Shown here one piece after another: positions 1 through 64,000 of a DNA stretch of 64,000 nt. Below the pieces are notes generated by a model. It searched no databases, had not been told where the DNA came from, and saw only the letters and a program-made list of their open reading frames with translations. This DNA comes from an uncultured Lachnospiraceae bacterium (lineage in GTDB: Bacteria; Bacillota; Clostridia; Lachnospirales; Lachnospiraceae). The stretch spans positions 1-64,000 of the forward strand of contig CACWHK010000018.1 of NCBI GenBank assembly GCA_902760755.1, read 5' to 3'. Both the position numbers and the translations under genes were made by a program. The first letter of the stretch is position 1, and the number at the start of each line of letters is the position of its first letter.

Positions 1-246
1 GCCAACAACGGTATCGGAAAGGCATACCTTACCGCAGGCGATAACAAGCAGGCCATGCATTACTTCGAGCTTGGCATGAACAAGAAATATTATTCCATCG
101 CATTTAAGCGATACAGAAACCAGCTGCTGGCGGATAACCTGACCTGGATCCTTTCCATCCTGATCGTCCTCATCGCAGGACTTGTGATCTGGAAGCGCTG
201 GAGAAACAAGAAGAAAGGGAAGAAAAGAGAGGAGGGATTGCTGTAG
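1..246 (+). CDS. C-terminal fragment of a TPR-like, membrane-anchored protein (partial)
   Basis: The reading frame is open from the first base, so only the last 81 residues are visible. The first part resembles a TPR-type helical hairpin (GDNKQAMHYFELGM), followed by one strong transmembrane segment near residues 50-67 (ILSILIVLIAGLVIWKRW) and a basic tail of Lys/Arg. This points to an extracytoplasmic repeat domain anchored at its C-terminus with a short positively charged cytoplasmic end. Its stop codon overlaps the start of the YIP1 gene by one base, so the two are translationally coupled. Proteins of this kind commonly precede YIP1/DUF5696/sugar-permease clusters in Lachnospiraceae, which is family knowledge. 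The N-terminal domain and exact function cannot be seen. Confidence 0.6.
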   Translation, partial: ANNGIGKAYLTAGDNKQAMHYFELGMNKKYYSIAFKRYRNQLLADNLTWILSILIVLIAGLVIWKRWRNKKKGKKREEGLL

Positions 247-878
247 TGGGAAAGCAATTATCGAAAGATAAATGGAAATACCTCTTTTACACCATCAGCC
301 ATCCCGGCGACGGCTTCTACGAGATCCGGCACAGGGAGCACGGCAGTGTGGTGATCGCCCTGATCCTTGTGGTGGTGTTCTCGGTGGTCTGGTCCATCAA
401 CCGAATCTCTGCCGGCTTTGTGGTCAACGAGATAGACCCGAGAAACGTAAACTCTCTGTCAGAGCTGGTTACGGTTCTTCTGTTCTTCTTCCTGATCTGT
501 GTCAGCAACTGGTCCATCACCTGCCTTATGGACGGCAAGGGACGACTGAAGGATATCATCATAGCCATCGGGTATTCCACCCTTCCGGCTACGGTCTGTG
601 TCCTGATCGGAACGCTGATCAGTCAGTTTGTATCAAAGGATGAGGCTGCATTTTACACAATGATCTGCGGGATCGGGATCGCCTATACACTGTTCCTGAT
701 GCTGGTGGGGATCATGACGGTCCACAGCTTTACACTGGGGAAGACCCTGATCACGCTGTTTTTGACGCTGGTCGCCATGCTGCTGATCATCTTCATCCTG
801 CTTCTCCTTGTGGATCTGATCAATCAGGTTTACAGCTTCCTGTTTAGTATCTATCAGGAGCTACTGTTCCGAGCTTAG
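246..878 (+). CDS. YIP1 family membrane protein
   Basis: This 210-residue protein has about five hydrophobic segments (around residues 35-50, 75-95, 105-125, 135-160 and 165-195), as in bacterial YIP1/DUF1282 proteins. The short N-terminal stretch with YTISHPGDGFYEIRH is typical of YIP1 proteins beside sugar ABC transporters. The start is GTG at 246, overlapping the preceding stop by one base. It lies 10 bases before the DUF5696 gene in the same operon. Its role is unknown; context suggests help in membrane assembly or function of the sugar uptake system. The membrane topology is clear, the function is inference. Confidence 0.7.
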   Translation: MGKQLSKDKWKYLFYTISHPGDGFYEIRHREHGSVVIALILVVVFSVVWSINRISAGFVVNEIDPRNVNSLSELVTVLLFFFLICVSNWSITCLMDGKGRLKDIIIAIGYSTLPATVCVLIGTLISQFVSKDEAAFYTMICGIGIAYTLFLMLVGIMTVHSFTLGKTLITLFLTLVAMLLIIFILLLLVDLINQVYSFLFSIYQELLFRA

Positions 879-888
879 GAGGCTCAAC

Positions 889-3540
889 ATGGCAAAGACA
901 AAAGAACAGAAAAAAGCGATGAAGGAGCTGAACCTGAAAAAGAAGAGGAGGAAGCTCAGCAAGTGGGTGATCTACGTCATCCTCGGAGTGATCCTGATCT
1001 TCGCAGGGTATATGACCTACTACCTGATCCGCTATAATTTCTACAATCATTATAAAGACTATCTTACGGATTACGAGATGCCGGCGGCCGGAGACTTCAA
1101 GGCACTTTCCGATGCTTCTCCCTCCGTGGAGGGCTACAGCCTCGCGGCAGAGACGGAGAGCCTGAAGCTGTACGTGCAGACGGATACCGGATGCTTCGCA
1201 GTCTACGACAAGCGAAACGGTGAGACCATCTACTCCAATCCTCCGGGTGCCGATGATGATAAGATCGTCAATCAGTCCAACCGGAACAACATGAAGAGTC
1301 AGCTGATCCTGGACTACTACAACACCCAGAGAATTGAGAACACCTTTGATTCCTTCAGTCAGGCCGTGGCATTTAAACAGCTTACGGCATCCGGCATCGA
1401 GAATGGTGTCCGGCTGACCTACACCTTCGGAGACACCACCGCATCCACCGGTATCGTTCCCATCTATATCCGGCAGGAAACCCTGGACCGGATCCTGGAG
1501 CAGCTGGAGGCAAACGGAAACAAGGACGGAGCCAAGTACACGAAGAAGAAGTTCATCAAGAGTGACCTTGGCGATGACATCCTGGTGATGCTGAGCAACA
1601 CCCAGAAGGGTGTGGCAGAGCTTCGCCGGCTGAACGAGTACTTCGAGAGCGTAGGCTGGACCAGAGAGGATTATGACCGCGAGATGGAAGTGGCCGAGGG
1701 CGAGGTGGAGCAGAACATCTCCTTCACCGTTCCTCTGGATATTACGATCAAAGATGATTATCTCGAAGCCACCGTCTACATGAAGGGCGTGGAAGAGAGC
1801 GGCGGCGGAGCCATTCACGACATCCAGATGCTGGACTTCTTCGGTGCGGCAGGAAAGGAGGAAGAGGGCTACATGCTCCTCCCCAACGGCTCCGGCTCGA
1901 TCGTGTATTTCAACAATGGCAAGAGTAAGCAGCAGTCCGGAAATGATTACTCCGAGTACATCTACGGTATCGACCCCATGGTTGCGGACTATACGGTCCG
2001 TGAGGTAACGGAGAACTCCAAGCTGGCACTCTTCGGAATCTTCCGTAAGAAGTCAGGCATCCTTGCAACCATCGAGTCCGGTGCGTCCCTTGCAAATGTA
2101 TCCGCAGGCGTGGCCGGAGATATCAACGAATACAACAACGTCTATACAACCTTTACGGTACGCGGAAATGATACGCTGGCCATGTTCGGTACCACCGGAA
2201 GCGAGGCCAACCTCCCCATCGTGGAGAAGAACTTCTACGACAGTCCGCTTACCATGCGCTACACCTTCCTGACCGAAGAGGATAACGGGTATGCAGGTGC
2301 GGCAAACTACTACCGGAAGCGTCTGATCAGCGAAGGAAAGCTTTCGGAAACAAAGAATGAAACCGGAGATATCAAGCTCTACTATGATGTGATCAGCGGT
2401 GTGGAGGAAACCAAGTATTTCCTCGGAACCCAGTACCGGGGCCTGAAGGCCATGACCACCTTTGAAGAAGCTGAGGATATGGCAAAGTCCCTGTCCGAGG
2501 CGGGCGTTACCAGTCAGGTCATGAACCTGCAGGGCTGGTCCGGCGGCGGGTACTACCACGACACCCTGGGCAAGATCAAGGTGCCCGGAAAGCTGGGGGG
2601 CAAGTCCGATCTGGAAGACCTTTCGGAGACACTGGAGAAAGTGAACGGTACCATGTATGTGGACTGTGCATTCCAGAAGGTGTCGGATGTAAGCAGCCGT
2701 TACTCCGCCTCCAATGAAAGCTCCCGGTATTACGGTACCGGTTATGTGGGCGAGTTCGGCGAGGTCAGCCCGGTGAGTCTCCGGCAGACCGCAAGCCTTG
2801 GCTATGACGAGAACATTTATTATCTGATCTCCCCGAAGTTCCTGGTGCGTTACACCGAGGGCTTCACGGAGAAGATCACGGATTATGAGATCGGCGGTAT
2901 CTCCCTTCGGGATCTCGGAAATGTGCTTCAGTCCGACAAGCGCCGGACAAATGTCATCACCCGGGAGCAGGCCCTTCAGATCGTGGAGGCACAGCTCGGG
3001 AAGATGAAGGATACCGGCAAGAAGATCATGGTGAATGACGGTAATGATTATTCCTTCGCCTACGCCGATGATATCCTGAACGCACCGCTGTCCGACAACG
3101 ACTACTACGTGATCGACGAGTCGGTTCCCTTCTATCAGATGCTGATCCATGGCTGTATCGATTACTCCGGCAGTGTGATCAACCTGGGGAATACAACAGA
3201 CACGAATGAGATCGTGCTTACCCTGATCGAGACAGGCGCATCCCCGCATTTCACCTTCACCAACGAGAATGCAACGGAGATGAAGCTGACGGGTCTCAAC
3301 AAGTATTACTCCACATCCTTCGATGTATGGAAGGATACGGCAGTCTCCATCTGGAAGGAGACAAATGAAGTACTAAGCAAAGTCAGCGGAGCAAAGCTGA
3401 CGGACTTCGTAAATGTAAAGAGCGGAGTATCCGTTTCAACCTACAGCAACGGGGTTAAGATTTATGTAAACCACACGGAGGAAAGTGTAAGTGTGGATGG
3501 CGTAACCGTAGGACCGAAGAGCTACACTATCGGAGGGTGA
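889..3540 (+). CDS. DUF5696-type membrane-anchored protein of a sugar-uptake operon
   Basis: This 883-residue protein starts with a very basic cytoplasmic leader (KKKRRKLSKW), then one transmembrane segment at about residues 26-46 and a large extracytoplasmic region. The size, the single N-terminal anchor and the position directly before two sugar ABC permeases match DUF5696 proteins of Firmicutes. The exterior part has long runs of aromatic-rich strands (for example NLQGWSGGGYYHD) that could be a TIM-barrel-like glycan-handling fold, but I see no certain catalytic pair. A ribosome site AGGAGG lies just upstream of the ATG, and one base separates its stop from the next start codon. A glycan-binding or glycan-processing role outside the cell is inferred from context. 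Confidence 0.65.
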   Translation: MAKTKEQKKAMKELNLKKKRRKLSKWVIYVILGVILIFAGYMTYYLIRYNFYNHYKDYLTDYEMPAAGDFKALSDASPSVEGYSLAAETESLKLYVQTDTGCFAVYDKRNGETIYSNPPGADDDKIVNQSNRNNMKSQLILDYYNTQRIENTFDSFSQAVAFKQLTASGIENGVRLTYTFGDTTASTGIVPIYIRQETLDRILEQLEANGNKDGAKYTKKKFIKSDLGDDILVMLSNTQKGVAELRRLNEYFESVGWTREDYDREMEVAEGEVEQNISFTVPLDITIKDDYLEATVYMKGVEESGGGAIHDIQMLDFFGAAGKEEEGYMLLPNGSGSIVYFNNGKSKQQSGNDYSEYIYGIDPMVADYTVREVTENSKLALFGIFRKKSGILATIESGASLANVSAGVAGDINEYNNVYTTFTVRGNDTLAMFGTTGSEANLPIVEKNFYDSPLTMRYTFLTEEDNGYAGAANYYRKRLISEGKLSETKNETGDIKLYYDVISGVEETKYFLGTQYRGLKAMTTFEEAEDMAKSLSEAGVTSQVMNLQGWSGGGYYHDTLGKIKVPGKLGGKSDLEDLSETLEKVNGTMYVDCAFQKVSDVSSRYSASNESSRYYGTGYVGEFGEVSPVSLRQTASLGYDENIYYLISPKFLVRYTEGFTEKITDYEIGGISLRDLGNVLQSDKRRTNVITREQALQIVEAQLGKMKDTGKKIMVNDGNDYSFAYADDILNAPLSDNDYYVIDESVPFYQMLIHGCIDYSGSVINLGNTTDTNEIVLTLIETGASPHFTFTNENATEMKLTGLNKYYSTSFDVWKDTAVSIWKETNEVLSKVSGAKLTDFVNVKSGVSVSTYSNGVKIYVNHTEESVSVDGVTVGPKSYTIGG

Positions 3541-3541
3541 C

Positions 3542-4465
3542 ATGGGAGAGAAGAAGAAAAAACAGAAGATGACTCTGGCCCGTAAGCGCTCCATGAAAGG
3601 CTTTCTGTTCATCGTTCCGTGGCTGATCGGATTCCTGGCATTTTATCTTCGGAGTCTGATCATGACGGTTCAGTTTTCCCTTTCGGATCTGACCGTCAAC
3701 AACGGTGGCGGTTACACTCTGGACTTCGTGGGACTGGACAACTTCCTGTTTGCATTCCGGGGACACGGAACCTTCAAGCAGATCCTTACGTCCTCCATCG
3801 GCGACATGCTGATCGATGTTCCGCTGATCACCTTCTTCAGTCTGATGATCGCCATGCTTCTGAACCGGAAGTTTAAGGGAAGAACCCTGATGCGTGCCAT
3901 CTTCTTTCTGCCGGTCATCCTGAACTCGGAAGCCATCCTGGCAGCCATGAAGGTCTCCGCCAGCATGATGGTAGGCGGTCTCTCCTCTGCAGGTGCGGAG
4001 GTTGCGGAAGCAGCCAGCTCCGGTGTGGGCGTTGAGTACTACGTGCAGATGTTCAGCTCTCTCGGACTTCCCATGGGACTGATCGAGTACGTGGTGGGAG
4101 CAGTCGGACGGATCAGTGATATCATCAATGCGTCCGGTGTCCAGATCATCATTTTCATCGCGGCACTTCAGTCCATCCCAAGCTCCATGTATGAGGTGGC
4201 GAAGATCGAGGGTGCAACGGCATATGAAACCTTCTGGAAGGTAACCTTCCCCATGGTGATGCCGCACATCATAACCGTCGTGGTCTACACGGTGGTGGAC
4301 AGCTTTGTAAACTCGGAGGTTGTAAACCTGGCGTACAATACGGCGTTCTCGGAAAAGAATTACGGACTAAGCTCCACGTTCTCATTGGTATCCACGCTGA
4401 TCACGTGCGCGATACTGGCCATAGTCGTCAGGTTCATACAAAAACGAACGTTCTACTATAACTAA
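3542..4465 (+). CDS. Carbohydrate ABC transporter permease (first subunit)
   Basis: This 307-residue integral membrane protein is of the MalF/LplB type. Hydrophobic segments near residues 22-45, 85-105, 120-135, 195-215 and 265-290 fit a six-helix permease. The EAA loop that docks the ATPase is visible as YEVAKIEGATAYETFWKV, with the conserved Gly, followed by FPMVMPHI. An insertion rich in Ala/Ser/Gly between the third and fourth helices (around residues 140-185) is unusual and probably extracytoplasmic. It pairs with the permease starting at 4503. No ATPase gene is seen nearby, so a shared MsiK-type ATPase elsewhere in the genome is likely. Confidence 0.88.
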   Translation: MGEKKKKQKMTLARKRSMKGFLFIVPWLIGFLAFYLRSLIMTVQFSLSDLTVNNGGGYTLDFVGLDNFLFAFRGHGTFKQILTSSIGDMLIDVPLITFFSLMIAMLLNRKFKGRTLMRAIFFLPVILNSEAILAAMKVSASMMVGGLSSAGAEVAEAASSGVGVEYYVQMFSSLGLPMGLIEYVVGAVGRISDIINASGVQIIIFIAALQSIPSSMYEVAKIEGATAYETFWKVTFPMVMPHIITVVVYTVVDSFVNSEVVNLAYNTAFSEKNYGLSSTFSLVSTLITCAILAIVVRFIQKRTFYYN

Positions 4466-4502
4466 CGCAGAGCGCTAAGCTCCGGAAGGAGGTGATACGG
4501 GT

Positions 4503-5603
4503 ATGGAAAAGGCTGCAGAAGAGATAAAAGCAGCAGACGAGAAAACAGATGAGATAGAGGAAGAAGTAGTGGACGAGACCGAAAAGAGTGAAGAACTGAA
4601 TAAGGAAACCATAAAGGAAGATGAGCTGGTTGCCGTGAATCCGAAAGGATTTCATCTGAAGAAGATGGACATCAATACGAAGAGCCGGATCACCGAAGGC
4701 TTTAAGGGCTTTTTCCTGGGCCTGTTCCGCTGGGTGGTACTGATCGGAGTTGCCTATGTGATCATAGGACCGGTTCTCGGTATCATCGCAAGATCCTTCT
4801 TCTCGGATGCAGACAATTATAATACCATGGTCTATATGATCCCGCAGAGTCCCACGATGGAGCGTTACGAGATCGCATGGAAGACGCTGAACTACACGCA
4901 GACTTCTCTCAGCACGATCCTGTACTCCGTATCGCTGATGCTGATCCAGGTATTCATGTGCTCCATGGTAGGCTACGGATTCGCACGGTATGACTTCCCG
5001 CTGAAGAAGATCCTCTTCGCATTTGTGGTTGTCATGATCGTCATTCCGACCCACACCATCATGCTTCCGCTGTATATGACATTTGCAAACTTTGATGTGT
5101 TCGGAATCCTGTCACTCATTATGGGGAACAGTCCAAACCTGCTGGGTACGGTCTGGCCCATGTACATCATGACCTTCCTGGCCTGCGGGCTACGATCGGG
5201 ACTTTACATCTACATCTTCTGCCAGTTCTTCCGGGGACTCCCGAAGGAGATCGAGGAAGCGGCGTATGTGGATGGCTGCGGTGTGTGGTACACCTACTTC
5301 CGTATCATGCTCCGGAATGCAACTCCGGCAGCCATCACGGTATCCATCTTCTCGCTGGTATGGCAGTACAATGACACCTTCTACGCGAAGCTTTTCAACA
5401 TCAGTGATTCGATCCTGCTGTCGAAGCGTGTCGCAACCCTGGCGGCCAACGTCGGAAATGTATACCGGATCTACGACCCGAACATCCTTCAGCTTTACAT
5501 GGACGCCGGAATCGTACTGGTCATGCTCCCGCTGGTGATCATCTACGTGATCCTGCAGAAGCAGTTCATCGAGGGTGTTGAGCGTAGCGGAATAGTCGGA
5601 TAA
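4503..5603 (+). CDS. Carbohydrate ABC transporter permease (second subunit)
   Basis: This 366-residue permease is of the MalG/YtcP type. The EAA motif is clear (EIEEAAYVDGCGVWYTYFRI). It begins with about 70 extra residues that are strongly acidic (runs of E, D and K), probably a cytoplasmic tail, before the first membrane helix near residue 78. The family usually has about 280-300 residues, so this tail explains the length. AGGAGG sits just upstream of the ATG. It ends the transporter pair, and a 264-base gap rich in hairpins follows before the lipoprotein genes, so expression of permeases and lipoproteins may be uncoupled there. Confidence 0.87.
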   Translation: MEKAAEEIKAADEKTDEIEEEVVDETEKSEELNKETIKEDELVAVNPKGFHLKKMDINTKSRITEGFKGFFLGLFRWVVLIGVAYVIIGPVLGIIARSFFSDADNYNTMVYMIPQSPTMERYEIAWKTLNYTQTSLSTILYSVSLMLIQVFMCSMVGYGFARYDFPLKKILFAFVVVMIVIPTHTIMLPLYMTFANFDVFGILSLIMGNSPNLLGTVWPMYIMTFLACGLRSGLYIYIFCQFFRGLPKEIEEAAYVDGCGVWYTYFRIMLRNATPAAITVSIFSLVWQYNDTFYAKLFNISDSILLSKRVATLAANVGNVYRIYDPNILQLYMDAGIVLVMLPLVIIYVILQKQFIEGVERSGIVG

Positions 5604-5851
5604 GAAACAATTCGCGTAATTATACACAGAAGCACACGATGCATGCTCGCATGCAATCGTGCGCGGATGGGTATAATCCCTGCGAAGCAGGGGCGCTGCG
5701 AACGCGGGGTGCATGAGCGCCGCAGGCGCGGAATACGCGCGAAGCGCGGATGGCACACCGCCGTGGGCAGCGCAGCGAATAAAATAGGAAACCCACCAAC
5801 GTTAATAAAATTGTGGAAACAATCTTTATTAATAAACAAAGAATCACTTTA
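5604..5851. other. Structured intergenic region with several hairpins
   Basis: No gene is seen here. The sequence is a run of inverted repeats: GCATGC around a short TC loop inside longer arms (GCACACGAT and ATCGTGC), CCCTGC-GAA-GCAGGG, GCGCC-GCA-GGCGC, and GCGC-GAA-GCGC. An outer pair ATTATAC and GTATAAT encloses the first arm. Several loops are GAA or GCA, as in the other structured repeats of this window. It begins directly after the permease stop codon. It may moderate read-through between permease and lipoprotein genes. Confidence 0.5.
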
Positions 5852-5867
5852 AGAGGAGGAATGAGAA

Positions 5868-7772
5868 GTGAAGAAGAAGCAACTTGCAACTATCGTTCTG
5901 GCATCCGCCATGATGGTGTCTTCCCTTGCTGCATGCGGCAACTCTTCCGATGGCACAACAGCGTCATCCGGTGGAGAAGCAACCACGGCTGCACCTGCAT
6001 CCACCGAAGCAGCAACCGAGACCCCGGATACCACAGCACCGGAGCCGGAGGCAGAGGTTACTCCGAGCGTTGACTTCGAGGATGGAAAGTTCGCATTTGC
6101 GGCAGTCAACACAAGTGTCGGCGGCGCAGATCCGTCCGTACTTTCCGTAGGAGATTTCAAGGGAACCAAGGGACTGAAGGTTGAGAACACAGCCGGCGGA
6201 AATATGTTCGTCGGAATCAATGTGTCAGCACTGCTTGGCGACAAGGTGGCTGACCTGGCTGAGATCCGCATGGATCTCGGTACGGAAAATGCAGATAAGT
6301 TTGCTGCATCCAGTGGTACTCTGTACTGCTACGTAGGCGATGACAATCATGAGTTCAAGGCAGGCAACTGGTCGGTATACCTTGATACCCAGAACCCGAA
6401 GACAGCAAAGTTTGACGTAAAGGACGCAGGCTTTGTAGCAGGAAAGGATAACTATATCGTTCTTTCCAAGGAGACAGATAACTCCAAGACCACTCCGTCG
6501 AATCTGTGGATTACCAGCATGGCATTCCTGGACAAGGACGGAAATACCATTACTGCAGATACCTCCGCAGAGTTTGGTACACCGGCAGGCTTCTCTGCAG
6601 CAAGTGATACCGCACACCTCTTCGGTCTTACACATGCAGTGGCATGGGACGGCTTCGCAGTAAAGGGTGATGCATGGGCACAGAACGGTGTTGCAATGAC
6701 AGATGCTGTCAAGGCTGCACTGGTACCGGGATCCGTGATCGAGATCAAGTACAAGGCTGAGACAGGCCATATGTGGGTAGTAATGAATGAGGCAGAGGTT
6801 GGCTGGAGCCGCGTAGGCGTTGGCGACTGGGATGGTTCCGGACAGCAGTATGCTTATATCAACAACGCACAGGATACCTGCCAGATCACTTACGAGCAGA
6901 TCGCAGCAGTCTGCGGTGATGATATCGCTAAGTGGGGCTCCATGATCCAGTGTGAGTCCGACGGTGCATGGGAAGTTATGTCCGTACGTGTTGGTATGAA
7001 GGAAGATATGCCGGCTCTGACACACGCAGTTGTCTGGGAAGGCTATACAGCAAAGGCGGATGCATGGGCACAGGCAGGCGTTGCCATGACAGATGCTGTC
7101 AAGGCAGCACTGGTACCGGGCTCCATGATCGAGGTAAGCTACAAGTCCGAATCCGGAAATATGTGGCTGGTAATGAACGAAGCAGAAGTTGGCTGGACAC
7201 GTGTAGGTGTCGGTGATGCCGATGGTTCCGGACAGGGCTACATCGTAGCAACCGGAAGCAAGGCATATATCCCGTATGAGATGATCGCACAGTACTGCGG
7301 TGATGATATCACCAAGTGGGGATCCATGATCCAGTGCGAGTCCGACTCCGCATGGGAAGTATATGGCGTACGTGTAGGTACTGCAGCAGCATTTAAGGCA
7401 ACCAACAGCAATATCGATATTGGTGCACAGACTAAGGCAGATGCATGGGCACAGGATGGCCCGACTCTGACAGAAGAGATGATCGCAGCTCTCGTTCCGG
7501 GTTCCGTAATCGATGTTGAGTACTCCTCCGACAGTGGCGAGCTTTGGATCGTTATGCCGGATGCAGAGGTTGGCTGGAGCCGTGTAGGCGTTGGTGATTT
7601 CGATGGTTCCGGTGTGACCTACGGTCTCTTTGACGGAAACCACTGCCAGATCTCCTACGAGCTGATCGCGCAGGTTTGCGGCGATGATGTATCCAAGTGG
7701 GGAACAAGAGTCCAGTTCGAGGCTTCTTCTCCGTGGAAGGTAACCGGCGCAAGCATCGGTAACACAAAGTAA
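5868..7772 (+). CDS. Lipoprotein with three tandem CBM-like modules
   Basis: This 634-residue secreted lipoprotein starts at GTG, with AGAGGAGGA 7 bases upstream. The signal peptide ends in the lipobox LAAC, with the lipidated Cys at residue 23, followed by a Ser/Thr/Ala/Pro/Glu linker. A first domain spans about residues 63-235. Three copies of a module of about 120 residues follow, near 255-375, 385-505 and 510-634. Each contains DAWAQ, LVPGS, a VGWSRVGVGD-type motif, DGSG, CGDD-KWG and a final W-V segment. Trp-rich beta modules in a sugar-transport operon suggest carbohydrate binding at the cell surface. I cannot assign a CBM family. Confidence 0.75.
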   Translation: MKKKQLATIVLASAMMVSSLAACGNSSDGTTASSGGEATTAAPASTEAATETPDTTAPEPEAEVTPSVDFEDGKFAFAAVNTSVGGADPSVLSVGDFKGTKGLKVENTAGGNMFVGINVSALLGDKVADLAEIRMDLGTENADKFAASSGTLYCYVGDDNHEFKAGNWSVYLDTQNPKTAKFDVKDAGFVAGKDNYIVLSKETDNSKTTPSNLWITSMAFLDKDGNTITADTSAEFGTPAGFSAASDTAHLFGLTHAVAWDGFAVKGDAWAQNGVAMTDAVKAALVPGSVIEIKYKAETGHMWVVMNEAEVGWSRVGVGDWDGSGQQYAYINNAQDTCQITYEQIAAVCGDDIAKWGSMIQCESDGAWEVMSVRVGMKEDMPALTHAVVWEGYTAKADAWAQAGVAMTDAVKAALVPGSMIEVSYKSESGNMWLVMNEAEVGWTRVGVGDADGSGQGYIVATGSKAYIPYEMIAQYCGDDITKWGSMIQCESDSAWEVYGVRVGTAAAFKATNSNIDIGAQTKADAWAQDGPTLTEEMIAALVPGSVIDVEYSSDSGELWIVMPDAEVGWSRVGVGDFDGSGVTYGLFDGNHCQISYELIAQVCGDDVSKWGTRVQFEASSPWKVTGASIGNTK

Positions 7773-7793
7773 CAGGCGAAGGAATGAAATAAC

Positions 7794-7820
7794 CCGTGCG
7801 GGGACGGGATCCCCGCACGG
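7794..7820 (+). other. Perfect intercistronic hairpin between two lipoprotein genes
   Basis: An 11-base-pair perfect stem (CCGTGCGGGGA with TCCCCGCACGG) encloses a five-base loop. There is no T-run after it; an AGGAGG ribosome site for the next gene follows within 12 bases. It is therefore more likely an mRNA stabiliser or processing site than a terminator, a common device for raising solute-binding-protein levels. That role is inference. Confidence 0.6.
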
Positions 7821-7846
7821 AACATCATAAGGAGGATGAAAACATA

Positions 7847-9283
7847 ATGAAGAAGTTTAAGAAACTTACAGCCTTTGCACTGACCGCCGCTATGGCATTC
7901 AGTATGGCAGCCTGCGGTTCCGATTCCGGATCCACATCCGACGGAACAACCGCTGCAGGCGGAAATGATACATCTGCAAATACCGAGGCATCTACCAGTG
8001 GTTCCGAGAGCAAGCTTCCGAAGCATGAGGGCTCTGAGCCGAGAACCATCCGCATCGGTACCTGGTACGACATTTACTATGACAGCACAAATACAGACAT
8101 CCATGATGATCCGTCCGTATCCGATGAGGAGCTGGCACAGATGATGTTCGACAACCTGAAGCGCGTAGAAGAGAAGTACAATGTACGGATCGAGTACGTG
8201 AACCTGACCTATGACGGAATTCAGGAGTCCATCAATACCTCCGTTCTGGCAGGTAAGCCGGACTGCGATATCTATCTGACCGAGCCTGCATTCGGTATCC
8301 CGGCAGTTGCTAACGGATATGCAACGGACCTTTCCAAGGTGCTTCCGGCAGATGCGGATATCCTGACAAATCAGAATTATCTGACCACCATCAACATCAA
8401 CGGTTTTGACGGAACTTATTTCATGCTGCCGGTAGGCGGTGAGTCCATCCCCGGTTCTTCCTACGTACTGTCCTTCAACAAGAAGATGCTGGACGACGCA
8501 GGTCTTGAGAATCCGAACGCACTCTATGAGAGAGGCGAGTGGACATGGGATAAGTGGAGAGAGTACCTGATGAAGCTGACCAAGGATTCCGACGGTGACG
8601 GCGTAACGGATGTATACGGTTTCGGTTCCCGTTATGACTGGCTGTTCGAGTACCTCAACATGAGCAATGGTACCGCAGTTGCTTCCAACCAGACAGAGAA
8701 CCTGTCCAGCAAGGAAGTCGGCGAGACACTTGATTTCATCTACAACATGTACAATGTAGATCACGTAGCAAGACCGTGGAACGAGGAAGACTGGAACGAC
8801 AACCAGAACTCCTACATCAACGGCGAAGTAGCATGCTGGTTCAGCCAGGCATGGATCGTTGACTCCAACAAGGATGCTGATGCAGGTCTTGAAGAGATCT
8901 GGGTTCCGATGCCCATCGGACCGTCCGGAAACAAGGAGACAAATGCACGTAAGAACGCAGCTTCCGGTGCAGCTTACTTCATCCCGCAGGGTGTTGAAGA
9001 TCCGTATCTGGTATACATGGTATTCCAGGAGTACAAGGATTACTACGGAGAGGACTTCGAGCAGAGAGATTACGTAAATGACTGGTGGCACAACAACGCG
9101 CTGACCGAGGATAACTACAACGTAATGTACTACTGCGGTGAGAAGACCGGTATCGACCTCTGGAACGCTATGGGCGTTGACTATCAGTTCCCGCTTCTTC
9201 TGAAGGGTGAGCAGACAGCAGCTCAGTTCCAGGAGACCAATAAGCAGCTCGTGCAAACGGCGCTAGACAATATGTTTAAATAG
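7847..9283 (+). CDS. Extracellular sugar-binding lipoprotein of the ABC transporter
   Basis: This 478-residue family 1 solute-binding protein has signal peptide MKKFKKLTAFALTAAMAF, then the lipobox SMAAC with Cys at residue 23 and a Ser/Thr/Gly linker. Features typical of the family include the acidic EEYNV-type segment near residue 100, the GKPDCDIYLTE strand, a WTWDKWREYLMKL helix and many surface Trp/Tyr residues for sugar stacking. The ATG at 7847 is chosen because AAGGAGG lies 10 bases upstream and the signal peptide starts there. It most likely delivers oligosaccharides to the permeases at 3542 and 4503. The substrate is inferred as mannan-type oligosaccharide from the downstream enzymes. 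Confidence 0.88.
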   Translation: MKKFKKLTAFALTAAMAFSMAACGSDSGSTSDGTTAAGGNDTSANTEASTSGSESKLPKHEGSEPRTIRIGTWYDIYYDSTNTDIHDDPSVSDEELAQMMFDNLKRVEEKYNVRIEYVNLTYDGIQESINTSVLAGKPDCDIYLTEPAFGIPAVANGYATDLSKVLPADADILTNQNYLTTININGFDGTYFMLPVGGESIPGSSYVLSFNKKMLDDAGLENPNALYERGEWTWDKWREYLMKLTKDSDGDGVTDVYGFGSRYDWLFEYLNMSNGTAVASNQTENLSSKEVGETLDFIYNMYNVDHVARPWNEEDWNDNQNSYINGEVACWFSQAWIVDSNKDADAGLEEIWVPMPIGPSGNKETNARKNAASGAAYFIPQGVEDPYLVYMVFQEYKDYYGEDFEQRDYVNDWWHNNALTEDNYNVMYYCGEKTGIDLWNAMGVDYQFPLLLKGEQTAAQFQETNKQLVQTALDNMFK

Positions 9284-9422
9284 ACGCGTAAAAATGAGCC
9301 ATGCAGGACTGCGAGACATGCTTTGTGTGAGCTTGCTCACAAACAAAGCGATGTCGAAGCAGGACTATACGGCGAATGCCGTGACTCGACGGATGCGTAG
9401 CATCCGGAGAGGTGGCATGGCT
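9284..9422 (+). ncRNA. Structured intergenic RNA-like element, copy A1
   Basis: The element starts directly after the stop codon with ACGCGTA. The closing stem is AGCCATGC (9297-9304) with GCATGGCT (9415-9422). Inside are a long arm (GACAT...CTTTG...GTGAGC with GCTCAC...CAAAG...ATGTC), the hairpin ACGGC-GAAT-GCCGT (9369-9382), and GGATGC-GTA-GCATCC (9391-9405). A second copy at 48391-48527 has the same layout with different paired bases, so pairing is conserved rather than sequence. It could be a transcribed RNA or a REP-like mobile repeat. Confidence 0.65.
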
Positions 9423-9432
9423 GGAATGCGAA

Positions 9433-9475
9433 GGGAGCCTACGCTGCAACGGTGTGGCGTAGGCTCTCTTTGTCC
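9433..9475 (+). terminator. Probable terminator after the sugar-binding protein gene
   Basis: The stem GAGCCTACGC (9435-9444) pairs with GCGTAGGCTC (9457-9466) and is followed by the T-rich TCTTTGTCC. It ends just before the ribosome site of the DUF624 gene, so it would attenuate rather than fully isolate the downstream genes. Confidence 0.6.
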
Positions 9476-9502
9476 TAAAATGTCCCGAAAAAGGAGAAAT
9501 GC

Positions 9503-10249
9503 ATGTTCTCACCGGACGGAAAACTGGCGAAAACCATGAATATGCTCTTCGACATCCTGATGATCGGAGTACTGTGGCTGCTTTGTTCGCTTCCGCTGGT
9601 CACCCTGGTGGCCTCCACGACAGCGGCATATTACGCCATGGCAAAGGTCGTGCGTTTCAAGACCGGTTATATGTTCCGGGAATTCCTTCATGGCTTCAAA
9701 ATGAACCTGAAGGCATCCGTCATTCCGGGGCTCATCAACGTGATCGTGACCGCGGTTCTGGTGGTGGATGTCTACTGGCTCTGGAACAACCGCAGTCAGC
9801 TGAATGATGCCATGTGGGTGATCCTGGTGGGAGTCAGCTTCCTCTATCTGGCCTGCGTGCTTTACTTCTGCCCGTTTCTTTCCAGATTTACCAAGGGGAA
9901 CTTCCAGCTCTTCAAGATGTCTGCCTATGCAGCCTTCCATTTCCTTCCGCTTACGGTGGGAATCCTGGTGGTGGTTGCATTTACCCTGGCAGGGGCATAT
10001 CTCATGCCCTGGATGGTGGTGATCCTGCCCGGCTTCATGTTCTATCTTTCCACCTACCCCATGGAGTATGTGATGCGAAGATTCATGAAGAAGCCGGAGC
10101 CCGGAAGCCCCGAGGAGCAGCTCTGGTACTGGGGTAAGGCCGCAGAGGAGGAGAAGGCGGAGGAATCCGAAGAGGAGATCATCCGTAAGAAATCCGGCGA
10201 GAAGAAGAGTATCCTGTGGGGCGATTCGCGTCACGGAAAACGCAAATAA
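9503..10249 (+). CDS. DUF624 (YesL-like) membrane protein
   Basis: This 248-residue protein has four or five membrane helices (about residues 15-38, 68-90, 100-120, 145-185) and a charged C-terminal tail. The N-terminal pattern FDILMIGVLWLLCSLP is typical of DUF624/YesL proteins, which accompany sugar ABC transporters in Firmicutes. The start ATG follows AAGGAG by 7 bases. A second in-frame charged segment of about 50 residues rich in Glu and Lys closes the protein. Its biochemical role is unknown; linkage to the transporter is the only functional hint. The next gene begins 22 bases later. Confidence 0.8.
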   Translation: MFSPDGKLAKTMNMLFDILMIGVLWLLCSLPLVTLVASTTAAYYAMAKVVRFKTGYMFREFLHGFKMNLKASVIPGLINVIVTAVLVVDVYWLWNNRSQLNDAMWVILVGVSFLYLACVLYFCPFLSRFTKGNFQLFKMSAYAAFHFLPLTVGILVVVAFTLAGAYLMPWMVVILPGFMFYLSTYPMEYVMRRFMKKPEPGSPEEQLWYWGKAAEEEKAEESEEEIIRKKSGEKKSILWGDSRHGKRK

Positions 10250-10271
10250 CGAATAAAACAAGGAGACAATT

Positions 10272-11328
10272 ATGTCCAAGGTACAGATGCTCAACTGTGA
10301 TCCGCTTCCGAACATCCCCTGGCAGGAGAGACCGGAAGGGATCAAGGATGCTCCCATCTGGAGATATACCGAGAACCCATGCTCCCATCTGGAGATATAC
10401 CGAGAACCCTATCATCGGGCGGAATCCGGTGAAGGGTGTAGCCCGCATCTTCAACAGTGCGGTGGTTCCCTTTGAGGGAAAGTATGTCGGTGTCTTCCGC
10501 GGTGAGCAGAGAAACGGTGTATCCATGATCTACTTCGGAAGAAGTGAGGATGGAATTCACTGGGATTTTGAAGAAGAGAAGATCCATTTTGTAAATGAGG
10601 AAGGAGAGCCCTTCCAGCCGATCTACGCCTATGATCCCCGTCTGGTGAAGGTGGAGGATACCTACTACACCATGTGGTGCCAGGATTTCTACGGCGCATC
10701 CATCGGTCTGGCTAAGACAAAGGACTTCAAGACCTTTACCCGTCTGGAGAACCCGTTCATTCCCTTTAACCGGAATGCGGTGCTCTTCCCGCGGAGGATC
10801 AACGGTAACTACGTGATGCTTTCCCGTCCGTCGGACAGCGGTCACACCCCCTTTGGTGACATTTTCCTGTCCCAGAGTCCGGATATGACCTACTGGGGCA
10901 AGCATCGTCACGTAATGGGTCGAAGCTCCGAGTGGTGGGAGAGCCTGAAGATCGGCGGCGGTGCTGCTCCGATCGAGACCACGGAAGGCTGGCTTCTGTT
11001 CTACCACGGGGTTGCGGGAACCTGCAACGGATATGTATATTCCATCGGTGGAGCGATCCTGGATATCGACAATCCGTCGGTCGTTAAGTATCGCTGTGAG
11101 AACTTCCTTCTTACACCGGAGGAGTGGTATGAGGAGCGTGGTTTCGTAGGAAATGTAACGTTCCCCTGCGCAACGGTGCATGATCCGGAGACCGGACGCA
11201 TCGCACTTTACTACGGATGTGCAGACAGCTACGTGAGCCTGGCGTTCACCGAGCTGGATGATATCGTAGATTATATCAAGGAGCACAGCGTAACCCGCTA
11301 TGACGATACCGAGGTAGGTATTCGGTAG
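10272..11328 (+). pseudogene. GH130 mannoside phosphorylase, frameshifted by a 31-bp duplication
   Basis: The gene opens with AAGGAG and ATG at 10272 (MSKVQMLNCDPLPNIPW). An exact 31-base tandem repeat at 10348-10409 then shifts the frame, so translation stops at 10475 after 67 residues. The rest (NPIIGRNPVKGVARIFNSAV onward to 11328) is intact in another frame. Without one repeat copy the product would be about 342 residues, the usual GH130 size. Family features are clear: the VGVFRGEQ strand, the AYDPRL motif with the likely proton-donor Asp, and RPSDSGHTPFGDIF. GH130 enzymes phosphorolyse beta-1,4-mannosyl bonds in the cytoplasm. The subfamily is not settled. It may be a real pseudogene or an assembly error. 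Confidence 0.85.
10348..10409 (+). repeat. Exact 31-bp tandem duplication inside the GH130 gene
   Basis: Copy 1 is 10348-10378 and copy 2 is 10379-10409; all 31 bases match. The unit begins ATGCTCCCATCTGGAGATAT. Since 31 is not a multiple of three, it breaks the reading frame. Removing one copy restores the sequence DAPIWRYTENPIIGRNPVKG. Confidence 0.95.
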
Positions 11329-11360
11329 TCAGGACATCTGGCGGAGAGTTCCGCCGGATA

Positions 11361-11422
11361 AGATCCTTCAGCTTCGCCTCAGGATGACAAGTGTTTGTCA
11401 TTCTGAGCGAAGCGAAGAATCT
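11361..11422. repeat. Inverted pair of CTGAGCGAAGCG-type intergenic repeats
   Basis: A reversed copy (AGATCCTTCAGCTTCGCC then TCAGGATGACA) is followed after about 7 bases by a forward copy (GTCATTCTGAGCGAAGCG then AAGAATCT). The two are nearly complementary and would fold into a long stem in the transcript between GH130 and GH36. Related forward copies occur at 13751, 14846, 22062, 23073, 24692 and 41693. Confidence 0.8.
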
Positions 11423-11441
11423 TACTATATCAGGAAGTACT

Positions 11442-13754
11442 ATGATCGATACATTTGGAATCACATATAACAACGAAAGCAGATGCTTCACCCTGCAGAT
11501 GGAGCATTCCACATATATCATGGGCCTTGCAGGGGCGGTGATCGGTGCCATGACGGGATCGGCAGCGGAAGAACCTGCGGATACGCAGGAGGAAACCCTG
11601 TATCTTGGCCACATTTACTACGGGAAGAAGGTGCGTTCTGACGCGGGACGGGCGCTTCTTCGTGAACTTGAATATAGTTACATGGAGGGAAAACCGGGTG
11701 ACAAATGCACCTTTATGGACGGGTTTCCTTTCGAATACAGCTTCGGAGGAACGGGAGACTTTCGCCCGAATTCCCTGGAGGTACGAAATGCGGACGGGTT
11801 CCTTGGCTGCGAGCTTAGGTACCGCGACCACAGGATCTTTGACGGTAAGAAGAAGCTGCCCGGTCTTCCGGCAACCTTCGGGAGCGAGGCAGATGTAAAG
11901 ACGCTGGAGATCGATCTGGCGGACGAGGCACTGGGTCTTACGGTGACTCTTTCCTACAGCATCTTCCGCGGACTGGACGTGGTTGCAAGGAGCGTCCGTG
12001 TGACAAATGACGGAGCTGCTGCGGTAACCCTGGAGAGGGTGCTGTCCGCATGCATCGAGCTTCCCTGGGAGAACCGGGAGATCGTGACGCTGTCCGGTTC
12101 CTGGGCCAGAGAGCGGGTGATCGACCGAAGACCCATCGGCCACGGGCGTGTGGAGGTAGGATCCAAGAGAGGCATCTCCAGCCATCAGGAGCATCCCTTC
12201 CTTGCGATAGCAGGTGAGGATGCAGGCGAAACGAGCGGAGAGGTGCTGGCCCTGTCCTTCGTCTATTCCGGCAGCTTTACGGCTGAGGTGGAGCGGACAC
12301 AGCACGATATGCTGCGTGTGGGCTTAGGGTTATCCGATTACAATTTCAGCTGGTTGCTGCAGGCGGGGGAAAGCTTTACGGCACCCGAGGCCCTGCTGGT
12401 TTACTCGGCGGAGGGCTTCGGCGGGATGAGCCGCACCTTCCATGATCTTTTCCGGACACATCTCATCCGGAGTCCGTATCTCCATAAGAAACGTCCGATC
12501 CTGATCAACAACTGGGAAGCAACCTATTTTGATTTTAATCTTGAGAAGCTGCTGCAGATCGCCCGTGTAGCCAAGGCTGCCGGGATCGAGATGCTGGTGA
12601 TGGATGACGGCTGGTTCGGAAAGCGGAGCAGTGACAACAGTTCTCTCGGGGACTGGATCGTCAACGAAGAGAAGCTTCCGGGCGGGATGAAGGCGCTGTC
12701 GGATGCAGTGCATGAGATCGGTATGAAGCTGGGCGTCTGGTTTGAACCGGAAATGGTCTGCCCGGACTCCGACCTCTACCGTGCACATCCGGACTGGGCT
12801 CTCTCGATTCCCGGACGACCGGCGGCAGAGTGCAGAAGCCAGTTCGTGCTGGATCTGACCCGGAAAGAGGTACGGGACTATGTGGTGGAAAGTGTTTCCG
12901 CGGTTCTGGGCAGCGCGAAGATCGAATATGTGAAATGGGATATGAACCGTCCTCTGACGGATCTGGGAAGCGCTTCCACGGCAGGGGGAGAGATCCTGCA
13001 CCGCTACATGCTCGGAGTCTACGAGCTGCAGGAGCGGATCCTGGAACGGTTCCCCGAGCTTCTTCTGGAGAACTGCACCAGCGGAGGCGGACGGTTTGAT
13101 CCGGGTATGCTTTATTACAGAGGCGGACGGTTTGATCCGGGTATGCTTTATTACAGTCCGCAGATCTGGTGCTCGGATGATACGGATGCCATGGAGCGGC
13201 TTGCCATTCAGGAAGGAACGGCACTGATCTACCCGCCGTCCTGCGTGGGCGCGCATGTAAGCATCTGTCCGAATCATATCGTGGGACGGACCACGTCCTT
13301 TGCAACCCGCGGGGTTGTGGCGCTGGCCGGAACCTTTGGCTATGAACTGGATATCACAAAGCTCTCCGAGGAGGAGCTGGCGGAGGTTCGTGCACAGGTC
13401 GCAACCTACCATGCCTATAATGATCTGATCCGGGAGGGAGACCTGTACCGGATCGGCAGTACCACGCCACTCTCAAAGCGAAAGAACGGAAGGGATTCCT
13501 ATGCCTGGATGAATGTGGCAAAGGACCGGAGTGAGGCACTGCTTTCCTATGTGCAGGTGCGGGGCGGAGCAAACCTTCGTCCGGAGGTGCTGTACCTGGC
13601 GGGGCTTGATCCGGAGGCCTCCTATCAGCTGGAGGACGGAAGGATCTTTGGCGGGGATGAGCTGATGCATGTGGGCTTTGTTACGGATAAGCTCCGGGGA
13701 GACGGCGCATCGACGCTGTATCATTTCCGGAGAATGACAGGCGTGTCATCATGA
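11442..13754 (+). CDS. GH36 alpha-galactosidase with an in-frame active-site duplication
   Basis: This 770-residue cytoplasmic enzyme would remove alpha-1,6-galactose from galactomannan or raffinose-type sugars. The ATG at 11442 is chosen because AGGA precedes it and the earlier in-frame codons lie in an intergenic repeat. An N-terminal beta domain leads to a TIM barrel with VMDDGWFGKR, WFEPEMV, the nucleophile Asp in YVKWDMNR, the substrate loop SGGGRFDPGMLYY, and the acid/base Asp in SDDTDAMERL. The loop GGRFDPGMLYY is present twice because of an exact 36-base duplication at 13085-13156. Twelve extra residues between nucleophile and acid/base would probably damage activity. No signal peptide is seen. 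Confidence 0.9.
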   Translation: MIDTFGITYNNESRCFTLQMEHSTYIMGLAGAVIGAMTGSAAEEPADTQEETLYLGHIYYGKKVRSDAGRALLRELEYSYMEGKPGDKCTFMDGFPFEYSFGGTGDFRPNSLEVRNADGFLGCELRYRDHRIFDGKKKLPGLPATFGSEADVKTLEIDLADEALGLTVTLSYSIFRGLDVVARSVRVTNDGAAAVTLERVLSACIELPWENREIVTLSGSWARERVIDRRPIGHGRVEVGSKRGISSHQEHPFLAIAGEDAGETSGEVLALSFVYSGSFTAEVERTQHDMLRVGLGLSDYNFSWLLQAGESFTAPEALLVYSAEGFGGMSRTFHDLFRTHLIRSPYLHKKRPILINNWEATYFDFNLEKLLQIARVAKAAGIEMLVMDDGWFGKRSSDNSSLGDWIVNEEKLPGGMKALSDAVHEIGMKLGVWFEPEMVCPDSDLYRAHPDWALSIPGRPAAECRSQFVLDLTRKEVRDYVVESVSAVLGSAKIEYVKWDMNRPLTDLGSASTAGGEILHRYMLGVYELQERILERFPELLLENCTSGGGRFDPGMLYYRGGRFDPGMLYYSPQIWCSDDTDAMERLAIQEGTALIYPPSCVGAHVSICPNHIVGRTTSFATRGVVALAGTFGYELDITKLSEEELAEVRAQVATYHAYNDLIREGDLYRIGSTTPLSKRKNGRDSYAWMNVAKDRSEALLSYVQVRGGANLRPEVLYLAGLDPEASYQLEDGRIFGGDELMHVGFVTDKLRGDGASTLYHFRRMTGVSS
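13085..13156 (+). repeat. Exact 36-bp tandem duplication inside the GH36 gene
   Basis: Copy 1 is 13085-13120 and copy 2 is 13121-13156, identical over 36 bases. The unit starts AGGCGGACGGTTTGATCCGG. It is a multiple of three, so the frame survives, but 12 residues of the SGGGRFDPGM substrate loop are doubled. Confidence 0.95.
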
Positions 13755-13773
13755 GCCGAAGGCGAAGAATCTG
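13751..13773 (+). repeat. CTGAGCGAAGCG-family repeat fragment
   Basis: The segment ATGAGCCGAAGGCGAAGAATCTG just after the GH36 stop is a short, degenerate copy of the dispersed repeat whose ends read TCATCCTGAG and GAAGGATC. The remaining bases before the next gene hold only its ribosome site. Confidence 0.5.
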
Positions 13774-13800
13774 AAATAACAGAGGACAAAGGGAAGAATC

Positions 13801-14811
13801 ATGACGGTAACAGTAGATCAGATGAAGAACAACGGGAATATCTATTTTCAGGGACGGATCCTGTGGAAGGACCGGATGGCAGTACTCGGGTATACGAACT
13901 GCAGCTTTACGGTACATTTCCGTGGGACACGGCTCAGTGTGGTGCTCCGTACCGGAGAGAACGAGTGGATCAATGCACCGGGGCTCCGCGTCTACGTGGA
14001 CGGAGTTGCAGCCTCCGAGCATGTGCTCGGAAATGTAGTGCAGGAGCTGACGCTCTTTGAATCCGCAGAGCCGGAGGAGCATACCATTCGTGTTGTGAAG
14101 ATCACGGAGGCGGGCATGTCCTTCGTGGGACTGACCGTACTGAACTACGAGGGAGAGCTGCTTCCCGTACCGGAGGATACCCGGAGGAAGGTGCTTTTTA
14201 TCGGGGACTCCATCACCTGCGGCTACGGCGTGCTGGGTGCACCGGATGCGGAGTACACGATCCGGGATGAGGACGGAGAGCTTTCCTACGCGGGAGTGCT
14301 TGCAAAGCGGATGGACTGGAACGCAGAGTGGGTTTCCGTTTCGGGCCATGGGATGTTTGTGGAATATACGGGGGATCCGGAGAATATCCTGCCCCGGGAA
14401 TTCCCGTACACCAACTGGTTTTATGATAAGGAGGCAAGAGAGGATTACAGCCGGTTCCAGCCGGAGTTGGTGGTGATCAATCTCGGGACCAATGATTCCG
14501 GCATGATCAACGATCCGAACATTCGGGGAGGCTTCCTCAGCCGGTATGAGAGCTTCCTTTACACCCTTCGGATGGCGTTCCCGAAGGCGAAGCTGCTTTG
14601 TGTTCTCGGAACACTGGCTCCGGGGATGTACGAATATGTGGAGCAGGTTGTGAATAAGGTGAAACAGGACGGATTCACGGAAGTCTACGGGCTGGAGCTT
14701 CCGTATCATGACGTGGAGCATGACGGTATGGCCTGCGGTCATCCGTCGAAGATCACCCATGAGAAGGATGCAAAGCGGATCGAGGAATTCCTTCCCGCCA
14801 TGTCTTTCTGA
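13801..14811 (+). CDS. CE2-type SGNH acetylesterase
   Basis: This 336-residue esterase has the two-part CE2 layout. An N-terminal beta-sandwich lies at about residues 10-115 and an SGNH hydrolase domain follows. Block I is VLFIGDSITCGYG with the catalytic Ser near residue 143, a Gly lies in the VSVSGHGM segment, block III is INLGTNDSG, and the catalytic His is in ACGHPSKITH. No signal peptide is present, so it acts in the cytoplasm. CE2 enzymes of Roseburia deacetylate manno-oligosaccharides (established knowledge). Sitting next to GH130 and GH36, it probably removes acetyl groups from imported mannan fragments. Confidence 0.85.
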   Translation: MTVTVDQMKNNGNIYFQGRILWKDRMAVLGYTNCSFTVHFRGTRLSVVLRTGENEWINAPGLRVYVDGVAASEHVLGNVVQELTLFESAEPEEHTIRVVKITEAGMSFVGLTVLNYEGELLPVPEDTRRKVLFIGDSITCGYGVLGAPDAEYTIRDEDGELSYAGVLAKRMDWNAEWVSVSGHGMFVEYTGDPENILPREFPYTNWFYDKEAREDYSRFQPELVVINLGTNDSGMINDPNIRGGFLSRYESFLYTLRMAFPKAKLLCVLGTLAPGMYEYVEQVVNKVKQDGFTEVYGLELPYHDVEHDGMACGHPSKITHEKDAKRIEEFLPAMSF

Positions 14812-14845
14812 CGGGCGCAGGGTGTGACGTATTAACCGTGTCATC

Positions 14846-14889
14846 TGACGGGCGAAGCGAGGAAGGATCCCGGAACGCCGGATGACATG
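14846..14889 (+). repeat. CTGAGCGAAGCG-family repeat variant
   Basis: GTCATCTGACGGGCGAAGCG is followed by AGGAAGGATCCCGG and a closing GGATGACAT, which pairs with the opening GTCATC. This is a longer variant of the dispersed repeat between the two esterase genes. Confidence 0.6.
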
Positions 14890-14934
14890 ATATACATTGG
14901 AAATAGAAACTACGCGGAAGCGAGGGAAGAAGGT

Positions 14935-16488
14935 ATGAGGCTGGCGGCCATATTCAAAGAGCATATGGTTCTTCAGAGGGAGAAAGAGGTTCGGATCTTC
15001 GGTGAGGCAAAGAGCGGAAATGTGATCCGTGTCGAGATCGACGGAATCACGGCGGAGAGCGCTTCAACGGACGGACATTTTATCGTGCGCCTTCCGAAGC
15101 ATGCAGCCGGCGGACCGTACACCATGACCGTTACGGAGATCGGAGTCAATGAGACGGTGATCGAGATCGGTGACGTGTACTACGGTGAGGTCTGGATCGA
15201 GAACGGGCAGTCCAACATCGAGTTCGAGCTGCAGAATTCGGATGGCGGGGAAGCGGAGCTCTCGGAGGCAGACTTCCCGCTGATCCGGTATTTCAAGTGT
15301 ATCAAGACACCGGTGATCGATGATGAGGTGCTGCAACAGGAGGACGGGCTGGAGTGGAAGGACTTCCGGGAAGGACATTTCCGTGATGTCTCCGGCATCG
15401 GATATTTCTTTGCAAAGAAGCTTTATGCGGCACTGAAGGTTCCCGTGGGGATCATCGACTGCTATCAGGGAGGGACCTCCATTTCCTGCTGGCTGTCGGA
15501 GGAGCGTCTGCAGAAGTATCCCGAGGGACGCGTCTATCAGGAGGAATTCGCGGCAGCCATCGAGGGGCAGTCCGAGGAGGACTATGACCGGCTGCTGCTG
15601 GAATACAATGCCATGGTTGAGAAGCACCTGACCCTTGCGGCAGAGGCAAAGGCGAAGAATCCGGAGATCACACCGGAGGAGTTGACAGAGGTTGCGGGTG
15701 ATTATCCGTGGCCGCCTCCGAAGGGACTTCGATCGGCATTTCGCCCGTCAGGGCTGTATCATACCATGCTGGAGAGGATCGCGCCCATCGCGGCAAGGGG
15801 AATCCTTTACTATCAGGGCGAGGAGGATAGCCGGCGGGCTTCCGGTTATGCGGTGCTGCTGTCCGAGCTGATCCGTGAATTTCGGGCACTCTTTGATGAG
15901 AAGAAGCTTCCGGTTGTGATCCTGCAGCTGCCCATGTTTATCGGGCGGAACGAAGAGGATAAAAGAGACTGGGCATACCTTCGCGAAGCGCAGGAGAGAG
16001 CCGTGCTTTCCTCGGAGGCAACCATGCTTGTCCCGCTGATCGACTGCGGCGAGTATGACAATGTTCATCCGACGGATAAGAAAACACCGGGGGAGCGGAC
16101 CGCGGCGTGCGTTCTGGAGGAGATCTACGAGGATCACCGGGACGGCGTGAAGTGCATGCAGGTTCGTGAGATCCAGTGGAAGCGGGGAGAGCTTCTGCTT
16201 CAGTTTGCAAATACCTATGGCAGGCTTAAAACCTGTGAGAATGCACTTCTGGATCTTCGGAAGGAAGGCTCTTCCGGAGAGGACGGACATATCTACGGCT
16301 TTGAGGTGTACATCTCCGGGCAGAAGGCCTGGGTGGTTCCGAAGGTTACGGTCCAGGGCGAGGAGCTCCGGATCGAAGCGAAAGAACCCATCGAAGGCAT
16401 TCGGTACGGATTCTTCAACTATGGAAAGGTGAATCTGTATAACGCCGTCGGGCAGCCACTGTGCCCGTTCAGGAGGATGAAGTACTGA
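14935..16488 (+). CDS. Sialate-O-acetylesterase-like SGNH hydrolase
   Basis: This 517-residue protein belongs to the sialate O-acetylesterase/DUF303 group. MRLAAIFKEHMVLQREKEV is the typical opening, so the ATG at 14935, preceded by GGAAGAAGG, is chosen over an earlier in-frame ATG at 14887. A beta domain (to about residue 85) precedes the catalytic Ser in ENGQSNIEF. Later come YYQGEEDSRR and the His in DNVHPTDKK. No signal peptide is evident, which suggests a cytoplasmic enzyme. As a second deacetylase beside CE2 it may remove acetyl groups at different sugar positions; this is inference, as the family is broad. A terminator follows the stop codon. Confidence 0.78.
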   Translation: MRLAAIFKEHMVLQREKEVRIFGEAKSGNVIRVEIDGITAESASTDGHFIVRLPKHAAGGPYTMTVTEIGVNETVIEIGDVYYGEVWIENGQSNIEFELQNSDGGEAELSEADFPLIRYFKCIKTPVIDDEVLQQEDGLEWKDFREGHFRDVSGIGYFFAKKLYAALKVPVGIIDCYQGGTSISCWLSEERLQKYPEGRVYQEEFAAAIEGQSEEDYDRLLLEYNAMVEKHLTLAAEAKAKNPEITPEELTEVAGDYPWPPPKGLRSAFRPSGLYHTMLERIAPIAARGILYYQGEEDSRRASGYAVLLSELIREFRALFDEKKLPVVILQLPMFIGRNEEDKRDWAYLREAQERAVLSSEATMLVPLIDCGEYDNVHPTDKKTPGERTAACVLEEIYEDHRDGVKCMQVREIQWKRGELLLQFANTYGRLKTCENALLDLRKEGSSGEDGHIYGFEVYISGQKAWVVPKVTVQGEELRIEAKEPIEGIRYGFFNYGKVNLYNAVGQPLCPFRRMKY

Positions 16489-16507
16489 CAATTCCACATT
16501 ATTCGAA

Positions 16508-16540
16508 GAAGGCGCCAATCGTTTCCGATTGACGCCTTTC
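16508..16540. terminator. Bidirectional terminator between convergent genes
   Basis: AAGGCG-C-CAATCG pairs with CGATTG-A-CGCCTT around a TTTC loop, with one mismatch. T-rich sequence follows on both strands (TTTCTCG on +, and TTCTTCG on -). It serves the esterase gene on + and the phosphatase gene on -. Confidence 0.8.
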
Positions 16541-16543
16541 TCG

Positions 16544-17239
16544 TTACTTCTCAAAATGCAGTTTCTCCTGTCGGACACTTCCGAGATGTCCCATGTCATT
16601 GAATATCTCCAGCCGCGGGATCACAAGGTCGCTTTGCTCCGGACAGAGTGCAAAGACGGAGATGGAGCATACCCCGTAGGGAAGGGAGGTCAGCACAAAG
16701 GGAAACGGTAGGTTCAGCAGATGTGAGAAGAGCACTGCTCCGGAGCCTCCGTGCGCAAAGAGTGCGATGGTATCCTCGCAGTTCCGTCGGCAGGAATAAA
16801 GCTTCCCTGTTCGTTCCAAACCATATCCGGCAAGGAAGGTATCAACCCCTTCCGCAACCTTCCGGTACTCTGCAAGACACCGGTTATCACGGAAATAGGG
16901 ATGGTCCATCCACTGATCACTTCCGACGTATTCCGGATGCTCGGTCAGCAGCCGGTAGCCCAGCGTCCAGGGATGTCCTTTGTACGGAACTTCCTCTGCG
17001 CCGGCAGCGGTTCCCCAGTCAATCTCATGCATGAAGGGAAGCAGGGTGACAGGAAGGCCCTTCATTTCTGCCGTGAAGGAAGCTGTTTCCATAGCTCTTC
17101 CCATGGGGGATGAGAAGATGGCCCGGATCGGTTCGGACTCCAGTCTCTTCGCGGTGCACTGTGCCTGAAGCTTCCCATTTTCCGTCAGGCAATCATTGGT
17201 ATAATCAGGTTCACCGTGTCGTACAAAGATAAGACGCAT
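16544..17239 (-). CDS. Histidine phosphatase (phosphoglycerate-mutase-like) family protein
   Basis: This 231-residue cytoplasmic enzyme has the phosphohistidine motif MRLIFVRHGEPDYT at its N-terminus. A conserved Arg follows in FSSPMGRAMETA, a Glu/Asp segment in PFMHEIDWGT, and the second catalytic His in IALFAHGGSGAVL. The family cleaves phosphate esters of small molecules or sugars; the substrate here cannot be deduced. It is transcribed alone on the minus strand, convergent with the mannan locus and divergent from deoC. Confidence 0.85.
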   Translation of the reverse strand: MRLIFVRHGEPDYTNDCLTENGKLQAQCTAKRLESEPIRAIFSSPMGRAMETASFTAEMKGLPVTLLPFMHEIDWGTAAGAEEVPYKGHPWTLGYRLLTEHPEYVGSDQWMDHPYFRDNRCLAEYRKVAEGVDTFLAGYGLERTGKLYSCRRNCEDTIALFAHGGSGAVLFSHLLNLPFPFVLTSLPYGVCSISVFALCPEQSDLVIPRLEIFNDMGHLGSVRQEKLHFEK

Positions 17240-17548
17240 GGCAGGGCTCCTTTCGGATGGCAGATATAGTGGATGGGGAGCTGACGCTCCCCACCAGTAT
17301 AGGATAGATTCTATTTCATGGAGTGATACTCTTCAACGATTGGGCGCAGTTCGTCCTCGGCAGTGTAACGCTCGCACCACCTTCACTCTAGCATACGGCA
17401 GGAAGAAAAGCAACCGGCAAAGTTACTTGATGGTGTCGCAGGGAGACTTTCTCTTTTTGAACATTACTCTTTATGATATAATTATCAGTGGACTGCCCGA
17501 ACAAAGTGAGGGCTTCATGTATTTCCAAAGAAAAGGACAGTGATTTCC
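17240..17548. other. Intergenic region between phosphatase gene and deoC
   Basis: This gap of about 300 bases holds an 8-bp hairpin TGGGGAGC-TGAC-GCTCCCCA (17274-17293) and a short gene remnant on the minus strand (17311-17382). A possible deoC promoter lies near 17454-17482, with TATAAT at 17477-17482 and a weak T-rich -35 17 bases before it. The hairpin matches, in the opposite orientation, a sequence inside the IS remnant at 61544-61908. Confidence 0.5.
17311..17382 (-). pseudogene. Short C-terminal remnant of an unidentified gene
   Basis: Read on the minus strand, 23 codons end in a stop at 17311-17313 and encode ERYTAEDELRPIVEEYHSMK with three residues before it. An in-frame stop lies just upstream. 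The well-formed amphipathic sequence suggests the last residues of a lost gene, but it is short and could be chance. Confidence 0.3.
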
Positions 17549-18211
17549 ATGAATGTATTCCATGTAAAGAAGATTCTTGCAGCGTGCGACCATACACTGC
17601 TGCAGCCGACGGCAACCTGGGAGGAAATAAAGGAACTGATCGATGATGCGATTCAGTATAAGACTGCGTCGGTCTGCATCCCGCCCTGCTACGTGAAGCA
17701 GGCGAAGGCGTACGCAGGGGATAAGATGCCGATCTGTACCGTGATCGGTTTCCCGAACGGGGCTTCGACCACCACCGTGAAGGTGTTTGAGGCCATGGAA
17801 GCGGTTACTCTGGGTGCGGATGAGATCGACATGGTGATCAACATCGGCATGCTGAAGGCCGGGGATACGGACTATGTCCTCTCGGAGATCGAGGATGTGA
17901 AGCGGGCCTGCCGGGGACGTGTGCTGAAGGTGATCATCGAGACCTGCATGCTGACAGAGGAAGAGAAGATCAAAATGTGCCATCTGGTGACGAAGGCCGG
18001 CGCGGACTATATCAAGACCTCCACGGGCTTTGGGTCCGAAGGAGCCACATTTGCGGACGTGGAGCTCTTTAAGAAGCATGTCGGTCCGAAGGTGAAGATC
18101 AAGGCGGCCGGAGGCATCGCATCCCTGGAGGATGCGGAGCATTTCATGGAGCTGGGAGCGGACCGCCTCGGGACCAGCCGGATCGTGAAAATAGTGAAAG
18201 CGTCGGATTGA
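17549..18211 (+). CDS. deoC: Deoxyribose-phosphate aldolase
   Basis: This 220-residue TIM-barrel enzyme cleaves 2-deoxyribose-5-phosphate to glyceraldehyde-3-phosphate and acetaldehyde in nucleoside catabolism. The start of the barrel reads DHTLLQP, followed by [25 protein letters not shown] and the Schiff-base Lys in YIKTSTGFG. The second catalytic Lys is in VKIKAAGGI, and TSR ends the phosphate site. The length is normal for the family. The ATG at 17549 has AAAGGA 11 bases upstream; a GTG at 17540 is too close to that site. It stands alone before the ATP synthase operon. Confidence 0.95.
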
Positions 18212-18236
18212 TTTTCAAGACTCATGAGAGTAAAAT
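18208..18236 (+). promoter_or_regulatory. Probable promoter of the ATP synthase operon
   Basis: TTGATT (18208-18213) and TAAAAT (18231-18236) are separated by 17 bases, overlapping the end of deoC. The start codon of atpB lies about 48 bases after the -10 box. Confidence 0.55.
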
Positions 18237-18284
18237 AAAGGCGTATGTTCTACGGAAGAATATAGACGGAAAGGAAGTCTTGCT

Positions 18285-19133
18285 GTGGATAAAAAGAAGA
18301 AGGTGCGGATGATCCTGATCTTCCTTCTGATCGCGGCGGTTCTTCTTGCGGGAGTAATCCTTCTGCAGGGGAAGTACGAGAAGCACGAAACGATCAAGGA
18401 AGCCATGCGGGATGCCGTTCTGCATGAGGATAACAAAATATCGCTCTTCGGCCTGATCGATGTGAATCCCGCCGTGATCTCGGCATTCTCGGTAACGGGA
18501 ATCCTGCTCACGCTGGCGCTGATCCTGCGGATCTTTGTGATCCCGCGGTTCAAGCTGATGCCCGGGAAGCTTCAGATCCTGATCGAGGAGTGGGTCGGAT
18601 TCTTTGACCGGCTGGCCAAGACCAACAGCCCCCATAGAAACAGATTCCTGGGGATGTATCTTTTTGCGGCGGGAAGCTATATCTTCGTCGGGACCTGCTT
18701 CGAGCTCCTCGGAGTGCAGGCCGTTACGACGGAGGGCAACTCCGTCTCGCTGCCGGCTCCGCTGGCGGACATCAACGGCGCGATCATGATGGGATGCCTC
18801 TCGTATCTCGTGATCCTGTCCGGAGGTATCGCCGGAAATGGAATAAAGGGCGTGGGGAAGACCTTCAAGGACTTCTCGCTCCCGATCTCCATGAGCTTCC
18901 GACTCTTCGGAGCGCTTCTGTCCGGAGCCCTGGTCACGGAGCTGGTTTACTACTATATCCAGCTGAGCTACGTGCTTCCGGTTGTGGTAGGCGTACTGTT
19001 CACACTGCTGCATGCACTGATCCAGACCTATGTCCTTACGATGCTGACCTCCGTCTTCTACGGAGAGGTGTCGGAGGTACACGAGCCGAAACCCAGGAAG
19101 CAGAAGGTAAAGCGGGCAGAGGCTGCCGCATAG
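18285..19133 (+). CDS. atpB: F1Fo-ATP synthase subunit a
   Basis: This 282-residue membrane subunit carries ions across the membrane together with the c-ring. It starts at GTG (18285) with AAGGAAG upstream. After an N-terminal signal-anchor helix (residues 9-28) the usual membrane helices follow. The essential Arg is in MSFRLFGALLSG, and the last helices contain LLHALIQTYVLTML. The C-terminus is basic. It is the first gene of the operon atpB-atpE-atpF-atpA-atpG-atpD-atpC, an otherwise standard order that lacks an independent atpH. Confidence 0.93.
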   Translation: MDKKKKVRMILIFLLIAAVLLAGVILLQGKYEKHETIKEAMRDAVLHEDNKISLFGLIDVNPAVISAFSVTGILLTLALILRIFVIPRFKLMPGKLQILIEEWVGFFDRLAKTNSPHRNRFLGMYLFAAGSYIFVGTCFELLGVQAVTTEGNSVSLPAPLADINGAIMMGCLSYLVILSGGIAGNGIKGVGKTFKDFSLPISMSFRLFGALLSGALVTELVYYYIQLSYVLPVVVGVLFTLLHALIQTYVLTMLTSVFYGEVSEVHEPKPRKQKVKRAEAAA

Positions 19134-19199
19134 GAAACGATATTTGTTCATAGAATCGATCCGCGACGTGAGCGCGGAAGAAATGTCAGGAGGACGAAA

Positions 19200-19619
19200 A
19201 TGAAACAGATGACACTGAAGAAGCTGGCTATCGGATTGGGGATCGCAATCGCACTTCTGCTGGGCGTGGTTCTGGCAGGTCCGTCGATCGTACAGGCAAA
19301 GGAGAGTAAGCAGCAGGTGGTGGAGAAGGTAAGCACGCTCCGGGGAACCATCGCAAATGATGTGGCTGTTGCCGAGGATCTCGTGGTGCAGGAGGATACG
19401 GGAAGCAAGGCGCTTGCGGCAGCCATCGCCGTCGGACTTGCGGCAGCAGCCGGAGCCATCGCCATGGGTATCGCCATCGCCAAGTCGGCAGAGGGGATCT
19501 CCCGTCAGCCGGAAGCGGAAGGAAGCATACGAACGACACTGATGCTCGGTCTGGTCTTCATAGAGACGGCGATCATCTATGCGCTGATCGTGGCTATTCT
19601 AATCATCTTTGTAATGTGA
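19200..19619 (+). CDS. atpE: F1Fo-ATP synthase subunit c with N-terminal signal-like extension
   Basis: The subunit c hairpin is clear: helix one (ALAAAIAVGLAAAAGAIAMG), the polar loop SRQPEA, and helix two with the ion-binding Glu at residue 122 in VFIETAIIYAL. The protein has 139 residues, whereas most c subunits have 70-90. The extra N-terminus looks like a signal peptide (residues 1-33, ending IVQA) plus a polar segment of about 35 residues. At the position of the Na+-binding Gln of Ilyobacter helix one there is Met, so a proton-type ring is more likely, although Thr and Tyr after the Glu are kept. AGGAGG precedes the ATG. Confidence 0.92.
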   Translation: MKQMTLKKLAIGLGIAIALLLGVVLAGPSIVQAKESKQQVVEKVSTLRGTIANDVAVAEDLVVQEDTGSKALAAAIAVGLAAAAGAIAMGIAIAKSAEGISRQPEAEGSIRTTLMLGLVFIETAIIYALIVAILIIFVM

Positions 19620-19777
19620 TGAACTGAGGGCTGAAAGTCCTGCAGTCGCCTGCTTGCAGACGTGATTTCAGGACCTTGCAGCCCAAGACAACATGAGGGT
19701 GGAGCGCGAAGCGCGGGAACCCGAATGTTGGCAGGATCACGGGAGCTGCGAAGCGGCGGAGTGATCCGGTCAGTTCA
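19620..19777 (+). ncRNA. Four-stem structured element between atpE and atpF
   Basis: Starting right after the atpE stop, TGAACTGA (19620-19627) pairs exactly with TCAGTTCA (19770-19777) to close three arms. Arm one is GGGCTG with CAGCCC plus GTCCTG with CAGGAC. Arm two is CAACAT with ATGTTG, GGGT with ACCC, and GCGC-GAA-GCGC. Arm three is GGATCAC with GTGATCC. So much nested pairing in 158 bases indicates a folded RNA. The atpF ribosome site lies just outside it. Confidence 0.65.
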
Positions 19778-19798
19778 TAAAAGCTAAGGAGGCACACC

Positions 19799-20302
19799 AT
19801 GGACGGAATTCCATTAAATATAGATCTCCAGCAGATCCTCTTACATCTTCTGAACTTTACGCTCCTGTTCGCGGGGCTTTATTTCCTGCTGTATAAGCCG
19901 GTAAAAAACTTCATGAAGAAGCGTGAGACGGAGTATCAGGAGAGACAGGATGCAGCAGATGATATCCTGAAGCGGGCGAAGGAAGCCAAGCACGAGTACG
20001 AAGGCAAGCTGGCAGAGATGGAGCAGGAGATCGCTGCAAAGAAGAAGGCTGCGGCAGAGGAGCTGGAGCAGATGCGCCGTACACGGGAGAAGGAGGCAGA
20101 GGAATCTGCACGGAGGATCGTGGCGGATGCAAAGGAAGAGGCCAGAGCCATGCGCGAGCAGATCGTGGACGGTGCCCGCAAGGAGATCACGGAAATGGTG
20201 GAGCAGGCAGCAGAGAAGATCCTTCTTTCCGAGGATGTTTCCACGACCTACGATGCATTTTTAGAGGCAGCGGAAAGGAGTGTACCGGATGGAGAATCCT
20301 AA
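19799..20302 (+). CDS. atpF: F1Fo-ATP synthase subunit b
   Basis: This 167-residue peripheral stalk protein has one N-terminal membrane helix (about residues 12-32, ILLHLLNFTLLFAGLYFLLY). A long charged coiled-coil rich in Lys/Glu/Ala follows (YQERQDAADDILKRAKEAK and onward). AAGGAGG lies 9 bases before the ATG. Its last 14 bases overlap the start of atpA, so the two are translationally coupled. This is relevant because subunit b normally binds subunit delta, whose C-terminal part is here fused to alpha. Confidence 0.93.
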   Translation: MDGIPLNIDLQQILLHLLNFTLLFAGLYFLLYKPVKNFMKKRETEYQERQDAADDILKRAKEAKHEYEGKLAEMEQEIAAKKKAAAEELEQMRRTREKEAEESARRIVADAKEEARAMREQIVDGARKEITEMVEQAAEKILLSEDVSTTYDAFLEAAERSVPDGES

Positions 20303-22058
20303 TACGACTCCGAAAAAGGCGCGCCTTTTCTCCGGGGAGGCTCCCAGTGAGGAACAGCGGCAGCGGTTCGTTACATTTCTGGAGAAAAAATATATGAGTC
20401 CGGTGGAGCTGGAATGGGTGAAGGATGAAACCCTGAAGTCCGGCTTCCGCCTTCATATCGAGAGAGAGGTTTATAACTGGACGCCGGAAGGGCGGCTGCA
20501 GCAGCTGAAGGATAAGGTTGAGGAGATCAACCAGGCGAAGCTGGGGCGGAAGAACCAGACCAAGAACCTGATCTCTCTCATTAAGTCATCCCTGGACAGC
20601 TGGACCCTGGAGGCAATTCCCGTGCAGGAGGGCCGGGTTGTCAGTGTGGGTGACGGTATCGTTATCGCCACAGGCCTGGAGTCCGTTGTGTACGGCGAGA
20701 TCGTGCTTTTCGAATCCGGAGTACGCGGCATGGTGCAGGATCTCCGCAAGGGAGAGATCGGTATCGTGCTCTTCGGAGATGATGAGGAGATCACGGAAGG
20801 AAGCGTTGTGCGCCGGACCAAGCGGGCAGCGGGTATTCCGGTCAGTGATGAATATCTGGGGCGCGTTGTGGACGCACTGGGAAGCCCCATCGACGGACTT
20901 GGGGAGATCCGGGCGGAGGACTACCGTGAGATCGAGAGTCCGGCTCCCGGGATCATCGACCGCCAGCCGGTCTGCGATCCCATGAATACGGGACTTCTGT
21001 CCATAGATTCCATGTTCCCCATAGGCCGCGGACAGCGTGAGCTGATCATCGGTGACCGTCAGACGGGGAAGACCTCCATCGCGCTGGACACCATCCTGAA
21101 TCAGAAGGGAAATGGTGTGATCTGCATCTACGTAGCCATCGGTCAGAAGGCCAGCTCGGTGGCACATCTGGTTAATACCTTACGAAAGAACGAGGCCATG
21201 GATCACACCATCGTTGTGTCTGCAACGGCCAGTGATCCGGCACCGCTTCAGTATATCGCGCCCTACGCGGGAACTGCCCTCGGGGAGTATTTCATGCAGA
21301 AGGGCAAGGATGTTCTGATCGTTTATGACGATCTGTCGAAGCACGCCATCGCCTATCGTGCGCTGTCACTGCTACTGGAGCGTTCTCCGGGGCGTGAGGC
21401 GTATCCGGGAGATGTTTTCTATCTGCACTCCCGGCTGCTGGAGCGCTCGGCGCATCTTTCGGCAAGACGGGGCGGCGGTTCCATGACGGCACTTCCCATC
21501 GTGGAGACTCAGGCAGGCGACGTGTCAGCCTATATCCCGACGAATATCATTTCCATCACGGACGGACAGATCTTCCTGGAGAGCAATCTCTTCTTCGCGG
21601 GTCAGCGGCCTGCGGTAAATGTAGGTCTTTCGGTTTCCCGTGTGGGCGGTGCGGCCCAGAAGAAGGCCATGAAGCGTGCGGCAGGCGGTATCCGTCTGGA
21701 TCTTGCACAGTACCGGGAGATGGAGGTTTTCACACAGTTCTCCAGTGATCTGGATGAGACAACGAAGCGCCAGCTGCAGTACGGGCAGGGGCTTATGCAT
21801 CTGCTCCGGCAGCCCCAGGGAGCACCCTTCAAGCTGTACGAGCAGGTGATCATTCTGGTGGCAGCCACGGCTCATACCATGGAGCAGATTCCGGTGGATG
21901 AGCTGCTGACCTATCGTGGCCGGCTGCTTGATTATTTCAGGACCGAGGAGGCAGCCATCTGTGATGAGATCGAGTCCTCGGGTATGCTGTCGGATGATGC
22001 AAAGGATGAGATCATCCGCGTGGCAAAGACCTTTGCGGAGAGCTATGTGTCTCCGTGA
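20289..22058 (+). CDS. atpA: F1Fo-ATP synthase subunit alpha with fused delta C-terminal domain
   Basis: This 589-residue protein is about 85 residues longer than usual. Residues 1 to about 75 resemble the C-terminal domain of subunit delta: PSEEQRQRFVTFLEKKY, then VELEWVKDETLKSGFRLHI, then a GRLQQLK end, matching the delta pattern up to its GRLERL motif. A normal alpha follows from about residue 85 (NLISLIKSSLDSW, GDGIVIATGLE), with Walker A GDRQTGKT and the YDDLSKHA segment. The ATG at 20289 is preceded by GGAAAGGAG at 8 bases. No separate delta gene and no delta N-terminal domain are seen in the operon. Confidence 0.93.
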   Translation: MENPNTTPKKARLFSGEAPSEEQRQRFVTFLEKKYMSPVELEWVKDETLKSGFRLHIEREVYNWTPEGRLQQLKDKVEEINQAKLGRKNQTKNLISLIKSSLDSWTLEAIPVQEGRVVSVGDGIVIATGLESVVYGEIVLFESGVRGMVQDLRKGEIGIVLFGDDEEITEGSVVRRTKRAAGIPVSDEYLGRVVDALGSPIDGLGEIRAEDYREIESPAPGIIDRQPVCDPMNTGLLSIDSMFPIGRGQRELIIGDRQTGKTSIALDTILNQKGNGVICIYVAIGQKASSVAHLVNTLRKNEAMDHTIVVSATASDPAPLQYIAPYAGTALGEYFMQKGKDVLIVYDDLSKHAIAYRALSLLLERSPGREAYPGDVFYLHSRLLERSAHLSARRGGGSMTALPIVETQAGDVSAYIPTNIISITDGQIFLESNLFFAGQRPAVNVGLSVSRVGGAAQKKAMKRAAGGIRLDLAQYREMEVFTQFSSDLDETTKRQLQYGQGLMHLLRQPQGAPFKLYEQVIILVAATAHTMEQIPVDELLTYRGRLLDYFRTEEAAICDEIESSGMLSDDAKDEIIRVAKTFAESYVSP

Positions 22059-22061
22059 CAT

Positions 22062-22127
22062 GTCATCCTGAGTCGCCGGAGGCGATGCAATAGAATGACA
22101 TCCTGAGTCGCCGGAGGCGATGAAGGA
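22062..22127 (+). repeat. Two tandem CTGAG-type repeats between atpA and atpG
   Basis: CATCCTGAGTCGCCGGAGGC occurs twice (from about 22066 and 22101), each followed by GATG; the second ends in AAGGATCCC. TCGCC-GGA-GGCGA is a small hairpin in the middle of each unit. Confidence 0.75.
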
Positions 22128-22163
22128 TCCCTTCACTTTGGTGCGTAAGAAAGACGATATACC

Positions 22164-23072
22164 ATGGCGAATACGAAAGAGATCAAAAACCGAATCGAGA
22201 GCGTTCGCAATACGCAGAAGATCACGAATGCCATGTATCTGATCGCGTCCACGAAGCTGACGAAGGCGCGGGCCGAGCTGGATAAGACGCTGCCGTACTT
22301 TCGCCTGCAGGAATCGGAGATGAAGCGGATCTTTCAGCGAAGGGATGATGTGAACAGTCATTACTTCTATCCGGAGACCGGACGGAAGCCGGCGGAGACC
22401 TACGCCTATCTTGTGGTCACGGCGGATAAGGGTCTGGCCGGGGCGTACAACCATAACGTCTTAAAGCAGGCAGAGGAGGAGATCCGGAGGCACAGGAACG
22501 TGCTGCTCTACGTGGTAGGTGAGTACGGGCGACAGTATTTCATGCGCCGGAAGATCCCCATCGAGCGGTCCTTCCTCTACACGGCGCAGAACCCCACATT
22601 CCGGAGAGCCAGAGAGATCAGCAACGTTCTTCTCGGGCTTTATAACACCCGGAAATGCGACGAGATCCGTATCATTTACAGCCAGATGGAGCGGGGCGGA
22701 CAGCCCCTGGTGCGGAAGACACAGCTTCTTCCCTTCGAGCGTGGACAGTTCGGAAAGAAGGAGGTTCACTCCGGAGAGATCCGGAAGGAATATGAGTTCG
22801 TGCCAAATGTAACCGCAGCGCTGGAGAATATCGTCCCCAGCTATATCGCGGGGTATATCTACGGTGCGCTGGTGGAGAGCTTCTGCAGTGAGCAGAGTGC
22901 CAGAATGAATGCCATGAAGTCGGCCAATGACAACGCAGAGGAGCTGCTGGGAAGCCTTTCGGTGGAGTATAACCGGGTGCGGCAGGCAGCCATCACCCAG
23001 GAGATTACGGAGGTTGCGGCCGGAGCCAAGGCGCAGAGAAAGAAGCGGGAGCGCCAGAAGGCCTCCGGTTGA
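22164..23072 (+). CDS. atpG: F1Fo-ATP synthase subunit gamma
   Basis: This 302-residue central rotor subunit has the N-terminal helix KEIKNRIESVRNTQKITNAM, the conserved middle strand VVTADKGLAGAYN, and the C-terminal helix with SARMNAMKSANDNAEELL and RQAAITQEITEV. Both helices form the coiled-coil inside the alpha/beta ring. The gene follows a repeat-filled gap of 105 bases and has only a weak ribosome site (AAGAAAGACGA), so read-through and structure in the gap may matter for its level. Confidence 0.94.
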   Translation: MANTKEIKNRIESVRNTQKITNAMYLIASTKLTKARAELDKTLPYFRLQESEMKRIFQRRDDVNSHYFYPETGRKPAETYAYLVVTADKGLAGAYNHNVLKQAEEEIRRHRNVLLYVVGEYGRQYFMRRKIPIERSFLYTAQNPTFRRAREISNVLLGLYNTRKCDEIRIIYSQMERGGQPLVRKTQLLPFERGQFGKKEVHSGEIRKEYEFVPNVTAALENIVPSYIAGYIYGALVESFCSEQSARMNAMKSANDNAEELLGSLSVEYNRVRQAAITQEITEVAAGAKAQRKKRERQKASG

Positions 23073-24643
<1,571 letters not shown>

Positions 24644-24691
24644 TTTGTGCGGTAACTGCAGGAAGGATTCTTCGGCCTGCTGCCCTGGGAA

Positions 24692-24785
24692 TGACATGGA
24701 TTGTCATCCTGAGCGAAGCGGGCGCAACAGCCCGGCGGGCTGTGTTCTGCGTCGAATCGACCAGACGGTAGAGCGAAGGATCCGG
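24692..24785 (+). repeat. Split CTGAGCGAAGCG repeat between atpD and atpC
   Basis: TTGTCATCCTGAGCGAAGCG opens the region and GAGCGAAGGATCCGG closes it. About 55 bases sit between, including the hairpin CAGCCCG-GCGGGCTG and the pair CGAATCGACCAGACGG. It looks like a dispersed repeat carrying an internal insert. Confidence 0.6.
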
Positions 24786-24806
24786 TATCATAGGAGAACT
24801 CTGTCT

Positions 24807-25223
24807 ATGAATGTCTTCAAGGCTAGGATATATGAGGCGGACAGTCCCTTCTTTGAGGGGGAGCTGACCTCGCTGATCATACCGACGGAGGATGGTGCTT
24901 ACGGAATCCAGGCACTTCACCGGAATCTGGTGATCGCCACGGTCCCCGGGATCATGAAGTATCGGATTCCCAATGATCCGAAGCAGTATACGGCTTCGGT
25001 TTCCGAGGGAATGGTGCGGATCGAGGACGGGGATGTGCTGGTGCTGGTGAATACGGCAGAGCGTCCGGAGGAGATCGACGCGGAGCGTGCCAGAGCCCGT
25101 GCGGAGGAAGCGCGGGAGATCATGCTCCAGAAGCGAAGCCTGCAGGAATACTATTCCGCGGAGGCAACCCTTCGTCGTGCCATGGTGCGGCTGAAGGCCT
25201 CGGGTCAGCATGATATTAATTAA
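24807..25223 (+). CDS. atpC: F1Fo-ATP synthase subunit epsilon
   Basis: This 138-residue subunit has an N-terminal beta-sandwich (FKARIYEADSPFFEG, GAYGIQALHRNLV) and a two-helix C-terminal domain (EIDAERARARAEEAREIM then SAEATLRRAMVRLK). It regulates ATP hydrolysis by contacting gamma and beta. The ATG at 24807 is chosen because TAGGAGA lies 10 bases upstream and homology starts there. A strong terminator follows, ending the operon. Confidence 0.92.
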   Translation: MNVFKARIYEADSPFFEGELTSLIIPTEDGAYGIQALHRNLVIATVPGIMKYRIPNDPKQYTASVSEGMVRIEDGDVLVLVNTAERPEEIDAERARARAEEAREIMLQKRSLQEYYSAEATLRRAMVRLKASGQHDIN

Positions 25224-25237
25224 AACGTATCTCAAGG

Positions 25238-25276
25238 AAAAAGGGATGTTTCCATAGCAGGAAGCATCCCTTTTTC
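25238..25276 (+). terminator. Rho-independent terminator of the ATP synthase operon
   Basis: AAAAAGGGATG-T-TTCC pairs with GGAA-G-CATCCCTTTTT around the loop ATAGCA, ending in a T-run. It may also stop the convergent SGNH esterase gene. Confidence 0.88.
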
Positions 25277-25295
25277 GCTTTCTTTTACTTAGGTT

Positions 25296-26648
25296 TTATC
25301 GTACGATCCCGAAGGCCAGTACCTCAAATTCCGTGCCGGTATTCCCTTCGCAGGGTCTTAGCTCCACGGTGTGGGTGGCTTTCGTATCCATCAGCACCGA
25401 GCGGTACTCAAGATGTGCACCCCAGCTGTCGGCAACGCCGGCGAGGGTTGCCGCATTTTCCCCGTCGATCCAAAGATCATAGCTTGCATAGGTTCCCTGC
25501 GGGTCCACGCTCTTTTGCAGCCATGCGATCCCGATCTCCCTTGCCTCGATGGTAAAGGTGATGGTTCCTCCGGAGGTGGTCTTCCAGCCCTTGTCGGAGA
25601 AGAGGATCTTCGTTACGGAAGCAGCCGTAAAGCCCTCCGTCGTATCCGGGGTCAGCTCGTCGGAGTAGAGCAGGTCCGCGCCGACGTAGCGGCACTTTGT
25701 CTGTGATTCCGAGATCTCAGGGACGGTGTAGCCCGGGTCCTCCGTCTCATTGATGGAAGCCAGCACCCGCCGGTAGTACTCGGTGAGAAGATGCGCGATC
25801 AGTGCATGGCCCGGATTGTCCGGATGGGTTCCGTCGGTGTTCCCCACCTTCTTCCAGGGAACCAGCTTTCCCGTTAGGAGGGCGCTATAGCTGATGATGG
25901 GCACCTTGTACCGGAAGGCGATGGGTGCATGCTCCGCGGCAAACCCGTAGGTCTCACCCGCCAGCAGGAGTGCGATCACCGCCGGATTGGTCCCGGACTC
26001 CAGAATGGTGCGGAGCAGGCTGTCATAGGTCTCCTTGTTAATACCCTGGTAGTCGTTGACGGAGTACTCCACGATCACCAGATCCGGCTCCTTCGAGAGT
26101 ACATCCTTCGTGACGCGGTGCACGCCAAGCCAGGAATCCGTGGCCCCGATCCCTGCATTTACGTAGTTGATCCTTGCCTCCGGAAATGTGGCACGCCACC
26201 ACTCGGTGGAAAGGTTTGCATAGCAGCGCTTCGCCTGGGGGGAGGCACTGCTTCCTGCAGTGATGGATCCGCCGAGATAGGCGATGGTGATCTCTTCCCC
26301 GCGGGCTGCCCGCTCCATCACGCCCATAAGGCGGGAGGGATTGCCCTCGTTCAGGATGCCCTTCTCCAGCATCTCGTCGGTGACGGTGATCCCCTCCACC
26401 TCCGTGGCGGGAGCCATTCCTTCGATGATGCCGGGAGCTACGCGTACGTTTTTCGCAGCTTCCGTGGTTCCCTCCGAAGCGTCGGCTGTGGCTTCCGTTC
26501 CTTCCGTATCCTTCGTGTCCTGCTTTCCGATCCGGATCACGCCGGCCAGCAGCAGGAGTGCGAAGATCATCGAAAGAGTCAGCAGCAGGAGCACAAGGAT
26601 CAGCAGCGTACGGTATTTACGTTTCGTTTTGGTACTGTTTTCATTCAT
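25296..26648 (-). CDS. Membrane-anchored SGNH/GDSL hydrolase
   Basis: This 450-residue protein has a basic N-terminus and one membrane helix (about residues 14-38), then a Thr/Glu/Ala-rich linker, placing the enzyme outside the cell. The SGNH blocks are IAYLGGSITAG (Ser), NAGIGATDS (Gly), VEYSVNDYQ (Asn) and DGTHPDNPGH (Asp-His pair). A C-terminal beta domain (about residues 325-450) resembles carbohydrate-esterase accessory domains. The family includes acetylesterases that act on plant or bacterial polysaccharides; the substrate is unknown. It is convergent with the ATP synthase operon and has its own promoter. Confidence 0.82.
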   Translation of the reverse strand: MNENSTKTKRKYRTLLILVLLLLTLSMIFALLLLAGVIRIGKQDTKDTEGTEATADASEGTTEAAKNVRVAPGIIEGMAPATEVEGITVTDEMLEKGILNEGNPSRLMGVMERAARGEEITIAYLGGSITAGSSASPQAKRCYANLSTEWWRATFPEARINYVNAGIGATDSWLGVHRVTKDVLSKEPDLVIVEYSVNDYQGINKETYDSLLRTILESGTNPAVIALLLAGETYGFAAEHAPIAFRYKVPIISYSALLTGKLVPWKKVGNTDGTHPDNPGHALIAHLLTEYYRRVLASINETEDPGYTVPEISESQTKCRYVGADLLYSDELTPDTTEGFTAASVTKILFSDKGWKTTSGGTITFTIEAREIGIAWLQKSVDPQGTYASYDLWIDGENAATLAGVADSWGAHLEYRSVLMDTKATHTVELRPCEGNTGTEFEVLAFGIVR

Positions 26649-26708
26649 GGCGCATAGTGTCTCCTTACTTATGGACGAGAGCCCTGCATGCGGGCATCTC
26701 TGCCTTCC

Positions 26709-26737
26709 ATTTTCACATCCGGGGATGGTTTTGTCAA
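26709..26737 (-). promoter_or_regulatory. Probable promoter of the SGNH hydrolase gene
   Basis: On the minus strand TTGACA (complement of 26732-26737) is followed 17 bases later by GAAAAT (complement of 26709-26714). The -35 box is perfect and the -10 weak. Confidence 0.5.
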
Positions 26738-26794
26738 CGGGTGGAAGGTGCGTGATTCATACGTTTTTTCAGTGATCCGGACCCTGCGTGATGC

Positions 26795-26823
26795 TTGTAT
26801 CCGCAGGGGTTGAATGTTATAAT
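26795..26823 (+). promoter_or_regulatory. Promoter of the corA-like gene
   Basis: TTGTAT (26795-26800) and TATAAT (26818-26823) are spaced by 17 bases. Transcription would begin near 26830, giving a leader of about 75 bases. Confidence 0.7.
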
Positions 26824-26833
26824 GATTCTGTAT

Positions 26834-26877
26834 GGGTACCGGGTTTCGGAGGACCTCCGAAACCGGCCGAAATACCC
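26834..26877 (+). promoter_or_regulatory. Strong hairpin in the leader of the corA-like mRNA
   Basis: GGTTTCGGAGG (26842-26852) and CCTCCGAAACC (26854-26864) are exactly complementary, and outer bases GGGTA and TACCC extend the pairing. No T-run follows. It lies between the promoter and the ribosome site AAGGAG, so it could control translation or mRNA stability. It does not look like the known Mg2+ M-box. Confidence 0.5.
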
Positions 26878-26904
26878 CGAAAAGTGGGAAGGAGACGACG
26901 GGCC

Positions 26905-27825
26905 ATGTATTATCTGATTCGTGATACCCTGGAGGAATGTACGCTGGAGGACTGCCGGAAGCGGGAGGCTCCTTATGTTGTGGTGCTTACCACGGAGGAG
27001 TGGCAGGCAGAGCGTTCGGATTTCGATATGGGCATCGATCTGGAGCCGGATACCAAGAATATCCACAATACGAAGGCGGAAGTGAACTACGATTCCCTGA
27101 CGGGAACCTTCTCGATCCCGAACCGACGGGATTTTGACCAGGAGGAATGGCATTTCGCATTCGCACTGGATGAGAAGGGAATCGTTTTTATTGATGACGG
27201 CGGGATGGCAGGTCATCTGATCCGGCGCGTGAAGCGCAACAAGAAGTGGCACATCCCCAGTCTGGAGCGGTTCCTGTATGATTTTCTGGAACAGATCATT
27301 ACCCGGGATCTGTCCATCCTGGAGGGATATGAACGTGAGCTGGATCAGATCGAAAATGTGATCCAGGAGGGCGGTGAGGCCGAGGAGCAGCTGAAGCGGG
27401 CCAATGAGATCCGCGGCAATCTCCGTGATCTTCGGATCCACTACGATCAGCTGATCGACCTGGGGCAGGAGCTGGAGGAGAACGAGAACGGCTTCTTTAA
27501 GGCTGAGAATGTCCGGTACTTCCACCTCTTTACGAATCGTATGTCCCGGCTGTATGATTCAGCTTCCTCGCTGCGTGACTATACCATGCAGGTACGAGAT
27601 ATGTATCAGGCCCAGCTGGATGTGAAGCAGAACCGGATCATGACGGTGCTGACGGTGGTGACCACCATTTTCATGCCCCTGACCCTGATCGTCGGCTGGT
27701 ACGGAATGAACTTCCGCTACATGCCGGAGCTGGAGTCCAGATGGGGATATCCGATCGTGATCGTCATCTGTCTGGCCATCGCCGTCACGAGTCTGATCTT
27801 CTTCCGGAAGAAACGATGGTTGTGA
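26905..27825 (+). CDS. CorA-family divalent cation transporter
   Basis: This 306-residue protein has a long cytoplasmic N-terminal domain and a stalk helix rich in charged residues. Two membrane helices lie near the C-terminus (about residues 248-267 and 280-298). The family signature is YGMN, in the segment LIVGWYGMNFRYMPE, at the end of the first helix. CorA proteins form pentameric channels for Mg2+ or Co2+; the substrate here is not proven. The ATG at 26905 follows AAGGAG; upstream in-frame codons lie within the leader hairpin. The S4-domain gene starts 7 bases after the stop. Confidence 0.88.
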   Translation: MYYLIRDTLEECTLEDCRKREAPYVVVLTTEEWQAERSDFDMGIDLEPDTKNIHNTKAEVNYDSLTGTFSIPNRRDFDQEEWHFAFALDEKGIVFIDDGGMAGHLIRRVKRNKKWHIPSLERFLYDFLEQIITRDLSILEGYERELDQIENVIQEGGEAEEQLKRANEIRGNLRDLRIHYDQLIDLGQELEENENGFFKAENVRYFHLFTNRMSRLYDSASSLRDYTMQVRDMYQAQLDVKQNRIMTVLTVVTTIFMPLTLIVGWYGMNFRYMPELESRWGYPIVIVICLAIAVTSLIFFRKKRWL

Positions 27826-27832
27826 GGTGACC

Positions 27833-28597
27833 ATGGCAGAACGAGATGATGATAACATTATACGCAACCGCCTGAAGGAACTGGCAGAGCGGTCTTACAG
27901 CGAAAACCGGTATCTTTATACCGGTTTTCTCGGTATGGGGGAGCTTTCGGTCTATCATGCGATGGAACGGGACCTTTCCTATGTTCCTTCGGATACCTTC
28001 GGAGGGACGGAGAGCTGCGAACGCCGCATGATCCGCTTCGGTTCCGAGGAAATGTGCGGCTATCCGGAGCCCTATCCGATCCGTCTCCTGAAGGTGGAGG
28101 CGGTGCAGGAGAAGTTCGCGGATCACCTGACCCACCGGGATTTTCTCGGCTCGGTGCTGGGACTGGGTCTGGAGCGGGAGAAGATCGGGGATATCTTCCT
28201 TCGGGAGAATGCCGGGTATCTCTTCGTTCATGAGAATGTGAGTGAGTACATCCGGGAGAATCTTTGCTTTGTGAAGCATACGAAGGTGCGGGTGCTGGAG
28301 CTCACCGCGGTTCCGGAGGAGCTGGAGCCAAAGCTTCGGGAGGAGGTACTGGTGGTCAGTGCGAATCGGATCGACAGTATCCTGGCGAGGCTCTATCATT
28401 TGTCCCGGGAGGAAGCCCAGCGGCTTGTGCACGGAGAGCAGGTGTTCGTCAATGGCAGGATCGTGACACAGGTGTCAAAGCCGCTGAAGGGCAGGGATGT
28501 GGTTTCGGTCCGGCATCATGGACGTTTTCGCTTCGAGGGAGAAGGAAGCAGAACGAAGAAGGACCGGCTGAATGTGAAGGTGCAGATCTATGTCTGA
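27833..28597 (+). CDS. YlmH-like RNA-binding protein with S4 domain
   Basis: This 254-residue cytoplasmic protein has the YlmH-type layout. The N-terminal region contains TGFLGMGEL, the middle domain has HRDFLGSVLGLGLEREKIGD, and the S4 RNA-binding domain sits at about residues 178-225 (RIDSILARLYHLSREEAQ, HGEQVFVNG). YlmH of Bacillus subtilis binds stalled 50S subunits in ribosome rescue (established knowledge). The ATG at 27833 uses the AGGTG just upstream, close to the corA-like stop codon, so the two genes are probably co-transcribed. Confidence 0.88.
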   Translation: MAERDDDNIIRNRLKELAERSYSENRYLYTGFLGMGELSVYHAMERDLSYVPSDTFGGTESCERRMIRFGSEEMCGYPEPYPIRLLKVEAVQEKFADHLTHRDFLGSVLGLGLEREKIGDIFLRENAGYLFVHENVSEYIRENLCFVKHTKVRVLELTAVPEELEPKLREEVLVVSANRIDSILARLYHLSREEAQRLVHGEQVFVNGRIVTQVSKPLKGRDVVSVRHHGRFRFEGEGSRTKKDRLNVKVQIYV

Positions 28598-28739
28598 GGG
28601 AGGTGCGGTCATGACGAAGTCATGACATAGGAATCGCACCGACCGACGCGCCGCAGAGCGCATGCGAGAGAGCGATACATATTGGTAGGGTGCCCGGCAG
28701 AAGGAGAAGGCGAGAGTGCCGGGGGAACAGGAGGTTACT
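28598..28739 (+). other. Structured gap upstream of the kinase operon
   Basis: GGTGCG (28612-28617) and CGCACC (28635-28640) enclose the palindromic hairpin GTCATGAC-GAA-GTCATGAC. A second hairpin GCGC-CGCAGA-GCGC follows. No clear promoter is seen, so the kinase operon may depend on read-through from the upstream genes or on a promoter I cannot recognise. AGGAGG for the kinase lies at its end. Confidence 0.5.
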
Positions 28740-30260
28740 ATGGGAGGAAAGATTACACTCACGGTCACCAGAGGGGAGCTGGAAGGAAAGGTTTATGAAT
28801 ACACGGAGCCGGACCGGATCTTTGTGGGACGGAAGGAGGACTGCGGGATCGTGCTCCCGGAGAACACGGTTTCACGCTATCACTGTCTTCTGGACATCAA
28901 TCCGCCGAAGATCCTGCTGAAGGATTTCGGAAGCCTGAACGGAACCTACCTGAATGATGAGAAGATCGGACAGCGGGAACGGGAGCAGTCCCCGGAGGAG
29001 GCGGAAGGCGAGGACCATGAAACCTACGAGCTCCATGACGGAGACCGGGTGCGCCTCGGAAAGCGGTGCGAGATTACCTGCGCGGTGGTTGTGCAGGAGG
29101 AACCGGAGGAAGCATCTGCATCCGTGGAGCCCAAGGAAGAGGACGAGGAGTCGGAATACCTCTCCGTCTCTCAGGGAGAGCAGAAGGTCTGTGCAGCCTG
29201 CGGAAATATGTTCCCGCCGACCTCGCCGGATGATACGCTTTGTATGGAATGCCGTCAGGATCGGGAGAAGATGCTGGGAGTCATCCTGGCTGCGCTGATC
29301 GGCGGAGCAATCCGGGAGGAAGCACCGGCGGGAGGACCTTCCCCCGTCAAGGGCTTCGAGCGGGTGGAACGGCTCGGAAAGGGCGGCATGGGTGAGGTCT
29401 GGAAGGTGCGGGAGGAATCCACCGGAAAGCTTTACGCTCTGAAGACCATGCTTCCGGAGGCGGCAGCGAATCCGAAGGTAACTGCCATGTTCCTTCGGGA
29501 AGCAAAGCTCTCGGAGTACCTGGATCATAAAAATGTGGTAAGGACCTACCAGACCGGCTGTGCGGATGGCACCTTCTTTATCCTGATGGAGCTTTGTGAG
29601 GGCGGAAGCGTGGATGACCTTATGAAGCGGCAGGGCGGGCGGCTTACTCTGAATATGGCCACCCTGATCATGCTTCAGGTGCTGGACGGTCTGGACTATG
29701 TTCACCATGTGGATGTGGATGTGGAGATCAGGAAGCGGGGTATCTTCGGAAGAAAGACCATGAATGCCAGAGGACTGGTGCACCGGGATTTTAAGACGGG
29801 AAATATCTTCCTTTCGGACCGGGGAGATCATCCGGTGGCGAAGGTGGCGGACTTCGGTATGGCCAAGGCCTTCCAGGCAGCCGGCTTTTCGAGCATCAGC
29901 AATGACAATGCGGTCCGGGGGACGGTTCCCTTCATGCCGCGTCAGCAGGCACTGGACTGCAGGTACGCAAAGCCGGAGGTGGATGTCTGGGCGGCTGCGG
30001 CCAGCTATTATCATATGCTGACCGGTGAATTTCCGAAAAACTTCCGTTCCGGGAAAAATATGTGGCAGGCCATCGTTACGGAGAAGGCGGTTCCCATCCT
30101 GGAACGGGGAGTCATGCTCCCCTCCGGGCTGGCTGAGGTGATCGACCGGGCTCTGCAGGAGGAGCCGGAGATCGGCTGCAAATCCGCGGCAGAGCTTCGG
30201 GAAGCTATCGTGGACAGAATCCCGGCGTTCACAAGAGAGTATTGCCGGGACTTCATATAA
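28740..30260 (+). CDS. FHA-zinc ribbon-Ser/Thr protein kinase
   Basis: This 506-residue soluble protein has three parts. An FHA phospho-threonine-binding domain (about residues 5-115) has the key Gly-Arg at 30-31, SRYH at 45-48 and NGT at 67-69. A zinc ribbon has CAAC at 151-154 and CMEC at 168-171. A Hanks-type kinase (about 205-490) has the glycine loop GKGGMGEV, Lys235 in YALKTM, HRDFKTGN with the catalytic Asp350, and DFG at 371-373. The usual APE segment reads MPRQQ instead. An insert rich in Val/Asp and Arg precedes HRD. AGGAGG precedes the ATG at 28740. It begins a six-gene operon with a phosphatase, a second kinase and a protease. Confidence 0.9.
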   Translation: MGGKITLTVTRGELEGKVYEYTEPDRIFVGRKEDCGIVLPENTVSRYHCLLDINPPKILLKDFGSLNGTYLNDEKIGQREREQSPEEAEGEDHETYELHDGDRVRLGKRCEITCAVVVQEEPEEASASVEPKEEDEESEYLSVSQGEQKVCAACGNMFPPTSPDDTLCMECRQDREKMLGVILAALIGGAIREEAPAGGPSPVKGFERVERLGKGGMGEVWKVREESTGKLYALKTMLPEAAANPKVTAMFLREAKLSEYLDHKNVVRTYQTGCADGTFFILMELCEGGSVDDLMKRQGGRLTLNMATLIMLQVLDGLDYVHHVDVDVEIRKRGIFGRKTMNARGLVHRDFKTGNIFLSDRGDHPVAKVADFGMAKAFQAAGFSSISNDNAVRGTVPFMPRQQALDCRYAKPEVDVWAAAASYYHMLTGEFPKNFRSGKNMWQAIVTEKAVPILERGVMLPSGLAEVIDRALQEEPEIGCKSAAELREAIVDRIPAFTREYCRDFI

Positions 30261-30291
30261 ATGACACGGACGGTGAAGAGAGGAGACGAAA

Positions 30292-31053
30292 ATGAAGACA
30301 GAGCATTTTCAGTATGAAATAAAAGCTGCCGGTCTTACGGATATCGGCTCCCTCAGGGAGGAGAATCAGGATGAGGTGATCCTTTCTCCGAAGAAGGGTC
30401 TCTTTGCCGTGTCCGACGGAATGGGGGGACTGCCCCAGGGCGGGGACGCGTCGGCCTATGTGTGCAGGGCATTTCCCATGGTGATGGAGAGCTGTGAGCC
30501 TCTTCTGGAGAAGGCCACGACGGAGGAAGCAGCGGGAATCCTCCGGGAGACGGTTCAGATGATCAGTGACGGGCTGTATCAGAGGGGAAATTCCTCCGGC
30601 ATTTTCATGTTCGGGGCAACCCTTGCAGGGGTCATGCTCTTTCAGGAACAGGCGGTTTTTGTATGTCTCGGTGACAGCCGGGGGTACCTCCTTCCGAAGT
30701 ATAAGAAGAAGCTGATCCAGGTCACGGAGGATATGAATGTGGCCGGGTATCTTGTGCGTATGGGGCGGATGACGAAGGAAGCGGCGAAGGGAAGCCCTGC
30801 CAGCTCCCAGCTTACGGCCTTCGTGGGCATGCCGGCACCGGCAACACCGGAGACCTTTGTTGTGGACGTGAAGCCGGGAGACCGGATCCTTCTTTGCAGC
30901 GACGGGCTGTACGGTATGGTTCCGGAGCGGGAGATCGCACGGCTCATGCGAAACAGCGAGAATCCGGAGACCGTGTGCAGGGAGCTGATCGATGCAGCAA
31001 ACCGACATGGGGGAAGGGATAACATATCCGCAGTCTATATTCAGATAATTTAA
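30292..31053 (+). CDS. PP2C-type Ser/Thr protein phosphatase
   Basis: This 253-residue metal-dependent phosphatase is of the PrpC/Stp type. It shows the metal-binding motifs SLREENQDE, FAVSDGMGG with its Asp, GDSRGY, LLCSDGLYGM and GGRDNISA in the expected order. No membrane segment or signal peptide is present. It starts 31 bases after the first kinase and ends 12 bases before the second kinase, so it very likely reverses their phosphorylations. A GAGAGGAGA ribosome site precedes the ATG. Confidence 0.93.
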   Translation: MKTEHFQYEIKAAGLTDIGSLREENQDEVILSPKKGLFAVSDGMGGLPQGGDASAYVCRAFPMVMESCEPLLEKATTEEAAGILRETVQMISDGLYQRGNSSGIFMFGATLAGVMLFQEQAVFVCLGDSRGYLLPKYKKKLIQVTEDMNVAGYLVRMGRMTKEAAKGSPASSQLTAFVGMPAPATPETFVVDVKPGDRILLCSDGLYGMVPEREIARLMRNSENPETVCRELIDAANRHGGRDNISAVYIQII

Positions 31054-31065
31054 GGGGGGCTGAGT

Positions 31066-34000
31066 ATGGGGGATGAGAGAACAATCTATGACGGCAGTGA
31101 GAGCAGCTCGGACAGCGATGCTACCGTATATGAGGGTAGTGAGAGCAGCTCGGACAGTGACGCTACCGTATACGAAGGAAGCGAGAACAGCTCTGACGGG
31201 GATGCCACGGTGTATGAGAGCGGCTCTGACGGGGATGCCACGGTGTATGAGAGCAGCTCTGACCGTGACGCTACCGTGTATGAGGAGAGGGACGCAACGG
31301 TCGAAGAGAAGGAAGAGAAAACTCCGGTGGGGCTGCGGATCACAACCGGCTTTGCGATGCACGGAACCCCACGGAGGGGCGGATATATTCTGGGCACCTA
31401 TCGTGTGGACTCGGATGCCATCCACGGTGGTATGGGCTCCATCTGGCGCGTGCATCATGAGAACTGGAATGTGGATCTGGCCATGAAGCGTCCGAAGCCG
31501 TCCTATTTCGTGACCGAGAAACAGAGAGATGATTTTACGGAGGAGTGCAATGCATGGATCAGGCTGGGCCTGCATCCGAACATTGTATCCTGTTACTATG
31601 TCCGCCGGATCGAGGACGTACCTACCATCTTCTCCGAGTGGATGGATCGGGGCAGTCTGGAGGACTGTATTCAGGACCGGTCCCTCTATCAGGGGTCGGA
31701 GGAAGAGGTGAAACGATGTCTTCTGGATATCGCGATCCAGTTTGCCCGGGGACTGCATTTTGCGCATGAGCAGGGCCTTATCCATCAGGATGTGAAGCCG
31801 GCGAATCTGCTGCTGAATAAGAACTGGGAGGCCAAGGTCAGCGACTTTGGTCTGGCGAAGGCGCGCACCAATCTTGCGATCCCGGAGGATCCGTGGCGTG
31901 GATCGGATGGGGATCCCTCCGCAACCATCGTCACACCTGCGGGAGGGAAGACCCCGGCGTACTGCTCGCCGGAGCAGGCAGGGAACCAGCCCCTGACCCG
32001 TCGTTCGGATATCTACAGCTGGGCTGTCAGTGTTCTGGAAATGTACCTCGGCTCCAAGCCCTGGGCCCATGGCCGTGAGCTGACCGGCCCTATGGTAGGG
32101 ACTGTCTGCAACGAGTATTTCCCCATGTGCCGCGTTCCGATCCCGGAGCGTCTGCAGCGACTTCTGGCGCGTTGTCTCGCCAATGATCCGGATGACCGGT
32201 ATCATGACTTCGGCAGGGTGGAGGTCGCACTCAGGGAGATCTATACTATGGAGACGGGAGAGAGCTATCCCCGTCCCGCACCTCAGTCGGCAGCGAATAC
32301 GGCCGATTCCCTGAACAACCGGGCCCTCAGCATGATCGACCTCGGACAGTCGGAGAAGGCGCTGGAGCTTTGGAATGCCGCGCTTGCGGTGGATACCCGG
32401 AACGTAAATGTACTGACGAATCAATCTCTCTATCTTTGGAGAACAGGAAAATACAATGATGTTGAACTGCATCGGATCTTCCGGCAGCTGGAGGAGGAGT
32501 ATGGTGCGGAGGCGCTTTGCGATGACTTCTTCCGTGAGCGTGGATCGTCTTCGTTTGAGATTACGGTTCCGGAGTACATTTCCGGAAGGGGGTCGGACGG
32601 ACGAAGGAACCTGCTGGCGGTATCGGCCTGTCTGGACCGGGGGATCATTTCCTTCCTGACCAGAGAACGGGTCGAGGACGAGGTTTATCTCTATGTTCGC
32701 CAGTTTGATGTAAATACCGGGCGGGGAATCGGCTTCTGGCCGGATCCGGGAACGGAACCGCAGATCCTCTTCTCACCGAAGGAGAGCCGAAGCATCCTTT
32801 CGAAGGATGGCCGGCATCTCTTTGTTGCCATGACCGGAGGAGAAGCAAAGCTCTGGGATGTCCGGTCCCAGACCCTTCTCAAGGAGTATCATTCCTACGC
32901 GGAGCAGCCGAAGGAGTATAAGGCGTTTGAATCAGGGGAGCTTCCCATCGGGGAGAACCTGTATGCGATCAGGAACGGGCATACGCTTTTCGTAAAGCAG
33001 ATGGGGAATCACCGGATCCTGCAGACCCTGGAGCTGCCGGCGCTTAGCTCGGCGGATTCGGAAAAGGAACGGTATCCGGAGATTCTCGTGGACGGGGAAG
33101 GAAAGCAGCTGGTGCTTTATTCCAGAGTTCGGGATCAGCTTCGCTGGTATCTGCTCCCGCTGGACTCCCTGATCGGAAAGCCGGGAAGCATGCCCTATCG
33201 CGTTTCTTACCCGACGTCAATCCATGAAGCAACCACCATGGAGCAGAAGGTACAGCAGTGCCTGGAGAGCTTCGAACAGGCAGCGGAGCAAAAAGACGTA
33301 CAACGGATGCTGGCCGGTTACGAAAAAATGAAGAACTATTCCAAGAGCGAAGGAAAGAGCCCGCTGCTTCGCATGAACGAAGTGCTGCTTCGGTATCGGA
33401 AGCCGGTGGGGCTTTACGGGATCGGACCCGCGGCGGATACGCCGGAACACCTGGCCTGGGTCGTTGGTCTGGCCAAAGACCGGTGGGAATGTGATTACTG
33501 TGTTGCCCGGTCGGGAAAGGAACACCGGGTGCTGTACATTTCCGGGGAACGGACCGGTGATCAGAGGATCCTAGAGCGGACGACTCTGACGGAAGAGATT
33601 TACTTGCAGGAAACCGGAGAAATCCTTCGAAAAGAGTACGGGATCGGGCAGGAGGATAGCTGGGTAAATCAGATCCTTGCGATGGATCCCACCGGGCGGA
33701 TCGTGATCCTGGAGGTGGGAGACCGGAAGGCACCCTTCCATAAAATCCGCGGGTACGAGGGGGATTTCCGGATCCTCCGGCTGGATCTGGAGAAGGGGGA
33801 ATCCCGGGGGATCGCGGAGCGAAAGTCCCTCGGAGCCGAGCGGGAATGGTGCGCGCAGCCGGAGAGCGGTGCGGTCCTTTCCTGGGTATCCCGTAACAGC
33901 TACTTTTGGATGAACGAACCGGGGAAGGAAGAACGGGAGACCATCAATCTGCCGGAGGATACGTGTGATCCGGTAAAGCGGATTGTGGCATCCCGGGACG

Positions 34001-34359
34001 GAAAGCAGGTTCTGGTCTGCACCGCACAAAAGCTATTCATCTACGAGCCGGGGACGGCAGTGTGGAAGCCCTTCTTTGCCTCGGACGCAAAGATCGGGAG
34101 GGTAATCCCGACGGATGACCTTAAGATGATGCTTGTTACGATCGAACGGGGATACGGAGCACTGGATGACTGGATGCTGGTGCGGACGGAGGATGGAGAG
34201 GTGCTCTGGAAGGATACCTCCGAGGCCTTCGGAAGCAGCGGCGAAGCCAATCGCCTCGCGTCCTTCGAGGAAGGCAACCTGTATCTTACGGACCTGTATG
34301 GGAATCATGTGAGTAGCTGTTTCTGGGAGTTTGAAACACCGGAGGATCCGGTAGTATAG
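31066..34359 (+). CDS. Ser/Thr kinase with N-terminal TxxE array, TPR and propeller-like C-terminus
   Basis: The 1097-residue protein starts with a low-complexity, Ser/Asp-rich leader (residues 1-85) holding seven Thr followed at +3 by Asp or Glu (T6, T20, T34, T48, T59, T70, T78), mostly as DATVYE. The kinase domain (about 105-405) has HGGMGSIW, Lys141, HQDVKPANLL with catalytic Asp242 (Gln replaces the usual Arg) and DFG 260-262, then a CSPEQ segment. A TPR-like pair follows near residues 410-470. The remainder has repeated beta blocks such as HLFVAMTGGEAKLWDV, resembling WD-type propeller blades. No membrane helix is seen. The Thr array is a plausible docking site for the FHA domain of the first kinase. 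Confidence 0.88.
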   Translation: MGDERTIYDGSESSSDSDATVYEGSESSSDSDATVYEGSENSSDGDATVYESGSDGDATVYESSSDRDATVYEERDATVEEKEEKTPVGLRITTGFAMHGTPRRGGYILGTYRVDSDAIHGGMGSIWRVHHENWNVDLAMKRPKPSYFVTEKQRDDFTEECNAWIRLGLHPNIVSCYYVRRIEDVPTIFSEWMDRGSLEDCIQDRSLYQGSEEEVKRCLLDIAIQFARGLHFAHEQGLIHQDVKPANLLLNKNWEAKVSDFGLAKARTNLAIPEDPWRGSDGDPSATIVTPAGGKTPAYCSPEQAGNQPLTRRSDIYSWAVSVLEMYLGSKPWAHGRELTGPMVGTVCNEYFPMCRVPIPERLQRLLARCLANDPDDRYHDFGRVEVALREIYTMETGESYPRPAPQSAANTADSLNNRALSMIDLGQSEKALELWNAALAVDTRNVNVLTNQSLYLWRTGKYNDVELHRIFRQLEEEYGAEALCDDFFRERGSSSFEITVPEYISGRGSDGRRNLLAVSACLDRGIISFLTRERVEDEVYLYVRQFDVNTGRGIGFWPDPGTEPQILFSPKESRSILSKDGRHLFVAMTGGEAKLWDVRSQTLLKEYHSYAEQPKEYKAFESGELPIGENLYAIRNGHTLFVKQMGNHRILQTLELPALSSADSEKERYPEILVDGEGKQLVLYSRVRDQLRWYLLPLDSLIGKPGSMPYRVSYPTSIHEATTMEQKVQQCLESFEQAAEQKDVQRMLAGYEKMKNYSKSEGKSPLLRMNEVLLRYRKPVGLYGIGPAADTPEHLAWVVGLAKDRWECDYCVARSGKEHRVLYISGERTGDQRILERTTLTEEIYLQETGEILRKEYGIGQEDSWVNQILAMDPTGRIVILEVGDRKAPFHKIRGYEGDFRILRLDLEKGESRGIAERKSLGAEREWCAQPESGAVLSWVSRNSYFWMNEPGKEERETINLPEDTCDPVKRIVASRDGKQVLVCTAQKLFIYEPGTAVWKPFFASDAKIGRVIPTDDLKMMLVTIERGYGALDDWMLVRTEDGEVLWKDTSEAFGSSGEANRLASFEEGNLYLTDLYGNHVSSCFWEFETPEDPVV

Positions 34360-34383
34360 GAGAAGTTGAGGAGGGTTTGGCTT

Positions 34384-37300
34384 ATGGTTGGTTCCCATAC
34401 CATGGATTATGTATATGCCCGTGCGTCGGCGGAAATGAAGCACGGAAACCGAAAGCTCATGTGCATCGAGGATGTATTTCTCGGTATCCTGAAGCTGAGT
34501 GAGATGAAAGCGGAAGATATCCTGCAGGGATCTCCGATCCTTCTTGCTGCGACAAATATCGAGATCCGGGCGCTGAAGACGCTGCTCACGGAGGGCTATA
34601 AGGTAGATACCACCCACCTTCGGGGTATCCTTCGCCAGACGCTGCTGCACCTTCCTCCCATCGAGAAGGAAAATGTGGAGGAGTACTGGAATCGCGCGAA
34701 GAAGTTCGCTGCGGAGCGGAAATCCGAGCAGTATTTTCCTACAGATATGCTGCGGGCCATCGTGGAGAAACCCACGGAGATCCTGAAGCAGGTGTGTGAT
34801 ATCGCAGACTGGAACAAGCCGCACGAGGAAGCGAAGAAACCGGGGGAGGAGAAGGCGCCTGTGCCGGATGGCGAGGACGTTCCCTACGACGGAAAGGGAG
34901 GGAAGAATCCCCGGAGTGTCAAGGTGGTGGACGGCATGATCATGGCGGATAACGAGGAGGAAAATGCACGGGAAATGAGTCCGGACTACCTCTCGGAGCT
35001 GACGGGACGGATCCGCAGACTCCGTGCGAAGCTGCTTTCCACCGTGAAGGGGCAGGACCATGTGGTGCATGCATTTGCGGAGGGACTCTTTGCCGCAAAT
35101 GTACTGGCAGCCAGCGACGAGAACCGGAAACGCCCCCGTGCCATCTTTGCCTTCGTGGGACCTCCGGGAGTCGGAAAGACCTTCCTGGCAGAGCAGGCAG
35201 CAGAAGAACTGGGACTTCCCTTTAAGCGGTTTGATATGTCCACCTATTCGGACCATCAGTCCCACGGCGGACTTGTGGGCTGGGAGAAGAGCTATCAGGC
35301 AGCGGCACCGGGTGTACTGACGGGCTTTGTGGCTGAGAACCCCTGCTGTATCCTTCTCTTTGATGAGATCGAGAAGGCACATTTGAATACGATCCAGCTG
35401 TTTTTGCAGGTGTTGGATGCAGGACGCCTTACGGACCGTTATATTGGCCGGGAGGTAAGCTTTAAGGATACGATCATTATCTTTACCAGCAATGCAGGAA
35501 AGTCCCTCTATGAGGGCGAGGCCCGGCAGAACGCGGCCGGGATTCCCCGGAAGGTGATCCTGAATGCGCTGGAGACGGAGAAGGATCCGCGGACGGGATC
35601 CCCCTTCTTCCCCGGAGCCATCACCAGCCGTCTGGCCACAGGCTGGCCCATCCTGTTCAATCATCTGGAGCCCCACAATCTGGAGAAGATCAGTGAGAGA
35701 GAGATCTGCCGATTTGGAGAATTGTTTGAGAAGCAGTATGGAGTGAAGACGGAGTTTGATCCGCTTCTTGCCACGGCACTGCTCTTCCGCGAGGGTGGAG
35801 CTGCGGATGCCCGCACCCTCCGGGCGCAGACGGAGCTGTTCTTTAAGAATGAGATTTTCAAGGTCTGCCGCCTCTGGAACGAGGAAAGCTTTGAGAAGGT
35901 GGTAAGGACGTTGGAGAAGATTACCTTCTCTGTGGAAACGGATTCCCTTACACCGGAGTTAAAGCCGCTGTTCTTCCCGGATGAAAATGCGGAGATCCTG
36001 ATCTACGGAGATACGACCTTTGCGGATCACTGCAGGGAGGCCATGCCCGGGTTTATCTTTTATGACACCTGTAACGTAGAGGAAGCGCTTACCATTGCGG
36101 GAGAGAAGAACATCCGCATGGTGCTTCTGGATATTGCGGAAAAGAGCAGGACAACCGAGGAAATCCTCAGCACGGTCTATGAGGAGGATCTGCTTCTCTC
36201 CGTCGGAGCCTTTGACAATAAGCCCATGGCTGCCGGAGCCTTCCGGGACGGAGGCGGACTGTTCCGAAAGCTTCGGGAACGTCTTCCGGAGCTGCCGGTC
36301 TACCTGCTGGAGAAGAAGGACTTTGTGATCGACGAGGAGCTGACCATGAGCTTTGTCCGGGCAGGAGCCCGGGGCAAGCTGACGGAACCGGAGGAGGACT
36401 TTACCGTATTTGAGGATATTCTCACGGATGTCTGCCGGGAGCTCTACCTGCAGGAGGTGGCTGCGACACTTGCAGCCGAACGGAAGAACCTCTCCTTTGA
36501 GACGGCTCCGAAGCTGTCCGAGGACCAGAAGGAGGTGGTGATCCGCCTTCGCGATTTCTCGCTGAAACGGGCTGCGGAAGGCGAGGATGCCGGCAGCATT
36601 CTCAGCGACGCTGAGAAACCGAATACGAGATTTGACGACGTGATCGGAGCAAGGGACGCGAAGGACGAGCTTCGTTTCTTCGTGGAGTTCCTGAAGAATC
36701 CGAAGAAATACACGGCCAAGGGCTTAAAACCGCCGAAGGGTGTGCTGCTGTACGGCCCTCCGGGCACGGGCAAGACCATGCTGGCGCGTGCCATGGCGGG
36801 AGAATCCGACGTTGCATTTATTCCCGCCAATGCGTCCAACTTTGTGAATAAGTATGCAGGCTCCGGCCCTGCCGCGGTCCGTGACCTGTTCCAGAGGGCC
36901 AGACGATATGCTCCGGCGGTGGTATTCATCGACGAGATCGATGCCATCGGACGGAAGCGGGAGGGAACCACCTACGGACGGTCGGAGGAGACAACGCTTA
37001 ACTCCCTTCTTACGGAAATGGACGGCTTCTCCGTGGATCCGAAGCGACCGGTCTTTGTGCTTGCAGCCACAAACTTCGCAGTGGAAGCAGGAGGCCGCGG
37101 CATCGGAGAACTGGATCCGGCGCTGGTTCGTCGGTTTGACCGGAAGATCCTGGTGGATCTGCCGGATGAGGCAGACCGGGAGAAGCTGCTCCGGATGCTG
37201 ATCGGAAAGAACCCGACGCATGTGGTCAGTGAAGGGATGCTGCACCGGCTGGCAGAGCGGTCCACGGGTATGAGCCCCGCGAATCTGACAGGTGTGGTGG

Positions 37301-37929
37301 AGCTGGCAAACCGTATGGCCGTGAAGGCCGGAACGCCGGTGGATGATGAAATCCTCGAGGAAGCCTTCGAGCTGACAAAGCACGGCGAGAAGAAGGACTG
37401 GGGCTATGAATCTCTGGAGCGTGTGGCGCGGCACGAAAGCGGGCATGCCTTCCTCTGTTATCTTGGCGGGAATACGCCGGCCTATCTTACCATCGTTGCC
37501 CGGGGCGAGCATGGCGGATATATGGAGCATTCATCGAAGGACCTCGGTCCGCTGGCGACGAAGGAGGAGCTTCTTTCCCGCATTCGGACCAGTCTGGGCG
37601 GACGGGCTGCGGAGATCGTATACTATGGCGAGAAGGACGGAGTATCCACAGGCGCAGCCGGAGATCTGGAGAACGCCACGAAGCTGGCAGCGGCCATGAT
37701 CTCATCCTACGGTATGGATGAGGACTTCGGCCTGGCCTATATGGAGCCAAGAGATGCCATGAAGGATCCGGACTTCCGCAGAAAGGTAAATGAACTGCTG
37801 CGGGGCGAGATGCGGAGAACCGTGGAGATCCTGCAGGAGAACCGTGCAAGGATCGACCGTCTGGTGAGTGAACTGATGAAGAAAAATAAGCTGACCGCGG
37901 AGGAGATGGAAGTACTGCTGAAGGAGTAG
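34384..37929 (+). CDS. Chimeric Clp-type AAA / receiver-like / FtsH-type AAA-M41 protease
   Basis: This 1181-residue soluble protein joins four parts. Residues 1-140 resemble a Clp N-domain. Residues 215-480 form a ClpA/B-like AAA module with Walker A GPPGVGKT (259-266) and Walker B ILLFDEIEKAH. About 535-690 looks like a receiver fold (MVLLDI, then AGARGKL). From about 745 an FtsH-like AAA has GPPGTGKT, VVFIDEIDAIGR and the arginine region LDPALVRRFDRKI. An M41 peptidase follows, with HESGH at 1017-1021 and the third zinc ligand Asp in TGAAGDLENAT. The membrane helices of FtsH are absent. ATG 34384 follows GAGGAGG. The peptidase looks intact. Confidence 0.9.
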   Translation: MVGSHTMDYVYARASAEMKHGNRKLMCIEDVFLGILKLSEMKAEDILQGSPILLAATNIEIRALKTLLTEGYKVDTTHLRGILRQTLLHLPPIEKENVEEYWNRAKKFAAERKSEQYFPTDMLRAIVEKPTEILKQVCDIADWNKPHEEAKKPGEEKAPVPDGEDVPYDGKGGKNPRSVKVVDGMIMADNEEENAREMSPDYLSELTGRIRRLRAKLLSTVKGQDHVVHAFAEGLFAANVLAASDENRKRPRAIFAFVGPPGVGKTFLAEQAAEELGLPFKRFDMSTYSDHQSHGGLVGWEKSYQAAAPGVLTGFVAENPCCILLFDEIEKAHLNTIQLFLQVLDAGRLTDRYIGREVSFKDTIIIFTSNAGKSLYEGEARQNAAGIPRKVILNALETEKDPRTGSPFFPGAITSRLATGWPILFNHLEPHNLEKISEREICRFGELFEKQYGVKTEFDPLLATALLFREGGAADARTLRAQTELFFKNEIFKVCRLWNEESFEKVVRTLEKITFSVETDSLTPELKPLFFPDENAEILIYGDTTFADHCREAMPGFIFYDTCNVEEALTIAGEKNIRMVLLDIAEKSRTTEEILSTVYEEDLLLSVGAFDNKPMAAGAFRDGGGLFRKLRERLPELPVYLLEKKDFVIDEELTMSFVRAGARGKLTEPEEDFTVFEDILTDVCRELYLQEVAATLAAERKNLSFETAPKLSEDQKEVVIRLRDFSLKRAAEGEDAGSILSDAEKPNTRFDDVIGARDAKDELRFFVEFLKNPKKYTAKGLKPPKGVLLYGPPGTGKTMLARAMAGESDVAFIPANASNFVNKYAGSGPAAVRDLFQRARRYAPAVVFIDEIDAIGRKREGTTYGRSEETTLNSLLTEMDGFSVDPKRPVFVLAATNFAVEAGGRGIGELDPALVRRFDRKILVDLPDEADREKLLRMLIGKNPTHVVSEGMLHRLAERSTGMSPANLTGVVELANRMAVKAGTPVDDEILEEAFELTKHGEKKDWGYESLERVARHESGHAFLCYLGGNTPAYLTIVARGEHGGYMEHSSKDLGPLATKEELLSRIRTSLGGRAAEIVYYGEKDGVSTGAAGDLENATKLAAAMISSYGMDEDFGLAYMEPRDAMKDPDFRRKVNELLRGEMRRTVEILQENRARIDRLVSELMKKNKLTAEEMEVLLKE

Positions 37930-37976
37930 AGTCATTTTTTGCGGTTGACGGGCCGAATAATCCGTACGAGGTGAAA

Positions 37977-38249
37977 ATGGAAAAGTATCGGTATCAAATC
38001 GTTCGAGACTATAAACTGAGAGAAACCGTGAAGTACCCGGACGACCCGGCTCTGCGGGATACAGTGCTTCGGTACGGTGAGGAGTTGGGGGACCACGGAC
38101 GGTTTACACTGAAGTTCGTGGGAATCGACCGGAGGATCGAAGTGCTGATCGAGGCGGACAGTGAAGAGCTCTCCCGGCAGTATGCCAAAGCCTTTCAGGA
38201 TTTTCTGGAACGCGGGGGTTATCTTACGGATATGAAAGATACGGAATGA
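37977..38249 (+). CDS. Small protein of unknown function
   Basis: This 90-residue soluble, highly charged protein has no motif I recognise. It alternates beta-like strands (RFTLKFVGIDRRIEVLIEA) with a C-terminal helix (SEELSRQYAKAFQDFLERGG), suggesting a compact alpha/beta fold. The ATG at 37977 follows GAGGTG. Its stop overlaps the nuclease start codon by four bases (ATGA), so both are translated together, and it sits 47 bases after the chimeric protease. An adaptor or inhibitor role in the operon is possible but unsupported. Confidence 0.65.
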   Translation: MEKYRYQIVRDYKLRETVKYPDDPALRDTVLRYGEELGDHGRFTLKFVGIDRRIEVLIEADSEELSRQYAKAFQDFLERGGYLTDMKDTE

Positions 38250-39337
38250 AGAAACGAACAAGGATCATCCTATACATTTTCATAGCGGTTCTCGGACTGG
38301 CAGGAATCGGATATCAGTGGCAGAGAAGCCGTGACAGCGGAAGAGGGGAGCAGGAAGCATCTGCTTCAGAAGAGAAATCGACAGAGAAACCGGAGGCGCC
38401 GGAGAAGGCCTTTGATCTGTCGAAGCTCCCTCCGTACGCCGGAGAGCCGTATGTGACGGTGGACGAAAACAGGCCGTTCTTCAGGGAAGAGGAAAGGCGC
38501 CGGACGGATACATTTGAAACCTACAGTGCGCTGGATGCACTGGGTCGCTGCGGGGTCGCGTATGCGAACCTGAGCCCGGAGCTTATGCCTGAGGAGGACC
38601 GGGGGCAGATCGGACAGATCCGGCCCTCGGGCTGGCATACGGTGAAGTACAGCGATCTGATTGAGGATAACTACCTCTACAACCGCTGTCACCTGATCGG
38701 ATTTGCCCTGGCCGGGGAGAACGGGGAGACCAACCTCATTACCGGCACAAGGTACCTGAATGTAGAGGGGATGCTTCCCTTCGAGATCCGGGTCGGAGAT
38801 TATATCCGCGCCACCGGGAATCACGTGCTGTACCGCGTGACACCGGTGTTTGAGGGAGAAAACCTGGTGGCATCCGGAGTGGAGATGGAGGCCTGGTCCG
38901 TGGAGGATGCAGGTGCCGGACTCTGCTTTCATGTGTATTGTTACAACGTGCAGCCGGGGATTGAGATCGACTATCTGACGGGAGAGAGCCGGAGAGCCGA
39001 GGAGAAGGCGGAGGGAACCACCGCGAAGGAACCCGGGACCACCGAAAGGACCGAATCAACGGAAGTCACGGAATCTACTGAATCCAAAGAGTCCACGGAA
39101 GCTCCGGTGGGAGAACGAACGCTCCCGACGGAGGAGGACACCGGATCGGAACAAGGAAGCGTGGAACCGGAAAAGACCACCTTTATTTTGAACACCAGCT
39201 CCATGAAGATCCATCTTCCTTCCTGCGACAGTGTGAAGGATATGAAGGAGAAGAACAGGAAGGAATACACCGGTACCATCGAGGAATTAAAGGAACTCGG
39301 ATATCAGCCCTGCAAGCGTTGTCTGGCAGGGTATTAA
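38246..39337 (+). CDS. Membrane-anchored DNA/RNA non-specific endonuclease
   Basis: This 363-residue protein has one N-terminal membrane helix (about residues 6-24) and an extracytoplasmic linker. The nuclease domain is of the beta-beta-alpha-metal type, with YNRCHLIGFALAGEN (the His is the general base; the usual DRGH is NRCH, as in the DNA-entry-nuclease-like branch) and NLITGTRYLNVEGM with the metal-binding Asn. A Thr/Glu/Ser-rich linker of about 65 residues follows. The C-terminal domain has two Cys pairs or sites (LPSCDSV and PCKRC), like small metal-binding domains found on such nucleases. It ends the kinase-protease operon before a terminator. Confidence 0.87.
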   Translation: MKKRTRIILYIFIAVLGLAGIGYQWQRSRDSGRGEQEASASEEKSTEKPEAPEKAFDLSKLPPYAGEPYVTVDENRPFFREEERRRTDTFETYSALDALGRCGVAYANLSPELMPEEDRGQIGQIRPSGWHTVKYSDLIEDNYLYNRCHLIGFALAGENGETNLITGTRYLNVEGMLPFEIRVGDYIRATGNHVLYRVTPVFEGENLVASGVEMEAWSVEDAGAGLCFHVYCYNVQPGIEIDYLTGESRRAEEKAEGTTAKEPGTTERTESTEVTESTESKESTEAPVGERTLPTEEDTGSEQGSVEPEKTTFILNTSSMKIHLPSCDSVKDMKEKNRKEYTGTIEELKELGYQPCKRCLAGY

Positions 39338-39366
39338 CCGAAGAAAAAAGTGCAGGAGATCACCTT

Positions 39367-39416
39367 AAAATGAGGCCGTTTTCGTTAATGTTTTTAACGT
39401 AGCGGCCTCATTTCTT
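39367..39416 (+). terminator. Terminator of the kinase-protease operon
   Basis: AAATGAGGCCG (39368-39378) pairs with CGGCCTCATTT (39403-39413), with an inner GTTAA/TTAAC stem, followed by CTTAAT. The stem is strong and the T-run modest. Confidence 0.8.
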
Positions 39417-39456
39417 AATCAATCATTAAAAGTACATTAAGGTTTTCTTATACCTC

Positions 39457-39485
39457 TTGACACACAATACTGTGCGAGATATAGT
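39457..39485 (+). promoter_or_regulatory. Strong promoter of the PadR operon with a possible operator
   Basis: TTGACA (39457-39462), 17 bases, then TATAGT (39480-39485). The imperfect palindrome TACT...AGTA spans the spacer and the -10 box (about 39468-39486), the expected place for an autoregulating PadR protein to bind. The promoter is clear; the operator is inference. Confidence 0.75.
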
Positions 39486-39560
39486 ACGACGTGTGAGGCG
39501 GGAAAACCTGAGGAAATACAAGGGAAAACAAAGCCTGGCGACCGGAAAGGAGGAAGGGAT

Positions 39561-39920
39561 TTGGATGTTCAACTGAAGAGAGGTCTGTTGGAGGTTTGCG
39601 TACTTGCAGCCATCAAAACAGCAGATTCTTATGGGTATCAGATCATCCGGGACATGAAGCCCTACGTCGAGGTCTCGGAATCGACGCTCTACCCGATCCT
39701 GCGGAGGCTGGAATCGGCAAACATGTTAAATGTTTACACAGCTGAGCACGGCGGACGACTTCGGAAGTATTACCACATCACGGAGCAGGGTACGAAGCGG
39801 ATGGAAGAGTTTAAGGAAGAATGGAATGAGATCCTTTCCATTTATGAGTTCATAGTAAAGGAGGATACGGGGGATGAACAAGCAGGAGTTCCTCACGGCG
39901 TTGTGGAAGCAACTGTCTGA
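39561..39920 (+). CDS. PadR family transcriptional regulator
   Basis: This 119-residue winged-helix repressor has the family pattern LKRGLLEVCVLAAIKTADSY, GYQIIRDM, the recognition helix SESTLYPILRRLE and the wing KYYHITEQG. There is no in-frame ATG near the start. TTG at 39561 is used, with AGGAGG 7 bases upstream. The C-terminus overlaps the next gene by 47 bases. It heads the PadR-DUF1700-DUF4097 trio, a common Firmicutes module thought to respond to envelope stress, and probably regulates its own promoter. Confidence 0.9.
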   Translation: MDVQLKRGLLEVCVLAAIKTADSYGYQIIRDMKPYVEVSESTLYPILRRLESANMLNVYTAEHGGRLRKYYHITEQGTKRMEEFKEEWNEILSIYEFIVKEDTGDEQAGVPHGVVEATV

Positions 39921-40710
39921 AGTTCCAAGTGAAGATGTTGAAGAGTCTCTGGACTACTACAGCGAGATGATCGAAGACCGGATGGAATCCGGCATGACGG
40001 AGGAAGAGGCGGTGGCAGCCGTCGGATCCGTGGAAGACGCAGCAAAGCAGATCATCGCCGAGATTCCGGAACGAAGAACGAACCGGGGTAAGAAGGAATC
40101 CCCGAAGCCGGCAGCAGATACAGCGGCAGAGACCAAGGCGGAGGCTCCGGGCTACAAGGCGGAGACACCGAACTACAAGGCCGAGGCACCGAAGCAGACC
40201 TCCCGCAGCACTTCCGGAACAGGCTATTACAAGTCGCCTTATGAGAAAAATGAGTCCTATAAGAGCGATGCTTATAACGAAGAATATATGAAGACCATCG
40301 ACAGCTACCTGAACCCGGAACCGGAGCCAAAGAAGAAGGCGTCGGGGGGAACCTCCGGATGGAAGATCGCATTCTTCATCCTCGGATTCCCGATCTGGTT
40401 CCCGCTTCTGGTAACTGCAGGCTCCCTGATCTTCGCGGGGTTTGTAACCGTATGGGCACTGATGATCGCGTTCTTCGCAGTTGCAGGTTCCTTCGTGGTT
40501 TCGGGAATCGCAGGAGCTCTTTCCCTGATCTTCTTCGCGATTCAGGGTGAAGTTGCCATCGGCCTCATGCATGCCGGCATCGGATTCGTCCTTGCAGGCA
40601 TCGGTATCTTCCTGTTTATGCTGGCAGGCGCAGTTGTACGCGGAACATTTACAGTAACAAGAGCCATGGGACGCGGAATCGGAAACATCTTCCGCAGAAA
40701 GGAGGCGTAA
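39874..40710 (+). CDS. DUF1700 (HAAS domain) membrane protein
   Basis: This 278-residue protein has the N-terminal HAAS/DUF1700 helix pattern MNKQEFLTALWKQLSEVPSE and DYYSEMIEDRMESGMTEEEA, which binds partner regulators. A Lys/Glu/Pro/Ala-rich linker of about 90 residues follows. Three or four membrane helices near residues 165-265 are rich in Ala, Gly, Phe and Ile. It overlaps padR by 47 bases and is three bases from the DUF4097 gene. Membrane signalling to PadR is the usual proposal for this family. Confidence 0.87.
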   Translation: MNKQEFLTALWKQLSEVPSEDVEESLDYYSEMIEDRMESGMTEEEAVAAVGSVEDAAKQIIAEIPERRTNRGKKESPKPAADTAAETKAEAPGYKAETPNYKAEAPKQTSRSTSGTGYYKSPYEKNESYKSDAYNEEYMKTIDSYLNPEPEPKKKASGGTSGWKIAFFILGFPIWFPLLVTAGSLIFAGFVTVWALMIAFFAVAGSFVVSGIAGALSLIFFAIQGEVAIGLMHAGIGFVLAGIGIFLFMLAGAVVRGTFTVTRAMGRGIGNIFRRKEA

Positions 40711-40713
40711 GAT

Positions 40714-41562
40714 ATGAAAGCAAGAATATGGTCTATCATAGCAATCGTACTGATCGCCTGCGGAATCGGTTTCTGTATGGTGGCCCTGATCATGAAGGGA
40801 TTTGATTTTACAAAGTTCAGTACGGAAGGCGATGAAGTAACAAATGAGCATGTTGTGGAGGAAGACTTCACGAAGATTTCGATTGATACAAGTACCGCGG
40901 ATGTTCGCTTTGAAGTATCCGCCGACGGCAAGGCCAGGGTGGTCTGCCATGAGACAGAGAAGCGGATCCATGAGGTAAAGGTAGAGAACGGAACACTGAA
41001 GATCAAGGAGAAGAATGAGAAGAAGTGGTTCGAGTATATCGGAATCTTCGGCGGATTCAAGAAGATCGAGGTGACCGTATACCTGCCGGAGAAGAAGGCA
41101 GAGAATTCGAACAGAAAAGAGAAGGGTGCGAATGCGACCAGAATGGAGCTGGACGAGCTTCGGATCAATACCAGCACCGGTGATGTGGAACTGAAGGACC
41201 TTCTCGTAAAGGGAGATATGATCCTTGACAGCTCCACCGGACAGCATCGTCTGACCAACGTTCTGGCGGGAAGTGCAACGATCGACATTTCCACCGGAGA
41301 CGTGATCATTAACAATTCGGAGTTCTTCGGAAGGCTGAAGATCGACGGCTCCACCTCGGATATCAGGATTACATCCGGTGATGCCGAGACCGTGAATATC
41401 GACACCAGCACCGGAGATATCATCTGCTCCTTCCTCTCTGAGAAGAACATCAAGGCAGATACCTCCACCGGAGATATCAGAGTTCCGGAACAGAACGGAG
41501 CAGGAGGAGAGTGTAAGCTCAACACCTCCACCGGAGATATCAAAGTAGAGTACGTAAAGTAA
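40714..41562 (+). CDS. DUF4097 beta-repeat protein
   Basis: This 282-residue protein has one N-terminal membrane helix (about residues 7-27). A single-stranded right-handed beta-helix follows, built from repeats of INTSTGDVEL-type units. STGD or similar occurs about seven times, with the spacing closing to about 20 residues near the C-terminus. It would face outside the cell. It ends the PadR operon, and a strong terminator follows. Function is unproven, though such proteins are often paired with DUF1700 proteins in envelope stress responses. Confidence 0.87.
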   Translation: MKARIWSIIAIVLIACGIGFCMVALIMKGFDFTKFSTEGDEVTNEHVVEEDFTKISIDTSTADVRFEVSADGKARVVCHETEKRIHEVKVENGTLKIKEKNEKKWFEYIGIFGGFKKIEVTVYLPEKKAENSNRKEKGANATRMELDELRINTSTGDVELKDLLVKGDMILDSSTGQHRLTNVLAGSATIDISTGDVIINNSEFFGRLKIDGSTSDIRITSGDAETVNIDTSTGDIICSFLSEKNIKADTSTGDIRVPEQNGAGGECKLNTSTGDIKVEYVK

Positions 41563-41580
41563 AACACAGAATATCATAAA

Positions 41581-41636
41581 AGAGGTACCGCCCGGTACAC
41601 CAGTGAAGTGGTGTGTCGGGCGGCACCTCTATTTAT
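41581..41636 (+). terminator. Terminator of the PadR operon
   Basis: AGAGGT-A-CCGCCCG and the further CACCAG pair with the reverse arm ending CGGGCGGCACCTCT, with small interruptions, around loop TGAA. ATTTAT follows. Confidence 0.8.
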
Positions 41637-41692
41637 GGCCTGTTATGGCTCTGTTGTCCATGGTTCCATGTCCTGTCAATCCGAGCCACATT

Positions 41693-41722
41693 TGTGTCAT
41701 TCTGCGCCGCAGGCGAAGAATC
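41693..41722 (+). repeat. CTGAG-family repeat copy
   Basis: TGTGTCATTCTGCGCCGCAG followed by GCGAAGAATCTC has the TCATTCTG and GAAGAATC ends of the dispersed repeat, with CGCC-GCA-GGCG in the centre. It lies between the convergent DUF4097 and DUF1858 genes. Confidence 0.65.
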
Positions 41723-41723
41723 T

Positions 41724-42014
41724 CTATAAGCTCTCTCCCGGATGCTCGATCAGCTCCGTGGTAAGCATATCATTGACCACCTTGATCACGTCATCCGGAT
41801 CCAGACCGTGAACGTAGCTGGCTTCCTCCACACTCTCATACAGAGCGACACCGCAGGTGACGCAGTGCATGCCAACGGAAAGAAGGGCTTTCGCTGCGGA
41901 GGGATAGATCTCGATCACATCCCCGATCAGCATATCCTTTGTGATAAACTGACGGATCCCGTCCTCATCGACCGGGAGATCCTTGTATTTTTCGATATTG
42001 GTTTCGTTCTCCAT
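41724..42014 (-). CDS. DUF1858 (hybrid-cluster-associated redox disulfide) protein
   Basis: This 96-residue small cytoplasmic protein has the DUF1858 pattern DVIEIYPSAAKALLSVGMHC followed by a CVTC motif, two Cys separated by two residues, and a helical end (DPDDVIKVVNDML). The family is linked to redox or iron-sulfur proteins in anaerobes. About 30 residues precede the domain. It stands alone on the minus strand with its own consensus promoter, divergent from ileS. Confidence 0.85.
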   Translation of the reverse strand: MENETNIEKYKDLPVDEDGIRQFITKDMLIGDVIEIYPSAAKALLSVGMHCVTCGVALYESVEEASYVHGLDPDDVIKVVNDMLTTELIEHPGESL

Positions 42015-42069
42015 GTGTTGCCTCCGAAGTGGGGAAATCCCACGGGTTTCTTCGTAATTCTACGGAAAG

Positions 42070-42098
42070 AATGTAACCTCTTTTTGCACGTTTGTCAA
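42070..42098 (-). promoter_or_regulatory. Promoter of the DUF1858 gene
   Basis: On the minus strand TTGACA (complement of 42093-42098) and TACATT (complement of 42070-42075) are spaced by 17 bases. Confidence 0.75.
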
Positions 42099-42164
42099 GA
42101 AGGGTTCCACAGGACGAGGAGTTATGTAAACCGCGATTCGAAAAACCCGGTAAGAAATGGTGAG

Positions 42165-42198
42165 AAATGTACAAAACAGGACGGGTTTTCGTACATTT
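42165..42198. promoter_or_regulatory. Palindrome upstream of the ileS promoter
   Basis: AAATGTAC-AAAAC and GTTTTC-GTACATTT form a nearly perfect inverted repeat of 34 bases, followed by a short T-run, 16 bases before the ileS -35 box. It could be an operator or a terminator of a small transcript. Confidence 0.45.
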
Positions 42199-42214
42199 TT
42201 CTACTTCCTGCAAT

Positions 42215-42244
42215 TTGACACATGGAAAAGAGAAGTGTTATACT
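42215..42244 (+). promoter_or_regulatory. Promoter of ileS
   Basis: TTGACA (42215-42220) and TATACT (42239-42244) with an 18-base spacer. The start codon at 42296 is only about 45 bases from the expected transcription start, leaving no room for a T-box leader. Confidence 0.75.
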
Positions 42245-42295
42245 TGTGAAGTGTGTATCCATGTGAAAAAAGACGTCATTTCACGGGAAGGATAC

Positions 42296-45200
42296 ATGAG
42301 AACAGAAAGGAATCTGCAGATTATGTATGACAAGGTTTCGAACAAGCTTGCATTCGTGGAGAACGAGGCCAAGGTGCTGGAGTTCTGGAACGAAAACAAG
42401 GTCTTCGAGAAGAGTATCGAGGAGAAGCAGGATCTTCCCACCTATACCTTCTACGACGGACCTCCGACGGCAAATGGTAAGCCGCACATCGGCCACGTGC
42501 TGACCCGGGTCATCAAGGATATGATCCCGCGCTATCAGACCATGAAGGGCCACAAGATCATCCGTAAGGCGGGCTGGGATACCCACGGACTTCCGGTGGA
42601 GCTGGAGGTCGAGAAGGAGATCGGCATCGACGGTAAGGAACAGATCGAAGAGTACGGAATAGAACCGTTCATCAAAAAATGTAAGGAATCCGTATGGCAG
42701 TACAAGGGGATGTGGGAGCAGTTCTCCGGCAAGGTCGGCTTCTGGGCTGACATGGATGATCCCTATGTAACCTACCATAATGAGTATATCGAGTCCGAGT
42801 GGTGGGCCTTAAAGAAGATCTGGGATATGGGTCTTCTCTACAAGGGCTTTAAGGTTGTGCCCTACTGCCCCCGCTGCGGGACCCCCCTGTCCTCCCACGA
42901 GGTGGCACAGGGCTATAAGTCCGTAAAGGAGCGCTCCGCAGTTGTCCGCTTCAAGGCAAAGGTTGCCGAGGGAGAGGAGCAGTACTACTTCCTGGCATGG
43001 ACCACCACACCGTGGACCCTGCCCTCCAACCTGGCACTCTGCGTGAATCCCTCCGAGACCTATGTGAAGGTGAAGGCCTGCGACGGCTATACCTACATCA
43101 TGGCAAAGGCGCTGCTGGATCAGGTGATCGGCGGTCTTCTCGAGGAGAAGGACGGCGAGGGAAATGCAAAGTATGCACCGCTGGAAAACGGCAAGGCATA
43201 CGAGATCCTGGAGGAGTATGTCGGAACCGACCTGGAGGGAAGAGAGTATGAGTCCCTTTGGGAGGGTGCAGCCCTTAAGGCAGAGAAGCAGCATAAGAAA
43301 GCACATTTCATCGTAGCCGATGATTACGTAACCATGACCGATGGTACCGGTATCGTACATATCGCACCGGCCTTCGGTGAGGATGACGGCCGCGTGGGCC
43401 GGAAGTATGACCTGCCCTTCGTTCAGTTCGTTGAGGCAGACGGAACCATGTCCGAGGAGACCCCCTTTGCAGGCCTCTTCGTAAAGGATGCGGATCCGAA
43501 GGTTCTGGTGGATCTGGACAGTCGCGGACTGCTCTTTGCAGCACCGAAGTTCGAGCATGACTATCCCTTCTGCTGGAGATGCGATACACCGCTGATCTAC
43601 TATGCCCGGGAGTCCTGGTTCATCAAGATGACCGAGGTCAGCGAGCGCATGGTCGCAAACAATGATACCGTAAACTGGATCCCCGAGGGTATCGGTAAGG
43701 GACGTTTCGGCGAGTGGCTGAAGAACGTACAGGACTGGGGTCTTTCCCGTGACCGTTACTGGGGAACACCGCTCAATATCTGGGAGTGCCCGGATTGCGG
43801 CAGACGTGAGTCCATCGGAAGCATCGCAGAGCTTCGTGAGAAGGGTGTGATGGAGGATGGCAGTACCGTTCCGGAGGATATCGAGCTGCACCGCCCGTAC
43901 GTGGATGGTGTGCTGCTTACCTGCCCGGACTGCGGTAAGAAGATGCACCGTGTACCGGAGGTGATCGACTGCTGGTTCGACAGTGGTGCGATGCCCTTCG
44001 CACAGTGGCATTATCCGTTTGAAAATGAGGATATCTTTAAGGAGAACTTCCCGGCAGACTTCATCAGTGAGGCCGTGGATCAGACCCGTGGCTGGTTCTA
44101 CAGTCTGATGGCCATCTCCACACTGCTCTTTGACAAGGCGCCCTACAAGAACGTGATCGTTCTCGGACACGTGCAGGATAAGGACGGACAGAAGATGTCC
44201 AAGTCCAAGGGAAATGCAGTGGATCCCATGGAGGCTCTGGAGAAGTACGGAGCTGATGCGATCCGCTGGTATTTCTATACCAACTCCGCACCCTGGCTGC
44301 CCAACCGTTTCCACGAGAAGGCAGTGACCGAGGGACAGAGCAAGTTCATGGGTACGCTGTGGAATACCTATGCGTTCTATGTGCTCTATGCAGAGATCGA
44401 TCAGTTCAACCCGCTGGAGCATGAGCTGGATTTCGAGAGCCTGTCCGTTATGGACCGCTGGCTGCTGTCCAAGCTGAACTCTGCGGTAAAGACCTTTGAC
44501 GAGAATCTTTCGAACTACCGGATCCCGGAGGCTGCAAAGGCTCTGGCGGAGTTTGTGGATGATATGAGTAACTGGTATGTACGTCGCTGCCGTGAGCGTT
44601 ACTGGGTAAAGGGCATGCCTCAGGACAAGGTAAATGCCTACATGACCCTCTACACTGCCCTTGTGACCGTCAGCCAGGCAGCTGCTCCCATGGTTCCGTT
44701 CATTACGGAGAACATCTACCAGAATCTGGTGCGGAACATCGACAGTGATGCGCCCATCAGTATCCACCTCTGCGATTTCCCGGAGGTACAGGAGGAGCTG
44801 ATCGACACGGAGCTGGAGCAGGCCATGGATGAGGTATTAAAGACCGTAGTCTTCGGCCGTGCGGCGCGTAACACCGCAAATGTAAAGAACCGTCAGCCCC
44901 TGGCTGCCATGTACGTGAAGGCAGCAGAGGCGCTGGATGACTTCTATATCGACATCATCAAGGATGAGCTGAATGTTAAGACCGTGGAGTTCCGGGATGA
45001 CGTATCCGGCTTCACCTCCTACAGCTTCAAGCCGCAGCTGAAGACCGTGGGACCGAAGTACGGCAAGCTGCTGGGCGGTATCCGTACCTACCTTACCGAG
45101 GTGGACGGAACCAAGGCTATGGCAGAGCTGAAGGAGACGGGTGCCATCCGCTTCGAGGTAAACGGAGAGCCTGTGGAGCTGGCTGAGGAGGATCTTCTGA

Positions 45201-45544
45201 TCGAGACGGCTCAGAGCCAAGATTACGTCAGCGAGGGTGACAATGCGGTAACCGTTGTGCTGGATGTACGTCTTACACCGGAGCTGATCGAGGAGGGCTT
45301 TGTCCGCGAGGTGATCTCCAAGGTACAGACCATGCGGAAGGAAGCAGACTTCGAGGTAACCGACCGGATCACGCTCTATGTATCCGGAAATGATACGCTG
45401 GCCGAGATCGTTCGGAACAACGAGGAGCAGCTGAAGGGCGCAGTCCTTGCAACCGAGGTGGTCTTCGATGCACCGGCTGACGGCGCATTTTCAAAGGAAT
45501 GGGACATCAACAAGGAGCATGTGCTTCTCGGTGTTGCCAGATAA
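42296..45544 (+). CDS. ileS: Isoleucyl-tRNA synthetase, type 2 (eukaryote-like)
   Basis: This 1082-residue class I synthetase charges tRNA-Ile. The ATP-binding HIGH motif is in GKPHIGHVLTRVIKDM and KMSKS is in DGQKMSKSKGN. The sequence around HIGH, FYDGPPTANG with GWDTHGLPVE and the long C-terminal region, is of the IleS2 class, which resembles eukaryotic enzymes and is often less sensitive to mupirocin (known for the class). Zinc-binding Cys pairs occur at CPRCG and CPDCG. The ATG at 42296 follows GGGAAGGA; a second in-frame ATG at 42323 is also possible. Monocistronic, with its own promoter. Confidence 0.95.
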   Translation: MRTERNLQIMYDKVSNKLAFVENEAKVLEFWNENKVFEKSIEEKQDLPTYTFYDGPPTANGKPHIGHVLTRVIKDMIPRYQTMKGHKIIRKAGWDTHGLPVELEVEKEIGIDGKEQIEEYGIEPFIKKCKESVWQYKGMWEQFSGKVGFWADMDDPYVTYHNEYIESEWWALKKIWDMGLLYKGFKVVPYCPRCGTPLSSHEVAQGYKSVKERSAVVRFKAKVAEGEEQYYFLAWTTTPWTLPSNLALCVNPSETYVKVKACDGYTYIMAKALLDQVIGGLLEEKDGEGNAKYAPLENGKAYEILEEYVGTDLEGREYESLWEGAALKAEKQHKKAHFIVADDYVTMTDGTGIVHIAPAFGEDDGRVGRKYDLPFVQFVEADGTMSEETPFAGLFVKDADPKVLVDLDSRGLLFAAPKFEHDYPFCWRCDTPLIYYARESWFIKMTEVSERMVANNDTVNWIPEGIGKGRFGEWLKNVQDWGLSRDRYWGTPLNIWECPDCGRRESIGSIAELREKGVMEDGSTVPEDIELHRPYVDGVLLTCPDCGKKMHRVPEVIDCWFDSGAMPFAQWHYPFENEDIFKENFPADFISEAVDQTRGWFYSLMAISTLLFDKAPYKNVIVLGHVQDKDGQKMSKSKGNAVDPMEALEKYGADAIRWYFYTNSAPWLPNRFHEKAVTEGQSKFMGTLWNTYAFYVLYAEIDQFNPLEHELDFESLSVMDRWLLSKLNSAVKTFDENLSNYRIPEAAKALAEFVDDMSNWYVRRCRERYWVKGMPQDKVNAYMTLYTALVTVSQAAAPMVPFITENIYQNLVRNIDSDAPISIHLCDFPEVQEELIDTELEQAMDEVLKTVVFGRAARNTANVKNRQPLAAMYVKAAEALDDFYIDIIKDELNVKTVEFRDDVSGFTSYSFKPQLKTVGPKYGKLLGGIRTYLTEVDGTKAMAELKETGAIRFEVNGEPVELAEEDLLIETAQSQDYVSEGDNAVTVVLDVRLTPELIEEGFVREVISKVQTMRKEADFEVTDRITLYVSGNDTLAEIVRNNEEQLKGAVLATEVVFDAPADGAFSKEWDINKEHVLLGVAR

Positions 45545-45552
45545 TACGCTTA

Positions 45553-45594
45553 CACCTTCCCGCTCGTGGCGCATGATCGAGGGCGGGAAGTGGT
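45553..45594 (+). other. Hairpin in the ileS-glgP gap
   Basis: ACCTTCCCGCTCG pairs with CGAGGGCGGGAAGTGGT, with a one-base bulge, around an 11-base loop. No T-run follows, so it is a weak candidate for terminator or glgP leader structure. Confidence 0.4.
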
Positions 45595-45646
45595 AATAGA
45601 TCGGTCCGTTTGGGGCCGAACATCCGATCAAAAGGAGGAAGTGAGT

Positions 45647-48055
<2,409 letters not shown>

Positions 48056-48079
48056 CACGGTATTGATACCGTAAGGATC

Positions 48080-48137
48080 GGCCCGTCATTCCGGGCCGGA
48101 GGCGTAGCCTTCGGTTCTTCAGTGACGGGCCTTTTCT
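48080..48137 (+). terminator. Terminator after glgP
   Basis: GGCCCGTCATT (48080-48090) pairs with AGTGACGGGCC (48121-48131), enclosing a smaller hairpin (GGAGGCGTAGCCTTC), and TTTTCT follows. Confidence 0.85.
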
Positions 48138-48154
48138 GAACATGGGAGAAGATT

Positions 48155-48391
48155 ATGATCTACGAAAAACTGGTAAGTATCATGACAGACCGTCTCAGTG
48201 TTTCCCCGCAGGAGATCACGCCGGATACCATTTTCAAGGATGATCTGGCAGTGGATTCCCTGGATCTCTATGAGCTGGTCATGGCTCTTGAGGAGGAGTT
48301 CAACGTGGAGATTCCGGCGGAGCGGCTGAATGATGTGGAGGTCGTGTCCGACGTGATCCGCGTTTTGAAGGAGCTGGGTGTAGAGGACTGA
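48155..48391 (+). CDS. acpP: Acyl carrier protein
   Basis: This 78-residue acidic four-helix protein has the phosphopantetheine Ser in AVDSLDLYELVMALEE, the classical DSL motif. The rest (EFNVEIPAERLNDVEVVSDV) is standard ACP sequence. It carries acyl chains in fatty-acid or related synthesis. GGGAGAAG precedes the ATG. The acyl-ACP thioesterase gene downstream suggests the pair works together to release fatty acids. A structured repeat begins at its stop codon. Confidence 0.93.
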   Translation: MIYEKLVSIMTDRLSVSPQEITPDTIFKDDLAVDSLDLYELVMALEEEFNVEIPAERLNDVEVVSDVIRVLKELGVED

Positions 48392-48527
48392 CGCGTAGCA
48401 ATGAGCCATGCGCATCCGCGAGGGGAGCTGCGCGGGAGCTGGCTCCCGAGCGCAGCGATACCGAAGCGGAAGCATACGGCGAATGCCGTGACTCGACGAA
48501 TCCGAAGGATTCGGAGAGACGCATGGC
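48391..48527 (+). ncRNA. Structured intergenic RNA-like element, copy A2
   Basis: The layout equals copy A1 at 9284-9422: ACGCGTA at the stop codon, closing stem AGCCATGC (48404-48411) with GCATGGC (48521-48527), a long arm GCTGCGC...GGGAGC with GCTCCC...GCGCAGC, ACGGC-GAAT-GCCGT (48476-48489), and GAATCC-GAA-GGATTC (48498-48512). The long arm and last hairpin differ in sequence from A1 but keep pairing. Confidence 0.65.
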
Positions 48528-48685
48528 ACGAAGGATTCGGAGAGACGCATGGCACAAAGGATTCGGAGAGACGCATGGCACGAAGGATTCGGAGAGACGC
48601 ATGGCACAAAGGATTCGGAGAGATGCATGGCACGAAGGATTCGGAGAGACGCATGGCACAAAGGATTCGGAGAGACGCATGGCAA
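48504..48685 (+). repeat. Seven-copy 26-bp minisatellite growing from element A2
   Basis: A unit of 26 bases (GAAGGATTCGGAGAGACGCA then TGGCAC) occurs seven times in tandem, the last ending at 48685. After the first two, GAAGG and AAAGG versions alternate, giving a 52-base higher order. Each unit carries the 3' half of the last hairpin and closing stem of A2. There are no spacers, so it is not a CRISPR array. Confidence 0.93.
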
Positions 48686-48706
48686 AATACCAAAGGGGAT
48701 AATACT

Positions 48707-49417
48707 ATGTACTCATTTACGGAGAGGGTCCGCTACACGGAACTGGATGAGAACCGGAACCTGTCCCTTACCTCCATCATCAACTACATGCAGGACTGCT
48801 GTATCTATGAAGCGGAGGATAAGGGAGTCGGGATCGACTGGCTGAAGGAGCACCACACCGCGTGGATGCTGATCAGCTGGCAGGTGAAGATCCTTCGCCG
48901 GCCGGTGTTCTGCGAGCATGTGAAGATCACCACCTGGGCCACCGGCTTCCGGCATTTCCTCGGAACCCGGAACTTCACCATAGAGAACGAAGAGACCGGA
49001 GAGCTTCTTATTTACGCCTACTCGGAGTGGGCGTACGTGAATACCGAGACCCAGAAGCCGGAGCGGAAGGTGCCGGAGAAGGAGCTTGTGGCGTACGGAA
49101 CTCATGAGCCTCTGGATAAGGAATTCGAGAAGGGACGGCTTTCCGTCCCGGAAATGATGGAGGCAAGGCCTCCCATCACCGTGACGGAGCTGAATCTGGA
49201 TACGAATCATCATGTGAACAACGGGCAGTATGTGGCACTGGCATGCTCAGTGCTTCCGGAGGGAACCGGACAGTTTACGGACTTCCACTGCGATGTGCGT
49301 CAGCAGTCGGTGCTGGGGGATATTCTGTTCCCCTATGTTTCGAAGGAGAACGGTACCACGGTGGTGGTATTAAATGATCCGGAGGGAAAGCCGAAGCTGG
49401 TAGCAAGGTTTACATGA
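48707..49417 (+). CDS. Acyl-ACP thioesterase
   Basis: This 236-residue double hot-dog enzyme hydrolyses acyl-ACP to free fatty acid. The N-terminal hot-dog has YTELDENRNLSLTSIINYMQD, and the substrate region WQVKILRRPVF precedes WATGFRHFLGTRNF. The second half has the catalytic Asn and His in LDTNHHVNNGQY, as in FatA/FatB-type enzymes. The ATG at 48707 follows AAAGGGGA; the in-frame extension upstream is only the minisatellite. It is separated from the acyl carrier protein gene by the repeat array. The M6 protease gene starts 25 bases later. Confidence 0.9.
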   Translation: MYSFTERVRYTELDENRNLSLTSIINYMQDCCIYEAEDKGVGIDWLKEHHTAWMLISWQVKILRRPVFCEHVKITTWATGFRHFLGTRNFTIENEETGELLIYAYSEWAYVNTETQKPERKVPEKELVAYGTHEPLDKEFEKGRLSVPEMMEARPPITVTELNLDTNHHVNNGQYVALACSVLPEGTGQFTDFHCDVRQQSVLGDILFPYVSKENGTTVVVLNDPEGKPKLVARFT

Positions 49418-49442
49418 TGGTTTACATAACTATGGAGGGCGT

Positions 49443-51749
49443 ATGAGGGGTAAAAAAAGCATAAAGGTGGCTTTGGCCATGCTGATCCTGGTCACGGCGT
49501 TCTTTGCCACGGGTCTTACGGTCTATGCCGTCCCGGCTGCACCGGGCGTAACGGCAGGAGATGAGGACGGTGCATGCCATTCCGTCCCCGGAGATCAGCT
49601 GGTGACACTGGAGCTTCTGAAGGAGAAGCAGGCAGCGGCTGCAAAGGGACAGCTTCGGAACGCTCCCGCCGCAGACGGAAGCAGGATGACGGAGAAAACT
49701 GCATACAGTGTTCCTCTGCTGATCCTGGTTGTGGGCTTTGAGGGCAGCTCGAAGACCCTCCCGGATGGCATCTCCTATAATTCGGAGTATGACTGGGGCG
49801 AGACGGTGTTCCGGCAGGAACGGTCTCTGGCCGGCTTCTACAGTGATATGTCCTACGGACAGTTCACCTTCACACCGGCAAAGGAGAGCAGTGCCTACGG
49901 TGTGGACGGGAACACAAATGTGAAGGATACGGCGAATGACGGAATCGTCCATGTGACCGTTTCCAATGCCCACGGACGCTGGGGAGATTCCTCCCACGCG
50001 GAGCATCTCACCCATTTTGATGCATTTAAGGCTGCGATCCTTGCGGCAGATGATTATGTGGATTTCTCGGCCTATGATACCAACGGGAACGGAGTGATCT
50101 CCACGGATGAACTGGCTCTGGGGATCATTGTGGCAGGATATGAGGCATCCGCTGAGGACAGACCTCTCTCCCAGCTCGGAGAGGATCAGTATCTCTGGGC
50201 TCACGCCGCATCCCTTTCCTATATGGAGCAGGGAACGACCCGGACGGATGCGGATCTTCCGAGGCCGGACGGGACCCTGGTGAACAACTATATCGCAGTG
50301 GCGGAGACCATACGAACCTACAGCGGGAGCGAGGTGATCCTCAAACAGGCCCCTCTCGGAGTCATGGCTCATGAGCTTGGCCACTATCTCGGACTTCCGG
50401 ATCTCTATGATGTGGATTATCTGAAGGATGCGGAGTGGAGCGATTATGAAGTCTATAAGCTCAGTCTGATGGCATCCGGATCCTGGGCACAGGATCAAAA
50501 CGGGGAGTATACGATCTATCCTTTTGATCCCTGGTGCAGGATAAAGCTTGACTGGATGCTGCCGACATTGATCGAAGAGAACGGGATCTATACCGTGACG
50601 ACGGATACCTACCGGAAGACGGAGGATGTGAACTGCTACCTTATACTCACTGCAAATGAGGGAGAGCTTTTCCTGATCGAGAATCGCGGCCTTGGCTCCT
50701 GGGATAACGGCATCAGTAAATTCTATAAGTATACGGAGGAAGGGTCCGGCGAAACGAAGCTTCCGGAGGGAGGAATCGTGATCTGGCATCTGGATGAAAC
50801 GGTGTTGGAGGAGTATAGAGAACGCGAGAATACGGCGGACCACAGGCCGTTTATCATGCCCCTCTTCCCGGAGAAGGAATCCGACGGCTCTTATACCCTG
50901 ATCCGGAAGAAAAAGGGCGGCAGTGTGGTAAAACAGCCCTTCCTTACGGCAGAGTACCTGACGGAGAATTGCAACGAGCTTTCCGAGGGCTTCCGCCTTC
51001 CCTACTACGGCGGAGGAAGCGATGCAAACTCCCTTGGCGGACGGTTTAATTCCTGTATCGGACTGCAGATCCTTTCCGATACGGCAGGGACGGACATGCA
51101 GTTCCAGGTCAAGCTGGACAATCATATTCCCCTGGGTCAGGACTTTATTGAAAACAGAGTGGAAGCCACAAGCAGGAAGGATGGCGGATATGATCTGGTC
51201 CACTACTGCATGAACTGCGGGATGGAGACGGACCGGACACACTATGTGATCCCGAAGATCCTTGTGGGCTGGCAAAAGAGCGGAAGCAAATGGTACTACT
51301 ATGACAGTAAGGGAAAGAAGCTGACCGGATGGCAGGAGATCGATAAGAAGTGGTATTACTTCGGTTCGGACGGAGTCATGAAGACCGGATGGCTTTCCTT
51401 CGGGAACAAGTGGTACTTCCTCAGCTCTGACGGAACCATGAAGACGGGCTGGAAACAGCTTGGCGGTAAGTGGTATTACTTTAATTCCAACGGAACCATG
51501 AAAACCGGGTGGCTATCCTCCGGCGGAAAATGGTACTACTTCAGTAAGGACGGTACCATGGCTGTCGGCTGGAAGGAGATCGGAGGGAAATGGTACTTCT
51601 TCCGGGATGGAGCCATGAAGACCGGATGGCTTTCCTCCGGCGGAAAGTGGTACTACTTCACGAAGAACGGAGAGATGGTAACCGGAACGGTGACCATCGG
51701 AGGGGTAACCTACCGCTTCAACGCAGCAGGAATCTGTCTTAACCCGTAA
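49443..51749 (+). CDS. Secreted M6-type metalloprotease with cell-wall-binding repeats
   Basis: The 768-residue protein has a signal peptide (about residues 1-29, ending VYA). The catalytic zinc motif HELGHYLGLPDLYD lies at about residues 310-323, in an immune-inhibitor-A-like (M6) domain. A calcium-loop-like segment (DTNGNGVISTDE) occurs near residue 215. From about residue 605 there are seven or eight Trp/Tyr repeats of about 20 residues (for example GWLSSGGKWYYF), the choline/cell-wall-binding type. It would degrade proteins while bound to the cell wall, its own or a neighbour's. GGAGGG precedes the ATG. Confidence 0.88.
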   Translation: MRGKKSIKVALAMLILVTAFFATGLTVYAVPAAPGVTAGDEDGACHSVPGDQLVTLELLKEKQAAAAKGQLRNAPAADGSRMTEKTAYSVPLLILVVGFEGSSKTLPDGISYNSEYDWGETVFRQERSLAGFYSDMSYGQFTFTPAKESSAYGVDGNTNVKDTANDGIVHVTVSNAHGRWGDSSHAEHLTHFDAFKAAILAADDYVDFSAYDTNGNGVISTDELALGIIVAGYEASAEDRPLSQLGEDQYLWAHAASLSYMEQGTTRTDADLPRPDGTLVNNYIAVAETIRTYSGSEVILKQAPLGVMAHELGHYLGLPDLYDVDYLKDAEWSDYEVYKLSLMASGSWAQDQNGEYTIYPFDPWCRIKLDWMLPTLIEENGIYTVTTDTYRKTEDVNCYLILTANEGELFLIENRGLGSWDNGISKFYKYTEEGSGETKLPEGGIVIWHLDETVLEEYRERENTADHRPFIMPLFPEKESDGSYTLIRKKKGGSVVKQPFLTAEYLTENCNELSEGFRLPYYGGGSDANSLGGRFNSCIGLQILSDTAGTDMQFQVKLDNHIPLGQDFIENRVEATSRKDGGYDLVHYCMNCGMETDRTHYVIPKILVGWQKSGSKWYYYDSKGKKLTGWQEIDKKWYYFGSDGVMKTGWLSFGNKWYFLSSDGTMKTGWKQLGGKWYYFNSNGTMKTGWLSSGGKWYYFSKDGTMAVGWKEIGGKWYFFRDGAMKTGWLSSGGKWYYFTKNGEMVTGTVTIGGVTYRFNAAGICLNP

Positions 51750-51852
51750 CGCTGCAAACATTGTGAACCATGCTCATTAACTGAGCGTCGTGAATAAAAT
51801 AAAACAGCTATGTGCTCTCTCTCTTTTTACCGGTCTGGTACAGCAGAAAACC

Positions 51853-51880
51853 TTGATTTTTCACATAATATGTGTATAAT
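51853..51880 (+). promoter_or_regulatory. Promoter of the pilus operon
   Basis: TTGATT (51853-51858), 16 bases, then TATAAT (51875-51880) within an AT-rich stretch. The leader to the signal peptidase gene is about 45 bases. The rest of the gap after the M6 gene holds no visible gene. Confidence 0.75.
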
Positions 51881-51933
51881 TATAAATATTTACTACATGA
51901 CTTTTAGGTTACATAAGTCGGAGAAAAGCCTAA

Positions 51934-52584
51934 ATGGATGAGAGAGAAAAGACGGCAGAATCCGCGGGTGTGAAGACCGAGTCAGTAACAGAAGGCGCTG
52001 TGGAGCAGAAGAACGCAGCGCAGGATACGGCAGGAGTATCCACGGACGAAGCTATAAGTGAAGTAAATACGGCACCCGGAGCCGCAAAGAAGCGGAAGAA
52101 GACAGCACGACAGTATGCCATTTCCTTTTTTATAAAGATAGGTGTAACTGCCCTTGTTGTTGTACTTCTTCTTATTTTTGTTGTAGGCATTTATGTAAAC
52201 CACAGCAATTCCGGATATCCTATGATCAAGGATGGGGACCTGTGCCTGACGTTCCGTCTGGCATCCCTTCACCGGGGGGATCCGATCGTTTATGAGAGGG
52301 ACGGCGTGACGAAGTTCGGACGCATCGTGGCCGAGGCGGGAGATATCGTTGATCTGGGCGAAGAGGGGCTGACCGTAAATGGCTATGGGGTCTACGAGGA
52401 TACGGTCTATCCCACCACCGGGGAGGGGGCAGCACTTCAATTCCCGTACACGGTGCCCGAGGATACGGTTTTCGTGCTGAACGATTACAGATCAGATGTG
52501 CTGGACAGCCGTACCTATGGTGGTATCCCGCTGAAGGATACGAAGGGTAAGATCATCCTGCTTCTCAGAAAAAGAGGTATCTGA
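51934..52584 (+). CDS. Pilus-associated signal peptidase I (SipA-like)
   Basis: This 216-residue type I signal peptidase has an unusually long charged cytoplasmic N-terminus (about 65 residues), one membrane helix (about 66-87) and the S26 domain outside. The catalytic Ser is probably residue 93 in SGYPMIKDGD, where Met after Ser is replaced by Gly. The general-base Lys is in TKFGRIVAEAGD, and the last box NDYRSDVLDSRTYG has the Ser/Asp pattern of the family. In streptococcal FCT pilus loci a similar peptidase-like protein helps assembly (established). It starts the pilus operon. Confidence 0.85.
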   Translation: MDEREKTAESAGVKTESVTEGAVEQKNAAQDTAGVSTDEAISEVNTAPGAAKKRKKTARQYAISFFIKIGVTALVVVLLLIFVVGIYVNHSNSGYPMIKDGDLCLTFRLASLHRGDPIVYERDGVTKFGRIVAEAGDIVDLGEEGLTVNGYGVYEDTVYPTTGEGAALQFPYTVPEDTVFVLNDYRSDVLDSRTYGGIPLKDTKGKIILLLRKRGI

Positions 52585-52663
52585 CGTAATGTCGGATTTT
52601 ATATAAATCGGCAGAATTCTCTCTGCCACACTATTAAAACTATTTCATATGGAGGTACGAAAT

Positions 52664-53965
52664 ATGAAGGGAAAGAAGCTACTATTAACCGCAGTGCTTG
52701 CAGCTTCGTTTACCGCGATGCTTGGAGCACCCTCATCTGCAGCAACGGCATATAAACCGATTAATGGCTCAGCCACAGACTGCAAGTTCAACAAGTATCT
52801 GATCATGGATGTAGATGACCCGGTCCCGAATGCAACATTTTCATTCACGGTTGCTCCGGGAACTGCGTTAGCACCTACAACAGATCCGAATCCGGAAACC
52901 ATGGAGGTACTCGCGGGAGTCGGAACACCGACCGTTTCCAATGTGACATTTGCTCCGGGTGATGCTACGGCGACTTCTGCCGGAACCTATGTCGACGTTG
53001 CAAGAACAGCAGCTTCCCGGGCTGCCGGACTTGATGCAACAACCGGTGTACAGCTGGAAACAGGGGAGAAGTTTGCAACAAAAGAGGCAACGGTTGACTT
53101 CTCGAATGTCGAATTTGATGAGCCCGGTATCTATCGGTATATCATCACTGAAACTGCAAGTGCTGCCAATACAGCTGCCGGGATCATGCAGGACAACGAT
53201 GTGGACCGGGTGCTTGATGTGTATGTAGTTGATAAGGGAGATGGAACTCTGGAGGTTTCTTCCTATGTGATGCATACAGATGCAAGTGCCGTAGCGCGTA
53301 ATACCACCAACGGCTCCGGAGTAGACACTTTAAGTGATAAGACGGACGGCTTTACCAACGAGTACAGCTCGAAGGATCTGGTCATCAAGAAAGAGGTTAC
53401 GGGAAATCAGGCATCCAGAGACAAATGGTTTGAATTCACTGTAACTCTTACCGGAGTCAATGATGATGTCAATTATGTGATTTCTATTGGAGATGACGGT
53501 GTTGCTTCCACAACAGACGGAAATGCGGATGCGACCACCGGTACCACCAGCGCAACAAGAACTGCAAATCAGAATAAGACGAATCCGACTTCGGCTACAG
53601 GTGAACAGTTGAAGGCAGGTGTGAAGTTCTATCTGCAGCATGGACAGAGCATTGCGATCCGCGGTCTTGCTCCCAATGTAACCTATACCGTAACTGAGGA
53701 TGCAGAGGATTATAAGTCGATCAAGGCGGACGATTATACGGATACTCTTAAGGTGGCTGGTTATGAGGATGCAACTTCAGGTACGATTGGTGCTATTGCC
53801 GGAAATAAGAAGGCAGTTATGACCTCTTTTCTGAACCAGCGTGAAGGCGTCATCCCCACAGGTATCATCCTTTCTGCAGCAGGTCTGATCATTGTTGCGA
53901 TCATCGTTGTAGCAGGAATCATTTTCTTCGGCGCACGTTCCAGAAGAAAATATGAGGAAGAGTAA
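52664..53965 (+). CDS. Major pilin (FctA/Spy0128-like) with sortase signal
   Basis: This 433-residue wall protein has a signal peptide (MKGKKLLLTAVLAASFTAML and on). Two beta-sandwich regions follow: one with EPGIYRYIITETA, the other starting KDLVIKKEVTGNQASRDKWF, the Lys-containing strand typical of FctA domains with intramolecular isopeptide bonds. The C-terminal sorting signal has VIPTGI followed by a hydrophobic helix and the basic tail RSRRKYEEE. The ATG at 52664 follows GGAGG by 8 bases; the earlier ATG at 52649 overlaps that ribosome site. It lies between the signal peptidase and the sortase that would polymerise it. Confidence 0.9.
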   Translation: MKGKKLLLTAVLAASFTAMLGAPSSAATAYKPINGSATDCKFNKYLIMDVDDPVPNATFSFTVAPGTALAPTTDPNPETMEVLAGVGTPTVSNVTFAPGDATATSAGTYVDVARTAASRAAGLDATTGVQLETGEKFATKEATVDFSNVEFDEPGIYRYIITETASAANTAAGIMQDNDVDRVLDVYVVDKGDGTLEVSSYVMHTDASAVARNTTNGSGVDTLSDKTDGFTNEYSSKDLVIKKEVTGNQASRDKWFEFTVTLTGVNDDVNYVISIGDDGVASTTDGNADATTGTTSATRTANQNKTNPTSATGEQLKAGVKFYLQHGQSIAIRGLAPNVTYTVTEDAEDYKSIKADDYTDTLKVAGYEDATSGTIGAIAGNKKAVMTSFLNQREGVIPTGIILSAAGLIIVAIIVVAGIIFFGARSRRKYEEE

Positions 53966-53995
53966 CCATCAAACAAAGGATGACAGGTTTAGTCT

Positions 53996-54703
53996 ATGAT
54001 GAAGCGTTTCTGGATCAAAATGAACATCCTGTACGAGAAGTTCATGCTTCTTGTGTTTGTTCTTGCGTTTCTGATCGTGATCTATGGCTTGTATGATACC
54101 TGGTATGTCTATCATAACGCAAATGACGACAGCTACCTGAGATACAAGCCGACTGCGGAGGAAGGCGTTCCGGAAGATGCACCCATCACGGACGACATGG
54201 TGGCATGGATCACCATCGATGATACAAATATCGATTACCCTGTAATGCAGGGTGATGACAATTCAAAGTACCTCAACGTAAATCCATATGGTGACTATTC
54301 GCTGTCGGGGAGCATATTCCTCGACAGCCGAAATAGTCAGGATTTCACGGATGATTACAGTATCCTGTACGGCCATCATATGGAGTATGGGATCATGTTC
54401 GGAGCTTTGGATGATTTCCTGAGTGAATCCTATCTGAAACAGCATAGTCACGGGACGCTGGTTGTCGGTCGGAATGCATCCGCAACCTATGAGCTCGGAA
54501 TATTTGCCTGCATCAGGATCAATGTGCTGGAGACGGATGTTCTGGAACCTATGCTTCTGGAGGATATCACGAAGATCATAAAAGAGCGGGCGGCCTTTGT
54601 GAATCCCGCAGTCCGGAAATCCGGGCATATACTGGTACTGTCCACCTGTGTTGAACCGGTGTCCAGTAACAGACTCCTTGTATTCTGCTACATTTACGAA
54701 TAA
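53996..54703 (+). CDS. srtB: Class B sortase (pilus polymerase)
   Basis: This 235-residue membrane-anchored transpeptidase has an N-terminal helix (about residues 15-35). The sortase domain has the structural segment WITIDDTNIDYPVMQG, the catalytic His in YGHHM, the Cys in LVLSTCVEP and the Arg in SSNRLLVF, in the usual order. Class B features include the inserted helix region near residues 140-150. In streptococcal FCT loci a class B enzyme (SrtC/SrtB) joins pilins. Here it is flanked by pilin genes, so it likely joins the major pilin VIPTG and tip VPTG signals. Confidence 0.92.
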   Translation: MMKRFWIKMNILYEKFMLLVFVLAFLIVIYGLYDTWYVYHNANDDSYLRYKPTAEEGVPEDAPITDDMVAWITIDDTNIDYPVMQGDDNSKYLNVNPYGDYSLSGSIFLDSRNSQDFTDDYSILYGHHMEYGIMFGALDDFLSESYLKQHSHGTLVVGRNASATYELGIFACIRINVLETDVLEPMLLEDITKIIKERAAFVNPAVRKSGHILVLSTCVEPVSSNRLLVFCYIYE

Positions 54704-54745
54704 TGGGGGATACGGGGGACAAGTATAATTTACGGCGGATGTGAG

Positions 54746-55447
54746 ATGAGAGATATACATGAGCACAACTGCATAGTTCGAAGGATGGCGCCTGCGGGAA
54801 GGGTACATTTTGTGCGGCTTCTCCTTTGCGTACTTTTTGTCGTGTATTTCTGCAGCTTTGGAGCACGTGCGGAGCGTGCGTATGAACCCGTGGATGCAGT
54901 GATCCCCTTTGAGTGCGTAAATGCAAAAGGCGCTGAAAATGCAACCTTCAACATCCAGCTGAAGGCCGAGGATTCGGGTGCGCCTGTACCTAAGGTCACT
55001 CAGATCACCCTGAACAAAGCGGGACAGGGCGAGTTCCGGATCACCATCGAGGAACCCGGCACCTATGTGTACCGTGTATATCAGAAAAAGGGCAGTGATT
55101 CGACTGTCAGATACGATAATCATAAATATGATATCCATGTGTGTGTAATGAATGGTGAGGATGACAAACTCACCTACACGATTTCAGTGAATTACGCGGA
55201 CACGGATGTAAAGCCGACGGCACTTGCATTTGAGAATAAAGTTGCGTCGGATAGAAGAAAACCGGATACAACAGAAGAAACAACTGAAAAATCAACTGAG
55301 AAAACAACGGAGCCTACCGGGAGCGACGTCGTACAGACCGGCGACGATAGCGGTATCATTTTCGAGTTGTTCTTCGTTTCACTGATCGGAATCCTTATAC
55401 TGCTTGGTATTAAGTACATTTCCGGGAAAGGAGGTCAGCATGAATAA
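54746..55447 (+). CDS. Minor/basal pilin (FctB-like) with sortase signal
   Basis: This 233-residue protein has a signal peptide with helix VHFVRLLLCVLFVVYFCSFG preceded by a basic leader, then an FctA-type domain of about 110 residues (VDAVIPFECVNAKG, EEPGTYVYRVYQ, RYDNHKYDIHV). A Thr/Glu-rich linker follows. The sorting signal is VVQTGDDSG with a hydrophobic helix and short tail. This QTGD-type signal differs from the PTG signals of the other two pilins, so it is probably attached to the cell wall by the housekeeping sortase, as FctB is. It overlaps the next gene by 8 bases. The start codon is uncertain; no strong ribosome site is seen. Confidence 0.83.
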   Translation: MRDIHEHNCIVRRMAPAGRVHFVRLLLCVLFVVYFCSFGARAERAYEPVDAVIPFECVNAKGAENATFNIQLKAEDSGAPVPKVTQITLNKAGQGEFRITIEEPGTYVYRVYQKKGSDSTVRYDNHKYDIHVCVMNGEDDKLTYTISVNYADTDVKPTALAFENKVASDRRKPDTTEETTEKSTEKTTEPTGSDVVQTGDDSGIIFELFFVSLIGILILLGIKYISGKGGQHE

Positions 55448-58400
55448 GAACAAGAAGCGCAGAGTTCTCTGCTTTCTTATCGCGCTTATGTTAATTATCA
55501 CATCCTTTATGCCGACTTCATTCCGTGTGGCTGCAGATGATGAAAATGTACAGATGGCTCAGGCAGAAACAGAGACGACCGAAACAAATGACGGATCCGG
55601 GGATGCGTCAGAGGATACAGAAGCCTCAGAGGATGAGGAAGCTGTCGAAACTTCGGAAGCAACGGAGAACGAGGAAGTTTCTGATGCTGCGGAAGCATCG
55701 GAGGGTGAGGAGGCTTCCGATACTACGGAGGTTTCAGAGACTGCAGATGCTGAGGAGAAAACGGAAGCATCAGAAGATGAGGATGCATCAGAGGTTGTTG
55801 AGGGATCAGAGACAACAGAAGCATCGGAAGCTACAGAAACGACAGAAAAAGCGGATTCCACAGAAGCTGCGGGTTCATCAGAGGAAGATGAAACGGCAGT
55901 AGATTTCCGCTATCAGAATATCAAGCTTTATCCCAATGAGGAAGACCGGAAGGTTACTGTAACGCTTAAGGGTATGATGCCCGAGGGTGCAACTGCTACG
56001 GCTTCCGATATGATCGAGGAGAAGGAAGAAACCGATCCGGACCTTCTGAAAGAGCAGGCTCAGAAAGCAAAGGCGGATGATAAGGAAGACGGTTCGGAGA
56101 ATAAAGAAGAAAAGGATGCGGAGAAACTGGCAGCTGTGATCGGTGCCCTCGATGAGATTGAAGGTGAGTCCGAGAACGACAAGTCGGTTGTTTCTGCTTA
56201 TGATATTACGATCCAGGCAGGTGACGAAGAGTACCAGCCGGATGAAGAGCGCCCGATCCATGTGCAGATCACGGATCCTGCCATCACAGGCTCGGATACC
56301 ACGGAGCTCTGGCACATCATGGATGACGGACAGAAAGAACAGATCAGAGACTTTACGGTAGAAGAGGGCAAGATCAGTTTCTACGCGAAGGGATTCAGTG
56401 TATATGCCATTGCAGATGATGTGGTGCATGACAAAACGGTGCTTGCATTGTTGAAGAGGAAAGGTGAGTTCGGATACTATACCTCGTTCTCGCTTGGGTC
56501 AAATTCTTCAAGTACATCCGGGAGGTATTATCTCACAGGTGAGTTGGTGAATGATGTGGGAGGTACTAACGGAAGAACCGGACTTAAGAATACTCCCAGT
56601 GTTGCAGAGTCTGATCCAAGGCCTGCAAATGCGATAAAGCTGTATTTTGAGCACGATACAGAAAATAACTTTTACATTTACGCCATGATCGGTGGCGAGA
56701 AGAACTACATAGAAGGGTTCATTCTTAGTAATTTCGCCAAACCCCGTTCTGCCCTCAGATATACAACAAACAAGGAAGACGCAACCTCGTTCCTGCTTAC
56801 GGAGTCGAACGGTAAAGTGAAAATTACTACCAAGATCGGTGAACAAAATGCGGTGGTTATGGCAGACGGAGCCACTTCAAAGGCCTTGATCGGATATGGA
56901 AGCGAGACCGGAAATACGGCATGGTTTACCATCGAAGATCTCGAATCGGATCCGGATAATCTGGACGGAATGAATTATGGCCTGATGTATTATACCGGCG
57001 GCATTTCCGGTCAGGCCATGATGGCGCAGGCTTCCGGAACCAACGCCCTGAAGGCTCAGGAAATGTTTGCAAAGGTGAATCCGCTTTCCCATGACGGCGT
57101 TGCGCTTGTTGCCCAGGATAAGGATATTTCCATGTGGACCTTCCATCTGAATCAGGCGGATGGAACCTATACGATCTCCGTTAAGTCCGGTGAAGACACG
57201 AAGTATCTTAAGCTGGACGGCAATAATCTCCAGCTCGTTGACGAGTCGGATGCCACCGGATTTACCGTGCTCGGAAGAAATGGGAAGTATAAGAATCAGA
57301 TAACACTTTCCTACGGGGGTAAGTCAGTTTGCTTTGATGGCAGTAAGTTCGTGGGAAGTAATACCGGATCGGATGATAAGTACTGGCTGAATCTGGTGGA
57401 ACTTACCGATCTGGCAGATGATGATTTTGTAATCTATTCCGCGGAGAAGGTCAGTGTGTCCGAGGTGCGAAACGGTGCCAAGGTCGTTGTATATACACGT
57501 GTCTGGAATCCGGAGACCACATCCTATGAGTTCTACGCCATCGGTCATGACGGAAGTCTGGTTTCCTGCTACGAACGCGGTGATAATATCATGTGGGTCG
57601 GCAGCAAGGTAAATACGCTGGAGTGGGATTTCACAGAGTATTACTGGGAAGGCACCACCGATCCGAACTACTATTATGAACTGTTCAACCCGTATTCCCA
57701 AAAGTATCTGGCACCCCAGATCCGGGAAGGACAGATGCTTGCCAACAAGAAGATCGGTATCAATATGCCCGGCCGGAAGGAAGGGGAGTATTACTCCCAG
57801 ATCCTGGCCTGGGATGATGATTACTATGCATATGCGGGTCTGAAGGCGTCTGATGACAAGGATGCCATCGTTTCCTGTAAGAGATCCAAGGCGGCTACTT
57901 TCTACTTTGCGGCCATTGATACACCGGAGCAGGTTCTGATCCCGGTGGATACCATCGATAATAAGAAGTATGGTATCACCATGAAGATGCAGAATTATAG
58001 CGGAGCGACCACCAAACCGAGTGGTTCTACAACTACAAAGTTCCAGCATGAGGCTATGGGAAACAGCTATTATTCCGATGCGGATCAGAATAAGGCAAAA
58101 CAGGGCCTTCTTACCACAAATCTCGGAGCGGATGGATATCCTTCTGCTACATCCGATGAATCAACGCGTCCGTTCTCGGATTTATTCTCCAGTGGTACAG
58201 AGGTCAACCATCTCTTCATTTCCAGTACCTATGAGGCCAGCGGGTACTTTGAGTTTGACAGCTGTCAGAACTTTGCCACATTAAAGGAGACAAATGACGG
58301 AAACTTCAAGGTTTACGATGCACTCGGAACCATGGATTCGACTGCGAAGCCCTCGTTACAGCACGGGCAGTTTATGCCCTACGATACCATCACTCCGGGG

Positions 58401-61400
58401 GTGTATGCTTCGAAGAATCCGCTGAATCTGTACAATGCAAAGAAAGAGCTTCTGAAGGATGACGATCCCAGACGAGGGGAGAAACTGAATCTGGTAAATG
58501 ACCCTGATTATTATTTCGGTATGGAGCTGAGCGCCAGCTTCGTAAAGACCCCGATGGGCGTGGATGCATGGGGCCATGATATTGTCTTCGAATTCACCGG
58601 TGACGATGACTTCTGGCTTTACGTAGACGGTGAGCTTGTGATCGATCTGGGTGGTATTCACTCGGCGTTGGAAGGTACCGTTAATTTCTCCACCGGAACT
58701 GTAAAAGTAAACGGCACGACCACGAATCTGAGAGATATCTTCCGGGAGAACTACAAATCCAGAAATCCATCTGCAACGACTACGGAGGTGAATAACTACC
58801 TTTCCAAGTATTTCACAATGGGAACGGATGGTGATTTCGAGAAGCATTTCAAGGATTATTCTTCCCATACCATGAAGGTGTTCTACATGGAGCGAGGCGC
58901 GGGTGCTTCAAACCTGCATATGAGATTCAACCTGAATTATGTGACTCCGGGCAGTGTAACTCTGAAAAAGGAGGTAACACAGCCTCAGGGTACCGAGATG
59001 GATCTTGACCTTATGGAGTATCCCTTCCGGATATGGTACAGGAAGGAGAACGGTCAGGAGGAACTGCTTTCAAATGACGATGAGAATATCCATGTTACCT
59101 ATCTGAACTCTACAAAGGCGGTTGCCTATAAGGACAGATATACGCCGGTGGGATGTACCCAGGAACTGACATCGGTTTATTTCCTGTCGCCTGAGAGAGG
59201 GGCGGAGATACATTTTCCTGATAATACCATCGCCTACAGGATCGAGGAGGTGGGGATCAACAAGAACGTTTATAACGAAGTCTACATCAACGGTACCAAG
59301 GTGGACGGTCAACCGGTGGAAACGGGAGTTGAGGATCGAATGTCCTATGATTCCGGATGGAAGAGTGTTGTGGAACGACCGATGCTTACATTCAACAACC
59401 ATGTCAATCCGGAGGGGCTTCGAACCATTGATTTCACCAAACGGCTGTATGATGAGAATCAAGCACCGATTTATGATGATGACACGCCCTTCAGCTTCCG
59501 TCTGTCTTTGTCCAACGGTGTGGATGAAGAGGTTGAACTGGCAAGCATGTACAAGTACCGCGTCAAGAACAAGGACGGGAAATACTGTGCATGGAGCTTC
59601 AGTGATCATAAATTCGTGTCTCTCGGCAAGAGTGTATTTACAGATCTGACGGTGGATGAGCAGGAGGCCGCGACCTTTGAGACCTCCATGAACGGTACCA
59701 TTTCCGAGATCCCCGCGTGGTACACGGTTGAGGTTCCGATCCTTCCGGTGGACATGAAGTATGAGCTGGTGGAACGGACGGAAGAAGTTCCGCTGGGCTA
59801 TAAGCTGGAAAAATATGAAAGAACTGACGCCGGACATGATACTGATACTGATCCGGAACCGAATAAGGGAACTATCTTAAAGGGTGAGTATCCGAAGATT
59901 TTCGTGGATAATCGTAGAGGCTGGGAGCTTCAGGCGGATAAGGAATGGACCGACAGTGAATACATTCTGGATTACGCGGCAATCTACACGGCGGTTTATG
60001 TCGGAGATCAGTTAGTGCCGGATTCCATCAGGAGACTGGTATATCCCACCACAAGCGTGCGATATTTCTTTGACCGTCTTGCGGATGGAAAGCAGTTGTC
60101 TGACTATCAGATCTTTGAGGTTACTCTGGAAGATCCTGTGGTGGACGCAACCGGTAAGGTTACCTCTTATTCCAGTCTGACGAAACTGGAGGACGGAGAT
60201 CTTGTTTCGGTTAACGGTACTACGAAGGAAGGAGTGACGACAGGTCATTCCTACAGTGTGGAGTATACTCCGGGAACGCCCACAGGGAAGATGACACCCG
60301 GAAATGTCCGCGTGGATGAAATCTCGAATGTGAGAACCGGCGGAATCGTTATGACGCTTTATAAGTGGGATTCCACGGAGAAGCTTTCCGGCGGAACTTT
60401 TGTCCTGAAGAAGGGCGATGAAACCATCGGACCTTATACGGCGGACTCGCGCGGCAGGATTACGATCCTGTACGATTTCGATGTGGATACAGAGTATGTC
60501 CTGACAGAGACGGAAGCACCTGCAGGCTATATCGGACTTCCACAGTCAGTGAGATTCACGGTGGATTCTGATGACAATATTACTGTAGTTGATAATGATA
60601 CCGGTTGGTATAGGGGCTACAAGTCCACAGTGACCACTGATAAGCTGATCGCTTATATTGATCTTTATAACAAGCCGTATGAGCTCCGGGCAGTCAAGGT
60701 GGATGAACTTGGTACGGCACTGGCAGGAGCACAGTTTGCTCTGTATCGTGGCGTCACAGGCAGTAACGGGACAGTCCTGAAGGATTATTTTCCGATGGAA
60801 GGCTTTGAGAGCCTTGTATCCGGTGCAGATGGTACGATTCCGAAGATCGATAACACACTGCCTCACGGCAAGTACTATCTGACAGAGACGAAAGCACCGG
60901 ACGATTATAATGGAATTACGAAGGATGTGATCTTTACGATCTCTGATTCCGGCGTCCTTTCCATCGATCCGGAGGGCTATCAGGCACTTGTTCAGAATGT
61001 GGGAACGGAGGATGCTCCGAGCTACGTCATCAACGTGGAAAACACCTATACCGGAACGGATGCATACTTGACCATCACAAAGACTGTGGAAGGAAACTTC
61101 GGAAATAAAGCGAAGGATTTCACCTTTACCCTTAAGGTGGAAGGTGCTACGGAACTGGATGAATATACATGGAGCAAGAACGGAGTGAAGCAGGATACGA
61201 AGCTCCACACCGGTGACACATTTGCCATGGGTCATAATGACGTGGTACGGATCGCATTCTCGGTTGGTATAAAGGTCACCATTACCGAAGATAAAGAAAA
61301 CTATATTTCCACGTTCAAACTGAATGATGAAGATGCTGAGACGACGAATACCATGGAGATCGAGATGACAGCAGATGCAACACTTGCAGTAACGAATACC

Positions 61401-61514
61401 CTGGAAAGCATCGTGCCTACGGGTATCCGGCTTGATGTAGTAAGTCTGGCTCTGATGGCCATGCTGATGCTTTGCGGAGTTGTGATATTCTATCGAAGAA
61501 GTCGTCGGCGATAA
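55440..61514 (+). CDS. Giant multi-domain pilus tip adhesin
   Basis: This 2024-residue surface protein has a signal peptide (about residues 1-32) and a long Glu/Ser/Thr/Ala-rich low-complexity segment (about 40-165). Near residue 1047 lies a fibro-slime/PA14-like block (FTGDDDFWLYVDGELVIDLG). Cna-B/SpaA-type domains follow, with TLYKWDSTEKLSGGTFVL near 1635 and AVKVDELGTALAGAQFALY near 1746, and a last FctA-like domain starts near 1873. The sorting signal VPTGI (near 1992) precedes the membrane helix and RRSRRR tail, like the major pilin. AAAGGAGG precedes the ATG at 55440. It likely forms the adhesive tip, like Cpa in streptococci. Confidence 0.88.
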   Translation: MNKNKKRRVLCFLIALMLIITSFMPTSFRVAADDENVQMAQAETETTETNDGSGDASEDTEASEDEEAVETSEATENEEVSDAAEASEGEEASDTTEVSETADAEEKTEASEDEDASEVVEGSETTEASEATETTEKADSTEAAGSSEEDETAVDFRYQNIKLYPNEEDRKVTVTLKGMMPEGATATASDMIEEKEETDPDLLKEQAQKAKADDKEDGSENKEEKDAEKLAAVIGALDEIEGESENDKSVVSAYDITIQAGDEEYQPDEERPIHVQITDPAITGSDTTELWHIMDDGQKEQIRDFTVEEGKISFYAKGFSVYAIADDVVHDKTVLALLKRKGEFGYYTSFSLGSNSSSTSGRYYLTGELVNDVGGTNGRTGLKNTPSVAESDPRPANAIKLYFEHDTENNFYIYAMIGGEKNYIEGFILSNFAKPRSALRYTTNKEDATSFLLTESNGKVKITTKIGEQNAVVMADGATSKALIGYGSETGNTAWFTIEDLESDPDNLDGMNYGLMYYTGGISGQAMMAQASGTNALKAQEMFAKVNPLSHDGVALVAQDKDISMWTFHLNQADGTYTISVKSGEDTKYLKLDGNNLQLVDESDATGFTVLGRNGKYKNQITLSYGGKSVCFDGSKFVGSNTGSDDKYWLNLVELTDLADDDFVIYSAEKVSVSEVRNGAKVVVYTRVWNPETTSYEFYAIGHDGSLVSCYERGDNIMWVGSKVNTLEWDFTEYYWEGTTDPNYYYELFNPYSQKYLAPQIREGQMLANKKIGINMPGRKEGEYYSQILAWDDDYYAYAGLKASDDKDAIVSCKRSKAATFYFAAIDTPEQVLIPVDTIDNKKYGITMKMQNYSGATTKPSGSTTTKFQHEAMGNSYYSDADQNKAKQGLLTTNLGADGYPSATSDESTRPFSDLFSSGTEVNHLFISSTYEASGYFEFDSCQNFATLKETNDGNFKVYDALGTMDSTAKPSLQHGQFMPYDTITPGVYASKNPLNLYNAKKELLKDDDPRRGEKLNLVNDPDYYFGMELSASFVKTPMGVDAWGHDIVFEFTGDDDFWLYVDGELVIDLGGIHSALEGTVNFSTGTVKVNGTTTNLRDIFRENYKSRNPSATTTEVNNYLSKYFTMGTDGDFEKHFKDYSSHTMKVFYMERGAGASNLHMRFNLNYVTPGSVTLKKEVTQPQGTEMDLDLMEYPFRIWYRKENGQEELLSNDDENIHVTYLNSTKAVAYKDRYTPVGCTQELTSVYFLSPERGAEIHFPDNTIAYRIEEVGINKNVYNEVYINGTKVDGQPVETGVEDRMSYDSGWKSVVERPMLTFNNHVNPEGLRTIDFTKRLYDENQAPIYDDDTPFSFRLSLSNGVDEEVELASMYKYRVKNKDGKYCAWSFSDHKFVSLGKSVFTDLTVDEQEAATFETSMNGTISEIPAWYTVEVPILPVDMKYELVERTEEVPLGYKLEKYERTDAGHDTDTDPEPNKGTILKGEYPKIFVDNRRGWELQADKEWTDSEYILDYAAIYTAVYVGDQLVPDSIRRLVYPTTSVRYFFDRLADGKQLSDYQIFEVTLEDPVVDATGKVTSYSSLTKLEDGDLVSVNGTTKEGVTTGHSYSVEYTPGTPTGKMTPGNVRVDEISNVRTGGIVMTLYKWDSTEKLSGGTFVLKKGDETIGPYTADSRGRITILYDFDVDTEYVLTETEAPAGYIGLPQSVRFTVDSDDNITVVDNDTGWYRGYKSTVTTDKLIAYIDLYNKPYELRAVKVDELGTALAGAQFALYRGVTGSNGTVLKDYFPMEGFESLVSGADGTIPKIDNTLPHGKYYLTETKAPDDYNGITKDVIFTISDSGVLSIDPEGYQALVQNVGTEDAPSYVINVENTYTGTDAYLTITKTVEGNFGNKAKDFTFTLKVEGATELDEYTWSKNGVKQDTKLHTGDTFAMGHNDVVRIAFSVGIKVTITEDKENYISTFKLNDEDAETTNTMEIEMTADATLAVTNTLESIVPTGIRLDVVSLALMAMLMLCGVVIFYRRSRRR

Positions 61515-61522
61515 CATAAAAG

Positions 61523-61542
61523 CCACCGCTTTATAGCGGTGG
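61523..61542 (+). terminator. Hairpin after the adhesin gene
   Basis: CCACCGCT-TTAT-AGCGGTGG is a perfect 8-bp stem but has no T-run, so termination is likely only partial. The IS-like element starts two bases later. Confidence 0.6.
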
Positions 61543-61543
61543 T

Positions 61544-61908
61544 CAGACTGTAGAAAAGTCAGGGCTTCGCCCCTGATTTTTCTATGTAAAAAGTCTGAAA
61601 TCCCTTATAAATACTGGCTTTTTCGGCATTTTTATGGTATAATAATAGTATCATTTCAAGGAGGTGATTGTTATATTTGTCCAAATGATCAGGTGCTGAA
61701 ATAAAGTACTACAAATCGAGATGGATACCGTGAATACAAAAGTGATAAATCAGTGTGTGCCACATGTCCGTTCTTAAATAAATGTACAGAGAGCCGTGAT
61801 CACCAAAAGATAGTAACAAGACACATTTGGGAAGACTACATGGATAAGTATATTTCTAAGAAAAATGGTGGAGAGCGTCAGCTCCCCACCCACTTTGTCT
61901 ACAGTCTG
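61544..61908. mobile_element. Internally deleted IS1182-family element
   Basis: CAGACTGTAGA (61544-61554) is repeated in inverted form at the other end (TCTACAGTCTG, ending at 61908), with further similar bases inward. Between them is a transposase C-terminal remnant (61672-61866) and a hairpin (GGTGGAGAGCGTCAGCTCCC). At about 365 bases most of the usual transposase gene is missing. No target duplication is evident. It is inactive alone but could be moved by a full-length copy elsewhere. Confidence 0.7.
61672..61866 (+). pseudogene. IS1182-type transposase C-terminal remnant
   Basis: The frame reads YICPNDQVLK, then an in-frame TAA at 61702-61704 where family members have Tyr, then STTNRDGYREYKSDKSVCAT, CPFLNKCTESRDHQKIVTRH and IWEDYMDKY. 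The CxxC...C pattern and IVTRHIWEDY are typical of the C-terminal zinc-binding part of IS1182 transposases. The rest of the gene is missing and the stop makes it non-functional. Confidence 0.8.
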
Positions 61909-61910
61909 AA

Positions 61911-61961
61911 GGAAGCCCCTGCTCCTGCATTTCAATGTAGGAGCAGGGGCTTCCCTTTTTT
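61911..61961. terminator. Strong rho-independent terminator
   Basis: GGAAGCCCCTGCTCCTGCA (61911-61929) pairs with TGTAGGAGCAGGGGCTTCC (61936-61954), with one wobble pair, followed by CTTTTTT. It isolates the STAS gene from the pilus operon and the IS remnant. Confidence 0.92.
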
Positions 61962-62058
61962 ACTTCAAAACCATTTTTCATTATAAATGATTTCATGGGA
62001 AATGGCAAAGATTAAGCCTGAAATCATGAAAAAGATGTGTCCGTGCTTTAGAAAATCT

Positions 62059-62087
62059 TTGTATCTCTCGTGAAAATGTGATACAAT
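62059..62087 (+). promoter_or_regulatory. Promoter of the STAS gene
   Basis: TTGTAT (62059-62064), 17 bases, then TACAAT (62082-62087). AAAGGAGG and the start codon follow at 62131. Other than this and the terminator at 61911, nothing is seen between 61962 and 62130. Confidence 0.65.
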
Positions 62088-62130
62088 TCATTCGAATACA
62101 CAAAATATATTCGGAAAAGGAGGCAGGAAA

Positions 62131-62427
62131 ATGACAATCACAAAGGAACAAAATGGAAGCCAGATGACAGTTGCGATCGAGGGAAGACTTGATACCACTA
62201 CAGCTCCGGAGCTGGAGCAGGATCTGAAGGATTCTCTGAACGGAGTATCTGAGCTTACGATCGATCTCGGCAAGCTGGATTATATCTCTTCCGCAGGACT
62301 TCGCGTACTTCTTTGGGCACAGAAGACCATGAATCAGCAGGGTTCCATGAAGGTTACAAATGTTCAGGAAGTTGTAAACGAAGTGTTTGAGGTTACCGGA
62401 TTCGCAGACATCCTTACAATTGAGTAG
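62131..62427 (+). CDS. STAS-domain anti-sigma factor antagonist
   Basis: This 98-residue single STAS domain protein has the typical opening VAIEGRLDTTTAPELEQDL and the phosphorylatable Ser in LDYISSAGLRVLLWAQK, as in SpoIIAA/RsbV. Its C-terminal helix (QEVVNEVFEVTGFADILTI) also fits. No anti-sigma factor kinase or sigma factor gene is adjacent in the window, so the partner is unknown. AAAGGAGG precedes the ATG. The next gene starts two bases after its stop and is probably co-transcribed. Confidence 0.92.
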   Translation: MTITKEQNGSQMTVAIEGRLDTTTAPELEQDLKDSLNGVSELTIDLGKLDYISSAGLRVLLWAQKTMNQQGSMKVTNVQEVVNEVFEVTGFADILTIE

Positions 62428-62429
62428 GT

Positions 62430-64000
62430 ATGAATTCATTCGCGGAACATCCCACTTATGTGATCGGGCATAAAAACCCGGACACCGACTCCATAGCCGC
62501 TTCGATCGCTTATACGTATCTGAAGCGGCAAAAGGAGCCGGATCAGAACTTCATAGCAGCCCGCTGCGGAAATATCAGCAGCGAGACGCAGTATGTACTA
62601 GACCGGTTCGGTGTAAAGCCGCCCCGGTTTATTGGTGATGTTCGGACACAGGTTCGTGACATGGAGATGCGTCGGATCAACGGCGTTCCGGAGAATATGT
62701 CCCTGAAGGATGCCTGGGAGATCATGAAGGAGCACAAGGTTGTGACCCTGTGCATCACGGAGGGAAAGCGCCTCTCGGCGCTGATCACCACCGGGGATAT
62801 CATGGAATCCTACATGGGCTCCTACGAGGCCAACACCCTTTCGGATGCAAAGACCTCCTATGCCAATATCGTGGCTACCCTGGACGGCGTCATGCTGGTG
62901 GGTGAGGTAGGAGATGTGCAGACGGAGGGCAAGGTCCTGATCGCATCGGGAACACCGGATGCCATGGAGGAGCAGATCGCACCCCATGATATCGTGATCC
63001 TGGGGAACCGCTACGATACCCAGCTCTGCGCCATAGAGATGGAAGCAGATTGCATCATCATATGCGGCGGAGCGAAGGTGACGGAGTCCATCAAGAAGCT
63101 GGCTTCGGAGAAGGGCTGCAAGATCATTGTGACGCCTCATGATACATTTACGGTGGCGCGTCTTATCTATCAGAGTATGCCGATCCGTTACTTCATGCGG
63201 TCCAAGGACCTGCAGACCTTTAAGGCGGATGATTATATCGAGGATGTACTTCCGATCATGGCTTCCACCCGGCACAGATACTTCCCGGTGGTGGACGCTG
63301 CAGGGAACTACAAGGGCATGGTCAGCCGACGGAACTTCCTGGGTGCTTCCAAAAAGAAGGTCATCCTTGTGGATCATAACGAAAAGGCACAGGCGGTCAA
63401 CGGGATCGAATCTGCAGATCTTCTGGAGATCATCGATCATCACCGCCTCGGTACGGTAACCACATCGAAGCCGGTATTCTTCCGGAATCAGCCGGTGGGC
63501 TGTACCTGTACCATCATATATCAGATGTTCTGGGATGAAGGGATCGATATCCCGAAGGACATCGCAGGCCTGATGCTCTCGGCCATCATTTCCGATACGC
63601 TGCTGTACCGGTCACCGACCTGTACCAATGCGGACCGGGTTGCGGGAGAGGGGCTCGCGCGGATTGCCGGAGTTGACCCGGAGGAGCTGGCGAAGGCCAT
63701 GTTCAAGGCGGGCAGCAATCTGGGAGACAAGACCGCAACGGAGATCCTGCATCAGGATTTCAAGAAATTCACCGCCGGCAAGCATACCATCGCCGTCGGC
63801 CAGATCAGCACCATGGATGCCAACGAGGTGGAGACCATCAAGGCACAGGTTCAGCCGGAGATGGACAAGATCCGGGAGCAGGACGGTGTGGATCTTCTGT
63901 TCTTCATGGTAACAAATATCCTGCGGGAATCCTCGGATGTGTTATTCTCCGGAAATGGGGCGGAGGTCATCCTGGAGGCAGGCTTCAATGTTACATCCAG
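62430..64000 (+). CDS. CBS-type manganese-dependent inorganic pyrophosphatase (partial)
   Basis: The frame runs off the end of the window after 523 residues, with no stop codon. The family II pyrophosphatase motifs are GHKNPDTDSIAA at the N-terminus, IIDHHRLG (the DHH motif) and SAIISDTLLYRSPTC with an Asp for metal binding. Between the first motif and DHH is an insertion of about 250 residues with CBS-type segments (MSLKDAWEIMKEH, VLPIMASTRHRYFPVVD), typical of CBS-PPases regulated by adenine nucleotides. It hydrolyses pyrophosphate to phosphate. The ATG begins two bases after the STAS stop, with only the GAGTAGG sequence as ribosome site. Confidence 0.92.
   Translation, partial: MNSFAEHPTYVIGHKNPDTDSIAASIAYTYLKRQKEPDQNFIAARCGNISSETQYVLDRFGVKPPRFIGDVRTQVRDMEMRRINGVPENMSLKDAWEIMKEHKVVTLCITEGKRLSALITTGDIMESYMGSYEANTLSDAKTSYANIVATLDGVMLVGEVGDVQTEGKVLIASGTPDAMEEQIAPHDIVILGNRYDTQLCAIEMEADCIIICGGAKVTESIKKLASEKGCKIIVTPHDTFTVARLIYQSMPIRYFMRSKDLQTFKADDYIEDVLPIMASTRHRYFPVVDAAGNYKGMVSRRNFLGASKKKVILVDHNEKAQAVNGIESADLLEIIDHHRLGTVTTSKPVFFRNQPVGCTCTIIYQMFWDEGIDIPKDIAGLMLSAIISDTLLYRSPTCTNADRVAGEGLARIAGVDPEELAKAMFKAGSNLGDKTATEILHQDFKKFTAGKHTIAVGQISTMDANEVETIKAQVQPEMDKIREQDGVDLLFFMVTNILRESSDVLFSGNGAEVILEAGFNVTS

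Follow-up and report, generated by a model that had tools for sequence, protein, structure and literature searches.

A five-gene operon joining Ser/Thr kinases and a PP2C phosphatase to a Clp-FtsH hybrid protease: a possible phosphorylation-controlled switch for protein degradation

What might two Ser/Thr kinases, a Ser/Thr phosphatase and a AAA+ protease be doing in a single operon? The question was raised by positions 28740-39337 of the window (the whole 64,000-nucleotide stretch of Lachnospiraceae DNA that was analysed), which hold six intact open reading frames, A to F, all on the forward strand (Table 1). The intergenic gaps are 31, 12, 24 and 47 bases, followed by a 4-base overlap between E and F, when ATG starts at 28740 (A), 34384 (D) and 37977 (E) are assumed; with these starts, the layout given by an earlier sequence-only reading of this DNA was reproduced throughout. 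That reading had also placed a terminator at the end of the operon. A terminator-like inverted repeat was indeed found downstream of F by direct reading of the sequence, but it is missing from the list of an automated scan because its loop exceeds the length which that scan permits. A promoter scan returned no match between the S4-like gene and A, and an 11/12 match at positions 39457-39485, upstream of the gene that follows the operon.

Table 1. Features of the operon, with positions in the window
Feature	Position	Strand	Basis
Gene A: FHA (about residues 6-107), zinc ribbon CxxC...CxxC (151-171), Ser/Thr kinase (about 206-492, HRD type)	28740..30260	+	Pfam and alignment
Gene B: stand-alone PP2C-type Ser/Thr phosphatase	30292..31053	+	Pfam, NCBIfam, alignment
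Gene C: N-terminal Thr array, Ser/Thr kinase (about 110-390, HQD type), TPR (about 413-444), C-terminal sensor region	31066..34359	+	Pfam and homologues
Thr array in C: seven T-[VI]-x-[DE] units, Thr 6, 20, 34, 48, 59, 70, 78	31081..31308	+	Shuffle test; five units as DNA cluster
Gene D: helical N-domain, Clp-type AAA, receiver-like alpha/beta linker, FtsH-type AAA, M41 protease	34384..37929	+	Pfam, NCBIfam, alignment, AlphaFold2
Gene E: small soluble protein, diverged stand-alone phosphohexomutase (GlmM) C-terminal domain	37977..38249	+	NCBIfam, HMM
Gene F: DNA/RNA non-specific endonuclease, N-terminal hydrophobic stretch	38246..39337	+	Endonuclea_NS_2 4.5e-20
Terminator-like inverted repeat 3' of F	39367..39413 (about)	+	Direct reading of sequence; arms 11 bases

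Pfam identified FHA (1.8e-16) and Pkinase (8.6e-37) domains in protein A, and alignment revealed that the GR/SRxH/NG residues of the FHA domain and the K/E/HRD/DFG residues of the kinase are conserved in 8/8 sequences. The zinc ribbon occurs in six of the eight, being absent from genomes G1015 and G1052, and was dropped as a defining trait of A. Protein B was matched by PP2C_2 (2.4e-11) and retains the core residues of five PP2C motifs in all eight aligned sequences; the Stp1-like model NF033484 gave 172 bits, under its cut-off of 230.

Protein D was recognized by AAA_2 (1.2e-33), AAA (8.2e-49) and Peptidase_M41 (2.1e-28). Its Clp-type AAA_2 module carries conserved Walker A (259) and Walker B (323) motifs, as in a Clp/Hsp100 unfoldase; the FtsH-type AAA spans residues of about 741-1000, and the M41 site consists of HESGH at 1017-1021 with D1094 as the third ligand. 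The HExGH motif and the Asp zinc ligand are retained in 20/20 D homologues. Like FtsH (TIGR01241), D possesses an FtsH-type AAA and an M41 domain with HExxH and an Asp ligand; unlike FtsH, it has no evident membrane segment and bears an extra N-domain, the Clp-type AAA and the linker in front, and the FtsH model gave 360.2 bits over residues 742-1175 only, against a cut-off of 600. No FtsH-style N-terminal anchor was evident in the window protein, whose maximum 19-residue hydropathy is 1.41, as compared with the customary limit of 1.6 for a membrane helix. The soluble M41 protease originally proposed agrees with this value in the window; four of the 20 homologues lie slightly above the limit (G553 1.69, G397 1.72, L048 1.62 and G1023 1.63). 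The proposed chimeric Clp/FtsH character holds firmly for the first AAA, which is Clp-type, and for the FtsH-type AAA and M41 domains, but the N-domain is only marginally Clp_N-like: the best value (E=0.054) came from a relative, and window D gave no Clp_N match. In an AlphaFold2 model of D (mean pLDDT 70.7, pTM 0.45) the N-domain is helical, at low confidence, and the linker (about 530-700) is alpha/beta; residues 501-730 had no Pfam match, and "receiver-like" is used here as a descriptive name. With this model, Foldseek returned FtsH as the best matches (E 6.4e-30), but with a TM-score of only about 0.2 across the whole query.

In protein C, a Pkinase match (3.5e-33) was accompanied by a weak TPR match (0.0031). 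Overall, the catalytic residues of kinases, phosphatase and protease, considered intact at the outset, are kept in the window and in the aligned homologues. The C-terminal sensor region of C is exchangeable between species and is perhaps a divergent propeller. The propeller, an earlier suggestion, found partial support, as WD40 matches are present in relatives and residues 538-788 weakly matched a G553 protein (E about 9e-5), but Pfam detected no propeller in the window protein. A single-sequence structure model of the sensor end was discarded (pLDDT 36.6).

At the other end of C, 7/10 Thr residues of the tail lie within T-[VI]-x-[DE] units, a count that 0/5000 shuffles reached, and by its motif the array would fit an FHA ligand class. 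It is present in eight of the nine homologues read and strong in seven; the one tail that could be read in L015 lacks it (0/2 Thr), and the G1014 tail has two units only, a number reached by 35/5000 shuffles. A search of 61 genomes with the narrow pattern D-[AG]-T-V-Y-[DE], which misses motif variants, found clusters solely in C (five matches in the window, three each in G1052 and G1028), with one match each in the C proteins of G1006 and G1015 and none in that of G1014. At least one match occurs in 29/61 genomes; the remaining ones are scattered singles, some in genomes free of the system, and with this pattern the idea of other proteins with a C-type tail was rejected. The N-domain of D recurs on the kinase C of G1015 (HMM E=2.6e-26; hhalign 99.1%).

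The length of E is 92 aa from a GTG at 37971, or 90 aa from the ATG at 37977. Pfam listed no domain in E, but from sequence comparison E is related to the last domain of GlmM: window E matched NCBIfam TIGR01455 at 2e-4 (positions 369-439 of 442). An HMM of the five other E sequences, with window E left out, recovered window E (1.1e-30) as well as a protein (1.9e-14) whose identity as GlmM is supported at 544 bits vs a cut-off of 447.55. PF00408 (gathering score 23.1) scored 19.1 bits in the G1014 homologue and gave no match in window E. The hydropathy of F peaks at 1.91, at residue 7. Despite its overlap with E here, F was judged to be a bystander because it was not found in the stretches around D of four of the five other carriers (G1006, G1028, G1015 and G1052) and F-like DNA occurs in at least nine D-negative genomes. 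The six-gene system of the sequence-only reading therefore stands in reduced form, and the unit is the five genes A-B-C-D-E.

Co-occurrence across genomes, which this reading had asked to be checked and whose rarity would have refuted it, was found: among 61 genomes of the genus, the six that carry full A are precisely those that carry C and the close form of D (C in 6/61, any D in 8/61), and A-B-C-D is also present in two genomes of another family (G553 and G397). L015 carries C-D. Outside the genus, samples of genomes were covered; from 80 loci listed in a wider genome scan, six near full-length D relatives (L015-L019 and L048) were retained, and the 74 others, which matched mainly the FtsH part of D, were left out. 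In G1015 the order is rearranged to A-C-B-E-D with linkage kept, and a single clade (support 100/100) unites the nine D proteins that are linked to kinases. The dN/dS values of 0.10-0.25 in seven pairs point to purifying selection and are rough because dS exceeds 1. Besides A and C, the genomes encode additional kinases of more remote kinship, some of them PrkC-sized, a label given by length only. This joint inheritance bears on whether A-B-C could be a kinase-phosphatase pathway independent of a quality-control protease D-E, the operon being shared for expression only. An orphan B in G1039 would agree with such independence, as would the distant D homologues, which lack these kinases and adjoin YbjN-like genes in 8/11 cases (a count that includes L018, added by HMM search). 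We nevertheless regard it as improbable in view of the shared carriers, the retention in another family, the linkage that survives reordering, the single kinase-linked clade and the D N-domain on the G1015 kinase. The distant homologues do imply that control by phosphorylation is no inherent property of D-type proteins. The finding of the kinases, phosphatase and protease together in other bacteria suggests a phosphate-controlled protein-degradation switch.

Does the set belong to a system already known? PknB/PrkC-Stp1 systems have FHA substrates, e.g. FhaA and GarA, and share with the operon the writing of pThr, its erasure by a PP2C and its reading by FHA; unlike theirs, the operon kinases fall outside the PASTA membrane type (NF033483, 134 and 118 of 450 bits). 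The TerY-P triad comprises the vWA protein TerY beside a PP2C and a kinase, and no vWA match was found in the six proteins with Pfam at E<=0.1 (for D, among the best 25 of 40 matches), which sets the operon apart from this triad and from the MoxR-vWA systems discussed below. PppA (a PP2C) belongs to the threonine-phosphorylation pathway of type VI secretion, in which, as here, a kinase, a PP2C and an FHA reader of pThr occur, with a Clp-family AAA, ClpV, in the larger system. The operon differs in having two kinases, one of them fused to FHA, and in having as its AAA a hybrid protease that joins Clp-type and FtsH-type parts. In type VI secretion ClpV assembles or disassembles a protein complex, and by the same logic of parts D could be mainly a remodelling machine or scaffold, the module assembling or disassembling a complex with proteolysis incidental. 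This is very improbable given an M41 site retained in all 20 D homologues and type VI equivalog scores far under their cut-offs (ClpV TIGR03345, 120.9 of 884.95 bits; TagH TIGR03354, 17 of 120.25). PpkA and Fha control type VI secretion, according to PMC3953482. According to an eLife 2020 paper (PMC7159879), MoxR-vWA ternary conflict systems combine MoxR and vWA proteins with an FtsH-class ATPase that has an inactive FtsH-type AAA domain followed by a second FtsH-type AAA domain, and some carry propellers or ClpN repeats. The likeness is an FtsH-class ATPase inside a variable multi-gene system; the first AAA of D, however, is Clp-type with intact Walker motifs, and the operon has no vWA match. 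PMC10910872 mentions, in the vicinity of CRISPR loci, kinases and phosphatases that accompany vWA systems, but not the A-E set. The "undescribed" status claimed for the system is upheld to the extent that no description was found in searches of one open-licence library.

The patchy distribution within the genus is what might be expected of an inducible defence or conflict system, in which C would sense an invader-related signal and the kinases would unleash D on essential or invader proteins. A decayed A fragment in G1021, the exchangeable sensor ends of C, variable inserted genes at the loci (e.g. an LRR/DUF285 protein), and the TIR proteins (L018, L099) and helicase-nuclease (L048) near divergent D point the same way. 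PADLOC, however, whose library has no cut-offs, matched only the kinase and AAA parts, which many of its models have in common, and a known defence system was rejected on this ground; the MAD6 kinase model of MADS defence (NF047741, equivalog score 460) gave 98.2 bits for A and 95 bits for C. The flanking genes scanned (CorA-like, S4-like, PadR-like, class I tRNA synthetase and phosphorylase) appear chromosomal. Phage or plasmid cargo was likewise without support: plasmids gave no D match at E 1e-90, none of 26 matching phage records covered 80% of D, and no full-length D was evident in 80 of 493 viral-contig loci as judged by listed residues and lengths; for several of these loci a match to D residues 249-1180 is given, yet the DNA concerned is just about 1.3 kb long. 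A defensive role seems rather unlikely to us. Such a role concerns purpose and is compatible with a phospho-switch mechanism.

We slightly favour the reading that A-B-C-D-E is a phospho-switch controlling a dedicated cytosolic AAA+ protease. Input would come through the kinase C, whose C-terminal sensor, exchangeable between species, would answer a signal, and A would serve as reader and second kinase, with its FHA domain docking on the phosphorylated N-terminal Thr array of C. Either C itself or A may write the marks on the tail; docking would bring A and C together and let the signal spread, and B would reset the phospho-marks. The presumed output is D, a soluble hybrid in which an unfoldase ring of Clp type is joined to a protease of FtsH type; D may be either phospho-regulated or fed clients through the A-C complex, and E would be a small accessory. 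The case for phosphorylation-controlled proteolysis, as first suggested, gains from the FHA-ligand-like units in the tail of C and from the D-type N-domain on the G1015 kinase, and we too infer such control with good reason. A more specific version, offered tentatively and with some doubt, is bacterial phospho-degron-like control, in which the multi-Thr tail of C would act as a polyvalent phospho-scaffold, with the FHA kinase A as its reader. The kinase complex would then deliver clients to D, a purpose-built soluble protease in this version, or unlock it via the N-domain that one species has on both D and C; sensor ends would be swapped across species and the signalling/protease core kept.

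As far as we know, Ser/Thr phosphorylation in bacteria has seldom been linked to a single dedicated protease, and the hybrid D matches none of the Clp, Lon or FtsH layouts familiar to us. The tail array of C makes FHA-phosphopeptide reading directly and cheaply testable, and the swappable sensors of C offer a route to identifying the signal. If the favoured reading is right, these bacteria would possess a writer-reader-eraser-destroyer cassette that is complete in itself and has a hybrid AAA+ protease as its destroyer.

The window corresponds to contig C18 of a 2.58-Mb draft genome (78 contigs, 88% complete). Six plus-strand ORFs lie between an S4-like and a PadR-like gene, both labels being NCBIfam matches under the cut-off, and their arrangement and spacing were as the sequence-only reading had described. 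Pfam, NCBIfam and PADLOC scans bore out its domain content: A, FHA-zinc ribbon-kinase; B, PP2C phosphatase; C, kinase-TPR-sensor; D, Clp-type AAA, FtsH-type AAA and M41 protease; E, a small protein; and F, a nuclease.

Coordinates of features in the window and in loci fetched from other genomes (L-numbers)
Sequence	Position	Feature
Window	end 28597	S4-like gene
Window	start ~39561	PadR-like gene
Window	49443-51749	M6 peptidase-like protein with choline-binding repeats
Window	55404-61514	2036-aa protein with SpaA-type domains
L122 (G1021)	10512-10769	decayed A piece
L121 (G1039)	569-2134	orphan system-type B, then HAD hydrolase
L124 (G1014)	466-1626	E domain joined to BspA-type leucine-rich repeats
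L096 (G013)	10627-15468	D homologue, 1613 aa
L018	2-1060	TIR-domain protein
L099	8025-9086	TIR-domain protein
L099	16709-19900	TIR-domain protein
L099	514-4197	DUF4062-NTPase-TPR protein
L048	787-4752	DUF4011/helicase/MTES nuclease protein
L048	6315-9467	protein with a sub-threshold RyR match
L048	15633-17348	kinase-like protein

When co-occurrence elsewhere was checked across the 61 genus genomes searched, full-length A, C and close D (identity at least 70%) were found in an identical set of six (G000, G1006, G1014, G1015, G1028 and G1052). The chance of two blind-drawn six-genome sets coinciding is 1.8e-8, a guide only, given relatedness and physical linkage. C occurred in 1/299 genomes of the family sample, the window's own (E<=1e-35). 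Across nine loci, A and B were present in eight, C and D in all nine and E in six, the latter being genus members.

Gene order in other carriers
Locus	Order
G1052	regulator-like gene (392 aa) - A-B-C-D-E
G1028	regulator-like homologue - A-B (contig break inside B) - HAD - C-D-E
G1006	A - ~400-aa gene - B - DUF285 repeat protein - C-D-E
G1014 (three contigs)	regulator-like homologue - A-B-HAD; C - three genes - D; E-LRR fusion - two genes - F
G1015	A-C-B-E-D
G553, G397 (another family)	HTH-like gene - A-B-C - small gene - D
L015	fused double C - one gene - D; upstream side cut by contig

The three regulator-like genes of the genus are mutually homologous, as are the HTH-like genes of G553 and G397, and neither group matched the other. 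Their HTH identity is weak (HTH_3 at 5.5e-4 in G553, under the cut-off, and 0.046 in G1028), and no HTH match was obtained for the regulator-like genes of G1014 or G1052. The HAD genes of G1014, G1028 and G1039 are likewise mutually homologous and each adjoins B downstream; the G1039 genome is without A or C. The decayed A piece of G1021 adjoins an S4-like gene, which suggests that the system was lost there.

The proposed six-gene unit held for A to E, which are kept in other carriers, but not for F, which is a neighbour of the set: it was not found around D in the stretches fetched from G1006, G1028, G1015 and G1052. Among all the fetched stretches, its homologues were confined to L123 (G1021, where D is absent) and L124 (G1014, a few genes past the E-like gene), and F-like DNA occurred in at least nine D-negative genomes among the 41 listed (G1005, G1009, G1012, G1020, G1021, G1029, G1033, G1034 and G1042). 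Since E and F overlap by 4 bases, F may be co-transcribed in the window.

D is a genuine family, rare and scattered. A helical N-terminal domain precedes a single Clp-type AAA module, which a receiver-like linker joins to the FtsH-type AAA with M41 protease; no membrane anchor is evident. The Walker A and B motifs of both AAA modules, the HExGH motif and the Asp ligand are all conserved in twenty homologues; in the G013 homologue, alignment and reading indicated, ahead of M41, a single AAA module of Clp type and two of FtsH type. D occurred in 8/61 genomes of the whole genus set, 3/299 of the family sample (window included) and 4/392 of the order sample (both E<=1e-100), and 2/391 of the class sample (alignment at 1e-150), and a genome-collection scan yielded at least six near full-length relatives (L015-L019, L048).

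Nine D proteins linked to kinase C formed a single clade (support 100/100). With L018 entered as 'other', the C-linkage label changed once on the tree versus a shuffled mean of 6.8, and 0/500 shuffles were as low. The remaining eleven are more distant (~34-48% identical where a figure exists; G947 has none), and eight of them (L095, L099, L101, L016, L019, L135, L136 and L018, the last truncated where its contig ends) carry between one and three YbjN-like genes (~150 aa) close to D, as found by an HMM built from nine such genes; Pfam YbjN itself matched in L095, L016 and L019. The HMM search found none near D in L096, L017 or L048. Among G013, G288, G626, G397, G553 and G947, close relatives of A and C were present in G397 and G553 only, the kinases of the other four being more distant. 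Because YbjN-like proteins are regarded as peptide-binding chaperones (PMC9503650), we infer that one type of D may be served by a chaperone-like adaptor and the other by kinases. The TIR proteins near divergent D comprise one with an N-terminal TIR, one with a C-terminal TIR and one with TIR and WD40-type repeats. The three L048 proteins of the coordinate table likewise lie close to a divergent D.

The C protein of G1015 has an additional domain at its N terminus, a homologue of the D N-domain (HMM 2.6e-26 when searched against the single sequence and 1.4e-22 against all ORFs of annotated loci; hhalign 99.1%, 26% identity), and the D of that genome retains its own copy. Such sharing would be expected if C and D contact a common partner or one another. 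C has an exchangeable sensor end: C-terminal type 1 occurs in the window, G1028 and G1015, type 2 in G1006, G1014 and G1052, and type 3 in G553 and G397, resembled by L015 (WD40 matches in all three), while kinase and TPR remain ~48-71% identical across types. Types 1 and 3 match weakly (window-G553, E about 1e-4; G1015-G397, 0.002) and so may represent one propeller fold; the only match of type 2 to either of them spans 42 residues (window-G1014, 4.5e-4).

One class of FHA ligands follows a pTXXD rule. The N-terminal tail of C contains T-[VI]-x-[DE] units at 7/10 of its Thr in the window, 13/16 in G1028, 7/10 in G1015, 6/9 in G553 and 5/11 in G1052, counts reached by 0 of 5000 shuffled tails each; the values were 3/5 in G1006 (1 shuffle), 3/7 in G397 (3), 2/7 in G1014 (35) and 0/2 in L015 (5000), whose readable tail is the junction between fused copies. 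Outside the tail, C holds 0-2 units among 35-50 Thr, and multi-match clusters of a narrower DNA pattern were confined to C in three carriers. A title cited by PMC3146460 gives the ligand class of Rad53 FHA1 as pTXXD, and the simplest reading is that the FHA domain of A binds the putatively phosphorylated tail of C.

E (~90 aa) is a free-standing protein related to the final domain of phosphohexomutases. The alignment comprised six E sequences, that of G1052 first chosen by eye (phmmer with the window E alone missed it); leave-one-out HMMs recovered the omitted E at 8.8e-40 to 2.3e-10 and a GlmM, its identity confirmed at 544 against a cut-off of 447.55 bits, at 9e-16 to 2.3e-11.

The system was proposed as a candidate undescribed one, and no account of this gene set occurred among the matched titles and abstract openings of open-licence literature listed, which is not proof of novelty; the nearest match listed, PMC7159879, concerns a different system. 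As for phosphorylation-controlled proteolysis, a kinase-phosphatase-reader circuit is well supported by its parts and their co-inheritance, while control of D by that circuit is the most economical inference. The role may lie in stress, development or defence, the last being a candidate in view of the TIR proteins near two divergent D (L018, L099) and the patchy distribution.
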